Source: a virus. Taken from it: a DNA stretch of 53,502 nt. The stretch spans positions 1 to 53,502 of the IMG/VR virus record IMGVR_UViG_3300029811_000124; one strand, 5' to 3'. The position numbers were made by a program, and so were the translations under genes. Below, piece by piece: positions 1 through 53,502 of the stretch. Within the stretch, counting starts at the first letter, position 1; every line of letters begins with the position of its first letter. The notes below the pieces were generated by a model. It ran no database searches. It saw only the letters and a list, made by a program, of their open reading frames with translations, and had not been told where the DNA came from.

Positions 1-26
1 CACTTCCTCCAATTAATATTAATCAT
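1..26 (-). CDS. Start of a gene running off the left edge
   Basis: An ATG at 24-26 is preceded by AGGAGAG eight bases upstream and opens a frame (MININWRK) that leaves the window. It overlaps the stop of the preceding small gene. Only eight codons are visible, so no function can be assigned. Confidence 0.4.
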
Positions 27-177
27 AAATATCTCTCCTAAAATATCTTTTTTGTTTGGGAGGAGATAAATAAATAACTCTTTTTCCCAAATTTTCTATT
101 TCATCAATTATCTCATTTATTTTTTCTGCTATTTTTTCCAGTTTAGTTTTATTTTCACTTGTAAGTTTTTCTATCAT
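19..177 (-). CDS. Small helical protein, 52 aa
   Basis: The start is an ATG behind GGAGGAAGTAAA and it overlaps the stop of the aminotransferase gene by four bases (ATGA). The N-terminal 33 residues are charged and probably coiled coil (MIEKLTSENKTKLEKIAEKI); the C-terminus is basic. I do not recognise the family. Coupling to the aminotransferase is inferred from the overlap. Confidence 0.6.
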   Translation of the reverse strand: MIEKLTSENKTKLEKIAEKINEIIDEIENLGKRVIYLSPPKQKRYFRRDIYD

Positions 178-1367
178 TTTACTTCCTCCAATATTTTTAA
201 TCCTTTTTTTAGATCATCCTTAGATATTATCAAAGGAGGGGCTATCTTTATTGATTCTCTTCCTGTTTTGATTAATAATAAACCTTTTTCCATAGCTTTA
301 TAACACACTTTGGTGGCATACTCTTCACTTTCAGTTACTATTCCTGCCAATAACCCTTTGCCATTTATTTCACAATTTGGAAATATTTCTTTTAATCTTT
401 TATGTAATAAACAACCTTTAGATTTTACTGATGGTAATATTTTTAATATCTCTTTAAAGTTTGCCAATCCCACTGCACAACATAAAGGATTAGCTGAATG
501 AGTTGAAGACATACTTCCTTCTTCTGGTGTATCTAATATTTCCTTTCTACCTATAACTCCTGCCATTGGTAAACTGCTAGTAAATCCTTTACCTACACAA
601 ATTAAATCAGGCTCTATATCATAATGCATATAATTAAACAATTTACCTGTTCTTCCCATTCCTCCCTGTATTTCATCAAAACACACTAGAATATCATTTC
701 TTTTACACCATTTAATCAAATCTTGTATATATTTATTAGGATAAAATCTAGCACTCCAACCTTGATATGTTTCTATTATGATTCCTGCAATATCTTGAGC
801 ACTATAAAATAATTCATTGGGGTTAAATTCATCTCCATTATTTGGGAAATTTAACCAACAAATTTCAGGCATATCTTTCCCAAATGCCCATCTATTATTT
901 TTTCCTTTTCCCTTTAATTGTTCAGCTAACATAGTTCTACCATGCATTGCTCCTTCAAAGGAAATAATAAACCTTTTACCTCTATGAAAGTTTTTCATTC
1001 CATACATTTTCATCATTTTAACTGCCGCTTCTGTAGCCTCCGTTCCAGAAGATACTAAAAAAGCTTTTTCACAAAAAGAAGGAGTATTTTCAATTAAATA
1101 TTTAAGGAATTTAGCTTTAATTTCTGTATTAAAAGTATAGGAGTGTAATAACCAATCATCACATTGTTTTTTTATCGCTTCTATTATTTTAGGGTTGGAA
1201 TGTCCGATATTTGTGACAGCAATTCCAGAAGTGAAATCCAGATACTTTTTTCCTTGTAAACCATATACATAGCTACCGTTGGCAGAATTCCACACTACAG
1301 GAAGATTATTACGCATACTACGTGCCTCAAACCTGTATATTGCACCAATTACTTCTTTTTCTGTCAT
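174..1367 (-). CDS. Class III PLP-dependent aminotransferase
   Basis: This 397-residue protein has the fold-type I class III landmarks: SSGTEATEAAVKM near the N-terminus for phosphate binding, FDEIQGGMGRTGKLF for cofactor contact, and VGKGFTSSLPMAGV carrying the PLP lysine. The family (acetylornithine, GABA and glutamate-semialdehyde aminotransferases) moves amino groups onto aldehydes or ketones, or shifts them within a molecule. The substrate cannot be told from sequence. I chose the ATG at 1367 because GGAGA lies eight bases upstream; the frame stays open to 1499, but that stretch overlaps the next gene. Its neighbours are glycosyltransferase-like, so amino-sugar or glycan modification is possible, but this is inference. 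Confidence 0.85.
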   Translation of the reverse strand: MTEKEVIGAIYRFEARSMRNNLPVVWNSANGSYVYGLQGKKYLDFTSGIAVTNIGHSNPKIIEAIKKQCDDWLLHSYTFNTEIKAKFLKYLIENTPSFCEKAFLVSSGTEATEAAVKMMKMYGMKNFHRGKRFIISFEGAMHGRTMLAEQLKGKGKNNRWAFGKDMPEICWLNFPNNGDEFNPNELFYSAQDIAGIIIETYQGWSARFYPNKYIQDLIKWCKRNDILVCFDEIQGGMGRTGKLFNYMHYDIEPDLICVGKGFTSSLPMAGVIGRKEILDTPEEGSMSSTHSANPLCCAVGLANFKEILKILPSVKSKGCLLHKRLKEIFPNCEINGKGLLAGIVTESEEYATKVCYKAMEKGLLLIKTGRESIKIAPPLIISKDDLKKGLKILEEVK

Positions 1368-1383
1368 TTTTATTTTCTCCATT

Positions 1384-1605
1384 TTAAACTTCTTGATTTT
1401 CATATTCACAATAAAATCCTTGTTCCAGTTTATTACTGTTCCCGTTATAATACATACAATATTCTCTACAAAAAAAGAAATCAACTTTTGGATGTTCACC
1501 TTTAATAATCATTGGACAATTGAATATTTGATTAAATGGAATACCTATTACTTTTTTCATTTTACGTGTCCTACTTTTATCTTGATCACTCCATTTTTCT
1601 GTCAT
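1384..1605 (-). CDS. Small Cys-containing protein, 73 aa
   Basis: The ATG at 1605 has GGGGGA at good spacing; upstream in-frame ATGs at 1611 and 1620 are alternatives, the former overlapping the previous stop as ATGA. The protein is basic at the N-terminus and has scattered cysteines (CP, CREYC, YC) that might bind metal. No family recognised. Confidence 0.6.
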   Translation of the reverse strand: MTEKWSDQDKSRTRKMKKVIGIPFNQIFNCPMIIKGEHPKVDFFFCREYCMYYNGNSNKLEQGFYCEYENQEV

Positions 1606-1607
1606 TT

Positions 1608-1811
1608 TCATTTCCCCCATTTAACTCTATCCCAAGCGAGCTCATGAAAATAATAGCAAATGGTTTCCACTATTTCTATTGCCACACCTATTATTCCTGC
1701 TTGTTCTACAGAAACTTTATATCCAAGCAAATGACCTGCTATATAAACAATAATACTATGAACAAAGAGGTCGATGATGAGGTAGGTTAACGTTTTTACA
1801 ACAGTTCTCAT
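1608..1811 (-). CDS. DUF2061-like small membrane protein
   Basis: The 67-residue product has two hydrophobic segments (about residues 5-27 and 37-53) and ends in YYFHELAWDRVKWG, which closely resembles the C-terminal signature of DUF2061 membrane proteins. It probably sits in the inner membrane. Function of the family is unknown. The stop overlaps a possible start of the next gene. Confidence 0.7.
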   Translation of the reverse strand: MRTVVKTLTYLIIDLFVHSIIVYIAGHLLGYKVSVEQAGIIGVAIEIVETICYYFHELAWDRVKWGK

Positions 1812-1818
1812 TTTAAAT

Positions 1819-1986
1819 TTATTCCATTGTAATAGTCAAATTACACGCTACAGCCCACATAATTCCAAATAAAAACATTAATGAAAGTAAAATTTGTTTG
1901 GTAATTACAAAAGTTATTATAGCTGGAATCATTCCACAAATAAATGCTATTTTAAATCCTTTTAAACCTCTTTTATATTCTTCCAT
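1819..1986 (-). CDS. Small two-helix membrane protein, 55 aa
   Basis: Starts with ATG behind GGAGATAAAA. MEEYKRGLKGFK is followed by two hydrophobic stretches (IAFICGMIPAIITFVI and ILLSLMFLFGIMWAVAC). Length and layout suit a holin-like or accessory membrane peptide, but no family is recognised. Confidence 0.65.
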   Translation of the reverse strand: MEEYKRGLKGFKIAFICGMIPAIITFVITKQILLSLMFLFGIMWAVACNLTITME

Positions 1987-1988
1987 TT

Positions 1989-2111
1989 TTATCTCCAAAT
2001 TTTAGGTTGACCAAAAGCTCCTTTGGTTATAGGTTTTTTCTTTTTTACATTAAAAAATTTCTTATATTTTCTTCTTTCCATCCAAGATATCCATTGTTTA
2101 AACATATTCAT
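1989..2111 (-). CDS. Small basic protein, 40 aa
   Basis: ATG behind a strong GAGGAG site. The product is highly basic with tryptophans (MNMFKQWISWMERRKYKKFF), ending QPKIWR. It fits exactly between its neighbours, which supports expression. Function unknown; nucleic-acid or membrane contact is possible. Confidence 0.55.
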   Translation of the reverse strand: MNMFKQWISWMERRKYKKFFNVKKKKPITKGAFGQPKIWR

Positions 2112-2123
2112 AATATTCACTCC

Positions 2124-2954
2124 TCACTTCCAGTTTATTTCAGCCTCACCCTTCGGACCCTGTGTTTTTGTTGTAATATCCTCTTTATCTTCAAAACTCT
2201 CTACTGTTTTTAATCTAGTTTTTGAAAGAGTAAATGGTTTTAATCTTGTTCCTGCTGGTCCATAACATCCATAACCTTCTTTAACCCAAGCATCTTCTAA
2301 TACCTGTCTATCAGCAACATAATATTGTCTCAACATACTCTTATGTTCTAATCCTATATGACACTCTCTATGATGTATATAAACATAAGCATCTCTAGCA
2401 GGTATAACAGTTCCTCCTACACCATAAACTCTCATAATTATATCATTTTCTCCTTGACCACTAATAAAGTTTCTATCATATCCTCCAAGTTCAAAAAATA
2501 ATTCTCTATTCATTAAAGCCATTGGAGCCATTATAGGAGTATCATTCCATTTACCAAAGAATCTATGTTGATGCCAAACATCTCTTCCATCTTCAATAGT
2601 ATGCATAGAAACTATAGCTTTTTTACTATTTGCGTCTTTATAATATTTATATGCTTTATCTAAATTCTTTTGAGGGAGTCCTATTGTTTTTAAACTGTAA
2701 GTGGCATCATCTGTTGACCATCCGCACAATAAGCCACTAGCATAGTTAGCGGAGATTTGGTAACATTGTGCCGGCTTACACGCAGCTTCAATATATTTAA
2801 ATTCTGGATATTTAGATAAATCAAAAGTTGGTTTATTTGGTCCAGCAAATATTACCTCATATGGTATTGTGTTATCCTTTAAAGAATCTAAAAATTTAAC
2901 CCAATCCTTTGGACGAGCTGCACTAGCGAACAAACTTACTAAAGGTTTCTCCAT
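2124..2954 (-). CDS. Glycosyltransferase-like protein (GT-A type)
   Basis: A 276-residue protein beginning MEKPLVSLFASAARPKDW, like the first strand of GT2-type nucleotide-sugar transferases. It has STDDATY at the DxD position and GGYDRNFISGQGENDIIMRV, matching the GGFDE..GGEDxDL acceptor/active-site region. I chose ATG 2954 because GGAGAAAAATAAAA precedes it; the frame is open further upstream. Phage enzymes of this kind commonly modify DNA bases or cell-surface glycans; which applies here is unknown. Confidence 0.7.
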   Translation of the reverse strand: MEKPLVSLFASAARPKDWVKFLDSLKDNTIPYEVIFAGPNKPTFDLSKYPEFKYIEAACKPAQCYQISANYASGLLCGWSTDDATYSLKTIGLPQKNLDKAYKYYKDANSKKAIVSMHTIEDGRDVWHQHRFFGKWNDTPIMAPMALMNRELFFELGGYDRNFISGQGENDIIMRVYGVGGTVIPARDAYVYIHHRECHIGLEHKSMLRQYYVADRQVLEDAWVKEGYGCYGPAGTRLKPFTLSKTRLKTVESFEDKEDITTKTQGPKGEAEINWK

Positions 2955-2956
2955 TT

Positions 2957-3157
2957 TTATTTTTCTCCTTTTTCTATTTTTTCCACTTTTTCCACTTTTT
3001 CTACTGTCAAAAATGCCCAACCTAAAGGTTGATTTCCAGCATACAAAGCTCCATTTTTCCAAGTTACTTTAAAAATACCTTCATTTGTTTTAACCATATC
3101 TCCAATTCTCACCTTTTTATCGTTATTGTCATATATAAAATAGTCTTCTGCTTTCAT
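2957..3157 (-). CDS. Small KOW/SH3-like protein with Val-Glu-Lys repeat tail
   Basis: The core VRIGDMVKTNEGIFKVTWK resembles the first strands of the small beta-barrel (KOW/SH3-like) proteins found in numbers at 38-50 kb. The C-terminus is a low-complexity repeat (VEKVEKVEKIEKGEK) matching a short DNA tandem repeat. It lacks the shared NPNNNIIIK tail. Its start overlaps the end of the next gene upstream by 29 bases. Confidence 0.55.
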   Translation of the reverse strand: MKAEDYFIYDNNDKKVRIGDMVKTNEGIFKVTWKNGALYAGNQPLGWAFLTVEKVEKVEKIEKGEK

Positions 3158-3473
3158 CTTTTTCTTGGTGTTTTTTGTTTTTTTTCTGTTTTTTTTCTGT
3201 TTTTTTTCTTATAAATCTTGCTCTAGCTATCTTTTTTCTATTAATTTTAGATTTCTCTTTATCTGTAATTCCTTCTTGTATATTTTTTTCATATCCTGAA
3301 TGTCCTTTTAATTTTTCCAATCTCTCTTGTTGTTCTTTTTGATATTCTTTATTCTTATTCCACAGTTCTTTAATTTTCTTTCTTTGAATTTCCTTCTTTC
3401 CTGCTCTCAATAGTTGAGTTGTTTTATTTTTAGCCTTTTTGTGTTCCGTTCTTCGTCTTTTACTGTGAGCCAT
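3129..3473 (-). CDS. Highly basic helical protein, 114 aa
   Basis: Starts MAHSKRRRTEHKKAK behind GGAGAATAA. Very rich in Lys, Arg, Glu and Gln, predicted helical or disordered, with a poly-Lys region encoded by T-rich repeats near 3178-3210. Nucleic-acid binding is plausible; no family recognised. Confidence 0.6.
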   Translation of the reverse strand: MAHSKRRRTEHKKAKNKTTQLLRAGKKEIQRKKIKELWNKNKEYQKEQQERLEKLKGHSGYEKNIQEGITDKEKSKINRKKIARARFIRKKTEKKQKKNKKHQEKDESRRLFYI

Positions 3474-3501
3474 ATTTATTCTCCTTCAATTGCTATACCT
3501 A

Positions 3502-3717
3502 TTATTCCTGATTTATAACTATATTTCTTTTTGAATGTTTACTATAGTATACCCCAAAATATTCTTTAATTTGATATAGTAAATCTCTCATAGATTCCAA
3601 GTCACTGAATTCATTTTCGCCTTCTGCTACTACAACAGAAGTTTCTTCTTCTGCTCCATTAAATTTACCTTTTAAAATATAACCATTTTCAACTCTTTCT
3701 ATTTCCAATTTCCACAT
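3502..3717 (-). CDS. Small conserved-looking protein, 71 aa
   Basis: Strong ribosome site (GAGGAGG). Begins MWKLEIERVENGYILKGKF, a beta-hairpin pattern, then an acidic middle and LRDLLYQIKEYFG-like helix. This layout is common in small phage proteins of unknown role. No function assigned. Confidence 0.65.
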   Translation of the reverse strand: MWKLEIERVENGYILKGKFNGAEEETSVVVAEGENEFSDLESMRDLLYQIKEYFGVYYSKHSKRNIVINQE

Positions 3718-3727
3718 TTTAACCTCC

Positions 3728-6079
3728 TCAGAACCTCCTAAAACCGCGAAAAGAAGAATCTTCCTTTAAATACAACTCTTTAGCTTGTTTTCTCATATAT
3801 CCTGCATGTTTGGAATAATAATTATTTATTAATTTGCAGTTAGCTTTATAAAGTAATTTGTTAGCCTGTTTCTTGCTAATATCTTCCATAAAATTAACGG
3901 ACATTAAATCGGAATTAATATGTTTTATGTAAAAGTCTTCACAATCCTTTATTAATCCTTTTTCTATTGCATAATAATATAATGGACATCCTGGGTATGG
4001 AGTACAAAATCGAATAGTCCTTAATTGGGCACAATCATCATATTTAAGTAGGAATTCTACATCTTTTTTTAAAGTTTCCTCTGTATCTCCTCTACTTCCC
4101 CACATAATATTGAGCCCGGAACTGATCTTCTCCTTTAAAGTTGCTTCAACTCCTTTTATTATTATATCAGTAGTAAGGGCTTTATTCATTAACTTCAACA
4201 CTTTATTATCCATAGCTTCTACACCATAGTTAATAAATATACAACCAGCTCTTTTCATTATTTTTAATACTTTTGGAGTTGCATAATTTAACCTACCATT
4301 ACAATGCCATTTAATGTTCAATTCAGATTTAATTATTGCTTCACAAAAACTTATAGTCCTTTGTTCGGAAGACATTAATAATTCATCAGAAAAATCTATA
4401 GCATTAATATTGAAAGCTTTTTTTAAATATCTTATTTCATCTAATATAGCTTCATGATTTCTAGGTCTAAACTTTTTGTCCATTCTAAAACAGAACGAGC
4501 AATTATGTACTAAAACTTGATTGGCAAAAAACCAATTGTATCCAGGAACTTCCATACAGTAAGTGTCTTCTTTTTTATCTAACCATTCTACTCTTACTAC
4601 TTTATGGTTGATTTCTTTTTTATTTTTCCTTCTTGTTTCTAACATTTTTCTAACAGTATCAGGATTTTTCATTGGATTATCATCTGATAACATTCTTTTT
4701 CTAGCACCTTCTGCTATATTTATATTTCCTATATTTGGGTGAGATATTTTTTTATATTTTTCTTTTAATGTTTCTCCCATTTTTTTAGCAATAGTTTTAT
4801 CTTTCATAGGATTTTTATTTTTCATCCTTTCCGAATGTCTTTTTTTATTTTTTTCAGACATAGGATGTCCCTTTAATATACCGTCTTCCCATAATTTTTT
4901 TATTCTTTTTCTTATATCTTTTAAATGATATTTTTTTGTATGCTCACTTTTTGTTGTAAGTTTTAAATTTAAAATTAGGTTATTTTCTTTGTTATGGTCA
5001 ATGTGATGTATACACTCATGTTTTTTCAGCTTTCTACCAATAAAACTTTCTATTATTAAAATGTGCTTTTTAATGCGTTGATATTTCCCAAATTTAATAT
5101 CAATATATCCATTAAATTTTTTGTATTTTATAGCTCTAACCCTTTGTTTAGTTTTTAAATATTGAGCTTCCATTTCCTTTTCTTTTGTTATTTTATGTTG
5201 ATTCCCTGTTTTAAAAGTCATAAATTTATGGTCTGGAGTGCAATCTATAAAAGAACCATCATCAAAATGCACTCTAACTAATTCAGCTTTTTCTCTAGTT
5301 AGTGAAATATTTTTTGCTTTAGCATAAATTAAATCTTTTGTTTTAGGATTTCTAGTTAAAACACTAACATTTTTACCTATTAAATCTTTAATTTTCTGTT
5401 GCCCCATTTCTAAAGTATCTATTAAAGTATCTCCTTGTAGGCAATTAAATTTACAACCTCTCCCGGAAAGAACCGGTAGCATGAAATCCTCAGAATTTAT
5501 GTGAACATATCTTTGTAATCTATAAAAATATATAGGAAATTTTTTATAAGCAGGCCAAGGTATACTATCTATATCTTTAATTAAAGGTCTATCTTCATTT
5601 ATAGTTACTTCATTTGTTATTGGATTCCTAAAAGCAATACCTTTAATATTATCAGGTTTACCATTATTAGATATTTCCTTTAATAATTCAACTACAGTTT
5701 CCTCACCTTCCGATCTCACAACAATATCCGCTTGCATTTTTTTAAGATAAAATTCTGGTTCGGGACTAGGTCCGTGTCCTCCTAATATATATATAGGTCT
5801 ATCTTTAGCTTCATTAATAGCTTTAGATATTTTTTTTAATTTTTGATATTGATAATATCCAGCTATTATATTTACTCCTATAACATCATAGTGACTTCTA
5901 TTGAGAAACCAAGTAATATGTTCATCTGGAGAATGATGTAAATCTTGAGTATAAATATCAACATGATATCCCTCCTTAATTAAAGTTCCAGCTATATAAG
6001 CTAGTCCTTGAGGGAAAGGAGGGATAAAATTGCCTGAATCATAAACCAAGAGCAATATCCTTGTTTTATTTAGCATCAT
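3728..6079 (-). CDS. B12-binding radical SAM enzyme interrupted by an intein
   Basis: Residues 1-175 form a cobalamin-binding-like Rossmann domain (PQGLAYIAGTLIKEGYHVDI, GGHGPSPEPEF). The radical SAM domain follows, with the cluster motif reading CKFN then, after the intein (residues 213-526), CSFC. Joining the exteins gives CKFNCSFC, the C-x3-C-x2-C motif that holds the 4Fe-4S cluster. The host protein is about 469 residues. Members of this family include methyltransferases and other radical enzymes for cofactors, glycans and lipids; the substrate is unknown. ATG 6079 overlaps the upstream gene by 14 bases. The enzyme can only be active after splicing. Confidence 0.88.
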   Translation of the reverse strand: MMLNKTRILLLVYDSGNFIPPFPQGLAYIAGTLIKEGYHVDIYTQDLHHSPDEHITWFLNRSHYDVIGVNIIAGYYQYQKLKKISKAINEAKDRPIYILGGHGPSPEPEFYLKKMQADIVVRSEGEETVVELLKEISNNGKPDNIKGIAFRNPITNEVTINEDRPLIKDIDSIPWPAYKKFPIYFYRLQRYVHINSEDFMLPVLSGRGCKFNCLQGDTLIDTLEMGQQKIKDLIGKNVSVLTRNPKTKDLIYAKAKNISLTREKAELVRVHFDDGSFIDCTPDHKFMTFKTGNQHKITKEKEMEAQYLKTKQRVRAIKYKKFNGYIDIKFGKYQRIKKHILIIESFIGRKLKKHECIHHIDHNKENNLILNLKLTTKSEHTKKYHLKDIRKRIKKLWEDGILKGHPMSEKNKKRHSERMKNKNPMKDKTIAKKMGETLKEKYKKISHPNIGNINIAEGARKRMLSDDNPMKNPDTVRKMLETRRKNKKEINHKVVRVEWLDKKEDTYCMEVPGYNWFFANQVLVHNCSFCFRMDKKFRPRNHEAILDEIRYLKKAFNINAIDFSDELLMSSEQRTISFCEAIIKSELNIKWHCNGRLNYATPKVLKIMKRAGCIFINYGVEAMDNKVLKLMNKALTTDIIIKGVEATLKEKISSGLNIMWGSRGDTEETLKKDVEFLLKYDDCAQLRTIRFCTPYPGCPLYYYAIEKGLIKDCEDFYIKHINSDLMSVNFMEDISKKQANKLLYKANCKLINNYYSKHAGYMRKQAKELYLKEDSSFRGFRRF
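4502..5443 (-). mobile_element. Intein with HNH homing endonuclease, in radical SAM gene
   Basis: The 314-residue element starts with Cys (CLQGDTLIDT) and ends VLVHN, followed by Cys as first C-extein residue, a canonical class 1 splice layout. A block B-like DCTPDHKFMT follows. The middle contains an HNH endonuclease (HECIHHIDHNKENN...) and repeated NPMKD/SEEK-type basic modules similar to NUMOD DNA-binding repeats. Boundaries were set by the codons for Cys at 5441-5443 and Asn at 4502-4504. Confidence 0.88.
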
Positions 6080-6644
6080 TATAATCTTTGTTCATTTCAG
6101 ATTCTGATATTGTTCTATTTTTATTTTTAATTCTTTGAGATAAACTTGGAGAAACTACTCTATTTTTACTTTTTGCCTTTTCAACTATCTTTTGTTTTGT
6201 TTTAGCTACATTAGATATTTTAATTTTAGGTCTTTTTCCTTTACTATCTCCCAATTTCTCTACTAATTTAATTAAATTACCATCAAAATCTTTACAGAAA
6301 CAAATTTTAAATTCTCCAGTTTCATCTACTGTTGGTTCTGAAATAAACCTCACCTTAGATTCTAAAAGAGATGTATAAACATCATCAATATTATTTACAC
6401 TAAAAGCTATATGATTCCATTTACCCTTTTCAAAATCTCTAGGCATAACATAAAGCTCAATTATAATATTACCTTTACCTACTTTTATATAATTAAGATT
6501 TTTTATTTTTAAAACTTTATTGGAAAAATTCTCATTTGCCATCCCTTTTTCCATAACCTTAAATCCCAATATATTACAATAAAAATCTAGAGCTTTCTTT
6601 TCATTTTTAACACTCAATCCAACTTGTACTATTTCTTTAAACAT
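6066..6644 (-). CDS. Glyoxalase/VOC-fold protein
   Basis: The first ~130 residues follow the vicinal-oxygen-chelate pattern: VGLSVKNEKKALDFYCNILGF, then WNHIAFSVNNIDDVYTSL and CFCKDFDGNLIKLVEKLG. The usual metal positions correspond to Glu/His pairs in these segments. A basic, probably disordered tail of about 60 residues follows. The family includes lyases, dioxygenases and resistance proteins; the substrate is unknown. The start has a perfect GGAGG site. Confidence 0.8.
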   Translation of the reverse strand: MFKEIVQVGLSVKNEKKALDFYCNILGFKVMEKGMANENFSNKVLKIKNLNYIKVGKGNIIIELYVMPRDFEKGKWNHIAFSVNNIDDVYTSLLESKVRFISEPTVDETGEFKICFCKDFDGNLIKLVEKLGDSKGKRPKIKISNVAKTKQKIVEKAKSKNRVVSPSLSQRIKNKNRTISESEMNKDYNDAK

Positions 6645-6672
6645 TATTTACCTCCTGTTTTCCTTTGTTTTT

Positions 6673-6837
6673 TTACTTTAAAAACCTATTTCCATAAAAA
6701 ACAATAAAATTAGCTGTACTAAATAAAATATTAATAAGACCTTGATGATGTTTACCTAATATTAGACAACATATTCCTGCCACTAAAAACGTTCCACATG
6801 CCAGTGGTTGACATATATCTAGTATTAATTTAACCAT
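6673..6837 (-). CDS. Small membrane protein, 54 aa
   Basis: ATG 6837 has GGAGAAGAAT upstream; an upstream in-frame ATG at 6858 lacks one. Two hydrophobic segments flank KHHQG (CGTFLVAGICCLILG and LINILFSTANFIVFYG). Function unknown. The copy-1 repeat lies in its leader. Confidence 0.6.
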   Translation of the reverse strand: MVKLILDICQPLACGTFLVAGICCLILGKHHQGLINILFSTANFIVFYGNRFLK

Positions 6838-6861
6838 ATTCTTCTCCTTTTTTAGCATCAG

Positions 6862-6937
6862 TTACCAGAATAGTGTTTAAGAGTATCCACGGAATACTCT
6901 TAAATAGCACGAGGATAGGTCTAGAATCGATTTTAGT
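6862..6937. repeat. Dispersed inverted repeat, copy 1
   Basis: Block A (6862-6880, 19 nt, TTACCAGAATAGTGTTTAA) and block B (6908-6937, 30 nt, starting CACGAGGATAGGTC) recur exactly, in opposite orientation, at 46016-46034 and 45983-46012. In copy 1 the blocks are separated by 27 bases, of which about 24 form an extra hairpin (TTAAGAGTAT paired with ATACTCTTAA). A second perfect hairpin (CGATTTTA/TAAAATCG) lies at 6928-6947. The whole gap 6838-6998 has no gene. Confidence 0.85.
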
Positions 6938-6998
6938 AGTAAAATCGTATATCTCCACTTATAAAAGGAAACTACGCTTAAAACGCATCCTAAGAACA

Positions 6999-7448
6999 TT
7001 AAATTGTATTTCGATAATCTCTTATCTTAATGTAAGATTCATAGTAAAGTATATCTGTCTTTTTCAATTTCTTTATATAACCTCTCTTAACCATTCTATC
7101 AATCATAGTTTTATACAGTTTTGGGTAATGTTTTTTCATCATTTTAACAGAGAATTTTTCAGCTTGATATTCACTTTCTATTTTTTGTTTATCTGTTCTA
7201 TAAGGTAATTTGTTGAGGAAATGTCCTAATTCATGAAAAAGGGTATTAATTAAATTAAAATCTTCTAATTGCCCCAACCTTCTAGAATGATATACTAAAC
7301 AAATGTTTTCGTTATCCCATTCGCTTAAAGAAACCGCACAATCACATCTATTGTCTTTAAGTATAGGTATACTTTTAGCAAGATTTAATCTTCCTACCCA
7401 ATAGTGAAATAATCTGATAAATTGTGTGGCTTTAGTTTCTTTTTTCAT
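6999..7448 (-). CDS. ImmA/IrrE-like zinc metallopeptidase
   Basis: HELGH at residues 72-76 with a downstream Glu in ESEYQAEKFS gives the HExxH-E zinc site of the ImmA/IrrE (M78-type) family. Full length about 149 residues. Relatives cleave phage or host repressors, or act in toxin-antitoxin and stress switches. Here the target is unknown. ATG overlaps the previous stop (ATGA). Downstream lies the repeat-bearing intergenic gap. Confidence 0.8.
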   Translation of the reverse strand: MKKETKATQFIRLFHYWVGRLNLAKSIPILKDNRCDCAVSLSEWDNENICLVYHSRRLGQLEDFNLINTLFHELGHFLNKLPYRTDKQKIESEYQAEKFSVKMMKKHYPKLYKTMIDRMVKRGYIKKLKKTDILYYESYIKIRDYRNTI

Positions 7449-7615
7449 TTGCTATCTAATGCCTTTCCACAAAAATCACATATCAATCTTTGTCCATCAA
7501 AATGACCTGGAGCCCACATATAATCCATCCACTCTGAAGTAGGGTGGTTACAGTATTCTTGTAATTTTTCTATTTCTCTTTTATGTCTATTCCTCATTTC
7601 TTCAATGTTTTCCAT
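7445..7615 (-). CDS. Small zinc-binding-like protein, 56 aa
   Basis: Starts MENIEEMRNRHKREIEK. A C..H pair near the middle and CDFCGKAL near the end suggest a zinc ribbon. It overlaps the metallopeptidase start by four bases (ATGA), implying coupled translation. No family recognised. Confidence 0.65.
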   Translation of the reverse strand: MENIEEMRNRHKREIEKLQEYCNHPTSEWMDYMWAPGHFDGQRLICDFCGKALDSK

Positions 7616-7616
7616 A

Positions 7617-7880
7617 TTATATCACCTCTATTACTATTTTACCTTTACGAGCTTTAATTTTAATTTTTGAGCCTTTTATATAATCATACATTAATTTTGT
7701 CAAATTATGATTGTCTAGAATTAATCCTAATTCTTCATTCAAAAGATCATCCCAATTACAAGTATAAGTATCTTCAAATTCTTCATCCCAAATTTCTCCA
7801 GTTCCAAGAATTGGTGATATTATGTTATCTTTTTGTTGGATTCCTCTTTCCATTCCTTTATTACCATCTACATTAGTCAT
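7617..7880 (-). CDS. Small acidic protein, 87 aa
   Basis: Behind TAGGAGAAAG. Acidic centre (EIWDEEFEDTYTCNWDD) and a beta-rich, basic end (SKIKIKARKGKIVIEVI). No family recognised. Confidence 0.6.
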   Translation of the reverse strand: MTNVDGNKGMERGIQQKDNIISPILGTGEIWDEEFEDTYTCNWDDLLNEELGLILDNHNLTKLMYDYIKGSKIKIKARKGKIVIEVI

Positions 7881-8533
7881 TTCTTTCTCCTACTTAATAT
7901 GTCCCATATAGGAATCTTTCTTTTGAATTCCCTTGAGGCCTGAAAATGTCTTATTACTACTCCCTCATCCGATATAAAAGGTTTCCTTCCTTGAGGGAGA
8001 GTATTTATATAACAATAGGTTAAGGGTAATTCGTAAATTTTAATATCTTTTCTAGTTTTTAGTATTTTATCTAAACAGACCTGCTCCCAAACATTACCTT
8101 CCATTGATTTTCTATACCACTCTTCACATAAATTTCTAACATGTGGTCGATTTCTTGCCATAAATGTTCCTGTCAACAATTCCCTTACTTTGCTACCTGG
8201 ATAGTTATACCAAGTCTCCCAATTTAATCTATGAAAAGCCAAATCATACTCTGGAGGAATCTCCTCAAAAAGCACCGGGGTTTTTTCAATAATACAATCA
8301 ACGTCTAAAAGAACCAGATTATAAGGAAAAGGATAATCTACCAAATGTTCAAGTAGAAAAATTGCTTTATAAGCAGTATTTTTATACCAATTGCCCAAAT
8401 TAGGAACTTCTTTAACACTATAGTTGAGATTAAATCTCTTTAAAGAAGGTATTAATTTCTCTTCTGCAATGTTCTTATAAGGGGTGTTCTGAGTCCAATA
8501 TCCTAAAAATATAGTATGTTTCATATTATTCAT
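7877..8533 (-). CDS. Glycosyltransferase-like nucleotide-sugar protein
   Basis: The 218-residue product has YNLVLLDVDCIIEKTP, a DxD-type motif at the end of a Rossmann strand, and ELLTGTFMARN, which matches the post-DxD strand of GT-A glycosyltransferases. HF near the end may be the distal metal ligand. ATG 8533 overlaps the Pth2 stop (ATGA); an in-frame ATG at 8524 is the alternative. Together with the gene at 2124-2954 it makes two such enzymes in 6 kb, suggesting glycan or DNA glycosylation. Confidence 0.6.
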   Translation of the reverse strand: MNNMKHTIFLGYWTQNTPYKNIAEEKLIPSLKRFNLNYSVKEVPNLGNWYKNTAYKAIFLLEHLVDYPFPYNLVLLDVDCIIEKTPVLFEEIPPEYDLAFHRLNWETWYNYPGSKVRELLTGTFMARNRPHVRNLCEEWYRKSMEGNVWEQVCLDKILKTRKDIKIYELPLTYCYINTLPQGRKPFISDEGVVIRHFQASREFKRKIPIWDILSRRKK

Positions 8534-9045
8534 AATAATTTTAAATGTCCCGTTATCTTATCAATATCTTCTGATTTGGCTGGTCCAATAGCTACTGCTG
8601 TTAATGTTGGTTTATTTACTTTCATTTCCCCAGTTCCTTGACATTTAAAACAAAGAGCGTTATTACCTTCTCCAGTTTCAACATAACCGTCCCCATCACA
8701 ATTATCACATATAATATCTTCTTTAAATTCAGTATTTCCGCAATCTTCTATTATAGCACAAGGTAATTTTGTAGCTTTAGCGTCTTGGTATAAACAAACT
8801 AGTTTTTCTTCTGAATCACAGCCAACTACTATTTTGGTGAATTTGCCTTTTAACCACTCTTTAATATCATCTTTATTTGTTAAATCTATTTCCAATTTAC
8901 ATATTTTATACTTGTCAGCTTCAATTTTAGTAATAATTTTGCATATATTTAATAACACCTTCATACTTGCATGAGCCCCTTGAGACACCATTTTTCCTTT
9001 CCTCATATTGAGATCCTTCCGTAAAATGATTACTTGCTTAATCAT
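8530..9045 (-). CDS. pth2: Peptidyl-tRNA hydrolase, Pth2 type, with zinc-finger insertion
   Basis: Pth2 family landmarks are clear: an early Asp/Lys pair (KDLNMRKGKMVSQGAHASMK) and the C-terminal TLTAVAIGPAKSEDIDKITGHLKLL. Pth2 recycles peptidyl-tRNA released from stalled ribosomes and is typical of archaea and eukaryotes. Here, residues 112-140 carry an insertion with CDNC and CFKC plus G-x-G repeats, like one DnaJ zinc module. The protein is about 171 residues against roughly 115-120 for plain Pth2. Confidence 0.88.
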   Translation of the reverse strand: MIKQVIILRKDLNMRKGKMVSQGAHASMKVLLNICKIITKIEADKYKICKLEIDLTNKDDIKEWLKGKFTKIVVGCDSEEKLVCLYQDAKATKLPCAIIEDCGNTEFKEDIICDNCDGDGYVETGEGNNALCFKCQGTGEMKVNKPTLTAVAIGPAKSEDIDKITGHLKLL

Positions 9046-9721
9046 TTTTTTCTATCCTCTTGAAAAACTCCGAATAGTCAATCTTTTCAAATTGGTAAAT
9101 ATGGCTACTAGGACTAACATTTACTATCTTACAATCTTCTTTATTATATAAGTCAAAATCTTTAATTTTCTTATTTGGAGTATTATTTTGGTTGAGATAT
9201 ATTTCAGGGTTACCTGCTCCAGTAGAATATATATTTAATTCCTTTATTTTATCCTGATAACAATGAGTCTTTCTATTTGCTATACTAGTTGATCCCCAGT
9301 CAAATCCCAGAATATAGGCTATATCAAACTTTTCTCTAACCGCTAAAGATAGTGCAAACATTCCTACTAATCCATTGGCACCTATAAATATATGGCTAAC
9401 TTTTTCCATTTTTTCTTTATAAAATTCTTTCTCTCTACAAACATCATATTGTTGTATAATATCTCCAAAAAAAGCATAATGAGCGTGTCTTTTACAACAT
9501 AATATTACTCCCTTTTTTGACATATTTTGTATAGCTGCTCCATTACGTCTAAAGAAACTTATATCCACCCATAGTTGCCTGGTTGGTAATAAATCTGAAG
9601 GAAATATTCTATATATACTATTTAAACTCCATATTTCTTTACCTTTTATTTTTTCCCATAGACCTTTACTTATACCATCTTCTATAGATGTTCCGGCTCC
9701 GAGTATGATTACACTTTTCAT
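9038..9721 (-). CDS. Rossmann-like protein, DUF115/MptE-like
   Basis: Starts MKSVIILGAGTSIEDG, a dinucleotide-binding-like opening, followed by W(S)LNSIYRIFP, and contains FDIAYILGFDWG, a motif I associate with DUF115-type (6-hydroxymethylpterin pyrophosphokinase MptE-like) proteins, some of which occur with glycosyltransferases in phages and flagellar clusters. The reaction is unknown. Strong GGAGGAAATA ribosome site. Confidence 0.55.
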   Translation of the reverse strand: MKSVIILGAGTSIEDGISKGLWEKIKGKEIWSLNSIYRIFPSDLLPTRQLWVDISFFRRNGAAIQNMSKKGVILCCKRHAHYAFFGDIIQQYDVCREKEFYKEKMEKVSHIFIGANGLVGMFALSLAVREKFDIAYILGFDWGSTSIANRKTHCYQDKIKELNIYSTGAGNPEIYLNQNNTPNKKIKDFDLYNKEDCKIVNVSPSSHIYQFEKIDYSEFFKRIEKND

Positions 9722-10284
9722 TCTATATTTCCTCCAATTTTCACATCACTTTCAATTTCGTCTCCCCAAACATTCCAAATTGGAGAATCTTTTTGCTTAA
9801 AAAGATTTAATGAGGTTTTTCTGCGAGCAAAAAGTTCTAAATATGGAGGATAACTTACTTTTTCTATCATTTCTCTCATTTTCTCAGGTTTTACAGAATG
9901 TTTAGTTCTATTTTCAAATAAGACGGTTAATCCTTGTTGTCTTTTATTGTCTTTTATTTTATAAGGCAGACATCCTTTTACTCCAAATAAACAATGTTCA
10001 GTCATTCCTCTAAAATATTGTCCAAGTCCAAATCTATCTTTTACCCATGTAATCATAGTTTTATATTTAAATCCCCATTTTTCCATTACAAATAAACCAT
10101 CTTTAAGAAAGTTATTTGTAACCCATAAATATAAATGAGCATTGTCTTCGGATGGTATTTTAAGGTTTGCTATATCTTTAGTTTTCATTAATCTATAATG
10201 CCTATCGGCTCCTCTTTTAATTTTTCCTCCACCTTGTTCGTTCCAGGGCGGATCAGAATAGATGGTTTTATAGCATTGTTGCAT
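9718..10284 (-). CDS. MT-A70 family adenine methyltransferase
   Basis: The catalytic DPPW is at residues 11-14 (TIYSDPPWNEQGG), followed by HLYLWVTNNFL and TMITWVKDRFGLGQYFRGMTEHCLFG, which is diagnostic of MT-A70 methylases. Bacterial and phage members methylate adenine N6 in DNA or RNA. Likely role is protection of phage DNA, inferred. Overlaps neighbours by four and seventeen bases. Confidence 0.88.
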   Translation of the reverse strand: MQQCYKTIYSDPPWNEQGGGKIKRGADRHYRLMKTKDIANLKIPSEDNAHLYLWVTNNFLKDGLFVMEKWGFKYKTMITWVKDRFGLGQYFRGMTEHCLFGVKGCLPYKIKDNKRQQGLTVLFENRTKHSVKPEKMREMIEKVSYPPYLELFARRKTSLNLFKQKDSPIWNVWGDEIESDVKIGGNIE

Positions 10285-10408
10285 TTAATATCCTTTTTAC
10301 TTCCTTAAAATTTCTTTTTTCTTTACCCATTAAATATCTAATCTTTATTATTGTTTTTTCACTGTTTTTTTTATTTTCTAAATATTTTATTAAGTTTTCT
10401 CCACTCAA
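10268..10408 (-). CDS. Possible small basic protein with TTG start, 46 aa
   Basis: A TTG at 10408 lies ten bases after AGGAG and opens a 46-codon frame rich in Lys and Asn that fills the gap between the SbcC-like gene and the MT-A70 gene, overlapping the latter by 17 bases. No ATG start is available. Function unknown. Confidence 0.4.
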   Translation of the reverse strand: MSGENLIKYLENKKNSEKTIIKIRYLMGKEKRNFKEVKRILNATML

Positions 10409-10429
10409 TTTTATTTCACTCCTTCTATT

Positions 10430-11887
10430 TTATAATGAAATAACATTAATTTCTTCTGGTAAATCGTTTAAACTATGAACGACACATAATAATTGGAAAG
10501 GTAGGTTTTTAAATAGATTTAATACTATTTGTAAATTTTCAGAATCAAGTGATGAAAATCCTTCATCTGCTATTATTAATCCACTTTCTCCTTTTTCCAT
10601 TAGTAATGCTAATTGAAACGCTATAGAGATAACTAATCTTTGTCCACTAGATAAATCTTTATAATTATATTCCTCTTTATCTTCTTTATCTTCTTTATCT
10701 TCCCTACTATTCTTAATTAATTTTAAAACAATATCTCCTTTTTCATCTAAATCAAATTTAATAGTAAATCCGACCTTTATTATAATATCATTAATAATAG
10801 GTTCCAATATTTTTATCCACTCTATTATACAATAGGATGTAAATCCATCTAATTCTTTTATAGATTTCTTAAATATTTCAATATCTTTATTTGTCCATTT
10901 ATATTTCTTGAGTTTTAATCTATTTTCCAATTTATACTGTAATCTATTTAGTTTGGTTTTTCTTTTTAAATCTTTATCTATTAGATTTTTAAAATAATCT
11001 AAATTCTCTTTACTTTCAAGTATTTTTGAATTCGCTTCATTTATTATTTTATTTAATTCTGCTATTTCATTGCTAATTTTACCAATCAAATGTAGCTTAA
11101 TACTTTCAGTTATCTCTCTTTTACAAATTGGACAGTTTGAATATTGAATTATATCATTCTTTTGTTCTTTAAATATATTTTTCTTACTTTCATTTCCACT
11201 TTTTTTTCTAACAAAATTTAAATGATCATTTTCCAATATTTTATATTCTCTTTCGAAATTGAACATTTGTTCAGTGAGATTTAGTAATCCTATTTCTATT
11301 TGATATAATCTTTTTTCTGAGGGATATAAAATGGAGTTTAGCTGTAAATTATCTTTATTAAAGATTTCTCTTTCTCTCTTTTTCTCCATTAAATTATTTC
11401 TCATATTATTAAATAGAGATTCATTAAAAGAAAATAAAGTTTTCCTTAGAGAAGTTTTACCTTCTTCTAGAATATTAATTCCTTGTTTTAAATCTATCAT
11501 TCTAAACTTTCTAAAATAATCTATATTCTTATATCTTTTATTTAACCACTCTTGAGCGGTTTTACTAGTTGCAAATTCCAATGGAACTAATTTATTGTCA
11601 GCAAGATATTCAACTTTAAATATTTTTAAATCTGTAGGATATTTTCTTACTATTTTCAAATCGTCAATATAACCTTCAACACAACATTCTTTAGTTTTAT
11701 TTCTAGTAGGCAGTTTGGATAAAGCAACTTCACTGAATCCAAAAAATAGAAACAAAATACTGTCTTTTATTAGCGTGGACTTACCTATTCCGTTTTTACC
11801 TGTTATTAGATTAACTTTATCAAAACAAAATGTACGTGGTTTATAAAAGTTTTTAAAACCTGTTAATGTTATACTTTTTATTTCCAT
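10430..11887 (-). CDS. SbcC/gp46-like recombination nuclease ATPase subunit
   Basis: SMC-like ATPase of 485 residues with split nucleotide-binding halves: Walker A TGKNGIGKST near the N-terminus, a zinc hook CPICK in a coiled-coil middle, then signature LSSGQR and Walker B GLIIADEGFSSLD. With the SbcD-like subunit (12175-13086) it would form an Mre11-Rad50 type complex for end resection, as T4 gp46/gp47. Start ATG 11887 has GGAAGTGAA upstream. A 9-base tandem repeat at 10672-10701 encodes a (KED)3 stretch before the signature motif. Confidence 0.9.
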   Translation of the reverse strand: MEIKSITLTGFKNFYKPRTFCFDKVNLITGKNGIGKSTLIKDSILFLFFGFSEVALSKLPTRNKTKECCVEGYIDDLKIVRKYPTDLKIFKVEYLADNKLVPLEFATSKTAQEWLNKRYKNIDYFRKFRMIDLKQGINILEEGKTSLRKTLFSFNESLFNNMRNNLMEKKREREIFNKDNLQLNSILYPSEKRLYQIEIGLLNLTEQMFNFEREYKILENDHLNFVRKKSGNESKKNIFKEQKNDIIQYSNCPICKREITESIKLHLIGKISNEIAELNKIINEANSKILESKENLDYFKNLIDKDLKRKTKLNRLQYKLENRLKLKKYKWTNKDIEIFKKSIKELDGFTSYCIIEWIKILEPIINDIIIKVGFTIKFDLDEKGDIVLKLIKNSREDKEDKEDKEEYNYKDLSSGQRLVISIAFQLALLMEKGESGLIIADEGFSSLDSENLQIVLNLFKNLPFQLLCVVHSLNDLPEEINVISL

Positions 11888-11888
11888 T

Positions 11889-12218
11889 TCACTTCCAAAT
11901 ATGTCCAACATATTTAAATTTAGTTACAGCTTTAAGCCAATTTTTAAATTCAAAAAAATGTAAATCTTTATAATAAGCTTTTATATATCCAGCATTAAGT
12001 TCAACATCCAAAAGAACACCCCAAACTCTATCATCTATTTCATAAACTTCTCCATTAATATAATCTCCACTTTTATCACTTCTAATCGCCACTGGATAAT
12101 GACCGGCATCATATAATATATATCCTGGTATATTTGTTTCATAAAGGAATTTAGAATTTCCTAATAATCTATGATTATAATGATTCTTTTTCAGAGATCC
12201 GTAGATGAACAATTTCAT
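11889..12218 (-). CDS. Gamma-glutamylcyclotransferase-like (AIG2/GGCT) protein
   Basis: MKLFIYGSLKKNHYNHRLL matches the YGSLxxGxxNHxxL substrate loop of the GGCT/AIG2 fold, and DYINGEVYEIDD plus VLLDVELN match its second half; the usual catalytic Glu would be the Glu of the latter. Family members act on gamma-glutamyl amides and are reported beside amidoligases in phage and bacterial peptide-tagging operons. It overlaps the SbcD-like gene by 44 bases, an odd position between the SbcC and SbcD genes. Confidence 0.75.
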   Translation of the reverse strand: MKLFIYGSLKKNHYNHRLLGNSKFLYETNIPGYILYDAGHYPVAIRSDKSGDYINGEVYEIDDRVWGVLLDVELNAGYIKAYYKDLHFFEFKNWLKAVTKFKYVGHIWK

Positions 12219-13086
12219 TTTCTAATACCCTCCTAACATCCATATCACTGATACTTTTTATCCACTTGTTAAATATATCTTTTAAAGATAATTTTATATT
12301 TCTACCTTTAGGTGTAATTGTTATGTTATCAAAATCACATTTAATTTTAAACTGAACAAACCTACTTTTATATTTTTGAATATAATTTATTCCATTTTTA
12401 AAATCATCAAAATTCTTAAATGTTAATCTAACTTTAGTATTTCTATCTATATCATCCAATTCATTTATATTAAAAACTTCTTTCATAGGAATAGCGTTTT
12501 TTATTTCGTAGAAATCTATTTTACCTTTTTTATATTTAGCTATATATTTTTTATCAACACCAATTTCTGCAAAAGTAGTGTAAATAATGGAACCTAAGTG
12601 ACAGTCTTTATTGTTGATTTGTTGCCGTTGATGCTGATGTCCCAAAAAACTGTTTTTATACTGTTTCAAATCTTTGGTATTAACTAAATACCTATCATGA
12701 CTAGGCAGATTAATAGCGAAAAACATATAGGATTTTTCTGTCATTTTATGACCAAAATATATATTATCAATAACCAAATCTTCAACGATATTAATACCTA
12801 AATATTTTAAATATTCCACACTATTATCATCATCTTTATAATTAATCATAGGGTGATTGCCACGAAGCATATAAAAGTTTAATGAATTTTGAAAAAACTC
12901 TTTAGCCCAATAAGTTCCAAATTTTAATTCTTTAGCAGTTGGTCTATTCTTATGAAAGAAATCTCCCAGTTGAACAATAATATCATTATTTTTATCCGTA
13001 TGAGTTAAAATTTCAGAAAAAACATTATCTAATTCGTCTAAAGAGTTTTCCTGTATATGGCTATCCCCAACGACTAGTATATTCAT
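12175..13086 (-). CDS. SbcD/gp47-like recombination nuclease subunit
   Basis: Calcineurin-like phosphoesterase motifs occur in order: GDSHIQE, QLGDFFHKN, LRGNHPM, then FLGHQHQR, and a late H (CHLGSI). This is the Mre11/SbcD order (D-x-H, GDxxH, GNHD/E, GHxH). Length 303 residues, as in T4 gp47. Partner of the SbcC-like ATPase one gene downstream. Confidence 0.88.
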   Translation of the reverse strand: MNILVVGDSHIQENSLDELDNVFSEILTHTDKNNDIIVQLGDFFHKNRPTAKELKFGTYWAKEFFQNSLNFYMLRGNHPMINYKDDDNSVEYLKYLGINIVEDLVIDNIYFGHKMTEKSYMFFAINLPSHDRYLVNTKDLKQYKNSFLGHQHQRQQINNKDCHLGSIIYTTFAEIGVDKKYIAKYKKGKIDFYEIKNAIPMKEVFNINELDDIDRNTKVRLTFKNFDDFKNGINYIQKYKSRFVQFKIKCDFDNITITPKGRNIKLSLKDIFNKWIKSISDMDVRRVLENEIVHLRISEKESL

Positions 13087-13281
13087 TTATTCAGTTTTTT
13101 TCTCTTCAACCTTCTTTTCAACTTTACTTTCTTCTATTAACTCTTTAATTGATTTTAAAGCACCACTGATTTCAAGAAGTCTCATATCATAAGTATTAAG
13201 CAGTTTTTGAGTATCTTGTTTTTTACCTAAAAGCTCTCTAGCTTCAGTTTCTAATATTTTAATTTTATTTTCTAAATTCAT
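13087..13281 (-). CDS. Small coiled-coil protein, 64 aa
   Basis: Heptad-rich from MNLENKIKILETEARELLG to the Lys/Glu-rich end. Ends directly before the SbcD-like start. Possibly a small helical accessory factor; no family recognised. Confidence 0.6.
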   Translation of the reverse strand: MNLENKIKILETEARELLGKKQDTQKLLNTYDMRLLEISGALKSIKELIEESKVEKKVEEKKTE

Positions 13282-13301
13282 TTTTTCTCCTTTGTTCTTC
13301 T

Positions 13302-13472
13302 CTATTTCCCTCTGTTTCTTCCTTTATTTTCATTGCCTCTACCTAACTTTTTACCTAATCCCAATCCACGACCTCTACCTAATCCTTTACCTCTACCCAT
13401 TCTGTCAGATTTTGCAACTAAATCACAATTTTTCCCTCTTCCAAGTCTTCCGCTGCCATCCTTATTAGGCAT
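13302..13472 (-). CDS. Internal start: DUF5320-like Gly/Arg-rich protein, 56 aa
   Basis: ATG 13472 is preceded by AAAAGGAGAAATT, a near-perfect ribosome site inside the HNH frame. MPNKDGSGRLGRGKN resembles the MPRGDGTGPxGxG opening of DUF5320 proteins. The rest is GRGKGLGRGRG-type. It is likely translated separately from the endonuclease; role unknown. Confidence 0.55.
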   Translation of the reverse strand: MPNKDGSGRLGRGKNCDLVAKSDRMGRGKGLGRGRGLGLGKKLGRGNENKGRNRGK

Positions 13473-13907
13473 AATTTCTCCTTTTTTTAATTTTCTATGT
13501 AATTTTAAATGACAACTTCTACATAAAGTTATTCCATTATCCACGTTAAATCTTAAATGTGGATAATCTGCAAAAGATTTTTTATGATGTGCAACAATAT
13601 TTCTTAATTTTCTAAAACATTCCTGACAAGTATAATTATCTCTTTTATAAACTTTATCTCTCCATTCTTTATATTCTTTAGATTTTTTAATTAAAGAATT
13701 TTTAGATGTTACCCCTCCTTTCCAATTAACATTCTTCTCTCCAATGTGTTCTCCTTTTTTAAATTCTGTTTTAACAGAAAGATGTCTACCTTTGAGAGAT
13801 TTACTTATTTTGTTTTTAGTTTCTTCAGAATGTTTGCCAGTAAATCCACTACTGCCCTTTTTAAACCATCCTTTATTAAGCCCATTTTTTGGTATGCCGG
13901 TTGGCAT
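13302..13907 (-). CDS. HNH homing endonuclease fused in frame to a Gly/Arg-rich protein
   Basis: N-terminal NUMOD3-like repeats (HSEETKNKISKSLKG) precede an HNH domain: RDNYTCQECF, IVAHHKKSFAD, NGITLCRSCHLKLHR. The frame then continues without a stop into a Gly/Arg-rich section starting MPNKDGSGRLGRG. This second part has its own ribosome site (see 13302-13472), so the product may be a fusion, two proteins, or both. The start has GGAGGTAATAAT. Probable free-standing homing endonuclease inserted upstream of a resident gene. Confidence 0.8.
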   Translation of the reverse strand: MPTGIPKNGLNKGWFKKGSSGFTGKHSEETKNKISKSLKGRHLSVKTEFKKGEHIGEKNVNWKGGVTSKNSLIKKSKEYKEWRDKVYKRDNYTCQECFRKLRNIVAHHKKSFADYPHLRFNVDNGITLCRSCHLKLHRKLKKGEIMPNKDGSGRLGRGKNCDLVAKSDRMGRGKGLGRGRGLGLGKKLGRGNENKGRNRGK

Positions 13908-13972
13908 ATTATTACCTCCTTAAAATTTTTTATTATGCAAATTTGGCCTCTTTCTATTTACTTTTAATTTAG

Positions 13973-14803
13973 CTATAATTTCTTGTTCCAAGGAATAGTA
14001 TTTTTTCGATAACATTTTAAACACATTTTACTTCCATACAAAAAAGTATTTTGATGAATTTTTTTATTACAAATTATACAATAATATTTCCTTTTTGTTA
14101 CTCCTCCCTTCCAATTACCATTATATTCCCCATTACCTTTGCAAAATGGACATATACAATCTTTTTTGTGATTCGATTTTTTCTCTTTATGAGAATTAGA
14201 CATTTTTCTTTTACTTTCTTCTGTGTGATGTTTACCATAAAAATAATGTTTTTTTCCTTTTTTTGCTTCAGACATTTTTCTTTTAGTTTCTTCAGAATGT
14301 TTTTTACCTGTATTTATTTTAATTAGTTGTTTTCGGTGTTTATCTGATATTTTTTTACCTTTACTACCTAATCCAATTTTTCTTTTAGTTTCTTCAGAAT
14401 GTTTCCTGTTTCTTCCAGCTAAACTTATTTTTTTTCTAGTTTCTAAAGAAGCAACTCTTCCTTTAGCTCTTTCAGATATTTTTAAACGTGTGGCTTTGCT
14501 TGGTTTCCACCCCAAATTACCTTCACCTCCATCAGTAAGGTTATATCCATTTGGTCTTTTTGATTTTAAAAGTTTTATATAATATTTTTCCCTTTCAAAA
14601 AGTTCTTGTTTTGTTTTACACTTATCAATTACTTCCCAAGAAAAATTTTCAATTTTATATTTATTAATAGCTCTATACAATAAATATTTTTGTTTTTGTT
14701 TAGCAGCTTTCAAATGTTGTTTAATTCTTTTTTCTAAAGAGTAACTTGTTTGGCCTACATAAATTTTTTTGTTTATATTATTAGTAATTTTATAAATAAT
14801 CAT
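13973..14803 (-). CDS. GIY-YIG homing endonuclease
   Basis: GIY-YIG core: IYKITNNINKKIYVGQT, then RIKQHL, WEVIDKC, and EREKYYIKLL with the catalytic Glu. Repeated NUMOD3-like modules (HSEETKRKM...) follow, and a C-terminal zinc ribbon (CPFC, CIIC, CLKC). This is the layout of free-standing phage homing endonucleases. No intron or split gene around it was recognised. It has only a weak ribosome site and is followed by a 65-base gene-free gap. Confidence 0.88.
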   Translation of the reverse strand: MIIYKITNNINKKIYVGQTSYSLEKRIKQHLKAAKQKQKYLLYRAINKYKIENFSWEVIDKCKTKQELFEREKYYIKLLKSKRPNGYNLTDGGEGNLGWKPSKATRLKISERAKGRVASLETRKKISLAGRNRKHSEETKRKIGLGSKGKKISDKHRKQLIKINTGKKHSEETKRKMSEAKKGKKHYFYGKHHTEESKRKMSNSHKEKKSNHKKDCICPFCKGNGEYNGNWKGGVTKRKYYCIICNKKIHQNTFLYGSKMCLKCYRKNTIPWNKKL

Positions 14804-15129
14804 TAAAAAAGTTTACCGTGTCTTTTGGGTCTTTTGCGGTTATAAGCTAATTTTTTTTCTATTTGCCATTCTAAATCAATATTTTCCGATTCACAAAGGT
14901 CAAAAATTCTGATTGTGGTATCACAAAGTTCATCTTCAAAAGTATCTTTTCTCCAAACTTTATCTTTTTGTAAATTTCCTTTTCTAAGTGCTTCACAAGC
15001 TTCTGCTAATTCTGTCACACACAACATGAGTAACTCGGATAAATTTCTCTTCTTTTTACCATTCTTACCCCAAAAGCCCTTAGACACTGCTATAGCGTGA
15101 GATTGTTTTTGTAGTGTTTTTAAATTCAT
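14803..15129 (-). CDS. MazG-like NTP pyrophosphohydrolase
   Basis: LCVTELAEACEALR and FEDELCDTTIRIFDLCE give the E-x2-E and E-x2-D metal motifs of MazG-type enzymes, with DLEWQIEKKLAYNRKRPKRHGK at the C-terminus, a common ending for phage members. They hydrolyse NTPs or dNTPs to monophosphates, here probably for nucleotide-pool control. Confidence 0.8.
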   Translation of the reverse strand: MNLKTLQKQSHAIAVSKGFWGKNGKKKRNLSELLMLCVTELAEACEALRKGNLQKDKVWRKDTFEDELCDTTIRIFDLCESENIDLEWQIEKKLAYNRKRPKRHGKLF

Positions 15130-15281
15130 AATTGTTTCTTTTTATATAATGGGCATTTTATTATTTTAACGAAACCAAACTGTTTACAACTTTTTTCACA
15201 AGTCAGACATTTAGTATTCCATTTCGTTGATTTCTTTCCTAAACTTTTCTTTTGTTTTTTTTCTGTTGTATATTTTGTCAT
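15126..15281 (-). CDS. Small Cys-containing basic protein, 51 aa
   Basis: MTKYTTEKKQKKSLGKK leads to CLTCEKSC and a further Cys, a probable zinc knuckle. ATGA overlap with the MazG start. It overlaps the next gene upstream in another frame by 71 bases, so one of the two may be minor. Confidence 0.55.
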   Translation of the reverse strand: MTKYTTEKKQKKSLGKKSTKWNTKCLTCEKSCKQFGFVKIIKCPLYKKKQL

Positions 15282-15369
15282 TGCCTTTCACCCTTGTACG
15301 AGGATTAAATCCCCACATCACTCTTCCTTTTAGTTTTTTGTACTGTTTTAGAATATCTTTTTCTTTCAT
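15211..15369 (-). CDS. Small basic phage protein, 52 aa
   Basis: MKEKDILKQYKKLKGRVMWGFNPRTRV followed by KIYNRKKTKEK resembles a short basic protein seen often in phages (NPxTxV ... KKxYNRKK pattern). Overlaps its neighbours in other frames on both sides. Function unknown. Confidence 0.55.
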   Translation of the reverse strand: MKEKDILKQYKKLKGRVMWGFNPRTRVKGNDKIYNRKKTKEKFRKEINEMEY

Positions 15370-15448
15370 TTTTAACTCTACATTGAGGACATTTACAACT
15401 TGGTAAACACAAAGGTAATCTCCAATTTCCTCTCGATTTTTTTCCCAT
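15305..15448 (-). CDS. Possible small zinc-binding protein, 47 aa
   Basis: ATG 15448 opens MGKKSRGNWRLPLCLPSCKC with CPQC after it, four cysteines suited to zinc. It fills the gap next to the exonuclease stop and overlaps the following small gene by 65 bases. The ribosome site is weak. Confidence 0.4.
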   Translation of the reverse strand: MGKKSRGNWRLPLCLPSCKCPQCRVKNERKRYSKTVQKTKRKSDVGI

Positions 15449-15450
15449 TT

Positions 15451-16185
15451 CTAAATACTTCTATTATTCTGTAAAGAAAATAATCTAATTTTTTCCCACA
15501 ATAGTTCCGTTGAAATAACATCTTCCACATTGTGATCCAAAACATGTTTAAGAGCTTTTTTATCTCCTTTAGCTGCATTATACCAAGATTGAAAATCAAA
15601 TTTATGTCCTTTAGCTTCAATACCAAAAAAATTACAAGCATTAAATAAACTTCTAGATTTTAAAGAAAATTTAGTTTTTAATAGAAAATATGTATCCGTA
15701 TGATAAATTTCCTTATATACAGGAAAATCCATTCCATAATAAACTGCTCTAGTTCTTAGAAAAGGAAGATCAAAAAAAGTAGAATAATGTCCTATAACTC
15801 TAGTATATTTTCTCAAGTCTTTAATTAAATCAACCATTAATCTCTTATCATTGTCCTTTGATAACATACATTCTTTAGGAGTTATAGAATTTGTATGTAC
15901 TTTTCCATTTAAATCCTTAATACAATAAGTCATCATAAATCCCATATCAGCTTTAAAGTTAAAAGTAAAAGTTTCTATATCAAGAAATCCTATCCTTTCT
16001 TTTATAACTAATTTTCTTCCTTTAGATGTTGTAAGTACTGCTTCCTCTTTATAAGCACAATTTGGATGTGTTAAAAAATTGTGTCCATGCTTACAAGTCA
16101 TTCTAGATAATTTTAATATATCCTCCTTCTTCATCTTAGATATTAAACGGTATGTAGCTAAACTGCCTTTTTTATTTTTTTTCAT
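15451..16185 (-). CDS. DnaQ-like (RNase H-fold) 3'-5' exonuclease
   Basis: Exonuclease motifs in order: RIGFLDIETFTF (Exo I), VIGHYSTFFDLPFLRTRA (Exo II) and HNVEDVISTELLW (Exo III D). The central FDFQSWY and LDHNVEDV layout matches YprB/RNase_H_2-type proteins. An N-terminal HGH/C segment (CKHGHNFLTHPNC) may bind metal. A proofreading or nucleic-acid processing role is inferred. Good AAGGAGAATAA site. Confidence 0.78.
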   Translation of the reverse strand: MKKNKKGSLATYRLISKMKKEDILKLSRMTCKHGHNFLTHPNCAYKEEAVLTTSKGRKLVIKERIGFLDIETFTFNFKADMGFMMTYCIKDLNGKVHTNSITPKECMLSKDNDKRLMVDLIKDLRKYTRVIGHYSTFFDLPFLRTRAVYYGMDFPVYKEIYHTDTYFLLKTKFSLKSRSLFNACNFFGIEAKGHKFDFQSWYNAAKGDKKALKHVLDHNVEDVISTELLWEKIRLFSLQNNRSI

Positions 16186-16412
16186 TTATTCTCCTTACCA
16201 TTAATATATTTTGTAGATTTTTCACCAAAATAGAAAGCTAATAAAGCTACATCAATAGTCTTTAACAATTCAGGAACCTTTAAACCTACTATTATTAAGT
16301 AAGATGTAGTTCCAAAGAACAGTATAGTGAATACTGTTCTAGGTTTTATTAAAGTTAATATAGCTTTATTAGTATCTAAAATCACTTTTCCTATGATTTC
16401 ACCTACATTCAT
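16182..16412 (-). CDS. Small membrane protein, possible holin
   Basis: 76 residues with two hydrophobic segments (VFTILFFGTTSYLIIVGL and VALLAFYFGE) and a charged tail. The topology fits holin-like phage proteins, though no lysin is adjacent. ATGA overlap with the exonuclease start. Confidence 0.55.
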   Translation of the reverse strand: MNVGEIIGKVILDTNKAILTLIKPRTVFTILFFGTTSYLIIVGLKVPELLKTIDVALLAFYFGEKSTKYINGKENK

Positions 16413-16413
16413 A

Positions 16414-16686
16414 TTACGCTTTTCCGTTTTTCACCAATTGATAAATAACTTCAATAGATAGATTTAATATACTATCAGATATATTAATTCCTTTAGATTG
16501 AATATAATCAGTAATCTTTTGAAACACTTGTTTCTTTGCTTCTTCATTTTCTAAATCTGTACCTTGTACTTCTTTAATAATTGTCACTAATTCATCATAA
16601 ATAGGTGAAATATAAACTTTTACAAAGTTAAATACCCATCTAATCTTACGATATACTGAACTAAAAAATTCAAATATTTTCCACAT
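16414..16686 (-). CDS. Small amphipathic protein, 90 aa
   Basis: ATG 16686 has GGAGGAATGATT upstream; the frame is open to 16737. The N-terminus WKIFEFFSSVYRKIRWVFNFV is amphipathic and may bind membrane; the rest is helical. Possibly works with the adjacent membrane protein. No family recognised. Confidence 0.55.
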   Translation of the reverse strand: MWKIFEFFSSVYRKIRWVFNFVKVYISPIYDELVTIIKEVQGTDLENEEAKKQVFQKITDYIQSKGINISDSILNLSIEVIYQLVKNGKA

Positions 16687-16709
16687 AATCATTCCTCCTT
16701 TTAAATATT

Positions 16710-18218
16710 TTATAATGTACAGGATTCGTCTGAACATTTTTGTCTTGCCGGTTTTTTTCTTACTAATACTCCATCTTTACTTCCATCACGAAAAATAGTA
16801 ATACCTTTACATCCATTTTTCCAGGCTTGCATATAAATATTTTTAACATCTTCTACACTAGCTGAATTTGGTAGATTAATAGTTTTACTAATACTACCAT
16901 CTAACCATTCCTGCCATTTGGCTTGAACCTTTAAATGCCATTCAGGACTAATTTCGTGAGCTGTTCTAACATATTTAGATTTATATAACTCTCTAGTTTC
17001 TCTGATAATGCCAACTGTTAAATGTCTTTCAAAGTCTATATCAAATATAGGTTCTATACCACTACTACAATCTGCTAATAAAGATAAACTACCAGTTGGT
17101 GCTATTATTCTTTTCCAAAAACAATTCTTTGCCAATTTATCAGTAACTTCTTTATAAACTACTCCTATTTGATCTATAAAATCTAAACATTCTTGACTAT
17201 CATATTTAATACCTAATTTTATTAAACAATCAGCAAATCCCATTATACCTACCCCTATAGGGTCTAATTCTTTCATAGTTTTAGTAATTCGGGATAAGGG
17301 ATAATGCGACACTGCATTATTATTTCTTAATGCTCTAACTGCAACTTCCAAATATTTTTCAAATAAGTCAAAATCAAATTTATTATATCTTACTAATTTA
17401 CTAACATTAATACTTCCCAAACAACAAGCTCCATATTCCGGAAGTGGAACCTCCCCGCATGGATTAGTTGTTTTAATTTTTATTTTTGGAAAGTATATAT
17501 TATCTTTATTTATTCTGTTATAAAACAAAAATCCAGGATCTCCACTGTTCCAAGCACAAAAACACATTACATCAAATATAGTTTTAGCATTTAATATTGC
17601 ACAAGTTTTATTGTTATTGGGATTTTTTAACTCTATCTTATTATTTTTTTCTACATCCTGCATAAATTTATCACTAACCATAACAGATATATTAAAATTT
17701 GTTAAATCACCTTTTATTTTACTTTGAATGAAATTCATTATTTCTGCATGTTCAAAATTAAGTACACCCATTAAAGCTCCACGCCTAAACCCGCCTTGTT
17801 TAACTACTTCAGTAGCTGTATCAAATAATTTCATAAAAGATACAACACCACTACTTGTGCCCCCTGTTCCAAGAGTAGAATCTTTAGGTCTTAATTTGGA
17901 AAAATTAATTCCAACTCCTCCTCCTGACTTAAAAATAATTATCATATCTCTTAAAGCGTCACTAATACTTTCCATAGTATCTTCAATAGGTAATACAAAA
18001 CAAGCATGTAAATTGCCTTTTTTTGTTCCAGCATTTCTAATACAAGGAGAATTTGGCAAAAAAATTCCCTCATTCATAGCCACTCTTAATTTTTTCTCAA
18101 ATTTAGAATCTCCAAGAGATAAAGCATTAGCTACCCTTTTATAAACATCTTTAGCTTGTTCATTATCTCTACAATATCTCTGTTCGAGAAGATTTTTTGC
18201 ATTTCTACTAATTGACAT
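16710..18218 (-). CDS. nrdJ: Class II (adenosylcobalamin-dependent) ribonucleotide reductase
   Basis: The active-site signature TNPCGEVPLPEYGACCLGS places the radical Cys and its Asn/Glu partners at 252-256. HACFVLP (C73) supplies one redox Cys, and CSDESC at the C-terminus is the reducing pair. SGGGVG, GGFRRGA and APTGSLSLLADCSSGIEP are class II features. It makes dNTP precursors from ribonucleotides without a small subunit and needs B12. 502 residues, short for the family, as in phage versions. No extra domains. Confidence 0.93.
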   Translation of the reverse strand: MSISRNAKNLLEQRYCRDNEQAKDVYKRVANALSLGDSKFEKKLRVAMNEGIFLPNSPCIRNAGTKKGNLHACFVLPIEDTMESISDALRDMIIIFKSGGGVGINFSKLRPKDSTLGTGGTSSGVVSFMKLFDTATEVVKQGGFRRGALMGVLNFEHAEIMNFIQSKIKGDLTNFNISVMVSDKFMQDVEKNNKIELKNPNNNKTCAILNAKTIFDVMCFCAWNSGDPGFLFYNRINKDNIYFPKIKIKTTNPCGEVPLPEYGACCLGSINVSKLVRYNKFDFDLFEKYLEVAVRALRNNNAVSHYPLSRITKTMKELDPIGVGIMGFADCLIKLGIKYDSQECLDFIDQIGVVYKEVTDKLAKNCFWKRIIAPTGSLSLLADCSSGIEPIFDIDFERHLTVGIIRETRELYKSKYVRTAHEISPEWHLKVQAKWQEWLDGSISKTINLPNSASVEDVKNIYMQAWKNGCKGITIFRDGSKDGVLVRKKPARQKCSDESCTL

Positions 18219-18252
18219 TTTCCATTTCCTTTAATTTGTTTTTAAATATAGA

Positions 18253-18274
18253 GTTGCCCAATTTCTCAGGCAAC
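18253..18274 (-). terminator. Hairpin upstream of ribonucleotide reductase
   Basis: GTTGCC pairs with GGCAAC across a 10-base loop in the 72-base gap between the small protein at 18291 and the reductase start. On the minus strand it is followed by CTCTATATTT. It could be a weak terminator or a leader hairpin. Confidence 0.35.
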
Positions 18275-18290
18275 CCCAATATTTCTTTTA

Positions 18291-18527
18291 TTATCTACTT
18301 TCTTCCGTATCTCTACGATCTAAATCATCAGTTTTAGGTTCTTTTAATTCGATACCTTTAGCTTTTAAATCAATAGTTTGATTTGTTCTTACATTGTGCA
18401 ATAGCTTTAAATTTAAAGTTGACAATTTAACCAAAACTTTTAACAAACTTTCTACACTAGCGTCTTTATCACCTATAACTTTGTGAGCCATATTAATCTC
18501 TTCATGAATAGCTGTACTTGATAACAT
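18291..18527 (-). CDS. Small helical protein, 78 aa
   Basis: Strong GGGAGGAAAGTA site. Helical LLKVLVKLSTLNLKLLHNV core with a charged tail. One-base-level overlap with the gene upstream. No family recognised. Confidence 0.6.
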   Translation of the reverse strand: MLSSTAIHEEINMAHKVIGDKDASVESLLKVLVKLSTLNLKLLHNVRTNQTIDLKAKGIELKEPKTDDLDRRDTEESR

Positions 18528-18742
18528 TACTTTCCCTCCTTTTTTCCAAACTCAATATTAGTATCCTTCTTTAAAAACTTTTCACTTTCTTTTAATTCAT
18601 CATGATAAGTTTTCTCAATAAATCTAACTTCATAATCTTTATCTAAATTTAAAAGAAAATGCCCCAATTCGTCATTGTTTTCCAAGTAAGTTATAAAATT
18701 CAACTTACTTTTTCCATGTTGTAATTCTACCTTCCAACCCAT
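18527..18742 (-). CDS. Small protein, 71 aa
   Basis: GGAGGTATT ribosome site. MGWKVELQHGKSKLNFITYL suggests a beta-hairpin followed by charged helices. Lies between the polymerase and reductase genes. Function unknown. Confidence 0.6.
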   Translation of the reverse strand: MGWKVELQHGKSKLNFITYLENNDELGHFLLNLDKDYEVRFIEKTYHDELKESEKFLKKDTNIEFGKKEGK

Positions 18743-18760
18743 AATACCTCCTCTATCTTC

Positions 18761-20881
18761 TCAGAATAAACTAAGCTGATTTTCATCATGTAAATCTATT
18801 GTACTCCATTTTAAACTATCATAAATATTTTCAGCTTTATTAATAATATTCCTTCTAATAATCTCTTTCCAATTGACATCATCTTTATTAAAAACACTAT
18901 CTTTTTTTAATCCTATAACATCAATTATTTTACCATCATTATCATAACCCAACTTTTTGGTGAATATATACCAGAATAACTCTACATTTCTAACATCAAA
19001 TTTATCTCCAAATAGCTTTTTACTATTTTCTCTTGCTCTAACAAATATTGGTTTATAAAGGTATTCTTTGTCTTGAACTTTACAAGGAAACGCTACATCA
19101 ATTAACGGTAAAGTTTTTATTCTTTTCTTTTCATTTTTTATCCACTTTATAATTTCACTTTGAGATTCTTTGTTTAAAACTTTTTCTATTAATTCTCTTT
19201 GGAAGTAAGCCTCATATTTACTACTAGAAGCTCTTTTTACTTCTACTCCTTTTATTTCTGGCTCCTTTTTTCCTTCCACATAACCATAGTAATGGCACAT
19301 CCCGAGAAAAATAATTTTAGTGAAATATCCTTCATAGTCAAATTTTAAATCAATACAATTTTTACCATATTTTCTACCCCAATCCTGTATATATTTATTT
19401 AATTTAGCGGATAAATCTTCCTTTGAGTTATACAGTAAACTGTCAGTATCCCAAAAAATTACTTTATATCCATCTTCTTCTATTCTATCTTTACAATAGA
19501 TTAATAAATCTCTAACTAAAAAAGTAATAGATGATACAATATCATTATTATAAAGCCTAAAATACGGAGATCCGAATACGCCAAAAGCCGAATTTATAAT
19601 TCCTTTTACAGCATCATATTTGTTTTTTAAATCAGGATTTTCCTTTAATTCCTTCTTTAAATTGTTTTTTAACACTAATATTTTTTTAACCATACTAGGA
19701 AGTAAAGCGTTACTATTCTGTTTAAATTTAACTCCATTTATTTCTGTACCTTCTTTTCCTTCTTTTTTATTTATATTTGATTCATCAAGACAAAAATTTA
19801 TTATCATTGAAGGATATGCCGATCCAAGATCAACTTTTCCAACATCAAAAAACATACCATTTTCAGTAACTTCTCTTGTGGCTCCTTTAAATCCTAATTT
19901 TTTAACATCTTTCTTTTTATTTGGAAGGATTATATTCTTTAGCTTTGCTTCTTCTAAGAGCATTGATTCTATTATACGAGAATTCCATTTAAGATCTTCC
20001 CACTTGACCTTAGAGATTCTTCTTATTTCATCATAATAAGGAATAAGTTTATATCTATTCTCTAACTCTACCATCATACTTACATCATCATAATTTCTTA
20101 ATTTTATGTTTTCATTTAACATACTAAAATCAACATCTTTATATACTTTACCCTTACCTAAAAACTTTTCTCCAATATAATCTAAAGTATAACTTGCTTC
20201 TCTCATAAATACTTTACTAAATAATCCTGGACTTTTCTTATTTCCCGAATAATCCACTATACTGATTCCGGCAGGATAAAAAATATCTTTCCCTTCACCC
20301 ATTCTAACACTATTTATAGGACTTATTTTTTTAGCAAAATTTTTAATCCTATTATGGAGATAAGTATAATCAAAGCTTACATTCCAGCTAAACCAGATAT
20401 CCGGTTTAATATCTTGCAAATACTTTACAAATTCATTTAACAATGTTTCCTCATTAGAACACTCACCTAAATACCAAGTATTATACTTTTTAGTAAATGA
20501 ATCATAAGATGTAATACAAGATATTGGATATTTGGCTTGTTCCGGATGTGGGAAATCTTTACACAACACCTCAATATCTATAAATACATACTTAATTGGG
20601 CAAGGTTCTATTTTATCTACTTTATGTATAAGATAATTATTTACATATAAAATATCTGCACTATAACTATCTTCCGATCTAAATTTAGAAACATCTTTAG
20701 GTTCTGATACAAATATCTTTTTTAAAGGAACTCCATCATAACCTATATAACTACCTTTTTGGTCTGGCGCGTAGTAATGAGGGAAAAAGTCAGAATTCTT
20801 TCTTATAATTTGATTTCCTTTGTCGTCTCTGGAAAACAAATAAACTATTTTACCTTTTGAATGTATGTTAGTTAATCGCAT
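18761..20881 (-). CDS. Family B DNA polymerase with 3'-5' exonuclease
   Basis: 706 residues. Exo I FIDIEV (about 100-105), Exo II WFSWNVSFDYTYLH (163-176) and Exo III YDDVSMMVEL (264-273) give proofreading. Polymerase motif A is VDLGSAYPSMI (350-360), motif B KGIINSAFGVFG (426-437) and motif C FWDTDSLLYN (477-486). The protein ends ENQLSLF; QLSLF is the consensus bacterial beta-clamp-binding peptide. It would be the replicative polymerase working with the phage clamp and loader at 35.6-37.2 kb, or with the host clamp. The ribosome site is weak. Confidence 0.95.
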   Translation of the reverse strand: MRLTNIHSKGKIVYLFSRDDKGNQIIRKNSDFFPHYYAPDQKGSYIGYDGVPLKKIFVSEPKDVSKFRSEDSYSADILYVNNYLIHKVDKIEPCPIKYVFIDIEVLCKDFPHPEQAKYPISCITSYDSFTKKYNTWYLGECSNEETLLNEFVKYLQDIKPDIWFSWNVSFDYTYLHNRIKNFAKKISPINSVRMGEGKDIFYPAGISIVDYSGNKKSPGLFSKVFMREASYTLDYIGEKFLGKGKVYKDVDFSMLNENIKLRNYDDVSMMVELENRYKLIPYYDEIRRISKVKWEDLKWNSRIIESMLLEEAKLKNIILPNKKKDVKKLGFKGATREVTENGMFFDVGKVDLGSAYPSMIINFCLDESNINKKEGKEGTEINGVKFKQNSNALLPSMVKKILVLKNNLKKELKENPDLKNKYDAVKGIINSAFGVFGSPYFRLYNNDIVSSITFLVRDLLIYCKDRIEEDGYKVIFWDTDSLLYNSKEDLSAKLNKYIQDWGRKYGKNCIDLKFDYEGYFTKIIFLGMCHYYGYVEGKKEPEIKGVEVKRASSSKYEAYFQRELIEKVLNKESQSEIIKWIKNEKKRIKTLPLIDVAFPCKVQDKEYLYKPIFVRARENSKKLFGDKFDVRNVELFWYIFTKKLGYDNDGKIIDVIGLKKDSVFNKDDVNWKEIIRRNIINKAENIYDSLKWSTIDLHDENQLSLF

Positions 20882-20889
20882 ATTTTTAA

Positions 20890-21066
20890 TTATAGAGTTA
20901 GTTTTATATTAACGTTATATCCTACTGTCTTTCTATCTCCAATTTCGTAAATTTTAGATATATCTACATTACAATCCATTAGACTTTCTCCAGTAAGTTT
21001 AGATAAAAGTTTTGAAATTTTATTTTCTACTATTTCTCTTTCATTTATAATTTCTTTAATTGTCAT
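20890..21066 (-). CDS. Small protein, 58 aa
   Basis: MTIKEIINEREIVENKISKL helix followed by a beta-rich end (KIYEIGDRKTVGYNVNIKL). It fits the space just upstream of the polymerase start. No family recognised. Confidence 0.55.
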   Translation of the reverse strand: MTIKEIINEREIVENKISKLLSKLTGESLMDCNVDISKIYEIGDRKTVGYNVNIKLTL

Positions 21067-21080
21067 ATTTACCTCTAAAC

Positions 21081-21422
21081 TTACTCTGGTTTATTCTTCA
21101 TTATACTTTGTTGGAAATTAATCAACATTTTTCTAGCATCCAAAATCCTCTCAATTCCTTTATAGGAGGCTTCATTTTCAATCATTCTTTCTAAAGCTTC
21201 CTTTAATTCAATACTTCTAGAAGATAGTTTTAAATAAGCTTTATCCTCAGAAATACTATCCTTAATAGTATTCTCTTCATAAGCTTTGGCTAACGCTATT
21301 TTTAAAACTTTTACAGCCTTAGCGTAATCTTCTCTAGCTTTTAAATAATTATCTGCTAATCTACAATTATCTTTAGCCACTTCCCAGAGAGCCTTAGAAT
21401 CATCAAAGTCTATATTGTACAT
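21081..21422 (-). CDS. Helical phage protein, 113 aa
   Basis: Almost entirely helical (LADNYLKAREDYAKAVKVLKI... LKEALERMIENEASYKGIERIL). Located among replication genes. AAGGAGAATAA site. No specific family assigned. Confidence 0.6.
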   Translation of the reverse strand: MYNIDFDDSKALWEVAKDNCRLADNYLKAREDYAKAVKVLKIALAKAYEENTIKDSISEDKAYLKLSSRSIELKEALERMIENEASYKGIERILDARKMLINFQQSIMKNKPE

Positions 21423-21424
21423 AT

Positions 21425-21802
21425 TTATTCTCCTTTTTTCCTTTCACTCATACATTTTTTACACAACGATGAGATCCATCCTTTGGATTGTGTAACTTCA
21501 TCTTTAGAGCCACATACTTCACAAGTTTTATAAGATTCTTCTTCGGCTTTATCAATTAAATCTTCTATTTCATCATTACTGTAATAACAATATACCCTCA
21601 ATCCACCGTATTTTTCTTTGGTTTGTACAACTTTGAAATCTTTTAACTTTTCTTTTTTAACTATCTTGTTTATATCTGAAAATAATTTTTCAAGTAATGG
21701 AATCCATCCGTTTCCACATTCAAATCCAAAAACCATTAGCCCTTCTTGCAAGTTGGTAGGTTTCAGAAAATCATATTTATCTTGTAGTTCTTTTCTATTC
21801 AT
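21425..21802 (-). CDS. Zinc-ribbon protein, 125 aa
   Basis: QTKEKYGGLRVYCYYS followed by a helix and CEVCGSKDE ... CKKCMSERK gives a conserved zinc-ribbon protein type seen in phages and bacteria (GW..LL, KEKFGGLR, CxxCG pattern). Role unknown. Confidence 0.65.
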   Translation of the reverse strand: MNRKELQDKYDFLKPTNLQEGLMVFGFECGNGWIPLLEKLFSDINKIVKKEKLKDFKVVQTKEKYGGLRVYCYYSNDEIEDLIDKAEEESYKTCEVCGSKDEVTQSKGWISSLCKKCMSERKKGE

Positions 21803-21924
21803 ACTGCCTTCGGATTACAACCATTACAGAGCCAAACTAATTTATCATTTGCTCTCTCATTAAAAAATACCCACTTACCTTCCTTCTCTTTTTTACAACA
21901 AAAACATATATGTTTTTCAGGCAT
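21799..21924 (-). CDS. Tiny zinc-finger protein, 41 aa
   Basis: MPEKHICFCCKKEKEGKWVF with CNGC near the end: two CxxC pairs for a single zinc. ATGA overlap with the next gene and eight-base overlap with the dCMP deaminase, consistent with coupled translation. Confidence 0.65.
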   Translation of the reverse strand: MPEKHICFCCKKEKEGKWVFFNERANDKLVWLCNGCNPKAV

Positions 21925-22453
21925 CTAATTCTCCTATATTATATTTACTAATCTCAATTCCACTTTCATTCAAGATTGTTTTAGAATAACTATCATATTC
22001 AGGACCTTCTAAATAAACTAATCTTTTTACTCCAGCATTAATAATTTCTATTGCACAATCCTTACATACTTGTCCACAGAAACAATATAGTGTAGTATCT
22101 TTTGTAGATATTCCATTTCTTGCCGCTTGAATTAAAGCGTTCCTTTCTCCATGTCCCGCTTGACAGAGATGTAATCCTTCACCAGATTTGTAACCTAAAA
22201 CTTTACGAGGACAACCATCTGGTATTGCCCCATCTATACTTTTTTCGTATACTTTTTCTTTATCTAAATTACAATAGAAATCCATTAATCTTTCATTACA
22301 GTGTTTAACTCCACGGCTTGGTCCATTATATCCTGTACTAACAATCGCCTTATCCTTAACTAATACTGCTCCAATTTTACGAGATAAACAAGATGAGTTT
22401 TTAGATACTTCTCTTGCGATACGGAGAAAATATAAATCAAACTTCTTACTCAT
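21917..22453 (-). CDS. dcd: Deoxycytidylate (dCMP) deaminase
   Basis: GHGERNALIQAA carries the zinc His and catalytic Glu; CFCGQVCKDCAIEII carries the two zinc cysteines. The N-terminus FLRIAREVSKNSSCLSRKIGAVLV and the inserted HCNERLMDFYC region (probable second zinc) are typical of phage and eukaryotic dCMP deaminases. It makes dUMP for dTTP synthesis. No thymidylate synthase is seen in this window. Confidence 0.92.
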   Translation of the reverse strand: MSKKFDLYFLRIAREVSKNSSCLSRKIGAVLVKDKAIVSTGYNGPSRGVKHCNERLMDFYCNLDKEKVYEKSIDGAIPDGCPRKVLGYKSGEGLHLCQAGHGERNALIQAARNGISTKDTTLYCFCGQVCKDCAIEIINAGVKRLVYLEGPEYDSYSKTILNESGIEISKYNIGELDA

Positions 22454-22650
22454 AACTCTCTTATTCTATTTTGTATTTCATCTCTAATTTTATCAAAAAT
22501 TTTAACAATTACTGTATCACAAACATTATCTATTCCACTACCAAGCATCTCCAAAAATCCTACTATATATGCTACTATAGCTATAGGAACTAAAACAAGA
22601 AATAGTAGAAAGTGTAGAAATCCTTTAAATATATGTTTTATGGTTTCCAT
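22450..22650 (-). CDS. Small membrane protein, 66 aa
   Basis: One long hydrophobic segment (GFLHFLLFLVLVPIAIVAYI) followed by an amphipathic helix. GGAGGAAAG site. Function unknown. Confidence 0.6.
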   Translation of the reverse strand: METIKHIFKGFLHFLLFLVLVPIAIVAYIVGFLEMLGSGIDNVCDTVIVKIFDKIRDEIQNRIREL

Positions 22651-22661
22651 TCTTTCCTCCT

Positions 22662-22763
22662 CTATAACAACAGTAAAATAACAAATGTTATTACAATTCC
22701 TATAACTAAAGCAGAAACTGTAGTACGTATAAGTCTAATCACTATTTTTCTTTCAATCTCCAT
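22662..22763 (-). CDS. Single-helix membrane peptide, 33 aa
   Basis: MEIERKIVIRLIRTTVSALV followed by IGIVITFVILLLL, one membrane helix with a basic cytoplasmic start, behind AAGGAGTAAG. One of few genes here ending in TAG. Function unknown. Confidence 0.55.
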   Translation of the reverse strand: MEIERKIVIRLIRTTVSALVIGIVITFVILLLL

Positions 22764-22764
22764 C

Positions 22765-23022
22765 TTACTCCTTATTTAACTTTAAAGATAATTCTTTCAC
22801 TTCTTTTTCAAATTCCGCAACTTGGTATCTCAAGTCAATATTTTGTTTTTCAAATTCACCTAACTCCAAACCAACTTTAGCTCTTTGGTCGTAGATTTTT
22901 CTAAGTATACTAGTTTGTTTTTTCAATTCGTTTAAATTCTTTTTTAAACTCTTATTCTGTGCTGACAATTCTGCCATTTTAACTTTCTCTTTACCATTTT
23001 TAGAATTAATTACTACTAACAT
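22765..23022 (-). CDS. Coiled-coil protein, 85 aa
   Basis: Heptads dominate (LSAQNKSLKKNLNELKKQ, FEKQNIDLRYQVAEFEKEV). Its start overlaps the RecA-like stop, suggesting co-expression with recombination genes. Confidence 0.6.
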   Translation of the reverse strand: MLVVINSKNGKEKVKMAELSAQNKSLKKNLNELKKQTSILRKIYDQRAKVGLELGEFEKQNIDLRYQVAEFEKEVKELSLKLNKE

Positions 23023-23903
23023 TATTTCTCCTTTTTTTCAAACCCTGACTCAAAATAATAAGGGAGATGTATTTTTGTCAATTCTGGTTTTGTACCAGGT
23101 GTTTGAGTTTTTTGAATAGTCAATACCATATTAAACCCAATAATTTCAACTACTTTTTTTCCATTAACCTCCTTCGTGGCTTTTGGAGCATCCACCTTTT
23201 GACCTCTTCTTGCGTGAAGAGTTAAAACAGAATTGTGTTTAAGTGCGGAGCCCCCTGTAAGTTGTTCTATTGCTATAAACCCTATACTTGTTCTAGTTTG
23301 TCCTATTAATAAGACTGCTGTATTGGCTCTAAATACTGAATCTCCAGCCATTCTAAAAAATTGCGATAACTTCCGGGCCAATAGAGCCATACTGTCGGAT
23401 TCCAGTGACTTTTCTCCCTTCTTATCTTCCTGCTCTGACTTTGGAGAAAGGCTATGAACCGAATCAAGAATAATCAAATCAACAAGTTTTTCTTTTGTTA
23501 ATTTTATTATAGAATCCAACGATTGTTCTGCTATAGGAAAACGACCTATAATCAATTTACTCAAATCAACACCAAATTGTTCAGCTCTTACAGAATCAAA
23601 AGGTTCTAATGCAATATAATATACCGTTTTACCTTCTCTTTGAGCTTGTGCTGTTAAATAATGAGCCATTGTAGATTTCCCACTTCCAGGACTTCCCCAT
23701 ATAACGGAGAAACGACCTCTAGCTATACCTCCTCCTAATATTTCATCAACTTTTGGTATACCAAAGGATATTTTCTCCCATTCCTTTTCAGAACTAGCAA
23801 AATGTACAGTATCTATACCATATTTCTTATTTATCTCTAGTAGGGATTTTTTTAAGAGAATTTGTTTACTAATTTTTTCTTCTTTTTTTTCTTTCTTTTT
23901 CAT
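23022..23903 (-). CDS. RecA/UvsX-like recombinase
   Basis: Walker A GSPGSGKS at 70-77 and Walker B LVDLIILDSVHSL; the L2/Q region reads VLLIGQTRTSIGFIAIEQLTGGSALKHNS, matching RecA GGxALKxxxS. About 293 residues. Catalyses strand exchange in repair and recombination-dependent replication. The C-terminal RecA domain is short, as in phage versions. Upstream is a resolvase-like nuclease. Confidence 0.92.
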   Translation of the reverse strand: MKKKEKKEEKISKQILLKKSLLEINKKYGIDTVHFASSEKEWEKISFGIPKVDEILGGGIARGRFSVIWGSPGSGKSTMAHYLTAQAQREGKTVYYIALEPFDSVRAEQFGVDLSKLIIGRFPIAEQSLDSIIKLTKEKLVDLIILDSVHSLSPKSEQEDKKGEKSLESDSMALLARKLSQFFRMAGDSVFRANTAVLLIGQTRTSIGFIAIEQLTGGSALKHNSVLTLHARRGQKVDAPKATKEVNGKKVVEIIGFNMVLTIQKTQTPGTKPELTKIHLPYYFESGFEKKEK

Positions 23904-24256
23904 ATCAATCTCTCCGAGTATAATCTTTTCATTATTCTACAAAATTCAATAAAATCAAGTAGAGCGAATTTATCTTTATTTTTATTTTCTAAAACATATA
24001 AAGGAATTTTTTTAGAATTTAAAGGAATTTCAGAACATAATTTATCCCAAGTATCTTTTTTTATTGTAATATTTTTAGTTGTTCGCTGTTTACATTCCAC
24101 ATAAAAATAAGGATTGTAAATATCTCCTAATCCATTACTAGCCCCCGAATTTTTACTAGGTCTAATTGTTTTATCCTGAAAAATAGAGCAAAAAGTTGCG
24201 GCTACAAATTCTTCCAAAGAAAAACCCTTTCTGTTACTCTTTTTATAGTTTCTCAT
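23900..24256 (-). CDS. PD-(D/E)xK nuclease, Holliday-junction-resolvase-like
   Basis: The core is GLGDIYNPYFYVECKQRTT: D ... E-x-K of the restriction-like nuclease fold, with an upstream Glu (FSLEEFVAATF). Size (118 aa) and position beside the RecA gene suit a phage junction resolvase, but other PDDEXK roles are possible. ATGA overlaps on both sides. Confidence 0.7.
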   Translation of the reverse strand: MRNYKKSNRKGFSLEEFVAATFCSIFQDKTIRPSKNSGASNGLGDIYNPYFYVECKQRTTKNITIKKDTWDKLCSEIPLNSKKIPLYVLENKNKDKFALLDFIEFCRIMKRLYSERLI

Positions 24257-24549
24257 TGTCCTAATTCGTTTATATTAACAAACCCATTTTCATCCGTCAT
24301 ATTTTCAATCATTGTTCTCAATTCATTGGACATTTCTCTTAATGTTTCCAAATCACCATGAGCGCCAATAAGACTTTTAGAATCATCAATTTCATCACAA
24401 TCTTCTCCACATTCGACACATTTACAATTTGGGTCTTTTTTAAATCCTATAAATCTAAACAAAAAACAACCATCTTTATGTGTTGCATTATATCTATATA
24501 CCATTTCTATAATATCCTTTAATTCAGATATTTTTTCTAATTGTTTCAT
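24253..24549 (-). CDS. Conserved paralogous protein, 98 aa
   Basis: The central IGAHGDLETLREMSNELRTMIENMTDENGFVNINE resembles the end of the protein at 28033-28284 (FGTKKHLRNLLNDLRDTIEDSSEDGFVNL), so the two are probably paralogs. This one also has CVEC and other cysteines. Function unknown. Confidence 0.65.
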   Translation of the reverse strand: MKQLEKISELKDIIEMVYRYNATHKDGCFLFRFIGFKKDPNCKCVECGEDCDEIDDSKSLIGAHGDLETLREMSNELRTMIENMTDENGFVNINELGQ

Positions 24550-26082
24550 TTAATACTCCCATTTATTTTCCTTTAACCATTTATTGTATCTTCGCAAAAT
24601 CTGTTCAAAGGTAACCGGCATAAAATCCCAAACATCACAACTTATATTTATAGCGTCCGTGTGTAGATTTCCTTTTCTAATTCTTTTAATTTGCCAAGCA
24701 CTATTACACATAATTATAACTTTACCATTTCTACGGGTAACTATAGTATCCAATGGTACATTAACACACCAAAGAATACCTTGATATTCCCTTTTTACCA
24801 AGTTATCGGTATTAAATGTTGTAAATTGTTTATCCAATAGTATAGTTAAAATATAATTTTGCTTACGATTACTGTTTTTAGTAAGTTTTTTTGCAGAAAT
24901 TGAACATTTATGACCATTTAATACACAAATTTCTTGTAATAAATCAGACTCTATTTTTTTTGATGTAGAAATCTGTATGTATATATGTTTACCTAAATAT
25001 TTAATACCATCGGTATGAGAATATTCTTCTAACAGAATTTTTGCTTGATGTTTAGATACTTTTCTCAAAAATTCTGGCAATCTTTTTCCATCTTTAAAAA
25101 TTTCTATAAATTTCGTTAACTCCTTTGATTTTAATAAATTAATCCTATAAGGTATTAAAATTTGTTGACTCTCTATTTTACATTTATTTATAGTATATTT
25201 AATATTAAGTTTATTTAATAACAATATTAATCTATCTATTTTTCGTTGTTTACTGAGTTTAAAACGTATAAATGGTGTTTTACCATCGTATGATATACTA
25301 CCATCGGCCGCTATCCAAACAATTAATTGTATTTCATCATCTGTTATATTTAAACCATTATAGTTTATATTTCCCGAATTATAGTAGTAATAAATTGTAT
25401 TTTTTTTATCTAACAATCCTTTAGATATACTTTCTTTAAACCCTTTACTATTATGTTTCCTTATATATAATCTATGTTTTTCAGATATCCCAAAATTGGT
25501 TGAACGGGACTCTAAAGTTATTATTGGTTGTTCTGTTTTCTCTATTTTTATATAATTAATATTATTTAATTCCAAATTTTTGGTTAACTTATTAAGAGAT
25601 ACTACCAAATCTGATTTGGTAATATTGGTGTGGTTTTTCCAACCATTTTCAGTTAGTATTTCTGTTTTTTCGTCTAAGCAGTGTACGTGCCCACAGAAGT
25701 TTATATCATAGTTAAAATTAACATGCTCAGGTTTATGTACTAAAAATACTCTTTTTCCACCATATCTAATAACTATATTTTCTATTATAGTTTTACATCC
25801 ATTGTTAACTGTGTGATTACCCTTAATATGGATAATTTTTCCATTTAACTGTTTATCATAATCTATAGCTTTTTTAATAGTACCTTCTCCTTTTTTACCC
25901 CCTGGACTGTTATGAAAATTCCAATCTCCCAAATCAAATATAATATCATCCTTTTTAACCCTGCTATTCCAATTGGAAATTATTTTGGCATCCATTTCCT
26001 CTACATTCTTAAATGGACGATTACAATACCGGATAATATTGGCATGCGAAAAATGTGTATCTGAGATATACCAATTATTCAC
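24550..26082 (-). CDS. Calcineurin-like phosphoesterase interrupted by an intein
   Basis: GTG start with AAAGGATACA. Phosphoesterase motifs: ISDTHFSHANI (D-x-H), DLGDWNFH (GDxxxH), IKGNHT (GNH) and FCGHVH (GHxH). The intein (residues 135-460) begins right after GHVH. The host protein is about 184 residues, like small YfcE-type enzymes. It likely acts on phosphodiesters or nucleotides. Splicing is needed to place the C-terminal strand next to the metal site. Confidence 0.88.
   Translation of the reverse strand: MNNWYISDTHFSHANIIRYCNRPFKNVEEMDAKIISNWNSRVKKDDIIFDLGDWNFHNSPGGKKGEGTIKKAIDYDKQLNGKIIHIKGNHTVNNGCKTIIENIVIRYGGKRVFLVHKPEHVNFNYDINFCGHVHCLDEKTEILTENGWKNHTNITKSDLVVSLNKLTKNLELNNINYIKIEKTEQPIITLESRSTNFGISEKHRLYIRKHNSKGFKESISKGLLDKKNTIYYYYNSGNINYNGLNITDDEIQLIVWIAADGSISYDGKTPFIRFKLSKQRKIDRLILLLNKLNIKYTINKCKIESQQILIPYRINLLKSKELTKFIEIFKDGKRLPEFLRKVSKHQAKILLEEYSHTDGIKYLGKHIYIQISTSKKIESDLLQEICVLNGHKCSISAKKLTKNSNRKQNYILTILLDKQFTTFNTDNLVKREYQGILWCVNVPLDTIVTRRNGKVIIMCNSAWQIKRIRKGNLHTDAINISCDVWDFMPVTFEQILRRYNKWLKENKWEY
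24703..25680 (-). mobile_element. Intein with LAGLIDADG endonuclease, in phosphoesterase gene
   Basis: 326 residues from Cys (CLDEKTEILTENGW) to Asn (VIIMCN), followed by Ser. LIVWIAADGSISYD and LLEEYSHTDGIKY are the two LAGLIDADG (DOD) motifs. The penultimate residue is Cys rather than the usual His. Its N-terminus resembles that of the PrimPol-helicase intein. Confidence 0.88.
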
Positions 26083-26090
26083 TGTATCCT

Positions 26091-26384
26091 TTACTCCTCT
26101 TCCTCTTCAAGATAGAAGAATAAATCTTCTTCTTTCATTCCGAAATATTTACAATATTCTTTAATTTTATTTGCAGGTACAGAAATAAGTAAATGACCAT
26201 TATCCACTTTCTGTAGTATTTTACAACCCAATAGTTTTGCTTTTTTTATACACTTCAATTGAACTTCTAAAGATTTAATAACATCATCCCATTTTTTTAA
26301 ACCTTCGCATACCCATTTAAAATGGAACCAATCTTCACCATTTCCTTTTTTAATTGTTTTCTTCTTTATTGTCTTCTTTTTCAT
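26091..26384 (-). CDS. Small protein, 97 aa, under an RNA-like leader
   Basis: Starts MKKKTIKKKTIKKGNGEDW, basic; ends in an acidic tail (LEEEEE). The middle is alpha/beta with WVCEGLKKWDDVIKS and VDNGHLLISVPANKI. No family recognised. The long structured gap upstream (26385-26689) would be its leader if co-transcribed. Confidence 0.6.
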   Translation of the reverse strand: MKKKTIKKKTIKKGNGEDWFHFKWVCEGLKKWDDVIKSLEVQLKCIKKAKLLGCKILQKVDNGHLLISVPANKIKEYCKYFGMKEEDLFFYLEEEEE

Positions 26385-26416
26385 TCTTTCTCCTTCATTT
26401 TCTCCTTTATTAAAAT

Positions 26417-26679
26417 GCCAATGTGGGATAGGCTAAGAAGCCTAAGTATAATAATCAACTATAATTAATAACCAAGACGAGTTTTTATGATATATTAACA
26501 ATTAACAACGGTATGTTTGTTTTAATAGTATACCAACAATTACTCGTGCCATTATGGGAATTTCCATAAATTGTTTATTAGATAGCTATTCTTAAATCCT
26601 ACCCCACTCTACTATTTTAACGTTCAAATCTCTTAAGAGATTTTACTTATTAAAAATTCAAGCAGCTTTCCACATCAGC
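26417..26679 (-). ncRNA. Structured RNA element with competing helices
   Basis: The 305-base gap 26385-26689 has no gene. On the minus strand GCTGATGTGG (26679-26670) can pair fully, with wobbles, to CCACATTGGC (26426-26417); GTGGGGTAGG (26607-26598) can pair to CCTATCCCAC (26432-26423). The two closing helices share CCAC, so they exclude each other. Local hairpins add AAATCTC/GAGATTT (26643-26626), TTATGG/CCATAA, GGTAT/ATACC, ACGAG/CTCGT, and TAGGCT/AGCCTA (26444-26429), which also competes. The GTGGGG wobble favours the minus strand. It may be a riboswitch-like leader or a stable small RNA. Confidence 0.6.
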
Positions 26680-26689
26680 TATTATATTT

Positions 26690-26980
26690 TTATTGTAATG
26701 GTTCCAATAATTTATCTACATCTGCAACTAAATCTATTGTATATTTTGCGTTTGCTTGTTTAATTTGAGAGTCAACTTTAAATAGAAATGTTTCCAACTC
26801 TACTACCTTTTTATCTACTGTTTTTACATCATATTGTGGTTCTTCCAATTCGGATCTTGAATTATCCCCAACTCCATAAATACTTGAACGTTTAATAGAA
26901 ACTTGATTCCTTAATGTTTGTAATTCACTAAGTCTTTTCTTTACTGCCACTTGTAATGCTAAAGCTTCGTTAATAGTCAT
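26690..26980 (-). CDS. DIP1984-like helical protein
   Basis: Opens MTINEALALQVAVKKRLSEL, like DIP1984-family proteins (EAL..R..LKKRI..L), and continues as two long helices with LETFLFKVDSQIKQAN. Full length, 96 residues. Function of the family is unknown. Confidence 0.6.
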   Translation of the reverse strand: MTINEALALQVAVKKRLSELQTLRNQVSIKRSSIYGVGDNSRSELEEPQYDVKTVDKKVVELETFLFKVDSQIKQANAKYTIDLVADVDKLLEPLQ

Positions 26981-26990
26981 AGTTTACCTC

Positions 26991-27434
26991 CTATTTTTTT
27001 GCCAACAATAATTTTTCCGTTTTATTTATAAACTGTTTTCTTTTTTTCTCTAAATATTCTACAGTAAATGTTAATTCTTTTTTATCATTATCTCTAAGTT
27101 TCTTTATTATACCTTTACCATATAGTTTTATAATACTATCCATATAATCTAAAACATTTCCGGCGAGGAAAATGTTGCACCGCATACACTGTATATGACA
27201 TCCTTTTTCATAAAATAGATTAGCATTGTTTCTTCCTGATACAAAGTGACCTGCCTGTAATTTCTTGAAGGGGAAAAGACGTCCACATGAAATACAATGA
27301 CCCCAATCTGGTTTTCCTGTAGTTCTTAAACAATCTCTAGTTCTTATAAAAATACTAAATTCTTTCCAACATTTATCTTTTGCTTTTTTTATTGTTAACT
27401 TTTTTTTTATTTTTTTTACTTTCTTCTTTTTCAT
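26991..27434 (-). CDS. ninG: NinG/Rap-like recombination protein
   Basis: CISCGRLFPFKKLQAGHFVSGRNNANLFYEKGCHIQCMRCN matches NinG (Rap) proteins: zinc cysteines and the AGHF...R..CH..C..C HNH-like core. In lambda Rap nicks recombination junctions. I chose ATG 27434 (ATGA overlap with the previous stop); in-frame starts further upstream exist. Confidence 0.85.
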   Translation of the reverse strand: MKKKKVKKIKKKLTIKKAKDKCWKEFSIFIRTRDCLRTTGKPDWGHCISCGRLFPFKKLQAGHFVSGRNNANLFYEKGCHIQCMRCNIFLAGNVLDYMDSIIKLYGKGIIKKLRDNDKKELTFTVEYLEKKRKQFINKTEKLLLAKK

Positions 27435-27718
27435 TTTTTCAATATTGCCCATATTCCATTGTAAACACACTCTTCGCAACGATTGACCAATTTATCATTA
27501 TAAAATTCACCTTTTAATTTTATTACCTGTTTTTTACACACATCACATATAAGAGGTTTAGGTTTTCCTATTCCGTTAAACGGTGTTCTAGGTATTTGAT
27601 TGGAGCCAGGACTAAAATGTTTTTTAGCCCATTTTTTATAATCAACTCTATTCTTTCTTCTAGTTCTGTCAGCTCTCCAAGAACCTAACTTTTTTCTTTC
27701 AGTTGATTTCTTTTGCAT
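27431..27718 (-). CDS. Basic zinc-ribbon protein, 95 aa
   Basis: Arg/Lys-rich N-terminus (WRADRTRRKNRVDYKKW) and CDVCKKQ ... CEEC zinc pairs. Probably binds nucleic acid. Coupled by overlap to the NinG-like gene. Confidence 0.6.
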   Translation of the reverse strand: MQKKSTERKKLGSWRADRTRRKNRVDYKKWAKKHFSPGSNQIPRTPFNGIGKPKPLICDVCKKQVIKLKGEFYNDKLVNRCEECVYNGIWAILKK

Positions 27719-27881
27719 TTTTTTCCGTCTCCACTAAGAGTAATTTGTTGTCTTTATATTTAGTGTATTTTTTACTAATACTTTTTATTAAGTATTTAAA
27801 CCCTTCTTCGGAATCAAATACTTTATCTTCTTTTATTACCTCGTCCAAATAACCGAGTATAAATTCAAATTTTTCTTTCAT
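27699..27881 (-). CDS. Small helical protein, 60 aa
   Basis: MKEKFEFILGYLDEVIKED is helical and acidic, the rest basic. Overlaps the zinc-ribbon gene by 20 bases. No family recognised. Confidence 0.55.
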   Translation of the reverse strand: MKEKFEFILGYLDEVIKEDKVFDSEEGFKYLIKSISKKYTKYKDNKLLLVETEKNAKEIN

Positions 27882-28015
27882 TTAAACAAACCTATAACAA
27901 TAAATATTATTCCCATGATAAATAAAAGAGGTTTTAACATACTCCACCTCCACCAAGTACAGATACTACTAATTAATACATAAATTATTCCAAAACTTAT
28001 ATAACTTATATTCAT
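27878..28015 (-). CDS. Small two-helix membrane protein, 45 aa
   Basis: MNISYISFGIIYVLISSICT, then WWRWS, then a second hydrophobic stretch ending GLFK. Behind AAGGAATTAAT and ending in an ATGA overlap with the next gene. Function unknown. Confidence 0.6.
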   Translation of the reverse strand: MNISYISFGIIYVLISSICTWWRWSMLKPLLFIMGIIFIVIGLFK

Positions 28016-28032
28016 ATTAATTCCTTATAAAA

Positions 28033-28284
28033 TTATAAATTTACAAAACCATCTTCACTAGAATCCTCTATAGTATCTCTTAAGTCATTTAATAAGTTTC
28101 TTAAATGTTTTTTAGTTCCAAAAGCAAATATAGCTCCAGAATTTTTTTTCATTTTAGTTTGTTCTTTATTTTCAAACGCCACCAATGCCCCTATGAATAC
28201 AACATTTTTGTTATTTGCTCCTAAATAACGTTGAATAGCCTGCATTGTATCTTTTATTTCACATTGGAAATCTTCTTTATTCAT
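28033..28284 (-). CDS. Paralog of the 24253 protein, 83 aa
   Basis: Ends FGTKKHLRNLLNDLRDTIED then EDGFVNL, resembling the C-terminal half of the protein at 24253-24549. No cysteines. GGAGGCAATTA site. Immediately upstream of the PrimPol-helicase stop. Function unknown. Confidence 0.6.
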   Translation of the reverse strand: MNKEDFQCEIKDTMQAIQRYLGANNKNVVFIGALVAFENKEQTKMKKNSGAIFAFGTKKHLRNLLNDLRDTIEDSSEDGFVNL

Positions 28285-28300
28285 TAATTGCCTCCAATTA

Positions 28301-31174
28301 TCATTTCACTATTATATCATTGTTGGGATTTGTCCCCTCTAATTCATCCTTTCTCATTAATTTTCTAGTCATAAAATTATACGAACAGGGAATTACTACC
28401 TTTTTCCTTTTATTCTTACTTTCTCTCATAACTTCCACTTGAAAATAACCATTAGTTCCATCACCTTCATCTACATATAAATATTTACAAGAAAAAGAAG
28501 TAAACATATTTACCATATTTGAATTGCCCGTAATAAAAACTTTATTTTTTCTTCTAGCTATAAAAGCTCCTGTAGATACTGTTGGACACCAAACAACACC
28601 TTTGTATGGTATTTTGTTGACAGTTTTACCAAAATTATTACTTGAAATTTCCTTCCAATTTTGTTTAAAAACCTGTACATGATGAATAATATTCTTGGTT
28701 TTTTTCCTAGTATAGAAATCAGTGTTATAATATTTTCTAATAATAGCTCTATATCCTAAATGACAACATAAAATTTGAAACCAATCAACAAAATACTTAT
28801 TTTTTTGGTAGAATTGGAAACTATTCCCAGATAACAAAATAGAACCATCTCCACCAATTAAACCTTCAAATAAACTTTCTAATTCTTCCTTTTTTAGCAT
28901 TAACAAATTATAAGAAGGTTTTTTATTATAATCCATAAAGTTCCAAATAATTTCATATATTTTTTCTCTTTTAAATTTACTTCCTCTTTTCAAATAAAAC
29001 CGAATTCTACCTTTTTTTATTGATTCTGTATAACTAATTTTTAAGTTAATCAATATTTCTCTTATACTATCTACCTTTTCTTTATTAACATTATTTGATT
29101 GAGAAATTGTAATTGTTTTTAATTTTTTATCATATGAACCTTCTGTTAAAATCCAACCTATTAAAGATGCTAAGCCTTTACCTATACTGTAGGTAGAGTT
29201 TAAACGACCCCCTAAAGGAATTTTTATTCCACCGTGAGGTCCTAAATTTTTAGATTCTTCAAAATGCCATTCTTTATCCCACCATTTAATATGTTTTTTA
29301 TTATTTTGTCTACGATATTTTAATAACATTTTATGATTTAATGTAAGTAGTTGTGAAAAATATCTATCTTCTATACTAATCATATCTCCATTATAATTAA
29401 ATTTATTAATTTTTGTAGCTAACTCATAAGTAATTATTTCATTTTTAGGATTAAAGCAAGCTATTTTATCTTCCAATTTAATATTTTGTATATTTTTCCA
29501 TCCGTTTTCCGTTAAAGCTTCCGTTTGTTCATCAATACAGGCAAAGAAACTTCCATCCGTTTTAAGTTGAACAAATACTATTAAAATTCCTCCACTTTTA
29601 ACCAACTGTCTAGATAAATGTCCAAATATTTTATCAGTTAGAGCATAATCTTTCGGCATTAGCCAATCTATTATTGTAACGGAATTTTTTTCCAATTCTA
29701 TATTATCAGGATCTGACTCAATAGCATATTTATAATCTCCTTCTTTCAGTCCAAGCGATTGAGATATACTTGCAAAACGATTTCCGGATTCTAAGCAGAC
29801 ATAATAAGGTTTAATATCTTGTTTAACCAATCTTTTTATTATATTTAACGCTATATGTGATTTACCAGTCTTATTTTGTCCACCTATTACAATCATATCT
29901 CCATTTCTAAAAATAGCTATATCGTGAAAATAAGGCATTTTAAAGTCTATTTCAACACATTCTCCCATCCAGGTTTCTTTCCAATCTACTTTTTTTAAGA
30001 TACAAAACATTCTACCTTTTTTTAGAATATATTCTTCTTTAAGTAGATAACTTAAGGCTTTATCTATTCTTTCTTTCTTTATTTCCAAAGCCTCTCTTAA
30101 ATCTCTAGAGGTAGCCTCTCCAACCATTCTTAAATATTCAAGTGTTTTTTTTGTTATTTCTTCATCATCATAGGAAGTATACTTATCCAAACTTCTCATT
30201 ATAGTATTATAAAAATCTTTTTTCTCCACAGGAGGGTCAAGAAATATACTATTAATTAAAAATAAAATATCAGCAGTTTGGTTTATGGAATATTTCTTTC
30301 TTAATATCCCTCCAATATGCATTAAAATATAATGTTGGCCTCCCCCTTTACCTACAATTTTTATAATTTCTTCTGGAGAGATATTAATATCTTTGAAATC
30401 CCAATTTTCTTTTTTCTCAAGAGAAGACTTCCAATTTTTAGTTTGGGATAAAATAAAATCCTTAACTTCAGAAGGCATTTCTATTATATCCTTAAAACTC
30501 ATAGTCCTGCCAACTCCTTCTACTATGGAAGGATGAGCAACTACCTGGCCTCCTAAATTTTCCAAATCAATTTTTAAATCACTTATTCTACTTTTCTTTA
30601 AATCTTCGGTATATTTAAAAAATAAATGTATTCCATTTTTAGTTTTTTGGGTTAAAGTTTTTGGTACATATTTTTCTAACACTTCAGGAATATTTTGACT
30701 GTCAATATCAACCACGGTAATGTTGCTACATTTCCCTGTTTTAATCCCTATATTACTTCCTCTATCTAACCATTGCATCCATTCTTCTTTATTGATATGT
30801 TTTTTATTTACCCAATCTTTTTCAATTGGTATCTTGCCATCTTTAACTATAGGAACTAAATCAAAACCATTCTTTTCATAGAAACTTAAAGCATTATCTA
30901 TATCCTTTTCAGTAATTATATCTAACTCCAATAACTCCTTAACATAATTTTCTATATTATCATCATTCCATTCTTTCTTATCTTCTTCAAGTATTCTTAC
31001 TATATCAAATAAATTTCCTATCTTTTGGCAAGACATACAGAATAGACTAAAATCAATAAAAGGTCTTAAACTAGCAATAGGTTTATTACAGTTAGGACAA
31101 ATATACATACCGCCTATATTTTTTAAATCTTTCTTTTTTAAATACTCTTCTGTATAATTAAATATTTTCCTCAT
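28301..31174 (-). CDS. PrimPol primase-helicase with intein and shared C-terminal tail
   Basis: Domains in order: zinc finger (YICPNC ... CMSC), a PrimPol-type primase (FYEKNGFDLVPIVKDGK, VVDIDSQNIPEV, TKNGIHLFFK), a winged-helix-like link, then a RecA-type helicase with Walker A GGQNKTGKSHIA and Walker B SVTIIDWLM, and VQLKTDG before the intein. Without the intein it is about 618 residues. It would prime and unwind at the fork. The last residues are EGTNPNNDIIVK, the same tail as the small KOW-like proteins at 38-50 kb. ATG 31174 was chosen over GTG 31183. Confidence 0.88.
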   Translation of the reverse strand: MRKIFNYTEEYLKKKDLKNIGGMYICPNCNKPIASLRPFIDFSLFCMSCQKIGNLFDIVRILEEDKKEWNDDNIENYVKELLELDIITEKDIDNALSFYEKNGFDLVPIVKDGKIPIEKDWVNKKHINKEEWMQWLDRGSNIGIKTGKCSNITVVDIDSQNIPEVLEKYVPKTLTQKTKNGIHLFFKYTEDLKKSRISDLKIDLENLGGQVVAHPSIVEGVGRTMSFKDIIEMPSEVKDFILSQTKNWKSSLEKKENWDFKDINISPEEIIKIVGKGGGQHYILMHIGGILRKKYSINQTADILFLINSIFLDPPVEKKDFYNTIMRSLDKYTSYDDEEITKKTLEYLRMVGEATSRDLREALEIKKERIDKALSYLLKEEYILKKGRMFCILKKVDWKETWMGECVEIDFKMPYFHDIAIFRNGDMIVIGGQNKTGKSHIALNIIKRLVKQDIKPYYVCLESGNRFASISQSLGLKEGDYKYAIESDPDNIELEKNSVTIIDWLMPKDYALTDKIFGHLSRQLVKSGGILIVFVQLKTDGSFFACIDEQTEALTENGWKNIQNIKLEDKIACFNPKNEIITYELATKINKFNYNGDMISIEDRYFSQLLTLNHKMLLKYRRQNNKKHIKWWDKEWHFEESKNLGPHGGIKIPLGGRLNSTYSIGKGLASLIGWILTEGSYDKKLKTITISQSNNVNKEKVDSIREILINLKISYTESIKKGRIRFYLKRGSKFKREKIYEIIWNFMDYNKKPSYNLLMLKKEELESLFEGLIGGDGSILLSGNSFQFYQKNKYFVDWFQILCCHLGYRAIIRKYYNTDFYTRKKTKNIIHHVQVFKQNWKEISSNNFGKTVNKIPYKGVVWCPTVSTGAFIARRKNKVFITGNSNMVNMFTSFSCKYLYVDEGDGTNGYFQVEVMRESKNKRKKVVIPCSYNFMTRKLMRKDELEGTNPNNDIIVK
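28523..29539 (-). mobile_element. Intein with LAGLIDADG endonuclease, in PrimPol-helicase gene
   Basis: 339 residues from Cys (CIDEQTEALTENGWKN) to Asn (VFITGN), followed by Ser. LIGWILTEGSYDKK and LFEGLIGGDGSILL are the endonuclease motifs. The penultimate residue is Gly instead of His. Its start is clearly related to the phosphoesterase intein (CLDEKTEILTENGWKN). Confidence 0.88.
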
Positions 31175-31179
31175 TTTTC

Positions 31180-31410
31180 TCACTCTTTTAATTTTCTACA
31201 CAAATCTGTATATGCTTCCATTGGAGTATTACCTTTACCTATAAAATAACACTCACTTTCAATTTCCCAGAAATCATCACATGTTATATCATCAGAATTT
31301 ATAGCATCAGGAATATTATTAAATTCTATTTGCCACGCAGTCCATTTCCCACCAGAATAAGAACCACAATATCTATCATGAACTATAGTGCAAGGATATA
31401 TTTTTTCCAT
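31180..31410 (-). CDS. Small protein, 76 aa
   Basis: Three cysteines and KWTAWQIEFNN, ending PMEAYTDLCRKLKE, a pattern common in small phage proteins. Located between the PrimPol-helicase and an OB-like protein. Function unknown. Confidence 0.6.
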   Translation of the reverse strand: MEKIYPCTIVHDRYCGSYSGGKWTAWQIEFNNIPDAINSDDITCDDFWEIESECYFIGKGNTPMEAYTDLCRKLKE

Positions 31411-31411
31411 A

Positions 31412-31795
31412 TTATTTTACTTTTTCCGATAACTTATCATATAACAAACATATAGCCCCTGACAAAGCATTAATATCCGCAAATTGAGCAGGCATAGCTT
31501 GTATAGCTAAACAACTTGACCTTAAAGTTTCATCCCTTCTTAATTCTTCTGGAGTCCTAAATTTGTTATCACCTACCGCCGGTAATATTTTTGGTGTTTT
31601 TTTAATAATATTCACAAGCATTAATAGCCTTTTTCCACTTTCATCTTTTTCATATTTTACATTTACTTCATCGCCTTTATTTATTGTATCCAAAATTTTA
31701 GCAACCTCTGGAGTTTTGGTATACCAATCTTTTGTATCTGGAGTATTTCCAATTCTATAATAATTCTTATCTTTGCTAATAGCATATATTATCAT
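31412..31795 (-). CDS. OB-fold-like phage protein, 127 aa
   Basis: ATG 31795 follows GGAGATACA. YYRIGNTPDTKDWYTKTP, then INKGDEVNVKYEK and RLLMLVNIIKK suggest a small beta-barrel (OB-like), followed by a helical tail. Position beside the primase suggests single-strand DNA binding, inferred only. Confidence 0.5.
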   Translation of the reverse strand: MIIYAISKDKNYYRIGNTPDTKDWYTKTPEVAKILDTINKGDEVNVKYEKDESGKRLLMLVNIIKKTPKILPAVGDNKFRTPEELRRDETLRSSCLAIQAMPAQFADINALSGAICLLYDKLSEKVK

Positions 31796-31805
31796 TGTAT
31801 CTCCT

Positions 31806-32054
31806 CTATTTCTCAAAAGCTTCTTCTAATGGAATTAAAAAATTAATCTTTACTTTTCCTCGATTTAATAAATAAGCTTCCAAAAATAATCTGTTTTCGA
31901 TTATTTCTCCACATTTTTCACATTTATATCCATAATGATTGACTGGAAGTTTCGAAACAAATACCTCCAAAGTCTTTTCTTTTAAAATTTTCTTTATTTT
32001 ATCTTCAACTATATCAACTGCTGACTTTTCTTTTGATTCTTTTTGTTTTTTCAT
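31806..32054 (-). CDS. Small zinc-binding protein, 82 aa
   Basis: CEKCGEIIENRLFLEAY is a one-sided zinc motif; the N-terminus is Lys-rich (MKKQKESKEKSAVDIVEDK). It lies directly downstream of a multi-hairpin element at 32071-32196. Confidence 0.6.
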   Translation of the reverse strand: MKKQKESKEKSAVDIVEDKIKKILKEKTLEVFVSKLPVNHYGYKCEKCGEIIENRLFLEAYLLNRGKVKINFLIPLEEAFEK

Positions 32055-32070
32055 ATTTCTCCTATAAAAA

Positions 32071-32196
32071 AACTTGGCAGAGCGTCAATCCTTGTTCGGA
32101 GTACTATTATTGGGTTTAAGCTCATAGATCCAAACTCACGTTTAAGTGTATTACCACTCACGATCATTTATAACGGACTTCTACCGTCACCAAGTT
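32071..32196 (-). ncRNA. Multi-hairpin element closed by a 7-bp stem
   Basis: AACTTGG (32196-32190) pairs perfectly with CCAAGTT (32077-32071) around about 112 bases that can form ACGG/CCGT, TGAGTG/CACTTA, GTTTGG/TTAAAC and TCC/GGA hairpins. On the minus strand the closing stem runs into T7, then a ribosome site. The layout recalls a cloverleaf, but it has no canonical T loop and is too long for a tRNA. It could be a leader RNA, a terminator or a stable RNA. The gap 32055-32201 has no gene. Confidence 0.5.
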
Positions 32197-32201
32197 AATT
32201 T

Positions 32202-32501
32202 TTATACTTTACTAACTATATACTTGCCATGTTCTGGGTGTTTGATATTAATCTTATCTCCAATTGCAACATCTGCTTCTTTTAAAGCTGACTGTAAAGT
32301 GTATGTACTAGCTGTAACAATTCCTTCTTCACCTACAAACTCAAAAACAAAACCCTGTCTTACATCTTCTTTTGTTTTTGGCTCAAAATCTGGCTTATTG
32401 GTGATTTTTCTAATATCAATAATCTCCAATGTTACATCTTTACCTATAGCAGTACTAAGGTAATTCCCAGAACCTGATACTTCCTCGTGCCATTTGCTCA
32501 T
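32202..32501 (-). CDS. OB-fold-like protein, 99 aa, possible ssDNA-binding
   Basis: Beta-rich sequence GNYLSTAIGKDVTLEIIDIR and GDKINIKHPEHGKYIVSK. The size and place between 5' nuclease and primase suggest a single-strand-binding or DNA-structure protein; not certain. Confidence 0.45.
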   Translation of the reverse strand: MSKWHEEVSGSGNYLSTAIGKDVTLEIIDIRKITNKPDFEPKTKEDVRQGFVFEFVGEEGIVTASTYTLQSALKEADVAIGDKINIKHPEHGKYIVSKV

Positions 32502-32522
32502 AATCTTTTTGCCCTCCTTTTT

Positions 32523-33356
32523 TTAAAATAGTACGTTTTTTTTACTATTTTTAATTTGTAATTTTTTTAACTGTTTTCTTTCTAACATTTTCATTGATTT
32601 TTCAAATGTTATCACTTTATCTTTTTCATAAATCTTTTTAAATCTTTCATGTAAATTTCTAAATGGAAGTTTTTCTATATCCCATTCTTTTTCAGGTAAA
32701 AAACTAATCTGCTCCTTTATTTTACTTTCAACTTCTTCCGGTAAACTTAATAAATTAATTATCAAAAATCTTCTTTTATAATCTTCTTCTGTTTCCACTT
32801 TACTTATAAGGTCATCCGATACCTCCTTCCTTATCTTACTCTCAATTATTTTATATGGATTTTTCGGTGGTTTTTTATAACATTTCTTTTTACTGTGAGG
32901 AGAATATATTTTAACATTTGGTAAAGCAAATAACTGTTCAAAATCTGCATCCACACTTAATATTACATTTTCATTATCTTTAAAATATCTACATCCATAC
33001 GCTATCACATCATCTGCCTCTAAACCCCAAATTTGTATAATATGGAATGGAGTATTTGAATCTAAGATATTAAGATAATCATTAAAACTATCATACATTT
33101 CCTTCCAAGGTATATCTTTTTGTGCCTCTCTTTTAGCTTTTCTAGTATTTTTATATTCTGGGTCTTTATCCTTTCTCCAACTTCTCCCAGTATCACAGGC
33201 TATTATTATTTTATCATCTTTATCTACACCTATTTTTCTTAAATCTCCAAGTATCATAGTAGTGCAAAGATATGTTGGAGGAGTTGTTTTCATATTTCTC
33301 CAGGCAAAAACTGATTTATGAAGATACATCCCAAAGTCAATCCAAATATATTTCAT
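32523..33356 (-). CDS. 5'-3' nuclease, FEN/RNase H (T4 rnh-like)
   Basis: PIN/FEN motifs: MKYIWIDFGMYLHKS (first Asp), IIIACDTGRSWRK, GLEADDVIAYG and SVDADFEQLFA. 277 residues. It would remove RNA primers during lagging-strand synthesis. ATG 33356 was preferred because the conserved strand begins there; the frame extends to 33380. Confidence 0.85.
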   Translation of the reverse strand: MKYIWIDFGMYLHKSVFAWRNMKTTPPTYLCTTMILGDLRKIGVDKDDKIIIACDTGRSWRKDKDPEYKNTRKAKREAQKDIPWKEMYDSFNDYLNILDSNTPFHIIQIWGLEADDVIAYGCRYFKDNENVILSVDADFEQLFALPNVKIYSPHSKKKCYKKPPKNPYKIIESKIRKEVSDDLISKVETEEDYKRRFLIINLLSLPEEVESKIKEQISFLPEKEWDIEKLPFRNLHERFKKIYEKDKVITFEKSMKMLERKQLKKLQIKNSKKNVLF

Positions 33357-33520
33357 TATCTCTTCATTTGCTCTAGACATTCTTCATGATAAATCTTCTT
33401 CTTTTTAATTTTATATTTATCAGTAATTAAAACAGCATCTTTACAGTAATAGCACCAACCTAGAATACTAACAACTTCAATCTTACCCAATTCTTCATTA
33501 TATACTTCAATTACTTTCAT
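33356..33520 (-). CDS. Small zinc-ribbon-like protein, 54 aa
   Basis: MKVIEVYNEELGKIEVVSIL then GWCYYCKDA and KIYHEECL, giving C-x2-C and H..C ligands. Overlaps the next gene upstream by 14 bases and the nuclease start. Function unknown. Confidence 0.6.
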   Translation of the reverse strand: MKVIEVYNEELGKIEVVSILGWCYYCKDAVLITDKYKIKKKKIYHEECLEQMKR

Positions 33521-34094
33521 TTTCTTTCATAATATTTTTATAGTTTTCACTTCCTTTGTCGCTTAAATTATAAGTATCTTTATCATGCTCTTTAACTTTA
33601 GAATAATAAGCAAACCATTCAATAAATGATAAACAGAATACTTGTGAAATGTGTGGTTCTAATACATCAATCCATTCTTTTTTAGACCACTCCTGTAATA
33701 TTGTTGATATTAAATTCATTCTATTTTTAACAACAACCAAATCTTCTTTAGATTTCTCATAATAATTCCAAACTATAGAAACAAACTTTGGAAAGTTTTC
33801 AGTTTTAATTTTTATATTAGTGTCTATTGGACTATCAACTCCTCTATCTTGTAAAAAATAACCTCGCTTCAACCATATTAGGTAGCAATAAGTTGAAATT
33901 TTGAGAAGATCTCTTTCCCTTTTTAAGTTAGAATATCTAAAAATATATTTGTCTAATGTCCCAAAGAGCCAGTTCTTCCCATGAGCGTCAAACAATATAT
34001 CAGTGCTTTCTCTTTTATCATCAAGAGCATATTTTTTTGCTCCATAGCTTAGTTGATCGAAAAGCAACCCGATAAATGTATCAAATTTTTTCAT
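33507..34094 (-). CDS. DUF3310/DUF5664-like protein, 195 aa
   Basis: The first 80 residues (LLFDQLSYGAKKYALDDKRE, LFGTLDKYIFRYSN, RDLLKISTYCYLIWLKRG) resemble phage nucleotide-pool proteins with an all-alpha NTP-pyrophosphatase-like core. The remainder is helical with no match. Assignment is tentative. AGGAGTATT site. Confidence 0.45.
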   Translation of the reverse strand: MKKFDTFIGLLFDQLSYGAKKYALDDKRESTDILFDAHGKNWLFGTLDKYIFRYSNLKRERDLLKISTYCYLIWLKRGYFLQDRGVDSPIDTNIKIKTENFPKFVSIVWNYYEKSKEDLVVVKNRMNLISTILQEWSKKEWIDVLEPHISQVFCLSFIEWFAYYSKVKEHDKDTYNLSDKGSENYKNIMKENESN

Positions 34095-34153
34095 AATACT
34101 CCTATTATTTTTAAATCTTTTTGCATTTTTTTCTTTTATATCTTCCTTTCATA

Positions 34154-34414
34154 TTATATTTTATCAGGAATATCAGAATTTTCTTGCTCGTTTAATTGTT
34201 CTCCTATTAAATATATATCCGACTTTATATCATCAATTAGTTCAGCAACCCCCTCAATAGATTCCTGACCATATATTATTGTATCTAATTCGTCTACTTC
34301 TTTTGACTCTAGAAAATTTTGTAAATCATTAGCTATTGTAAATAAAGTTGTTTCTAAAGCTGACATTTTTTTATGTATTCTTTCCAATCTAATATTTATC
34401 CAATTCTTTTTCAT
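34154..34414 (-). CDS. Helical protein, 86 aa
   Basis: Predicted helical throughout (IRLERIHKKMSALETTLF, VAELIDDIKSDIYLIGEQL). GGAGAAATAA site. No family recognised. Confidence 0.6.
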   Translation of the reverse strand: MKKNWINIRLERIHKKMSALETTLFTIANDLQNFLESKEVDELDTIIYGQESIEGVAELIDDIKSDIYLIGEQLNEQENSDIPDKI

Positions 34415-34426
34415 TTATTTCTCCCA

Positions 34427-35194
34427 TTAAAGTAGAGTTATATTTTTTATTTTATTATTATCAAAATCTTTTATTCTTTTTTTGGCTATAGAGAATGTTT
34501 TACTATCTTTTTCAATTCCAATAAAATTCCTATTTGACTCTTTACAAGCAATTGCTGTAGTTCCTGAGCCCATAAAAGGGTCTAGAATTAAATCTCCTTC
34601 TTTAGTAAATATTTTTATAATTCTCCTTGCTACTTGAATAGACATTACTGCAAAATTACCTTCACACGCAAACCTTTCTTTGTTAACAAATGAATTAGTA
34701 TGTTCAGTAAAACAAGTTGTAGCTGTACCTTTCCTATCAAATTCTATTTTATATCCTCTATTATTATTTATTTTATCAAATACCATTATAAATTCATAGT
34801 TATGCGTTAATACATTTTTACCAATTGCCGGGTTGGCAACTTTTTTATGCCATATTAAAACATCTTTAATATATTTTTCATAATCTCCCAATATTTTAAA
34901 TATTGTAGATTTAGTTTTAGATAAATACTGTATATTAAAAAATACTTGATTTTTTGTGACTCTTATTAACTCATTTATTATACACCTTAAAAACTTATCA
35001 TATTCTTCCTTTCTTAAATCATCAGCATATCCTTTATATACTTTTTTTGTCCGGCTTTTGTTATTTTCACTTTTGGGTCTTATAGAATTTTCCAAATTAT
35101 ATGGAGGACTGGTAAAAGAATAATCAACGCTATCATTATTAAATTTTTTCAACACAGAAAAACAATCTCCAAGATAAATACTGTTAATTTTCAT
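34427..35194 (-). CDS. DNA methyltransferase, beta class (N4-C or N6-A)
   Basis: Motif order IV then I: TSPPYN at residues 28-33 and, late, ILDPFMGSGTTAIACKESNRNFIGIE for SAM binding. This permuted order is the beta class. 255 residues. It probably protects phage DNA from host restriction. ATG 35194 overlaps the previous stop (ATGA). Confidence 0.88.
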   Translation of the reverse strand: MKINSIYLGDCFSVLKKFNNDSVDYSFTSPPYNLENSIRPKSENNKSRTKKVYKGYADDLRKEEYDKFLRCIINELIRVTKNQVFFNIQYLSKTKSTIFKILGDYEKYIKDVLIWHKKVANPAIGKNVLTHNYEFIMVFDKINNNRGYKIEFDRKGTATTCFTEHTNSFVNKERFACEGNFAVMSIQVARRIIKIFTKEGDLILDPFMGSGTTAIACKESNRNFIGIEKDSKTFSIAKKRIKDFDNNKIKNITLL

Positions 35195-35577
35195 TTTATT
35201 CCTAATTCCTTCTTCCAATATTTAATATTAATAACTTTATCAAGTATATTTTTCGATATTTCCAATTCTTTTTCAGACCATCCAAGTACATATTTTATCT
35301 TATTATATAACTTATTCTCTTTTTTCTCTTTTATTTTTATCTTACCCAAATATGGTGTTTTAGAATGTTTAATCCCCAAAAAGAGTAAAATATAAAAATG
35401 ATTTGGTTCCAATATAGTATGATATTCTTTAGAAACCAATTCTTTAAGATATTTAACATTATTCTCATCCCAGGAGAGCCATTTTAATAAAATTATATTT
35501 AATGGTCTATCTATATTGATATCCAATTTCCTTTTTTCATAGATAGATTTAATGATTTCAAAAAAATTAAATGCCAT
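35191..35577 (-). CDS. Putative clamp-loader small subunit (gp62-like)
   Basis: LNIILLKWLSWDENNVKYL followed by ILEPNHFYILLFLGIKHSK recalls T4-type gp62 (position of bound polymerase clamp loader subunit), and the gene lies directly downstream of the clamp-loader ATPase, as in T4 order. It is shorter than T4 gp62 (128 versus 187). The call rests on context and weak similarity. Confidence 0.45.
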   Translation of the reverse strand: MAFNFFEIIKSIYEKRKLDINIDRPLNIILLKWLSWDENNVKYLKELVSKEYHTILEPNHFYILLFLGIKHSKTPYLGKIKIKEKKENKLYNKIKYVLGWSEKELEISKNILDKVINIKYWKKELGIK

Positions 35578-35652
35578 ATTTACATATTAAATGTAGGAGA
35601 GAAAGAAATGTACAAAGAATTATATAAATATATACTTTCTCCCTCTCCCAAT

Positions 35653-36546
35653 CTATATTAATTTAGAAACTTCCAAGATATTGGCTAAAAATATTATTTC
35701 AAGCGAAACACCAATATTAGAAGATTTTTCAGTGTCTGCTAAAATGTTAGCTATCTTAGAAGCTCTATCTAAACCATATTCTTCCCAATTTACAAAAATA
35801 TACTCAAATAACCAATTATTAAAATCAAGTATATCCAATTCTCTATTGTAAACTAATTTTTTTAGAAAACTAAAATCTTCACTTTTTATTGAAAGTAATA
35901 TATGTTTATAATTTTCTATATTTGATTTCAATCCTAATTTTATTTCTTGAAGTTTCTTAACCATAGTACGAATATCAGGATAATATTTATTTATAAATTC
36001 TCTTATATCCATATTAAGAGATATTTTCTCTTTATCAATTATATATGATAGTTTTTTTTCTATATCTTCTTTAGGAGGGTTATTAAAATCCAATATAATA
36101 CATCTACTCTGTAATGGTTTAATTATTTTATTTATATCATTAATAGCAAATATGAAAAAACAATTGCCACTATATTCTTCCATTAGATTTCTTAAACTAT
36201 CTTGGGCAATTTTGGTGACAGAATCTCCTTCATCCATAAACACACATCTTTGAGAATTAGTTGAAGATAGAGAAGTTACAAAAGATTTAATTTTATCACG
36301 GATTGTATCTATACCTCGCTCTTCACTCGCATTTAACTCCAAGGAATCACATTTTAATTCTGATATTATAATCTTTGCTAGAGAGGTTTTTCCTGTTCCG
36401 GGGGTTTTGCTATGTAAAATTAGAGAAGGAAATATTGTTAAATTTAAAAGATTATATATTACCTCATCATCCTTTAAAATTATTTCCTCCAAAGTTGATG
36501 GCCTATAAAATTCCGTCCACACTAATCTTTCTAATTCTGTTTTCAT
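35653..36546 (-). CDS. Clamp-loader AAA+ ATPase (gp44/RFC small-subunit-like)
   Basis: RPSTLEEIILKDD opening typical of RFC/gp44, Walker A TPGTGKTS at 48-55, Walker B CVFMDEGDS (DEGD in place of DEAD), arginine-finger segment QSRCIILDF. 297 residues. Loads the clamp encoded just upstream. The 75-base gap downstream (35578-35652) holds only a weak GAGAAAG/CTTTCTC hairpin. Confidence 0.9.
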   Translation of the reverse strand: MKTELERLVWTEFYRPSTLEEIILKDDEVIYNLLNLTIFPSLILHSKTPGTGKTSLAKIIISELKCDSLELNASEERGIDTIRDKIKSFVTSLSSTNSQRCVFMDEGDSVTKIAQDSLRNLMEEYSGNCFFIFAINDINKIIKPLQSRCIILDFNNPPKEDIEKKLSYIIDKEKISLNMDIREFINKYYPDIRTMVKKLQEIKLGLKSNIENYKHILLSIKSEDFSFLKKLVYNRELDILDFNNWLFEYIFVNWEEYGLDRASKIANILADTEKSSNIGVSLEIIFLANILEVSKLI

Positions 36547-36547
36547 A

Positions 36548-37246
36548 TTATATCTTTCTCTGTATCAATATATCAAAAGTATAATCATCATTATCTATTT
36601 TTATAGATACAGGGGTATCATTGCCCAACTTTATTTCTATATCATCATCAATTAGCGACAATATATCCATAAAAACATTGGAAAGTTTGACTTTAAACTT
36701 ACTTAATACATCAACATCAATTATACCAATTAATTCGTTTTCATTCTTTTCAGATATAATAGCCAATTTTCCATTTTTATTTGTCAATATTATATCATAA
36801 GAACCTACTGTATTATAATAAGTTATCAATTCTTTTATTTGATTTTCTGTTAGTTTTATAGGGTTGGATGTATTTGAATTTAATATTTCATCAAATTTGT
36901 TATTATCCAAGCTGTTTTTAATATAGGTGGGATTTCTAAGTATGCAGGATATTGTTAATTTATCATCTTTAAGTATTAATTTATTATCTTTTTTGGATAG
37001 ATTAATATTTCCTTGAAAAGATTTGACACATTTCGTTAAAAATTGAACATCATCAATACCTATATCTCCAATATTATCAAATTCGCCTTTTAAATTGCCT
37101 CTTAAAGCTACAATTTTTGAACAATGACAAATAATTGCCTTTAGACTATTATTTCCAATATTAAATATAGCCTCTTTATTCTCAATGTTCTTCTTTAAAC
37201 CTAAGACTTTCAAGAACTTAGATAATTTATTTCTATCAATAACCAT
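36548..37246 (-). CDS. Sliding clamp (gp45/PCNA-like)
   Basis: 232 residues with repeated alpha/beta units; the pattern KLSKFLKVLGLKKNIENK, a mid linker and VFMDILSLIDDDIEIKLGNDTPVSIKI near the end matches gp45/PCNA clamps (the late G-x-x-xPxxIxI strand). Adjacent to its loader. It lacks the three-domain length of bacterial DnaN. Strong GGAGGAG ribosome site. Confidence 0.8.
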   Translation of the reverse strand: MVIDRNKLSKFLKVLGLKKNIENKEAIFNIGNNSLKAIICHCSKIVALRGNLKGEFDNIGDIGIDDVQFLTKCVKSFQGNINLSKKDNKLILKDDKLTISCILRNPTYIKNSLDNNKFDEILNSNTSNPIKLTENQIKELITYYNTVGSYDIILTNKNGKLAIISEKNENELIGIIDVDVLSKFKVKLSNVFMDILSLIDDDIEIKLGNDTPVSIKIDNDDYTFDILIQRKI

Positions 37247-37293
37247 TACTCCTCCTGAATTTTTTACTCTAATTTTTTTTTGATTACATATAT

Positions 37294-37321
37294 ATTATAT
37301 GCTAAACTAGTCGATTGTAAA
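37294..37321 (-). promoter_or_regulatory. Putative promoter for clamp operon
   Basis: TATAAT (37299-37294) with TTTACA (37321-37316) 16 bases upstream, inside the end of the sigma-like gene, reads toward the clamp gene 48 bases on. Confidence 0.45.
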
Positions 37322-37939
37322 GATATTTTTTAAGTTTTTTTTGAGGATTTTAAGGATATTCTTAAATTTGTGGGAAACTGTTTGGTGACTCATATTAAAC
37401 CCATCTTTTTTCAATTCCTCGGCTATTTTTCTATAGGATTTCTTCCCAATAAATATTCCATCTATTATTTTATTGTCTAAATCATTAAACAATTTTCTAA
37501 CATTCTCCCAATGAATTTGATCTTCCAACAGTTTTTCATATCCTGTAGAATTCCACAAAGAATTTGAAATCAAATCTTCAGAACAACCTGCTCCTTCTTC
37601 ATTCCCGCCATTATTTAATCTCTTTTTTCGCTCCGTTAGTGCTTTACCAAATAAATTTGACATTCTGTTTTTCAATTCTAAATTTAATATTTTCTTTAAA
37701 TATATTAAATCTTTAATATCTTTTTTCTGTTTTATTTTTTCAAATAGCCAAACATAGGCTTCACTGATACAATCCTCCATCTCATATCCTAAATACTTAT
37801 ACACATCTCTATTTTTTTTATAAAGATTTATTACTATTCCTTTGAAATTCACATTACTTTCGGTATTAGGTTTGAAAAATCCTAATTCTTTTTTTATCAA
37901 CTCATTGATACCCTCAGTAGTTGTCAAATCATACTTCAT
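37307..37939 (-). CDS. Sigma-factor-like protein
   Basis: Sigma-70-like pattern: YLGYEMEDCISEAYVWLFEKIK (region 2 core) and a C-terminal helix-turn-helix KSYRKIAEELKKDGFNMSHQTVSHKFKNIL (region 4). 210 residues. In T4 the late sigma gp55 needs the sliding clamp, whose gene is immediately downstream here; a late-transcription role is inferred. GGAGGTAGAGA site. Confidence 0.75.
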   Translation of the reverse strand: MKYDLTTTEGINELIKKELGFFKPNTESNVNFKGIVINLYKKNRDVYKYLGYEMEDCISEAYVWLFEKIKQKKDIKDLIYLKKILNLELKNRMSNLFGKALTERKKRLNNGGNEEGAGCSEDLISNSLWNSTGYEKLLEDQIHWENVRKLFNDLDNKIIDGIFIGKKSYRKIAEELKKDGFNMSHQTVSHKFKNILKILKKNLKNIFTID

Positions 37940-37951
37940 TCTCTACCTCCT

Positions 37952-38191
37952 TTATTCTTTTATTATTATTTTATTATTAGGATTTCCACTCCCAATTTTT
38001 TTCAACTTTAATTCGTCACCATATCCATAACATACACCATTTATATAACCTGGACATCCATAGTTTTCATTACAACAATAACACTTTTCAATTGGACAAC
38101 ATTTAATTTCTTTTATAACAAATCTTATTTTTCTCACAAAAGGAAGAGTTTCTACCATATCTCCAATCTTTAGTTTTTTTAGTTTCTTCAT
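37952..38191 (-). CDS. Small KOW-like protein with zinc site and shared tail (CPGYINGVCYG)
   Basis: Opens LKIGDMVETLPF, the first strand of a KOW/SH3-like barrel. Cysteine cluster CCPIEKCYCC then CPGYINGVCYG, probably a zinc site. It ends GSGNPNNKIIIKE, the tail shared by the family. Strong AAGGAAAAA site. First (downstream-most) member of the array. The role is unknown. Confidence 0.75.
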   Translation of the reverse strand: MKKLKKLKIGDMVETLPFVRKIRFVIKEIKCCPIEKCYCCNENYGCPGYINGVCYGYGDELKLKKIGSGNPNNKIIIKE

Positions 38192-38208
38192 TTTTTCCTT
38201 ATATATTT

Positions 38209-38466
38209 TTATACTTCTAATACTATATTGGAATTTATACTTTTCTCTCCAATCTTTGTTAAACTAAAACCTGGAGTATATCCAAAACACTTGCCATTTA
38301 TATGACCCGGACAAATACTTATATCATATCCATCTGTACATCTTTCATTATGAGCTAAACAATCACACTTTGTTGTTGACTGTATAAGAAATTTACATCC
38401 AATCTTGTTCAAATTATAGTGGTTTTTGTTAATCTCAACAAAATCTCCAATCTTAAATTTACTCAT
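38209..38466 (-). CDS. Small KOW-like protein with zinc site and divergent shared tail (CPGHINGKCFG)
   Basis: FKIGDFVEINKNHYN barrel opening, cysteines CDCLAHNERC and CPGHINGKCFG, and the most divergent tail, EKSINSNIVLEV. It keeps the hydrophobic run after a single Asn, suggesting relaxed or altered tail recognition. Eight-base overlap with the next gene. Confidence 0.7.
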   Translation of the reverse strand: MSKFKIGDFVEINKNHYNLNKIGCKFLIQSTTKCDCLAHNERCTDGYDISICPGHINGKCFGYTPGFSLTKIGEKSINSNIVLEV

Positions 38467-38701
38467 ATGTTTCTTTTACAATTATATTATTATTAGGGTT
38501 AGATATTCCAATTTTTTTCAAATGATAAACATTCCCCCTTCCAAAACACCTATCATTTACATAACCAGGACAAATATAACTTTTACCATAAGCACGTAAA
38601 CATTCTTCCCTATTTCTACAATCTGAAATTGTTTTTATAATAAATTTATATTTACTAACTCCAAAATTATCTATTACTACATCTCCCACTTTAAATTTCA
38701 C
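38459..38701 (-). CDS. Small KOW-like protein with zinc site and shared tail (CPGYVNDRCFG)
   Basis: I set the start at GTG 38701: GGAG lies eight bases upstream and the GTG overlaps the integrase stop (GTGA), giving the family opening MKFKVGDVVIDNF. CPGYVNDRCFG and the earlier CRNREEC make the zinc-like site. Tail: SNPNNNIIVKETYE, three to four residues longer than most. Confidence 0.7.
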   Translation of the reverse strand: MKFKVGDVVIDNFGVSKYKFIIKTISDCRNREECLRAYGKSYICPGYVNDRCFGRGNVYHLKKIGISNPNNNIIVKETYE

Positions 38702-39534
38702 TTTATTTTCTCCCAATATCTATCTTTAGCTTCATCTATTGTTACATCATAATATATTAAAGTTGATTGAATATTTTTATGCCCCAATAGTTTTTGAGCA
38801 ACTCTAATATTTAATCCTTTTCTAGCTAACAATCTCCCAAATCCGTGCCTCAAAATATGTAGAGTTAATCTTTTTCTGTTGGGAACAAAATCCTTTAAAT
38901 CATTTATTAAATATGCCAATTGTCCAATAGTTATATTAAAGGCGTTGGTTATTTCTGGATAAGTATTAAAATATAAATCAACATTTCTCTTTACTTTTTC
39001 AGTAAAAGGAACTTCTCTCTCCATTCTATTTTTAATCTTACCTTTAACATATACTGTTAATCTATCTAAATCAATATTCTCTCTTTTTAAATTAATAAAT
39101 TCTTGCTTTCTCAGTCCTGTAAAAAATAAAAAATATAATATTGCTCTCAACTTTATTGGGTCTATAAAATAACAAAAACTCATTCCCATAGATACTATTT
39201 CATCTAACTCTTCCTCTGTAATGTAGGAATGAATCTTTTTTGTTTCTTTCAACATTTTAATTTTATAGATATATTTTAATAATTCTTCATTACAGCTACC
39301 CTCTCTTATTAAAAATTTATAAAAACATCTTATAGCTTTGATATCATTATTTATAGTATTATTTTGCCATCCTTTGTTTTTTAAATATATAATATATTCC
39401 ATATAGTTTTCAAATGTCAAATTAATATAATCTATACCTTTCTCACCACAGAATTTTAAAAAACTTCTAATCTTAATATAATAGGTATAATGATAATCAA
39501 CTATTTTTAAATAGTCTTCAAATTTTTTTAACAT
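38698..39534 (-). CDS. Tyrosine recombinase (XerC/D-like integrase)
   Basis: Full catalytic set: R142 in FTGLRKQEF, K about 164-168, H226/R229/H230 in LHILRHGFGR, H252 in LLGHKNIQ and Y261/Y262 in TLIYYDV. An N-terminal SAM-like core-binding domain is present. 278 residues. It sits inside the paralog array; it could resolve phage genome multimers or act on repeats. No att site can be seen. Confidence 0.92.
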   Translation of the reverse strand: MLKKFEDYLKIVDYHYTYYIKIRSFLKFCGEKGIDYINLTFENYMEYIIYLKNKGWQNNTINNDIKAIRCFYKFLIREGSCNEELLKYIYKIKMLKETKKIHSYITEEELDEIVSMGMSFCYFIDPIKLRAILYFLFFTGLRKQEFINLKRENIDLDRLTVYVKGKIKNRMEREVPFTEKVKRNVDLYFNTYPEITNAFNITIGQLAYLINDLKDFVPNRKRLTLHILRHGFGRLLARKGLNIRVAQKLLGHKNIQSTLIYYDVTIDEAKDRYWEKIK

Positions 39535-39537
39535 AAT

Positions 39538-39810
39538 TTATAATGCCCTCACTACTATTTTATTATTGGGATTTGTTTCGCCAATTATTTTTAGATTGTT
39601 ATAAGTTTCACCTCCCCCCGGATATTCACACAATACCCAATAGTCGTTACATCCTCCACCATTAACTTTGTCTTCTTTTTTCACACAACAACCATTTAAA
39701 TGATTTCGTTTACAATTACCTTTTATACCATTTATACATTTCACTATTCCTTTTGAGGAGTAATTAAAAGATATATAATCTCCTACTTTTAAATCTCTTG
39801 TAGTTATCAT
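39538..39810 (-). CDS. Small KOW-like protein with shared tail (TNPNNKIVVRAL)
   Basis: LKVGDYISFNYSSKGIVKCI opens the barrel; CCVKKEDK and GGCNDYW may bind metal. The tail reads ETNPNNKIVVRAL: GTA GTG AGG codons preserve hydrophobic-hydrophobic-basic where other members have ATA ATT AAA, evidence for protein-level constraint. Confidence 0.75.
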   Translation of the reverse strand: MITTRDLKVGDYISFNYSSKGIVKCINGIKGNCKRNHLNGCCVKKEDKVNGGGCNDYWVLCEYPGGGETYNNLKIIGETNPNNKIVVRAL

Positions 39811-39820
39811 ATTATTCCTT

Positions 39821-40057
39821 TTATTCCTTAATTATTATATTGTTATTAGGATTTATAGAATCTATTTTATATATTATTCTTCTACCTTTATCATCAAATT
39901 CATTATAATTGGTATTTACAGAATTGTCAAAATGAATTTCATAAACTGTACCTTTGTTGGTCCCAAAAGAATTAAAAATAACTCCTTGAAAATCTCTAAG
40001 ATTTCTCTCTTTATCTTTATTAGTATTCCAAAAAACTCTATCTCCTACTTTCAACAT
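39821..40057 (-). CDS. Small KOW-like protein with shared tail (INPNNNIIIKE)
   Basis: LKVGDRVFWNTNKDKERN opening, FQGVIFNSFGTNKGTVYEI middle; no cysteines. Tail SINPNNNIIIKE. Behind TAGGGGAAT. Confidence 0.75.
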   Translation of the reverse strand: MLKVGDRVFWNTNKDKERNLRDFQGVIFNSFGTNKGTVYEIHFDNSVNTNYNEFDDKGRRIIYKIDSINPNNNIIIKE

Positions 40058-40076
40058 ATTCCCCTATTTTTCATAT

Positions 40077-40358
40077 TTACATCTTTATTATTATATTATT
40101 ATTCGGATTAGATATTCCAGTTAATTCCAAATCGCCTTCTATATAACCATTTGTTATCCTTTCATCCCATTCATCCCATTTAACTCTATATTTAAAAAGA
40201 CTGTCATTACGAACTTCAATAATTCTTCCTACTGTCTTACCACAGATACCTCCCCATAGTGGATTATATTTTGAATCAGAAAAACGTCCACTTATATATT
40301 TAACTTTATCTCCAATTTTAAAACATCTCTTTGAATCTTTCTCTAAAAAACTTGGCAT
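40077..40358 (-). CDS. Small KOW-like protein with shared tail (SNPNNNIIIKM)
   Basis: A 12-residue leader (MPSFLEKDSKRC) precedes FKIGDKVKYISG, so this member is longer at the N-terminus. VGRIIEVRNDSLFKYRVKW is a classic KOW hairpin. Tail ISNPNNNIIIKM. Its start overlaps the ATP-grasp C-terminus by 41 bases, so the two are probably co-translated. Confidence 0.75.
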   Translation of the reverse strand: MPSFLEKDSKRCFKIGDKVKYISGRFSDSKYNPLWGGICGKTVGRIIEVRNDSLFKYRVKWDEWDERITNGYIEGDLELTGISNPNNNIIIKM

Positions 40359-41040
40359 ATAACTTCCTCCTTCTTCTATTCAGTCTTGGTGCACTATTAA
40401 CTTCTAATATATAAAATTTTCTATCTAAACCTAACATAATATCTACCGCTCCAAAATCATAGTTTAGTGCTTTAATAGCTTCAATCCCTAATTTTTTGAG
40501 AGTTTCGTTATGTTCTCCATCATAATCCACTTGTCCCCATCCTCTATCTCTTGACCAAATATGAGGATGATTGGAACTATCTTCAAATTTAAACTTTGTA
40601 GAAATACCAATTACCTCGTCTCCACAAACATGAACTCTAAATTCAGTTTCTTTAGGTATGTATTCCACAAAATAATGTCTTTTATTCACCCTTTTTTTCC
40701 TTCTTAGCCAACTTACTCTATTTCTAATATAAATAGCCTCTTTCCCTTTACAATGAAAATATTTTCTTGCAATCACAGGATAGCTATATGTTCTACTTCT
40801 ATTCCAATCAATTAAAGAAACATTTGGAGCATTTAACCCAGCTTCTTTAAATTTTATGATTTGAGTATATTTATTATTAATAAGTTTAGCATTTAAATTG
40901 GCTTTATTTCTTACATCTGTTCTACCATAATTTACTAAAAAATTAACATCTTCCGGTATAACATATCCCCCTTCACAATCCTTTAAATGAAAAGCCAAAT
41001 TAACTGCTGTTTCTCCTTTTCTTGTTCCTACTATGTACAT
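40318..41040 (-). CDS. ATP-grasp ligase (phage COOH-NH2 ligase type)
   Basis: ATP-grasp landmarks: YPVIARKYFHCKG (lysine of the first ATP strand), HYFVEYIPKETEFRVHVCG (the E-x-R segment), FGAVDIMLG and FYILEVNSAPRL (metal Glu/Asn). 240 residues. Relatives such as RimK join an amine or amino acid to a carboxylate using ATP; RimK extends the C-terminus of ribosomal protein S6. Here the substrate is unknown. Surrounded by small proteins with a common C-terminal tail. GGAGGTATGA site. Confidence 0.85.
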   Translation of the reverse strand: MYIVGTRKGETAVNLAFHLKDCEGGYVIPEDVNFLVNYGRTDVRNKANLNAKLINNKYTQIIKFKEAGLNAPNVSLIDWNRSRTYSYPVIARKYFHCKGKEAIYIRNRVSWLRRKKRVNKRHYFVEYIPKETEFRVHVCGDEVIGISTKFKFEDSSNHPHIWSRDRGWGQVDYDGEHNETLKKLGIEAIKALNYDFGAVDIMLGLDRKFYILEVNSAPRLNRRRRKLYAKFFRERFKEMF

Positions 41041-41057
41041 TCATACCTCCCTTTTTT

Positions 41058-41309
41058 TTATAACTCTAATAGTATATCACTATTTGGATTACCTCTAAAT
41101 ATCTTTAACCAATTTCCTCCATCATTTGCCAATGCCCAAGTATTATTCCATCCTGAACCTCTTTGACCATCTTCTCTTTCTACAGAAAAATAGCCTCTCT
41201 CTTTATTTTTTCTTACCACTTTTCCTTTAACGTGAAGTTCGGAGAGAGATAAAAATACTATTTCATCTCCTACTTTTAATTTTCTAATTATATCTATTTC
41301 AGATCTCAC
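41058..41309 (-). CDS. Small KOW-like protein with shared tail variant (GNPNSDILLEL)
   Basis: GTG start with GGAGTTAGAAA; overlaps the RuvB-like stop. LKVGDEIVFLSLSELHVKGKVV is a KOW opening. Tail RGNPNSDILLEL, with Glu in place of Lys and Leu for Ile. Confidence 0.7.
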   Translation of the reverse strand: MRSEIDIIRKLKVGDEIVFLSLSELHVKGKVVRKNKERGYFSVEREDGQRGSGWNNTWALANDGGNWLKIFRGNPNSDILLEL

Positions 41310-42264
41310 TTTCTAACTCCTCTATTGTCAAAAGACCTTTTACGGTTATACGTCTACCTCTAGCTGTTCTCGAAATTAAATTTTCTCCCAAAAGATATGG
41401 CTCTATACAATAGAGATAGTTTTCTGTAGAAGTATTTAAGTAACTTGCTAAACCCTGAAGTCCAACAGTTTTCTCTTGAGCAACATACTTTAAGATTTTT
41501 AAATCTTTATTAGTATAACCATCTTTAATTATATCAAAACTATTAATTACTTCTTTAATGTCTCCTCTAAAGTATATAGTTGCTTCTAATAATCTTAACA
41601 AAGTTCTTGGAGTTCCTCTACAATTTTTAGATATTATTTTATATATCTCCGGATGTAATCCATCGAAAGGAAACATCATTTTTCTATACTGTTTACATAT
41701 TTTAGTCAAATCTTCCAAATCATAGTTTTCTAATTCAATAATAATTTTAAACCTATCATAAAAAGGTCTTCTGTCTTTTAAAATTTCTCCCAATTCAGTA
41801 GTAGCTCCCATTAATGTAAAAGGCTCAATACTTTCCCCTTCAAAATAAAAATCTTCCATTATAGTATATAATTTCTCTACTTCATCCCTTCCAATTGAAT
41901 GAATTTCATCTAAGAACAAAATCCCTCCATTTACCCTTCTTACTGATTCTATAAATTTTTCAAAATTTTTCATTTCACTAGCTATATTTTCCACCAAAGA
42001 AACTTCAAGTTCATTGGCAATTATTTTAGCTAAAGTTGTTTTACCCATTCCTGGATTTCCGTGAATAAGAGTATGAGGAAAAACCAATTTTCTTTCAATA
42101 ATAGCTCCAATATAATTATCGAAAATTTTCTTAGCCCTCTTTTGACCAATATATTCATCAAAAGTCTTAGGTCTAAATAAACTAGGTTTGGTAGTTATTT
42201 TGTTTTCCAGATTTATTTTGTCTTCATCTAGAAAATCAAATAACTTTTTAACTTTATTAAACAT
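41299..42264 (-). CDS. RuvB-like AAA+ ATPase
   Basis: RPKTFDEYIGQKRAKKIF, Walker A GNPGMGKTT, Walker B GGILFLDEIHSI, sensor GATTE, and a winged-helix end with ISRTARGRRIT, very like RuvB RTPRGRxxT. About 321 residues. RuvB drives Holliday-junction branch migration; a phage homolog without RuvA may act with another partner. Start at ATG 42264, after the previous stop; the frame reads further upstream. Confidence 0.85.
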   Translation of the reverse strand: MFNKVKKLFDFLDEDKINLENKITTKPSLFRPKTFDEYIGQKRAKKIFDNYIGAIIERKLVFPHTLIHGNPGMGKTTLAKIIANELEVSLVENIASEMKNFEKFIESVRRVNGGILFLDEIHSIGRDEVEKLYTIMEDFYFEGESIEPFTLMGATTELGEILKDRRPFYDRFKIIIELENYDLEDLTKICKQYRKMMFPFDGLHPEIYKIISKNCRGTPRTLLRLLEATIYFRGDIKEVINSFDIIKDGYTNKDLKILKYVAQEKTVGLQGLASYLNTSTENYLYCIEPYLLGENLISRTARGRRITVKGLLTIEELESEI

Positions 42265-42293
42265 TTTCCTACTTCTTCTCCTTTTTTTACAGT

Positions 42294-43316
42294 TTAATAA
42301 TTTGAATAAGTAAGTAAACAATCTGGACATAAAGGAAACTCATTATATTTTTTAACCAATTTTGAAATCATAAATTCTTCATTACAAGCACCACAATAAT
42401 CAGTTTCCAATTTTAGAAAACCTCTTCTAACTTTTTGTCTACATTTTCTACATAGAAAAAATCTCTTTTCCTTTTCATTCTGAATAGGTCTTACATTTTT
42501 ATAAGAATAACAATTCTCACATTCACCATAATATAAATCATCATCTCCTTTACCAACTTTAGAATATAACCCCTTTACTTTTTCTCTTTTATCTTTTTTA
42601 TCTTTTTTCTCCTCAACTTTCGTTTCTTGATTTCCTTTCAATCTCGAATTTCGAGAATTTTCTAATAATTTTGTTCGACTTCCCTCATACCTATACTTAT
42701 TAAATCCACAATAAAGAACTCTTGTTTCATAACTTCTATTACTATAATAAATTTCTCCACTATCTACTTTTTCTTTTACAAACTCTCCTAGAAACAATAA
42801 TGAACCATCTTTATTCAAAAAAGTAAGTTTGTTATAACTCCCTATCATTTCTACGATTAATTTCTGGAGGACGTCATTTTTATAAATATTTTTTCTCACC
42901 ATTTTATCACTTAATATTGTCATAATAAAATTTTGAGTATCACTTAAATCTCCCATTTTGCTGTTGAAACCATACATTACTCCATTGTGTGCTACTGCTA
43001 AATCACAGTTCATACTAACTTTCCTAATTACCTTTTCATCTTTTGTCAAAGGAAAAGGATGTCTATTCCCTTCATCTACTAATCCACATGTTGCATTTCT
43101 AAAATGAACAATTAAACTATCTTCTTTTTCAATATGCTTTCTCAACCAGAAAATTAAATGTTCTACATTAACAAAGTCTTTTTTAATTATAACTTTATTA
43201 GTTTCTTTCTTCCAATAACAAATTCCAGCCCCATCACTGTTACCAGAATAACCATTTCTCAAATGTTCGTCATTCGGTAAACTAACACCTTTAGCTTTAG
43301 CAACAATTAAACACAT
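42294..43316 (-). CDS. Class II glutamine amidotransferase-like Ntn hydrolase with zinc ribbons
   Basis: Begins MCLIVAKAKG; after Met removal Cys2 would be the N-terminal nucleophile. SGNSDGAGICYW, HFRNATCGLVDEGNRHPF and LAVAHNGVMYGF match class II amidotransferase (GATase II) motifs. The last ~80 residues hold zinc ribbons (CENC, CRKC, CGAC, CPDC). Such domains hydrolyse or transfer gamma-glutamyl amides. It lies directly downstream of the amidoligase gene. GGAGGG site. Confidence 0.82.
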   Translation of the reverse strand: MCLIVAKAKGVSLPNDEHLRNGYSGNSDGAGICYWKKETNKVIIKKDFVNVEHLIFWLRKHIEKEDSLIVHFRNATCGLVDEGNRHPFPLTKDEKVIRKVSMNCDLAVAHNGVMYGFNSKMGDLSDTQNFIMTILSDKMVRKNIYKNDVLQKLIVEMIGSYNKLTFLNKDGSLLFLGEFVKEKVDSGEIYYSNRSYETRVLYCGFNKYRYEGSRTKLLENSRNSRLKGNQETKVEEKKDKKDKREKVKGLYSKVGKGDDDLYYGECENCYSYKNVRPIQNEKEKRFFLCRKCRQKVRRGFLKLETDYCGACNEEFMISKLVKKYNEFPLCPDCLLTYSNY

Positions 43317-43357
43317 AAACCCTCCTTAATTAATATTAATTAAACTAACTTTATTTT

Positions 43358-44785
43358 CTACAATGCAGATTTTTTAAAATAACCTACCATATGACCATAT
43401 CTATGTTGTTCTCCCGCCCATTTTTTGAAACCAATCCAAGATTTAGCTTTTAGTAAATAAACAGCAGAAACATCCTTTATAAAATGTGATATTGCATCAC
43501 AATATTGTAAAGTAGCTAAAAATCTATCAATATTTAAAGTTCCTCTAAATATTCTTAATTCAATAGTTGGCTTACCAGTTTCAATGTTTAAACAAATATG
43601 TCTTCCACCTTGAGATTGATTTTTATTAAAATATTTATCCTTCGAAAAATTCTCACTTGCACAAAACTCATTTCCAGTAGATCCTCTTTTTGAAAAACTA
43701 TATATCTTTTCGTAATTAACAGAGTGAAATATCCTCATTTTTTTAATATCTTTAGGAGTGAAAAAACTCTTGGATAAATGTATATGTAATCCACATTTTC
43801 CTCCCCAGTAAGATACAAAACTATTTTCTTTTAGCCATTTCAAAATATATTTGAATCTCATATTTTTATGAGCGTGTTGCAAACTAAAAGGGTGAGTTAC
43901 AATTTCAAATCCTATTTTGTGACCATTATTATCTCTCAAACTACCATCTTCTTTAAAATAAAAATCACTATAAAGTTTTTCCTGAGAAAGAAAATCTTTT
44001 AGATCCTCAGCCTTATTTTCACAATCTTTACATTGTACTTCTAATTCCAAGCCCATCATTAAATCATTATCCCATTTGTTTTTATTAAACTTTAATTTTC
44101 TGGGCATATATGTATAATTTTTAATTATTTTTTCCTCTTCAAAACAAGAAGTGCAATAATAAAGGTTTCTTCTTTCATTAAATCTTAAATTTCTTTTGAA
44201 AAATAAATCTCCACATTTACCACAAATATTGAAAGTAGATTCATAGCAACCTTTACAATAATCTTTATTTTCCAAACCTTTCTTTGTTTCTTTAAGTTTT
44301 TTCTCTTTATTACAAACTACACAAATAGTAAATTGTTTTTTATAACAATTATTACAGTAAAAATCTTTGGCAAGAGAAAACTTTCCTAAAGTTTTTAGCA
44401 AAAACTCTCCACAATGTTTACATATCTCGTAATTCTTAAAACAACTTCTACAAACCCTATAGCCTTGGATTTTTTTCATTAGAGAGCCTCTACATATTTC
44501 CCCACAATCTTCACAAGAAAAATGTTTAATGCCTCCAATAATTCTACCGTTCATATTTCTTTTTATTTTAGTAATACTGGACAAATATACCGGCCAGATA
44601 GGATTTTTTTCTCCAAAATCCTTGCTTAGTTTGTAGAATCTAATCATAGCTATTTTGTTGTTACTAGTTTCATCAACAGCAAACCCCACAATCCTGCCTT
44701 CAGATCCTTCACTACTATAAATATAACTCTTACCTCTTCCGTTAACCTTCACATAACTACCAATCCTCAAATCTGCACTAGCCAC
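43358..44785 (-). CDS. PF12224-type amidoligase with KOW-like and zinc-ribbon N-terminus
   Basis: Residues about 5-75 form a KOW-like barrel (LRIGSYVKVNGRGKS, GSEGRIVGFAVDE). Residues 91-214 hold eight CxxC pairs, about four zinc ribbons. The amidoligase domain is 244-460: GLELEVQCKD, KEDGSLR, GFEIVTHPF, GLHIHLSKS and TIELRIFRG. This glutamine-synthetase-like family joins carboxyl to amine groups, activating the acid with ATP, and occurs in phages and peptide-tagging operons. GTG start with AGGAGGTGTAAG. Confidence 0.82.
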   Translation of the reverse strand: MASADLRIGSYVKVNGRGKSYIYSSEGSEGRIVGFAVDETSNNKIAMIRFYKLSKDFGEKNPIWPVYLSSITKIKRNMNGRIIGGIKHFSCEDCGEICRGSLMKKIQGYRVCRSCFKNYEICKHCGEFLLKTLGKFSLAKDFYCNNCYKKQFTICVVCNKEKKLKETKKGLENKDYCKGCYESTFNICGKCGDLFFKRNLRFNERRNLYYCTSCFEEEKIIKNYTYMPRKLKFNKNKWDNDLMMGLELEVQCKDCENKAEDLKDFLSQEKLYSDFYFKEDGSLRDNNGHKIGFEIVTHPFSLQHAHKNMRFKYILKWLKENSFVSYWGGKCGLHIHLSKSFFTPKDIKKMRIFHSVNYEKIYSFSKRGSTGNEFCASENFSKDKYFNKNQSQGGRHICLNIETGKPTIELRIFRGTLNIDRFLATLQYCDAISHFIKDVSAVYLLKAKSWIGFKKWAGEQHRYGHMVGYFKKSAL

Positions 44786-44786
44786 C

Positions 44787-45023
44787 TTACACCTCCTTAA
44801 TTATTATATTAGAATTAGGGTTGGTTTTACCTAATACTATTAATTCTCTATCACAAAACCATAAATCCTTTTCATTTAACTCCTCATCTTTAAACTTCAC
44901 TTTCCAACAAAACCTATCCTCAATCCACTTGCATATAATACCAGTTTTTCCTATATAGTTAAAATAATCTTCATAATCCTGGGTTATATCTATAACCTTA
45001 ACTTTTTTACCTATCTCAACCAT
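44787..45023 (-). CDS. Small KOW-like protein with shared tail (TNPNSNIIIKEV)
   Basis: IGKKVKVIDITQDYEDYF then YIGKTGIICKWIEDRFCWKVKF, a KOW hairpin. Tail KTNPNSNIIIKEV. The start overlaps the stop of the next family member (45016), so the two are likely translated together. The ribosome site is weak. Confidence 0.72.
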   Translation of the reverse strand: MVEIGKKVKVIDITQDYEDYFNYIGKTGIICKWIEDRFCWKVKFKDEELNEKDLWFCDRELIVLGKTNPNSNIIIKEV

Positions 45024-45270
45024 ATTTAACTATTATCCCCGAATTAGGACATCCAACAGATTTCATAAATTTTTTGTCAATCCACCTACAATAACCGTTC
45101 TTCCCTGAGCCGAGACAATCGTGACCACTTCTAACTTTTTCAACAAATTCTACTCCATAATAATCTTTACCAAAATTAGAGACACATATTACCTTGCCTC
45201 TTAATCCATTAAGTTTAAAAGTAGGATAATTTCTATGGTAACAATTAACTTCTATTTTTTTACCTATCAC
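45016..45270 (-). CDS. Small KOW-like protein with shared tail variant (CPNSGIIVKYG)
   Basis: Probable GTG start. IGKKIEVNCYHRN, LRGKVICVSNFGKDYYGVEF and CRWIDKKFMKSVGCPNSGIIVKYG. The tail has CPNSG in place of NPNNN, shared with the gene at 45481. The starts and stops of 44787, 45016 and 45267 interlock by 4-8 bases. Confidence 0.65.
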   Translation of the reverse strand: MIGKKIEVNCYHRNYPTFKLNGLRGKVICVSNFGKDYYGVEFVEKVRSGHDCLGSGKNGYCRWIDKKFMKSVGCPNSGIIVKYG

Positions 45271-45491
45271 AATAATATATCATTATTAGGGTTATCTTCC
45301 ATTATTTCTATATCTTTTAATGACATCCAACCAAAACCAAATGAATCGATTTTCACCTTTTTAACATTATATGACCAATATGCCCATATTTTCTTACCTT
45401 CTACCTTTACTATTCTACCATATCTCCAGATATCACGGCAAGGATCGAGATATCTAATAATAGATCCAATTTTTGCCTCTCTATTCTTCAT
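45267..45491 (-). CDS. Small KOW-like protein with truncated shared tail (DNPNNDILL)
   Basis: AKIGSIIRYLDPCRDIWRYG then RIVKVEGKKIWAYWSYNVKK. Ends EDNPNNDILL without the final Lys, the shortest tail in the family. Overlaps both neighbours in the family. Confidence 0.68.
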   Translation of the reverse strand: MKNREAKIGSIIRYLDPCRDIWRYGRIVKVEGKKIWAYWSYNVKKVKIDSFGFGWMSLKDIEIMEDNPNNDILL

Positions 45492-45690
45492 ATTTAACTA
45501 TTATCCCTGAATTGGGACATCCTGCTTTTTCAAAATTTGACTCACAAAACCAATGAGGATATTCTTTTAATTTAATAGCATCAATTCCACTTACTATTTT
45601 AACCTCTTCAATCGTTCCAACATCTCCAATTTTTATAGGAGTACAATCGCAGACTATCCTTTTAACCCTATCTCCAACTTTAAGTTTCAT
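45481..45690 (-). CDS. Small KOW-like protein with shared tail variant (CPNSGIIVKYEE)
   Basis: ATG 45690 chosen (MKLKVGDRVKRIVCD) over TTG further upstream. GDVGTIEEVKIVSGIDAIKL is the KOW hairpin. Tail GCPNSGIIVKYEE, nearly identical to the 45016 member, so a recent duplication is likely. Confidence 0.7.
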   Translation of the reverse strand: MKLKVGDRVKRIVCDCTPIKIGDVGTIEEVKIVSGIDAIKLKEYPHWFCESNFEKAGCPNSGIIVKYEE

Positions 45691-45695
45691 TATTT

Positions 45696-45929
45696 TCAAA
45701 GTTTAATTATTATATTGTTATTGGGATTAGATGTTCCTACATATTTAAATCTTTTATTTTTCATAGAATAAATTTTTTTAGTTTTAATACTTTTTACACA
45801 ATATAACCCTGTAGAATTGGCTCCGTAATTCTTAAATCTTTTAAGAATAACAATATCTCCCATAAAAGAATGAGGGGAGCCCAAACTTACAACTTTTAGC
45901 ACATCTCCAATTTCTATTTTATCGCTCAT
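45696..45929 (-). CDS. Small KOW-like protein with shared tail (SNPNNNIIIKL)
   Basis: ATG 45929 gives MSDKIEIGDVLKVVSLG; a longer start at 45953 lacks a ribosome site. MGDIVILKRFKNYGANSTGLY is the KOW part. Tail TSNPNNNIIIKL. Upstream lies copy 2 of the dispersed repeat. Confidence 0.72.
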   Translation of the reverse strand: MSDKIEIGDVLKVVSLGSPHSFMGDIVILKRFKNYGANSTGLYCVKSIKTKKIYSMKNKRFKYVGTSNPNNNIIIKL

Positions 45930-45982
45930 AAATGCGTTTCCCTGCGTTTTCATATTAAGGCATATTAGTACACACCTTTAAC

Positions 45983-46034
45983 ACTAAAATCGATTCTAGA
46001 CCTATCCTCGTGTTATTAAACACTATTCTGGTAA
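45983..46034. repeat. Dispersed inverted repeat, copy 2
   Basis: Reverse complement of copy 1: block B at 45983-46012 (30/30 identical) and block A at 46016-46034 (19/19), here separated by only three bases. The pair is 39 kb apart in inverted orientation. The gap 45930-46040 contains no gene. Confidence 0.85.
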
Positions 46035-46040
46035 GGGGTC

Positions 46041-46316
46041 TTAATCATCCCACCCTTTTACCACTATATCTGGACAATTTACATTACCTACCTTTTTTAA
46101 CGAATAAACAATATGACCATTAGGATCGAAAGTATTTAATCCAAAACACATACCATTTATTTTATCTTCACATCCCAAATTTCCACAAGGTCCGATTATA
46201 CAAGTAGTTATTGTTTCAATTTTAAAAGGAGAACTTCCCCCATATTGAGATATTTCCTCTTTTGGGAAATTTTCAGGGAAATCTACTTTTACCATATCTC
46301 CAATTTTAAATTCCAT
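46041..46316 (-). CDS. Small KOW-like protein with zinc site and shared tail variant (NCPDIVVKGWDD)
   Basis: FKIGDMVKVDFPENFPK opening, cysteines CIIGPCGNLGCEDKINGMCFG similar to the zinc members at 37.9-38.7 kb. Tail VNCPDIVVKGWDD, missing the NPNN but keeping hydrophobic-hydrophobic-Val-Lys. Confidence 0.65.
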   Translation of the reverse strand: MEFKIGDMVKVDFPENFPKEEISQYGGSSPFKIETITTCIIGPCGNLGCEDKINGMCFGLNTFDPNGHIVYSLKKVGNVNCPDIVVKGWDD

Positions 46317-46317
46317 A

Positions 46318-46464
46318 TTACCAATCCTTCCCTAGTTGAAAATTAATTCTCAAGTTACAACTCTTACCCATTTTATAATAGCTTATTCTTATTCTCCACC
46401 ATAACAAATCAAAAAATACATATTTAGTTCTTTTTAACTGTAAAACTCCTTTTTTAATACTCAT
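46318..46464 (-). CDS. Small basic protein, 48 aa
   Basis: ATG 46464 follows GGAGTCGGAAT. MSIKKGVLQLKRTKYVFFDL then WWRIRISYYKMGKSCNLRI, basic and aromatic. Not family-like. Function unknown. Confidence 0.5.
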   Translation of the reverse strand: MSIKKGVLQLKRTKYVFFDLLWWRIRISYYKMGKSCNLRINFQLGKDW

Positions 46465-46730
46465 ATTCCGACTCCTATTAAATTTGGAAATGACAATTAA
46501 GCATATTGGAAAAATAACCAAAATAAATGTTTACAAAGCGACTCCTTGGCATATAATATAAGTGTAGCTTAAAAGAGGTAAGTTATTAGTACCAGTCTTG
46601 GTTTTATATTTCTATATTTTCCACTCTTTTTTAAACATAGGTCAGGATTGTCAATAAAGAAATCCTTAACTCCTTTATACTCTACATTTTATACTAATAG
46701 GGATTGAACACTATATAGACAACTTTACTA
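46465..46730. other. 266-base gene-free gap with possible RNA structure
   Basis: No open frame longer than about 25 codons on either strand looks real. On the plus strand AAGTGTAG (near 46558-46565) can pair with CTACATTT (about 46682-46689), enclosing ACCA/TGGT and AGGATT/AATCCT hairpins. The support is weak. The region may hold a promoter for the genes downstream of 46464. Confidence 0.35.
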
Positions 46731-47294
46731 TTATTTCTTTGTCTCCTCTTCTTCTAACCTTCTAGCTTCATTTAAAATATCAATCTTATTCTGTTTCAAA
46801 ACAAGACCACCAATAAAATTATCGGTTATCTGACTACCAAGATGTTTTTGTACTAATAACGCATTAGCTGTTTTTACATAAGTATCACTAATTACTTTTT
46901 TCATTTCATTTTCTCCTGTTTTATTTACCAATCTTAAATTCTTAAATTCGACTCGTTGATCACAGAGTTTTCCCTTTTTATTTCCTCTACAATTTGTACC
47001 ATTTACGTCTAACACTATAAAAGTTTCACCAGCGTTCCAATAACTACCATCAGCTTTATTCTTCAATACTTCTACTTCATCTCCAACTTTAAACTTATAT
47101 TTACTCACCTCCTCTTTTTCTACTGTACCTAATAGAATAAAAGATTTAGAACTATGATTGCCACCACCTGGAAATTCTTTTAATATTAAAGTTCCAAATT
47201 TTACATCAGTAATTGTTCCAACATCTCCCACTTTCATTCCATTATGATCCCCCATAACCCTTTTTACAATATTACCAACCTTAAACTTACACAT
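46731..47294 (-). CDS. Two-domain KOW-like protein without the shared tail
   Basis: Two barrel-like units: FKVGNIVKRVMGDHNGMKVG plus GDVGTITDVKFGTLILKEFP, and FKVGDEVEVLKNKADGSYWN plus GETFIVLDVNGTNCRG. A helical C-terminus follows (residues 130-187). It has an internal SKSFILLGTVEKEE segment but no NPNN tail. GGAGGTGTA site. Probably from a fusion of two family members. Confidence 0.75.
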   Translation of the reverse strand: MCKFKVGNIVKRVMGDHNGMKVGDVGTITDVKFGTLILKEFPGGGNHSSKSFILLGTVEKEEVSKYKFKVGDEVEVLKNKADGSYWNAGETFIVLDVNGTNCRGNKKGKLCDQRVEFKNLRLVNKTGENEMKKVISDTYVKTANALLVQKHLGSQITDNFIGGLVLKQNKIDILNEARRLEEEETKK

Positions 47295-47620
47295 TACACC
47301 TCCTCCGATTCTTTTAGTTTTAATAATAAATCTTTAACTTCTGCTCCAAATGTTTTATTTAACCATTTTAAATATATTTTTAATAATCCTCTTTTAACTA
47401 TAAATTTGTACGCATATGTATGTAGCATATAATGTAAACATCCTTTAATTTTAACCTTATTTTTATAAGTTCCATCTTTACTTCCACTAAGATGATGTTT
47501 TTCAAACTTACTTATCCATATCATATTAACTATCTCTTTAAAGTCTTTAGACTTTTTAGAAGATATTTTACCTTCTTTATTTAAAACATCAATCCTATTT
47601 AATAATGTTTTTAATTTCAT
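47294..47620 (-). CDS. Basic helical protein, 108 aa
   Basis: LKTLLNRIDVLNKEGKIS, then HHLSGSKDGTYKNKVKIKG and a hydrophobic-aromatic helix. Interlocks with both neighbours. No family recognised. Confidence 0.6.
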   Translation of the reverse strand: MKLKTLLNRIDVLNKEGKISSKKSKDFKEIVNMIWISKFEKHHLSGSKDGTYKNKVKIKGCLHYMLHTYAYKFIVKRGLLKIYLKWLNKTFGAEVKDLLLKLKESEEV

Positions 47621-47838
47621 TCTTCCTCTTCAGTCCATTCATAGTGAGAACATTCTAAAACTTTATGGTTACTATAAACACTTGTTTTATTATTTGTAAT
47701 TCTTTCCGTTCCATATATTTCAAATAATTCAGGTATTCTACACCTAATAACCTTCTCTTCTTTTTCAAATATACCATAACCATATTCTTTACTTCTCCTT
47801 TCCTCTTCTAATATTTCACCAAAACTTTTGTAATACAT
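47617..47838 (-). CDS. Small acidic protein, 73 aa
   Basis: MYYKSFGEILEEERRSKEYG ... YSNHKVLECSHYEWTEEEE. First gene after a putative promoter, behind TAGGAGTTTTTA. Function unknown. Confidence 0.6.
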   Translation of the reverse strand: MYYKSFGEILEEERRSKEYGYGIFEKEEKVIRCRIPELFEIYGTERITNNKTSVYSNHKVLECSHYEWTEEEE

Positions 47839-47873
47839 TAAAAACTCCTATTTTGGTTTTACCATATTGACAT

Positions 47874-47902
47874 ATTATACAATTCGGATTATCCTCTAAC
47901 AA
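47874..47902 (-). promoter_or_regulatory. Putative sigma-70-type promoter
   Basis: TTGTTA (47902-47897) and a perfect TATAAT (47879-47874) are separated by 17 bases, reading toward the gene at 47617-47838. Confidence 0.6.
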
Positions 47903-47917
47903 AATAATTATAAATAC

Positions 47918-47945
47918 AATTAAGGGAGAATTAACTCCCTTAATT
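47918..47945 (-). terminator. Terminator-like hairpin after the ubiquitin-like gene
   Basis: AATTAAGGGAG (11 bp) pairs perfectly with CTCCCTTAATT around a six-base loop, seven bases after the ubiquitin-like gene stop. The trailing T-run is interrupted. With the promoter it marks an operon boundary. Confidence 0.65.
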
Positions 47946-47951
47946 TTAAAA

Positions 47952-48179
47952 CTATCCTCCCTGTACAGCAGTTACTACTGTAATCAGATCTCCTTTCTTT
48001 AACATATAAGTTTTATTAACCACTTTACCGTTCACTCTAATTGCGGAATTATATGTTAAATCTTTCTTTTTCAGTAACTCATCCAGAGAAATGGGTTTAG
48101 ATAGTTTAATGTTTTTAGCTTGTTCTGCTAACTTAGCTAAAATCACAACTATACTTTTGGATGCTACACGTCTAGCCAC
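47952..48179 (-). CDS. Ubiquitin-like beta-grasp protein ending in Gly-Gly
   Basis: 75 residues from GTG 48179 (GGAGG eight bases upstream). After a basic start, SKSIVVILAKLAEQ, the second half NSAIRVNGKVVNKTYMLKKG, then DLITVVTAVQGG follows the ThiS/MoaD pattern (VNG, GD, terminal GG). The exposed GG is what E1 enzymes adenylate for sulfur transfer or conjugation. Its partner genes lie upstream in the same run. It is a bit basic for plain ThiS. Confidence 0.85.
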   Translation of the reverse strand: MARRVASKSIVVILAKLAEQAKNIKLSKPISLDELLKKKDLTYNSAIRVNGKVVNKTYMLKKGDLITVVTAVQGG

Positions 48180-48210
48180 ACTGATCACCTCCTTTTTTGT
48201 TAGATTTTTA

Positions 48211-48975
48211 TCACTTTACTATTCCATATGATAAATTTTTAACTTCTCCTCTTTTATAACTTTGTTCTACTATTATTACATTATTATTTCCCAATGAAAT
48301 AATATATGCTTCTTTAAAACCTCTACATAATTGTCTTAAAGATGGTCCTCTATCATATTCAGGTTCACCGTCAAATTTACCTATTCTTAATATTCCACAA
48401 GGTATTAATTTTTCTTTTATTAGAGTTACCATACCTTCACTCATTGTAGAAGTGGAAATTGCAACCATTCTATGGCAATTATCTCCTGCTCCTCTTTTAA
48501 GTCTAGTTATTTTTCTAATAATATTTTTCTTATCTTTTCCTAACATATAACAATAAGGATAAGCTTCATTATTTCTATGGTTATTCCAAAATTTAACTCT
48601 TAATTTACATATCTGATTATATATTTCTTTAGATATTAATACATCAGTATCGGGTTTTTTAATTTTCTTTTTTTGTTTTAATTTCTTTTTTGGAGAGAAT
48701 CTATTTATTTTTTCTAAACCTTTCACTGTTGTTATTATTGTTCTATTCCTACAATCTATTTCACAACTTACTAAACAATAAATATGTCCACGATGATTTA
48801 TTTTTTTGATTAATATTCCTTCTCTTCCTGTTCTGACAAAATTGTAAGCATACCATTTTGCTACTTCGGGATGTTTTTCTTCTATTTTTTTAATTTTATT
48901 CAGAAACCACTCTCCTATTACAGTTCTAATTTCAGAAGTATCAACGATTTTTACTTTATCTCCAAGTTTAATCAT
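48211..48975 (-). CDS. KOW-like plus degenerate JAB/MPN domain protein
   Basis: The first ~85 residues look KOW-like (MIKLGDKVKIVDTSE; GREGILIKKINHRGHIYCLV). After a Lys-rich linker, 110-245 follows the JAB layout: NNEAYPYCYMLGKD (E137), HRMVAISTSTMSEGMV, then CGILRIGKFDGEPEYDRGPS and AYIISLG. Where JAMM enzymes have H-x-H and D, this has R197-I-G199 and R214, so it is probably inactive. It may pair with the active JAMM protein as MPN heterodimers do. Assignment is inferred from motif alignment by eye. Confidence 0.55.
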   Translation of the reverse strand: MIKLGDKVKIVDTSEIRTVIGEWFLNKIKKIEEKHPEVAKWYAYNFVRTGREGILIKKINHRGHIYCLVSCEIDCRNRTIITTVKGLEKINRFSPKKKLKQKKKIKKPDTDVLISKEIYNQICKLRVKFWNNHRNNEAYPYCYMLGKDKKNIIRKITRLKRGAGDNCHRMVAISTSTMSEGMVTLIKEKLIPCGILRIGKFDGEPEYDRGPSLRQLCRGFKEAYIISLGNNNVIIVEQSYKRGEVKNLSYGIVK

Positions 48976-48985
48976 ATTACTCCTT

Positions 48986-49657
48986 TTATTTTGTATCCAT
49001 ATAAATCATATTAGTCAACCCAAATATCAATTCTTTAGGGAAGTTTCTTTCCTTCTTAACTATACTCTTTACTGCTCTACATATTAAACTTGAAATCATC
49101 ATTACACAGTAAATAATAGACCTCTCTGAACAAGGTAAATTCACAGGTTTTACTTCAAAAGTTTTTCCATAGAATTTTATTAACTTTCTATCTTTGGATT
49201 TTATTATGAAGATATGAGCCAATTCTCCCCCCATTCTTCCATCAATAAAATGTTTTGTTTTAGATTGTTTTAAGAATTGATTCCAAACTACCTTTCTAGA
49301 CTCTAAAGAATCTGTACAAGTTATCACCATTTCGCTTAACTTTTCTTTAGTGTAAAACTTTTTGTATATCTTTACCTTAGTGTCGGAGAAATCCTCTATT
49401 ATATCTTTCAACGCTTCAACTTTGAAACTGTCTAAATCTTTCTTCCTATAGAACTGGTTGGGTAAATTGTGTTCACTAACTCCATCTTCATCAAAGATTT
49501 CAATAGAACCAACTCCCATTTTAGCCAAACTTAAAGCAGTAAAACTACCAGTGGCTCCAGCTCCAATTATACTAACCTTTAAAGAAGATAATTTCCTCGA
49601 GTCAACAATCCCAGTTTGTCTATCGTATCTAATTCTTCCGTTTCTAATCCTTCGCAT
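48986..49657 (-). CDS. E1/ThiF/HesA-like adenylating enzyme
   Basis: RYDRQ arginine finger at 10-14, nucleotide loop IIGAGATGSFTALSLAKMG (30-48), D56-E-D58, HNLPNQFY (63-70), K79 and TCTDSLESRKVVWNQF (113-128) match E1-type adenylation domains. C176 (NLPCSE) is the candidate catalytic or thioester Cys. It would activate the GG-ending protein. 223 residues, a minimal E1 without extra domains. Its start overlaps the JAMM gene by 79 bases. Confidence 0.9.
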   Translation of the reverse strand: MRRIRNGRIRYDRQTGIVDSRKLSSLKVSIIGAGATGSFTALSLAKMGVGSIEIFDEDGVSEHNLPNQFYRKKDLDSFKVEALKDIIEDFSDTKVKIYKKFYTKEKLSEMVITCTDSLESRKVVWNQFLKQSKTKHFIDGRMGGELAHIFIIKSKDRKLIKFYGKTFEVKPVNLPCSERSIIYCVMMISSLICRAVKSIVKKERNFPKELIFGLTNMIYMDTK

Positions 49658-50223
49658 ATCTCTACCCTCCTATTAAATCTTTCATATTCAACTTTTCTTT
49701 TTACTTCTCTATAACAATTTTCTTTTAATTTTCCTCTAATTGGTAAAACCTTTACTGGAATATCAGCTTGTTGACCTTTGTCATCAATTCTTCCTATCAT
49801 ATCTACATTTTTATTTATACATATAGACAATAAATAAGAATTTTCTGAATGTCTAGTAATATTATCTTCATCGGTTCCTGACCAATGAACTCCAAAGTCA
49901 TTATGAGAGTGCCACCATAGTTTCCATTTTCCTATATTTTCTCCTCTTCTAATTAACCTACCTAAAAATAAATGTAGAGTTTCTTCATCTAAAGATGTAT
50001 GAATTGATGTACACTTTTGTTTGAATATTTTAACATTAGTAACAATAATTCTATTACCTATCTTTTTTATCTTACCAAATCCTGAAATTTCTCCTCTAGC
50101 TTTTTGTGTATAATGAACCATTTTAGAATAAGCTAAATTTGATAATTCTAATTTTATATTTTTACCCCACCACTTCTCTAAAAGTAAATCTTCTGCTAAA
50201 TCCTCTTTAAAAAAATTCTTCAT
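49579..50223 (-). CDS. JAMM (JAB/Mov34) metallopeptidase
   Basis: Intact JAMM set: E45 (GEISGFG), H105-S-H107, S115, D118 with the canonical H-x-H-x10-D spacing (WHSHNDFGVHWSGTDED). Such enzymes remove ubiquitin-like proteins or trim residues after GG. C-terminal ~60 residues are helical and charged and overlap the E1 start. GGAGGTATAAT site. Confidence 0.92.
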   Translation of the reverse strand: MKNFFKEDLAEDLLLEKWWGKNIKLELSNLAYSKMVHYTQKARGEISGFGKIKKIGNRIIVTNVKIFKQKCTSIHTSLDEETLHLFLGRLIRRGENIGKWKLWWHSHNDFGVHWSGTDEDNITRHSENSYLLSICINKNVDMIGRIDDKGQQADIPVKVLPIRGKLKENCYREVKRKVEYERFNRRVEICEGLETEELDTIDKLGLLTRGNYLL

Positions 50224-50235
50224 ATTATACCTCCT

Positions 50236-50439
50236 TCATATTTTAATTATTATATTATTATTCGGATTAGATATTCCTCTTAGTTTTAATTTATAATAAG
50301 TTTCTCCTAAAGAGTAACATGAGCCATTCCTGTCATTTTCCCAAGAATTATCGCTAACTACTGTTCCTGTAGAACCTTTACGTGCAAGCCCTGCGATTTG
50401 TTCTACAACTTTTATTTTATCACCTATTTTAAATTTCAT
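50236..50439 (-). CDS. Small KOW-like protein with shared tail (SNPNNNIIIKI)
   Basis: FKIGDKIKVVEQIAGLAR then KGSTGTVVSDNSWENDRNG and the tail ISNPNNNIIIKI. It lies directly upstream (12 bases) of the JAMM start, inside the run of the ubiquitin-like module. No cysteines other than one. Confidence 0.78.
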   Translation of the reverse strand: MKFKIGDKIKVVEQIAGLARKGSTGTVVSDNSWENDRNGSCYSLGETYYKLKLRGISNPNNNIIIKI

Positions 50440-50445
50440 ATTGTT

Positions 50446-51087
50446 TTATATTAAAAAATCATTTACAATAAAATCAGTATCTCTTAATAGCACTCCTTTT
50501 TTTGCCCAGTTTTCTTTTAACTCTTTTAGTGGTAAATTAGGTAGTTCTTTTATTGCATCTTCTACCACTATAATTCTATAATTTCTTTTCTCCAATCCCA
50601 ATACAGCTAAGTTTACACACACATTTGTCGCAACTCCATAAACTATTACTATAGTTGGAGATAAGAATTCTAATATATTAGAAGTATGTTTATTTCCTTC
50701 AAATACATCAAATTTATCCTTTTGTATAATAATGTTTCTTGCTCTTTCTAATACAGAAAAGTTTATTTTTTCATTATTCCAACCACATATATAGTAGTTA
50801 TCACCATAATTACAATTAGGACAAGTTTCTGGTATAAATTCTGCACCATCAGTTCCTGCCATACAGTGAGGAGGGAATGTAGTTTTAAAATCAGGTTTAT
50901 CAGATATTTCTTCTGTATCTTTTCCGTGATAATCTGCCGTATTTACAACTATAATATTAAATTTCTTAGCGGCGTTGGTTAGTTTTTGTAAATTCTTTTT
51001 TATTAACTCTGCTCCTTCTACATATAACGCACCATCTTTGTTTATGAAATCTTTCTGTGAATCGACATTCCAAAATATTACTTTCAT
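50446..51087 (-). CDS. pncA: Nicotinamidase/isochorismatase-like hydrolase
   Basis: VDSQKDFINKDGALYVEGA gives the catalytic Asp, HCMAGTDGAEFIPE and TADYHGKD supply metal ligands (D..H..H), and VYGVATNVCVNLAVLGL holds the catalytic Cys. The order (D, K, C) and length (213) fit PncA, which deamidates nicotinamide to nicotinate. Isochorismatase-fold relatives are possible. Part of an NAD-related set with 52521-53502. GGAGGTAATA site. Confidence 0.8.
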   Translation of the reverse strand: MKVIFWNVDSQKDFINKDGALYVEGAELIKKNLQKLTNAAKKFNIIVVNTADYHGKDTEEISDKPDFKTTFPPHCMAGTDGAEFIPETCPNCNYGDNYYICGWNNEKINFSVLERARNIIIQKDKFDVFEGNKHTSNILEFLSPTIVIVYGVATNVCVNLAVLGLEKRNYRIIVVEDAIKELPNLPLKELKENWAKKGVLLRDTDFIVNDFLI

Positions 51088-51112
51088 ATTACCTCCTTTT
51101 TAATATCTATTT

Positions 51113-51343
51113 TTAGTGTTGCTCGCCTTCTGGGTATCTTGTAGATATCTTTTGCTCTATTTTTATATTCATATCATTGGTTGTTTTGCCACAACTTTTA
51201 CATTTTTGATTTGGTATTACATTATCCCAATAGTTTCTATCATCATATGCACCATAGTTGGTTTTATGATTACCACAATTTTCACATTCTAAATCACAGA
51301 CACAGTCCCTTCTAAGTTGATTATAAATTTTTAATACTTTCAT
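51113..51343 (-). CDS. Small zinc-ribbon protein, 76 aa
   Basis: CVCDLECENCGNH and CKSCGKTTN provide two CxxC pairs plus extra Cys. Strong AAGGAGGGAAAG site. Function unknown. Confidence 0.65.
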   Translation of the reverse strand: MKVLKIYNQLRRDCVCDLECENCGNHKTNYGAYDDRNYWDNVIPNQKCKSCGKTTNDMNIKIEQKISTRYPEGEQH

Positions 51344-51366
51344 CTTTCCCTCCTTGTTAATTATAT

Positions 51367-51564
51367 TTAAATCTCTAAATTAGCCCCTTTTATTATAACT
51401 GTATTTGCTAAATCCATTCCAGTTTTCAAATCAATTCCATTATTTTTATCATAGTAAGAAACATTTTTTATTTCCAGAGGATAACTATCTGTATCATATT
51501 GTAATTTTACTTTACAATTTCCTGGAATTTCCTTTAATACCTTTACTAAATCTTTAACAAGCAT
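51367..51564 (-). CDS. Small phage protein, 65 aa
   Basis: MLVKDLVKVLKEIPGNCKVKL resembles the opening of small phage proteins (ELIKxLxxxPxDxxV); ends LANTVIIKGANLEI. GGGAGGTAAT site. Function unknown. Confidence 0.6.
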   Translation of the reverse strand: MLVKDLVKVLKEIPGNCKVKLQYDTDSYPLEIKNVSYYDKNNGIDLKTGMDLANTVIIKGANLEI

Positions 51565-51586
51565 ATTACCTCCCTATTCTTTTATA

Positions 51587-51742
51587 TTATTCTCTATACA
51601 TTTTAACAAATCCTACAATTAAAACAATACAAGATATTAGAAACCATAGATAATTTGTTAGAGTAAAAGGTATGTTATTAATGTCCATAAATTTTCCTAA
51701 ACTCACTCCTCCTATAAATATTAAAATAAAAGCAAAAACCAT
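51587..51742 (-). CDS. Small two-helix membrane protein, 51 aa
   Basis: MVFAFILIFIGGVSLGKFMD and LWFLISCIVLIVGFVKMYRE are the two membrane segments. Behind GGAGGTATAAT. Function unknown. Confidence 0.6.
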   Translation of the reverse strand: MVFAFILIFIGGVSLGKFMDINNIPFTLTNYLWFLISCIVLIVGFVKMYRE

Positions 51743-51761
51743 ATTATACCTCCTTTCTTTT

Positions 51762-51875
51762 TTATATTATTCCTTTTGTTAATTTTTTCTTATTTGTAAT
51801 TGGTGTATATCCAATTAGCATTAATATTAGTTGAGTTAGTTGGTCTGGTTTCTTTTTAGGTTGTTTTCTTTTCAT
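51762..51875 (-). CDS. Tiny basic protein, 37 aa
   Basis: MKRKQPKKKPDQLTQLILML, then a Lys-rich end, behind AAGGAGTAGT. Plausible but short. Confidence 0.45.
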   Translation of the reverse strand: MKRKQPKKKPDQLTQLILMLIGYTPITNKKKLTKGII

Positions 51876-51884
51876 ACTACTCCT

Positions 51885-52169
51885 TTATACATCCATATCT
51901 GCTACTGGATACATGTGCACGTTATTTATTATCTCTTCCCATCTACTTCTATCTTCTACTACCTCAATTTCTTTAGCACCACCACTGCAATCATGAAAAG
52001 TATAATAGTCTTGGTCTTCAAATATTATAAAAGTTTTGCCATCATCAAACATTATATATCTAGCTTCAAAGTTTTTCTTTCTTTTGGAGAGAACCTTACT
52101 GTAAGAGTAATCTCTTTCACCCCTAATCTCTAATATTCTCATTCCTTTTAATGAATGTATTCCTATCAT
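51885..52169 (-). CDS. Small protein, 94 aa
   Basis: Pattern FDDGKTFIIFEDQDYYTFHDCSGG then VVEDRSRWEEII resembles DUF7448-like phage proteins (short beta layer with H/C near the middle), tentative. Strong AAAGGAGGTAGT site. Confidence 0.5.
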   Translation of the reverse strand: MIGIHSLKGMRILEIRGERDYSYSKVLSKRKKNFEARYIMFDDGKTFIIFEDQDYYTFHDCSGGAKEIEVVEDRSRWEEIINNVHMYPVADMDV

Positions 52170-52179
52170 ACTACCTCCT

Positions 52180-52521
52180 TTATACCAAACAATAAATAAT
52201 TTTCATTCCAATATGTAATCCCTGATCTACATTAGGATTATAAACGTTTTCAGATTTAAAATAATCAATTATCCAATGAGATATAGTTTCTATCAAACCT
52301 AAGTAAATATTATTAGTTATTAAATATACTATACCTCCGTGTATTAAAGAGTGGTGGCTGAGCCACATCCACCACAACCTCATAGGTTTCTGTCCTTTAG
52401 GCACTTTAGACATATCAATAGGTGTGCTCCTTCTTTTCCCTCTGGACATTTCACCAGGTTGTAAAGCACCATCTGCTAAAGAGTGTCCGCATATTAGTAA
52501 GAATAATAATTGTAAATTCAT
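52180..52521 (-). CDS. DUF3307-like membrane protein
   Basis: ICGHSLADGALQPGEMSRGKR matches the GHxLADFxLQ opening of DUF3307 membrane proteins; LSHHSLIHGGIVYL and LIETISHWIIDYFK are the later segments with conserved His and Asp. Several helices, inner membrane. One-base overlap with the NAD synthetase stop. Role unknown. Confidence 0.72.
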   Translation of the reverse strand: MNLQLLFLLICGHSLADGALQPGEMSRGKRRSTPIDMSKVPKGQKPMRLWWMWLSHHSLIHGGIVYLITNNIYLGLIETISHWIIDYFKSENVYNPNVDQGLHIGMKIIYCLV

Positions 52522-53345
52522 TATCTCCCTATTGTAGGAGGGGTTGGCTTCCTACTTGATTTTTGTGGTTTTGTGATTCCTGGTATATATAATTTTTTAG
52601 TGATAGAATTTTTAATCATTTTAGGTCTTTCTGTTTTAAATTTATTTTTCTCTACTCTTTCCGTTATTAATGTTACTATATGGTTTGGTATTTCTCCCCT
52701 AACATTATCATACCAAACTTTAAGACAATTATCTATTTCTTTATATGTAATTCCCAATTCCTTCTCATCTGTCTGCCCTTCCCATAGTCCTGCACTGGGT
52801 GGTTTATTTATTATCTCTTTAGGAATATTTAAATACTTAGCCAACTTAAATACTTCTGTTTTATATAGGTGTCCAATTGGTTCTAAAGCACAAGCTCCAT
52901 CACCGTGCAGAGTATAATATCCTAACATTAACTCTGTTTTGTTTCCAGTTCCTACTACTAAGGCATTAAAAAGATTTGAATAATCATATAAATATATCAT
53001 TCTAATTCTAGCTTTTATATTTCCCAATCTGTTGTTTTCTTTGAATTTATTATGACAAAAACATTCTCCATATAGTTCATCAACATTTTTCTTTATATCA
53101 GTATAATGATTTTCTAGATGTAACCAATCTATAAGAATATCACAATCTTTTAAATCATGTTGTTCTCCATAAGGTAATAAAATTCCTTCTACATTATCTC
53201 TCTCCAAACTTCTACATAATAAAGTAGCCACAACTGCTGAATCCAATCCTCCAGATATACCAATGACCGCTTTAGAAAATCCCTTCTCTTTAAATGTTTT
53301 AGATATAAACTCTTCAATTTTTTCTGTTTCTTTTTTACAATTCAT
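52521..53345 (-). CDS. nadE: NAD synthetase, ammonia-dependent
   Basis: P-loop SGGLDSA at 31-37, LVVGTGNKTELMLGYYTLHGDGACALEPIGHLYKTEVFKLAKYL and PPSAGLWEGQTDEKELGITY are NadE signatures. There is no nitrilase domain, so it should use ammonia. 274 residues. It joins nicotinate adenine dinucleotide to ammonia, giving NAD. ATGA overlap with the upstream gene. C-terminus is Pro/Lys-rich. Confidence 0.93.
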   Translation of the reverse strand: MNCKKETEKIEEFISKTFKEKGFSKAVIGISGGLDSAVVATLLCRSLERDNVEGILLPYGEQHDLKDCDILIDWLHLENHYTDIKKNVDELYGECFCHNKFKENNRLGNIKARIRMIYLYDYSNLFNALVVGTGNKTELMLGYYTLHGDGACALEPIGHLYKTEVFKLAKYLNIPKEIINKPPSAGLWEGQTDEKELGITYKEIDNCLKVWYDNVRGEIPNHIVTLITERVEKNKFKTERPKMIKNSITKKLYIPGITKPQKSSRKPTPPTIGR

Positions 53346-53502
53346 TTTATCTCCTTATATAAACCCTGTTTTAAAATATAACTTTCTACTTCAAAAGGTA
53401 CATAACCTGTTATAGGATCTTCTCTTTTAACCATTTGTCTAATTAAAGTTGACCTAATATAATTCTTTTTTTTCATAAAATCATATCCTGCGAATTTAAC
53501 TG
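53342..53502 (-). CDS. C-terminus of probable NMN adenylyltransferase
   Basis: Only the last 52 residues are present. IRSTLIRQMVKREDPITGYV then PFEVESYILKQGLYKE resembles the (I)SSTxIR ... VPxxVxxYI end of nucleotidyltransferases of the NadR/NadM type. That would give the step just before NadE. The gene starts outside the window. Confidence 0.6.
   Translation of the reverse strand, partial: VKFAGYDFMKKKNYIRSTLIRQMVKREDPITGYVPFEVESYILKQGLYKEIK

What the first reader, a model, noticed from the sequence alone, without database searches (positions are those of the whole stretch)
37952..50439. Fourteen small KOW-like proteins sharing one C-terminal tail (NPNNNIIIK)
At least 14 genes of 60-90 residues between 37.9 and 50.4 kb begin with a [FL]K[IV]GD beta-barrel start and end within a few residues of the stop in variants of G-x-[ST]-N-P-N-[NS]-[ND]-I-[ILV]-[ILV]-[KRE]. 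Examples: 37952, 38209, 38459, 39538, 39821, 40077, 41058, 44787, 45016, 45267, 45481, 45696, 46041, 50236. Middles differ strongly; tails do not. Codon differences that keep hydrophobic-hydrophobic-basic (ATA ATT AAA versus GTA GTG AGG) indicate protein-level constraint. This is not expected for a simple barrel strand, because a protein without that barrel also carries it. I know of no described tail of this form; a function as a sorting, assembly, degradation or modification signal is inferred.
Basis: partly seen in the sequence, partly recalled or inferred. Interest (0 to 1): 0.9.

Follow-up and report, generated by a model that had tools for sequence, protein, structure and literature searches.

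The report
Shared tail tag on phage mini-proteins
This virus ends at least 15 different proteins with the same short protein tail, a relative has a slightly changed version, and unrelated phages that carry the same peptide-joining enzymes do the same with completely different tails, which suggests that phages mark sets of small proteins with a recognition tag of their own.

Summary
The motif occurs in 13 of 45 C-termini; shuffles give 0.003. Tails are far more alike than the bodies, and tail likeness does not follow body likeness. Codon differences show selection on the protein. Two moderate-confidence AlphaFold models place the tail outside the barrel. Ten helicase homologues stop where the tail begins. 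One collinear relative (G005) carries the tail on 11 proteins, three of them zinc-ribbon-like, with Lys changed to Gln. Unexpectedly, two other phage lineages that carry the same ATP-grasp/amidoligase/glutamine-amidotransferase cassette also have arrays of small KOW-like proteins with a shared tail of another sequence: LEND/LENE/LENK/LEEN in Citrovirus and Salinovirus, and DQEP[LM]EEEETL on 14 proteins of Sinorhizobium phage phiM6. None of 12 comparison phages or fragments without the cassette shows this, but 11 cassette phages also lack it. I read the tail as a lineage-specific recognition tag that brings small early proteins to one shared partner. The peptide-ligase cassette is a candidate partner; that step is unproven.

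The parts
37952..38191 (-). small KOW-like protein with CPGYINGVCYGY Cys motif; tail GSGNPNNKIIIKE
38209..38466 (-). small KOW-like Cys-type protein; degenerate tail GEKSINSNIVLEV
38459..38716 (-). small KOW-like Cys-type protein; tail GISNPNNNIIVKETYE; AlphaFold model: tail outside the barrel, residues 76-85 below pLDDT 50
   Evidence: syntenic counterpart in G005 at L098 10867-11103 also has the tail
39538..39810 (-). small KOW-like protein; tail GETNPNNKIVVRAL
39821..40057 (-). small KOW-like protein; tail SINPNNNIIIKE
40077..40358 (-). small KOW-like protein; tail GISNPNNNIIIKM; Vibrio phage homologue keeps the barrel without the tail
41058..41309 (-). small KOW-like protein between RuvB and ATP-grasp; tail RGNPNSDILLEL; syntenic counterpart in G005 ends GTNPNNSIILSEEF
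44787..45023 (-). small KOW-like protein next to the amidoligase; tail GKTNPNSNIIIKEV; syntenic counterpart in G005 ends GETNPNNNIVIREV
45016..45270 (-). small KOW-like protein; tail GCPNSGIIVKYG
45267..45491 (-). small KOW-like protein; tail EDNPNNDILL
45481..45699 (-). small KOW-like protein; tail GCPNSGIIVKYEE
45696..45953 (-). small KOW-like protein; tail GTSNPNNNIIIKL
46041..46316 (-). small KOW-like Cys-type protein; divergent tail GNVNCPDIVVKGWDD
50236..50439 (-). small KOW-like protein; tail GISNPNNNIIIKI; AlphaFold model: five strands ending at residue 55, tail 56-67 coil
28301..31183 (-). Prim-Pol/DnaB-type primase-helicase with a LAGLIDADG intein; C-terminal add-on EGTNPNNDIIVK absent from ten homologues
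40318..41040 (-). RimK-like ATP-grasp ligase (68% identical in G005, embedded among tail-bearing genes in both viruses); candidate reader of the tail
42294..43316 (-). class II glutamine amidotransferase domain plus Cys-rich segment (cassette member)
43358..44785 (-). Amidoligase_2 protein with an SH3-like N-terminal stretch (cassette member); 52% identical in G005
11889..12218 (-). AIG2-like gamma-glutamyl cyclotransferase (usual companion of the cassette in LUZ24 and phiEco32)

Best explanation
The tail is a portable recognition tag selected at the protein level: a turn (NPN[NS]x) followed by a short hydrophobic strand (I-[IVL]-[IVL]), appended to the C-termini of a set of small early proteins and one replication enzyme. 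It most likely brings all its carriers to one common binding partner, probably by adding a strand to a groove or sheet of that partner. The tag is specific to the virus lineage: other phages with the same kind of gene array use tags of unrelated sequence. Shown: presence, portability across folds, selection on the protein, position outside the predicted barrel, absence from helicase homologues, conservation in a relative. Inferred: that it is read by a single partner. More weakly inferred (about 0.3): that the partner is the RimK-like ATP-grasp / amidoligase / glutamine-amidotransferase cassette whose genes are interspersed with the tagged genes.
For: Tail identity exceeds body identity in 80 of 91 pairs (means 0.47 and 0.25), and the two are uncorrelated (Mantel r -0.09, p 0.70). 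Codon position 2 differs least and position 3 most, within the window (0.10 and 0.37) and between window and G005 (0.09 and 0.44). AlphaFold puts the tail outside the barrel. Ten helicase homologues end at ...ELKRIDEL or an equivalent, where the window adds EGTNPNNDIIVK. A Vibrio phage homologue of 40077 keeps the barrel without the tail. G005 keeps tails at three syntenic positions despite 32-38% local identity of the proteins, and carries the tail on three zinc-ribbon-like proteins, two of them behind an acidic linker. Independent parallels with other tags: Citrovirus LEND/LENE/LENK and Salinovirus LEEN, phiM6 DQEP[LM]EEEETL on 14 proteins (body identity 0.23, tail 0.69).
Against: No partner has been identified and no complex could be modelled. 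The excess of synonymous identity among window tails (244 against 206 expected, p about 0.01; first Ile ATA in 15 of 15) shows shared descent or exchange of tail DNA, so part of the conservation may be recent spread. Eleven of 19 examined genomes with the cassette have no shared tail, so the cassette does not need one. Cassette and tagged genes lie in one region, so their co-occurrence can be linkage. The fold models are only moderate (pLDDT 68-69).
Confidence: 0.6

Rival explanations
1. Docking to a replication or transcription hub of the virus (sliding clamp, SSB, RNA polymerase), as T4 uses one clamp-binding motif on several proteins; the peptide-ligase cassette is only a neighbour.
For: The helicase carries the tag. 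T4 proteins gp33, gp55, DNA polymerase and DNA ligase share a linker-attached clamp-binding motif (PMC7892883). LUZ24 primase-helicase and SSB share an acidic tip.
Against: The virus's own PolB ends in a canonical clamp-binding QLSLF, unlike the tail. The clamp is also present in G003, where no tail was found.
Confidence: 0.3
2. By-product of tandem duplication and 3'-end recombination: tails are inherited or copied between neighbouring genes and have no function.
For: Slight excess of synonymous identity, rare CCC/CCG proline codons repeated, ATA 15 of 15; near-identical pair 45016/45481; a tyrosine recombinase lies in the cluster.
Against: Codon position 2 is the most conserved and 3 the least, also between genomes whose amidoligases are 52% identical. 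Tails at syntenic positions persist. Tails do not follow bodies. The same arrangement arose with unrelated tags in other lineages.
Confidence: 0.1
3. DNA- or RNA-level element: Shine-Dalgarno for the next gene, promoter -10 box (AATATAATA contains TATAAT), or recombination site read through as protein.
For: In Citrovirus the tail codons TGGAGAA place GGAG 5-9 nt before the next start in most cases. Eight of 15 window tails contain TATAAT (read).
Against: Window tails contain no Shine-Dalgarno; it follows the stop codon. TATAAT is lost in 7 of 15 while the protein pattern stays, and G005 uses ATT and ATC for the first Ile in some tails. In Citrovirus and CW02, tails without an adjacent downstream start lose GGAG but keep the residues (Pecta 8357 and 13030, Klyazma 7692, VR7901 8673 and 14044, CW02 10216).
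Confidence: 0.05
4. The tail is the last strand of the barrel fold.
For: IIIK is strand-prone; it follows the last predicted strand directly in KOW proteins.
Against: Both models end the barrel before the tail. It sits on a helicase and, in G005, behind acidic linkers on zinc-ribbon-like proteins.
Confidence: 0.05
5. C-terminal degron or lysine acceptor for the viral ubiquitin-like protein (ThiS-like, E1, JAMM genes at 47.9-50.2 kb).
For: Ubl, E1 and a JAMM-motif protein lie beside the array; most window tails hold a Lys.
Against: The Lys is absent in 4 of 15 window tails and is Gln, Asn or Ser in most G005 tails. Distance to the carboxylate varies, unlike ssrA-type degrons.
Confidence: 0.07

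Closest known systems
T4 sliding-clamp-binding motif (SCBM) on gp33, gp55, DNA polymerase and DNA ligase (PMC7892883)
   Same: One short, linker-attached motif on several unrelated proteins of one phage, C-terminal in gp55, bound by one hub.
   Different: A handful of replication and transcription proteins; other consensus; hub known. Here 11-17 mostly small proteins, lineage-specific sequence, hub unknown, and the virus has a separate clamp motif on its polymerase.
T7 gp2.5 and gp4 acidic C-terminal tails (own knowledge)
   Same: Shared C-terminal tail on a replication enzyme and a small accessory protein.
   Different: Acidic tails on two proteins; NPNNNIIIK is neutral or basic and hydrophobic, and spread over an array.
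phiEco32/LUZ24-type cassette of COOH-NH2 ligase, Amidoligase_2, class II GATase, RimK-like ATP-grasp and GGACT (described in Iyer et al. 2009, which is not held here; cassette genes listed for LUZ24-like phages in PMC3890496)
   Same: The window and G005 carry members of this enzyme set, interspersed with the tagged genes.
   Different: LUZ24 and phiEco32 themselves show no shared tail in the same tests.
RimK / ribosomal protein S6 C-terminal glutamylation, and tubulin-tyrosine ligase
   Same: An ATP-grasp ligase of this broad family acts on protein C-terminal tails.
   Different: No conserved C-terminal Glu in the window tails; no modification shown.

Membership tests
Phage peptide-ligase cassette (phiEco32/LUZ24 type) | Amidoligase_2, class II GATase and RimK-like ATP-grasp genes together | tested here: met
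   PF12224 3.5e-7, PF13230 4.1e-5 (just above its cut-off), PF08443 5.7e-6; the amidoligase, GATase and ATP-grasp are also in G005, which in addition has PF14395 COOH-NH2 ligase
Phage peptide-ligase cassette (phiEco32/LUZ24 type) | Companion GGACT / gamma-glutamyl cyclotransferase | tested here: met
   PF06094 1.6e-13 at 11889-12218, away from the cluster
KOW / SH3-like small phage proteins | Match to a curated KOW or SH3 model | tested here: not met
   No Pfam family above cut-off; only weak PHROG hits
KOW / SH3-like small phage proteins | Five-stranded SH3-like barrel | tested here: inconclusive
   AlphaFold model with five strands at pLDDT 69; best Foldseek matches include Spt5 KOW and SH3 domains, no E below 0.08
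Sliding-clamp-binding motif (SCBM/PIP/CBM) | QxxL/I-xxFF- or QL[SD]LF-like consensus | tested here: not met
   Tail consensus lacks Gln and aromatics; PolB carries QLSLF instead
Sliding-clamp-binding motif (SCBM/PIP/CBM) | Binding to the clamp | not testable with these tools
   No complex prediction available
RimK/TTL-type C-terminal ligation substrate | Fixed acceptor at the C-terminus | tested here: not met
   0-5 residues follow the core and the last residue varies in the window. In Citrovirus the tag is flush with the C-terminus
Graspetide precursor | Conserved Thr/Ser/Lys nucleophiles and Asp/Glu acceptors in a core peptide | tested here: not met
   Lys becomes Gln in G005 and no invariant acid or hydroxyl residue is seen
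Ubiquitin-like conjugation acceptor | Conserved Lys in the tail | tested here: not met
   Lys in 11 of 15 window tails; replaced by Gln, Asn or Ser in most G005 tails

The most novel reading that the evidence does not exclude
Phages with the ATP-grasp/amidoligase/GATase cassette run a protein-tagging system of their own: each lineage carries an array of small effector-like SH3 proteins that share a lineage-specific C-terminal tag, and the cassette reads the tag to ligate, cross-link or otherwise modify the carriers or to load them onto a target. At least three lineages evolved different tags for the same purpose.
Probability: 0.28. Interest if true: 0.95.

Novelty: new variant of a known kind. 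Interest (0 to 1): 0.85.

Why it matters
Arrays of small early proteins in phages are largely unexplained. A lineage-specific tag shared by 8-17 of them per genome or fragment, with the same arrangement in lineages that use unrelated tag sequences, means that these proteins probably act through a common partner, which can be fished out with one peptide. It also gives a testable substrate or recognition candidate for the phage amidoligase/ATP-grasp cassette, whose substrate I know of no experiment for. Citrovirus, CW02 and phiM6 are isolated phages, so the test does not depend on an uncultured virus.

Tried and rejected
Exact-tail DNA scans in viral contigs and genome contigs with NPN[NS][ND]I..K found only chance hits; a looser pattern with the upstream Gly found G005. 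Single-protein searches with PolB and helicase found no relatives; the ribonucleotide reductase found four. Promoter (-10 box), Shine-Dalgarno and recombination-site readings of the tail DNA were considered and rejected for the window. Lys-acceptor and degron readings were rejected on the K-to-Q change and the variable distance to the stop. Strand-of-barrel was rejected on two models and on non-barrel carriers. Paper searches found no description of such tails; the library is open-access only. The key Iyer 2009 paper is not held.
Full report
OBSERVATION. The window is a complete IMG/VR record of 53,502 nt, a fragment of a larger virus genome. All main genes of the region lie on the minus strand. 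Two are degenerate (38209, 46041) and two use CPNSG (45016, 45481). A fifteenth copy ends the Prim-Pol/DnaB-type primase-helicase at 28301 (EGTNPNNDIIVK*). The regex is present in the last 18 residues of 13 of 45 genes against 0.003 in shuffles and never internally. Pairs of similar C-terminal 16-mers number 59 against 1.9 by chance.

PROTEIN-LEVEL SELECTION. Among the 14 small proteins, bodies share 25% identity (20% for shuffled sequences) and tails 47% (25% shuffled); tails beat bodies in 80 of 91 pairs; the two distances are uncorrelated (Mantel r -0.09, p 0.70). Codon position 2 differs in 0.10, position 1 in 0.27 and position 3 in 0.37 of comparisons. Synonymous identity is slightly above expectation (244 against 206, p about 0.01) and the first Ile is ATA in all 15, so the tails share descent or were exchanged. 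The helicase tail is closest at DNA level to that of 39538 (ACAAATCCCAA-AAT; read), which suggests capture by recombination. Exchange alone would not spare position 2.

THE TAIL IS NOT PART OF THE FOLD. AlphaFold of 50236 (14-sequence alignment, pLDDT 69) gives five strands ending at residue 55; residues 56-67 are coil. For 38459 the last strand ends at residue 71 and residues 76-85 fall below pLDDT 50. Foldseek matches are weak and of KOW/SH3 type. A Vibrio phage homologue of 40077 aligns up to the last barrel strand and then continues differently. Ten homologues of the helicase (36-51% identity) end at ...ELKRIDEL or an equivalent, where the window continues with EGTNPNNDIIVK.

RELATIVES. 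A ribonucleotide reductase search found true relatives. G003 and G004 share replication genes with the window but have no array, no ATP-grasp, no amidoligase and no tail; in G003 the RuvB-integrase interval is only about 480 nt. A looser tail pattern found G005, a 17-kb contig collinear from amidoligase to FEN1 nuclease. It carries the tail on 11 proteins, for example GETNPNNNIVIREV, GTRNPNSNIVIQEV, GKVNPNNKIVIQE. Three of the 11 are zinc-ribbon-like rather than KOW-like; two of these carry the tail behind an acidic linker. At three syntenic positions both viruses carry tails. Between genomes, codon positions 1/2/3 differ in 0.21/0.09/0.44. The K of the window tail is mostly Q, N or S in G005. 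One G005 KOW gene (3722-3943) lacks a start codon in frame behind an A-run and may contain an assembly error. Among 16 related records searched, only G005 has the ATP-grasp and the amidoligase, and only G005 has real tails; the other records with a pattern match have one each, which I take as chance.

THE CASSETTE AND PARALLELS. The window carries a RimK-like ATP-grasp, Amidoligase_2 and class II GATase among the tagged genes and a GGACT protein elsewhere; G005 also has COOH-NH2 ligase. This is the enzyme set of LUZ24 and phiEco32 (PMC3890496). I then took phages by similarity to the ATP-grasp, blind to tails. Erwinia phage Pecta ends 16 ORFs with LEND, Citrobacter phage CVT22 17 with LENE, Klebsiella phages Klyazma and VR7901 11 and 9 with LENK, Salinivibrio phage CW02 8 with LEEN. 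Sinorhizobium phage phiM6 ends 14 KOW-like proteins with [KR][IVA]DQEP[LM]EEEETL-like tails (one, 3596-3868, has DQEV; body identity 23%, tail 69%). Shuffles never share a 4-mer in more than 4 C-termini. The Citrovirus tails also serve as Shine-Dalgarno (GGAG 5-9 nt before the next start), which could mimic a protein signal. But where the next start is not adjacent (Pecta 8357 and 13030, Klyazma 7692, VR7901 8673 and 14044, CW02 10216) GGAG is lost and the residues are kept, so the protein is selected too.

HOW GENERAL. Shared tails: 8 of 19 genomes with the ATP-grasp cassette (window, G005, Pecta, Klyazma, VR7901, CVT22, CW02, phiM6), about three lineages. No shared tail: LUZ24, phiEco32, KZY1-1938105, T5S1, 172P1, 1.293.O, QDWS535, K4, RIO-1, cr108_1, APT65; most of these have few KOW-like starts by a loose pattern, but 1.293.O and phiEco32 have 10-11. 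No shared tail in 12 comparison genomes or fragments without the cassette, HMO-2011 included. Fisher tests made along the way, on interim counts, gave 0.02-0.03, but the genomes are not independent and a rough lineage-collapsed count was not significant. The link to the cassette is suggestive only.

MECHANISM. Best supported is a recognition tag: short, portable, selected, outside the fold, lineage-specific, on many small proteins and one replication enzyme. The turn plus hydrophobic strand suggests binding by strand addition. The partner is unknown. The ATP-grasp is a candidate because it lies among tagged genes in both viruses, is the best conserved enzyme of the cassette there (68%), and was not found in the relatives without tails. 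A clamp- or replisome-type hub is the main rival; T4's clamp motif is the precedent (PMC7892883), but this virus's polymerase already carries QLSLF. C-terminal modification is attractive for Citrovirus, where the tag is flush with the stop, and less so for the window, where it is not.

VERDICT. As a tag it is a new variant of a known kind (shared docking peptides). If the cassette reads it, it would be a new kind of system.

Noticed in passing
window 47952-50223 (-): Ubiquitin-like module: ThiS-like protein ending in VQGG (47952-48188), E1/ThiF (48986-49657, related to E1s of crAss-like and Xanthomonas/Erwinia phages) and a protein with a perfect JAMM motif HSHNDFGVHWSGTD (49579-50223, weak match to archaeal Rpn11) next to the tagged array.
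   Followed up: partly
window 50446-51087 and 52521-53345 (-): Isochorismatase-family hydrolase, possibly a nicotinamidase, and NAD synthase: a possible NAD salvage pair.
   Followed up: no
window 28301-31183, 24550-26082, 3728-6079 (-): LAGLIDADG intein in the primase-helicase (Pfam hit; homologues lack the insert); likely inteins in a metallophosphoesterase (homologues align only at both ends) and in a radical-SAM-like protein.
   Followed up: partly
window 18761-20881 (-): T4-like family B DNA polymerase ending in a canonical clamp-binding QLSLF; the G004 FEN1-type nuclease has a PIP-like QPTLF.
   Followed up: no
L108, L112, L123, L124, L113 (Citrovirus and Salinovirus): Tail codons double as Shine-Dalgarno for the overlapping next gene: one stretch under both protein and translation-initiation selection.
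   Followed up: yes
L099 (LUZ24) 13453-15162 and 20375-20929: Primase-helicase and single-strand-binding protein share an acidic C-terminal tip (DDDTPI / DDEDAPI), as in T7.
   Followed up: no
L098 (G005) 3722-3943: Tagged KOW gene without an in-frame start codon; an A-run suggests an assembly indel or slippage.
   Followed up: partly
L112 (Klyazma) 22948-23427: Citrovirus phage gene annotated as a proteasome beta subunit in the same early region as the tagged genes.
   Followed up: no
window 38698-39534 (-): Tyrosine recombinase inside the tagged array, conserved in position in G003 and G005; whether it mediates gene or tail exchange is unknown.
   Followed up: no
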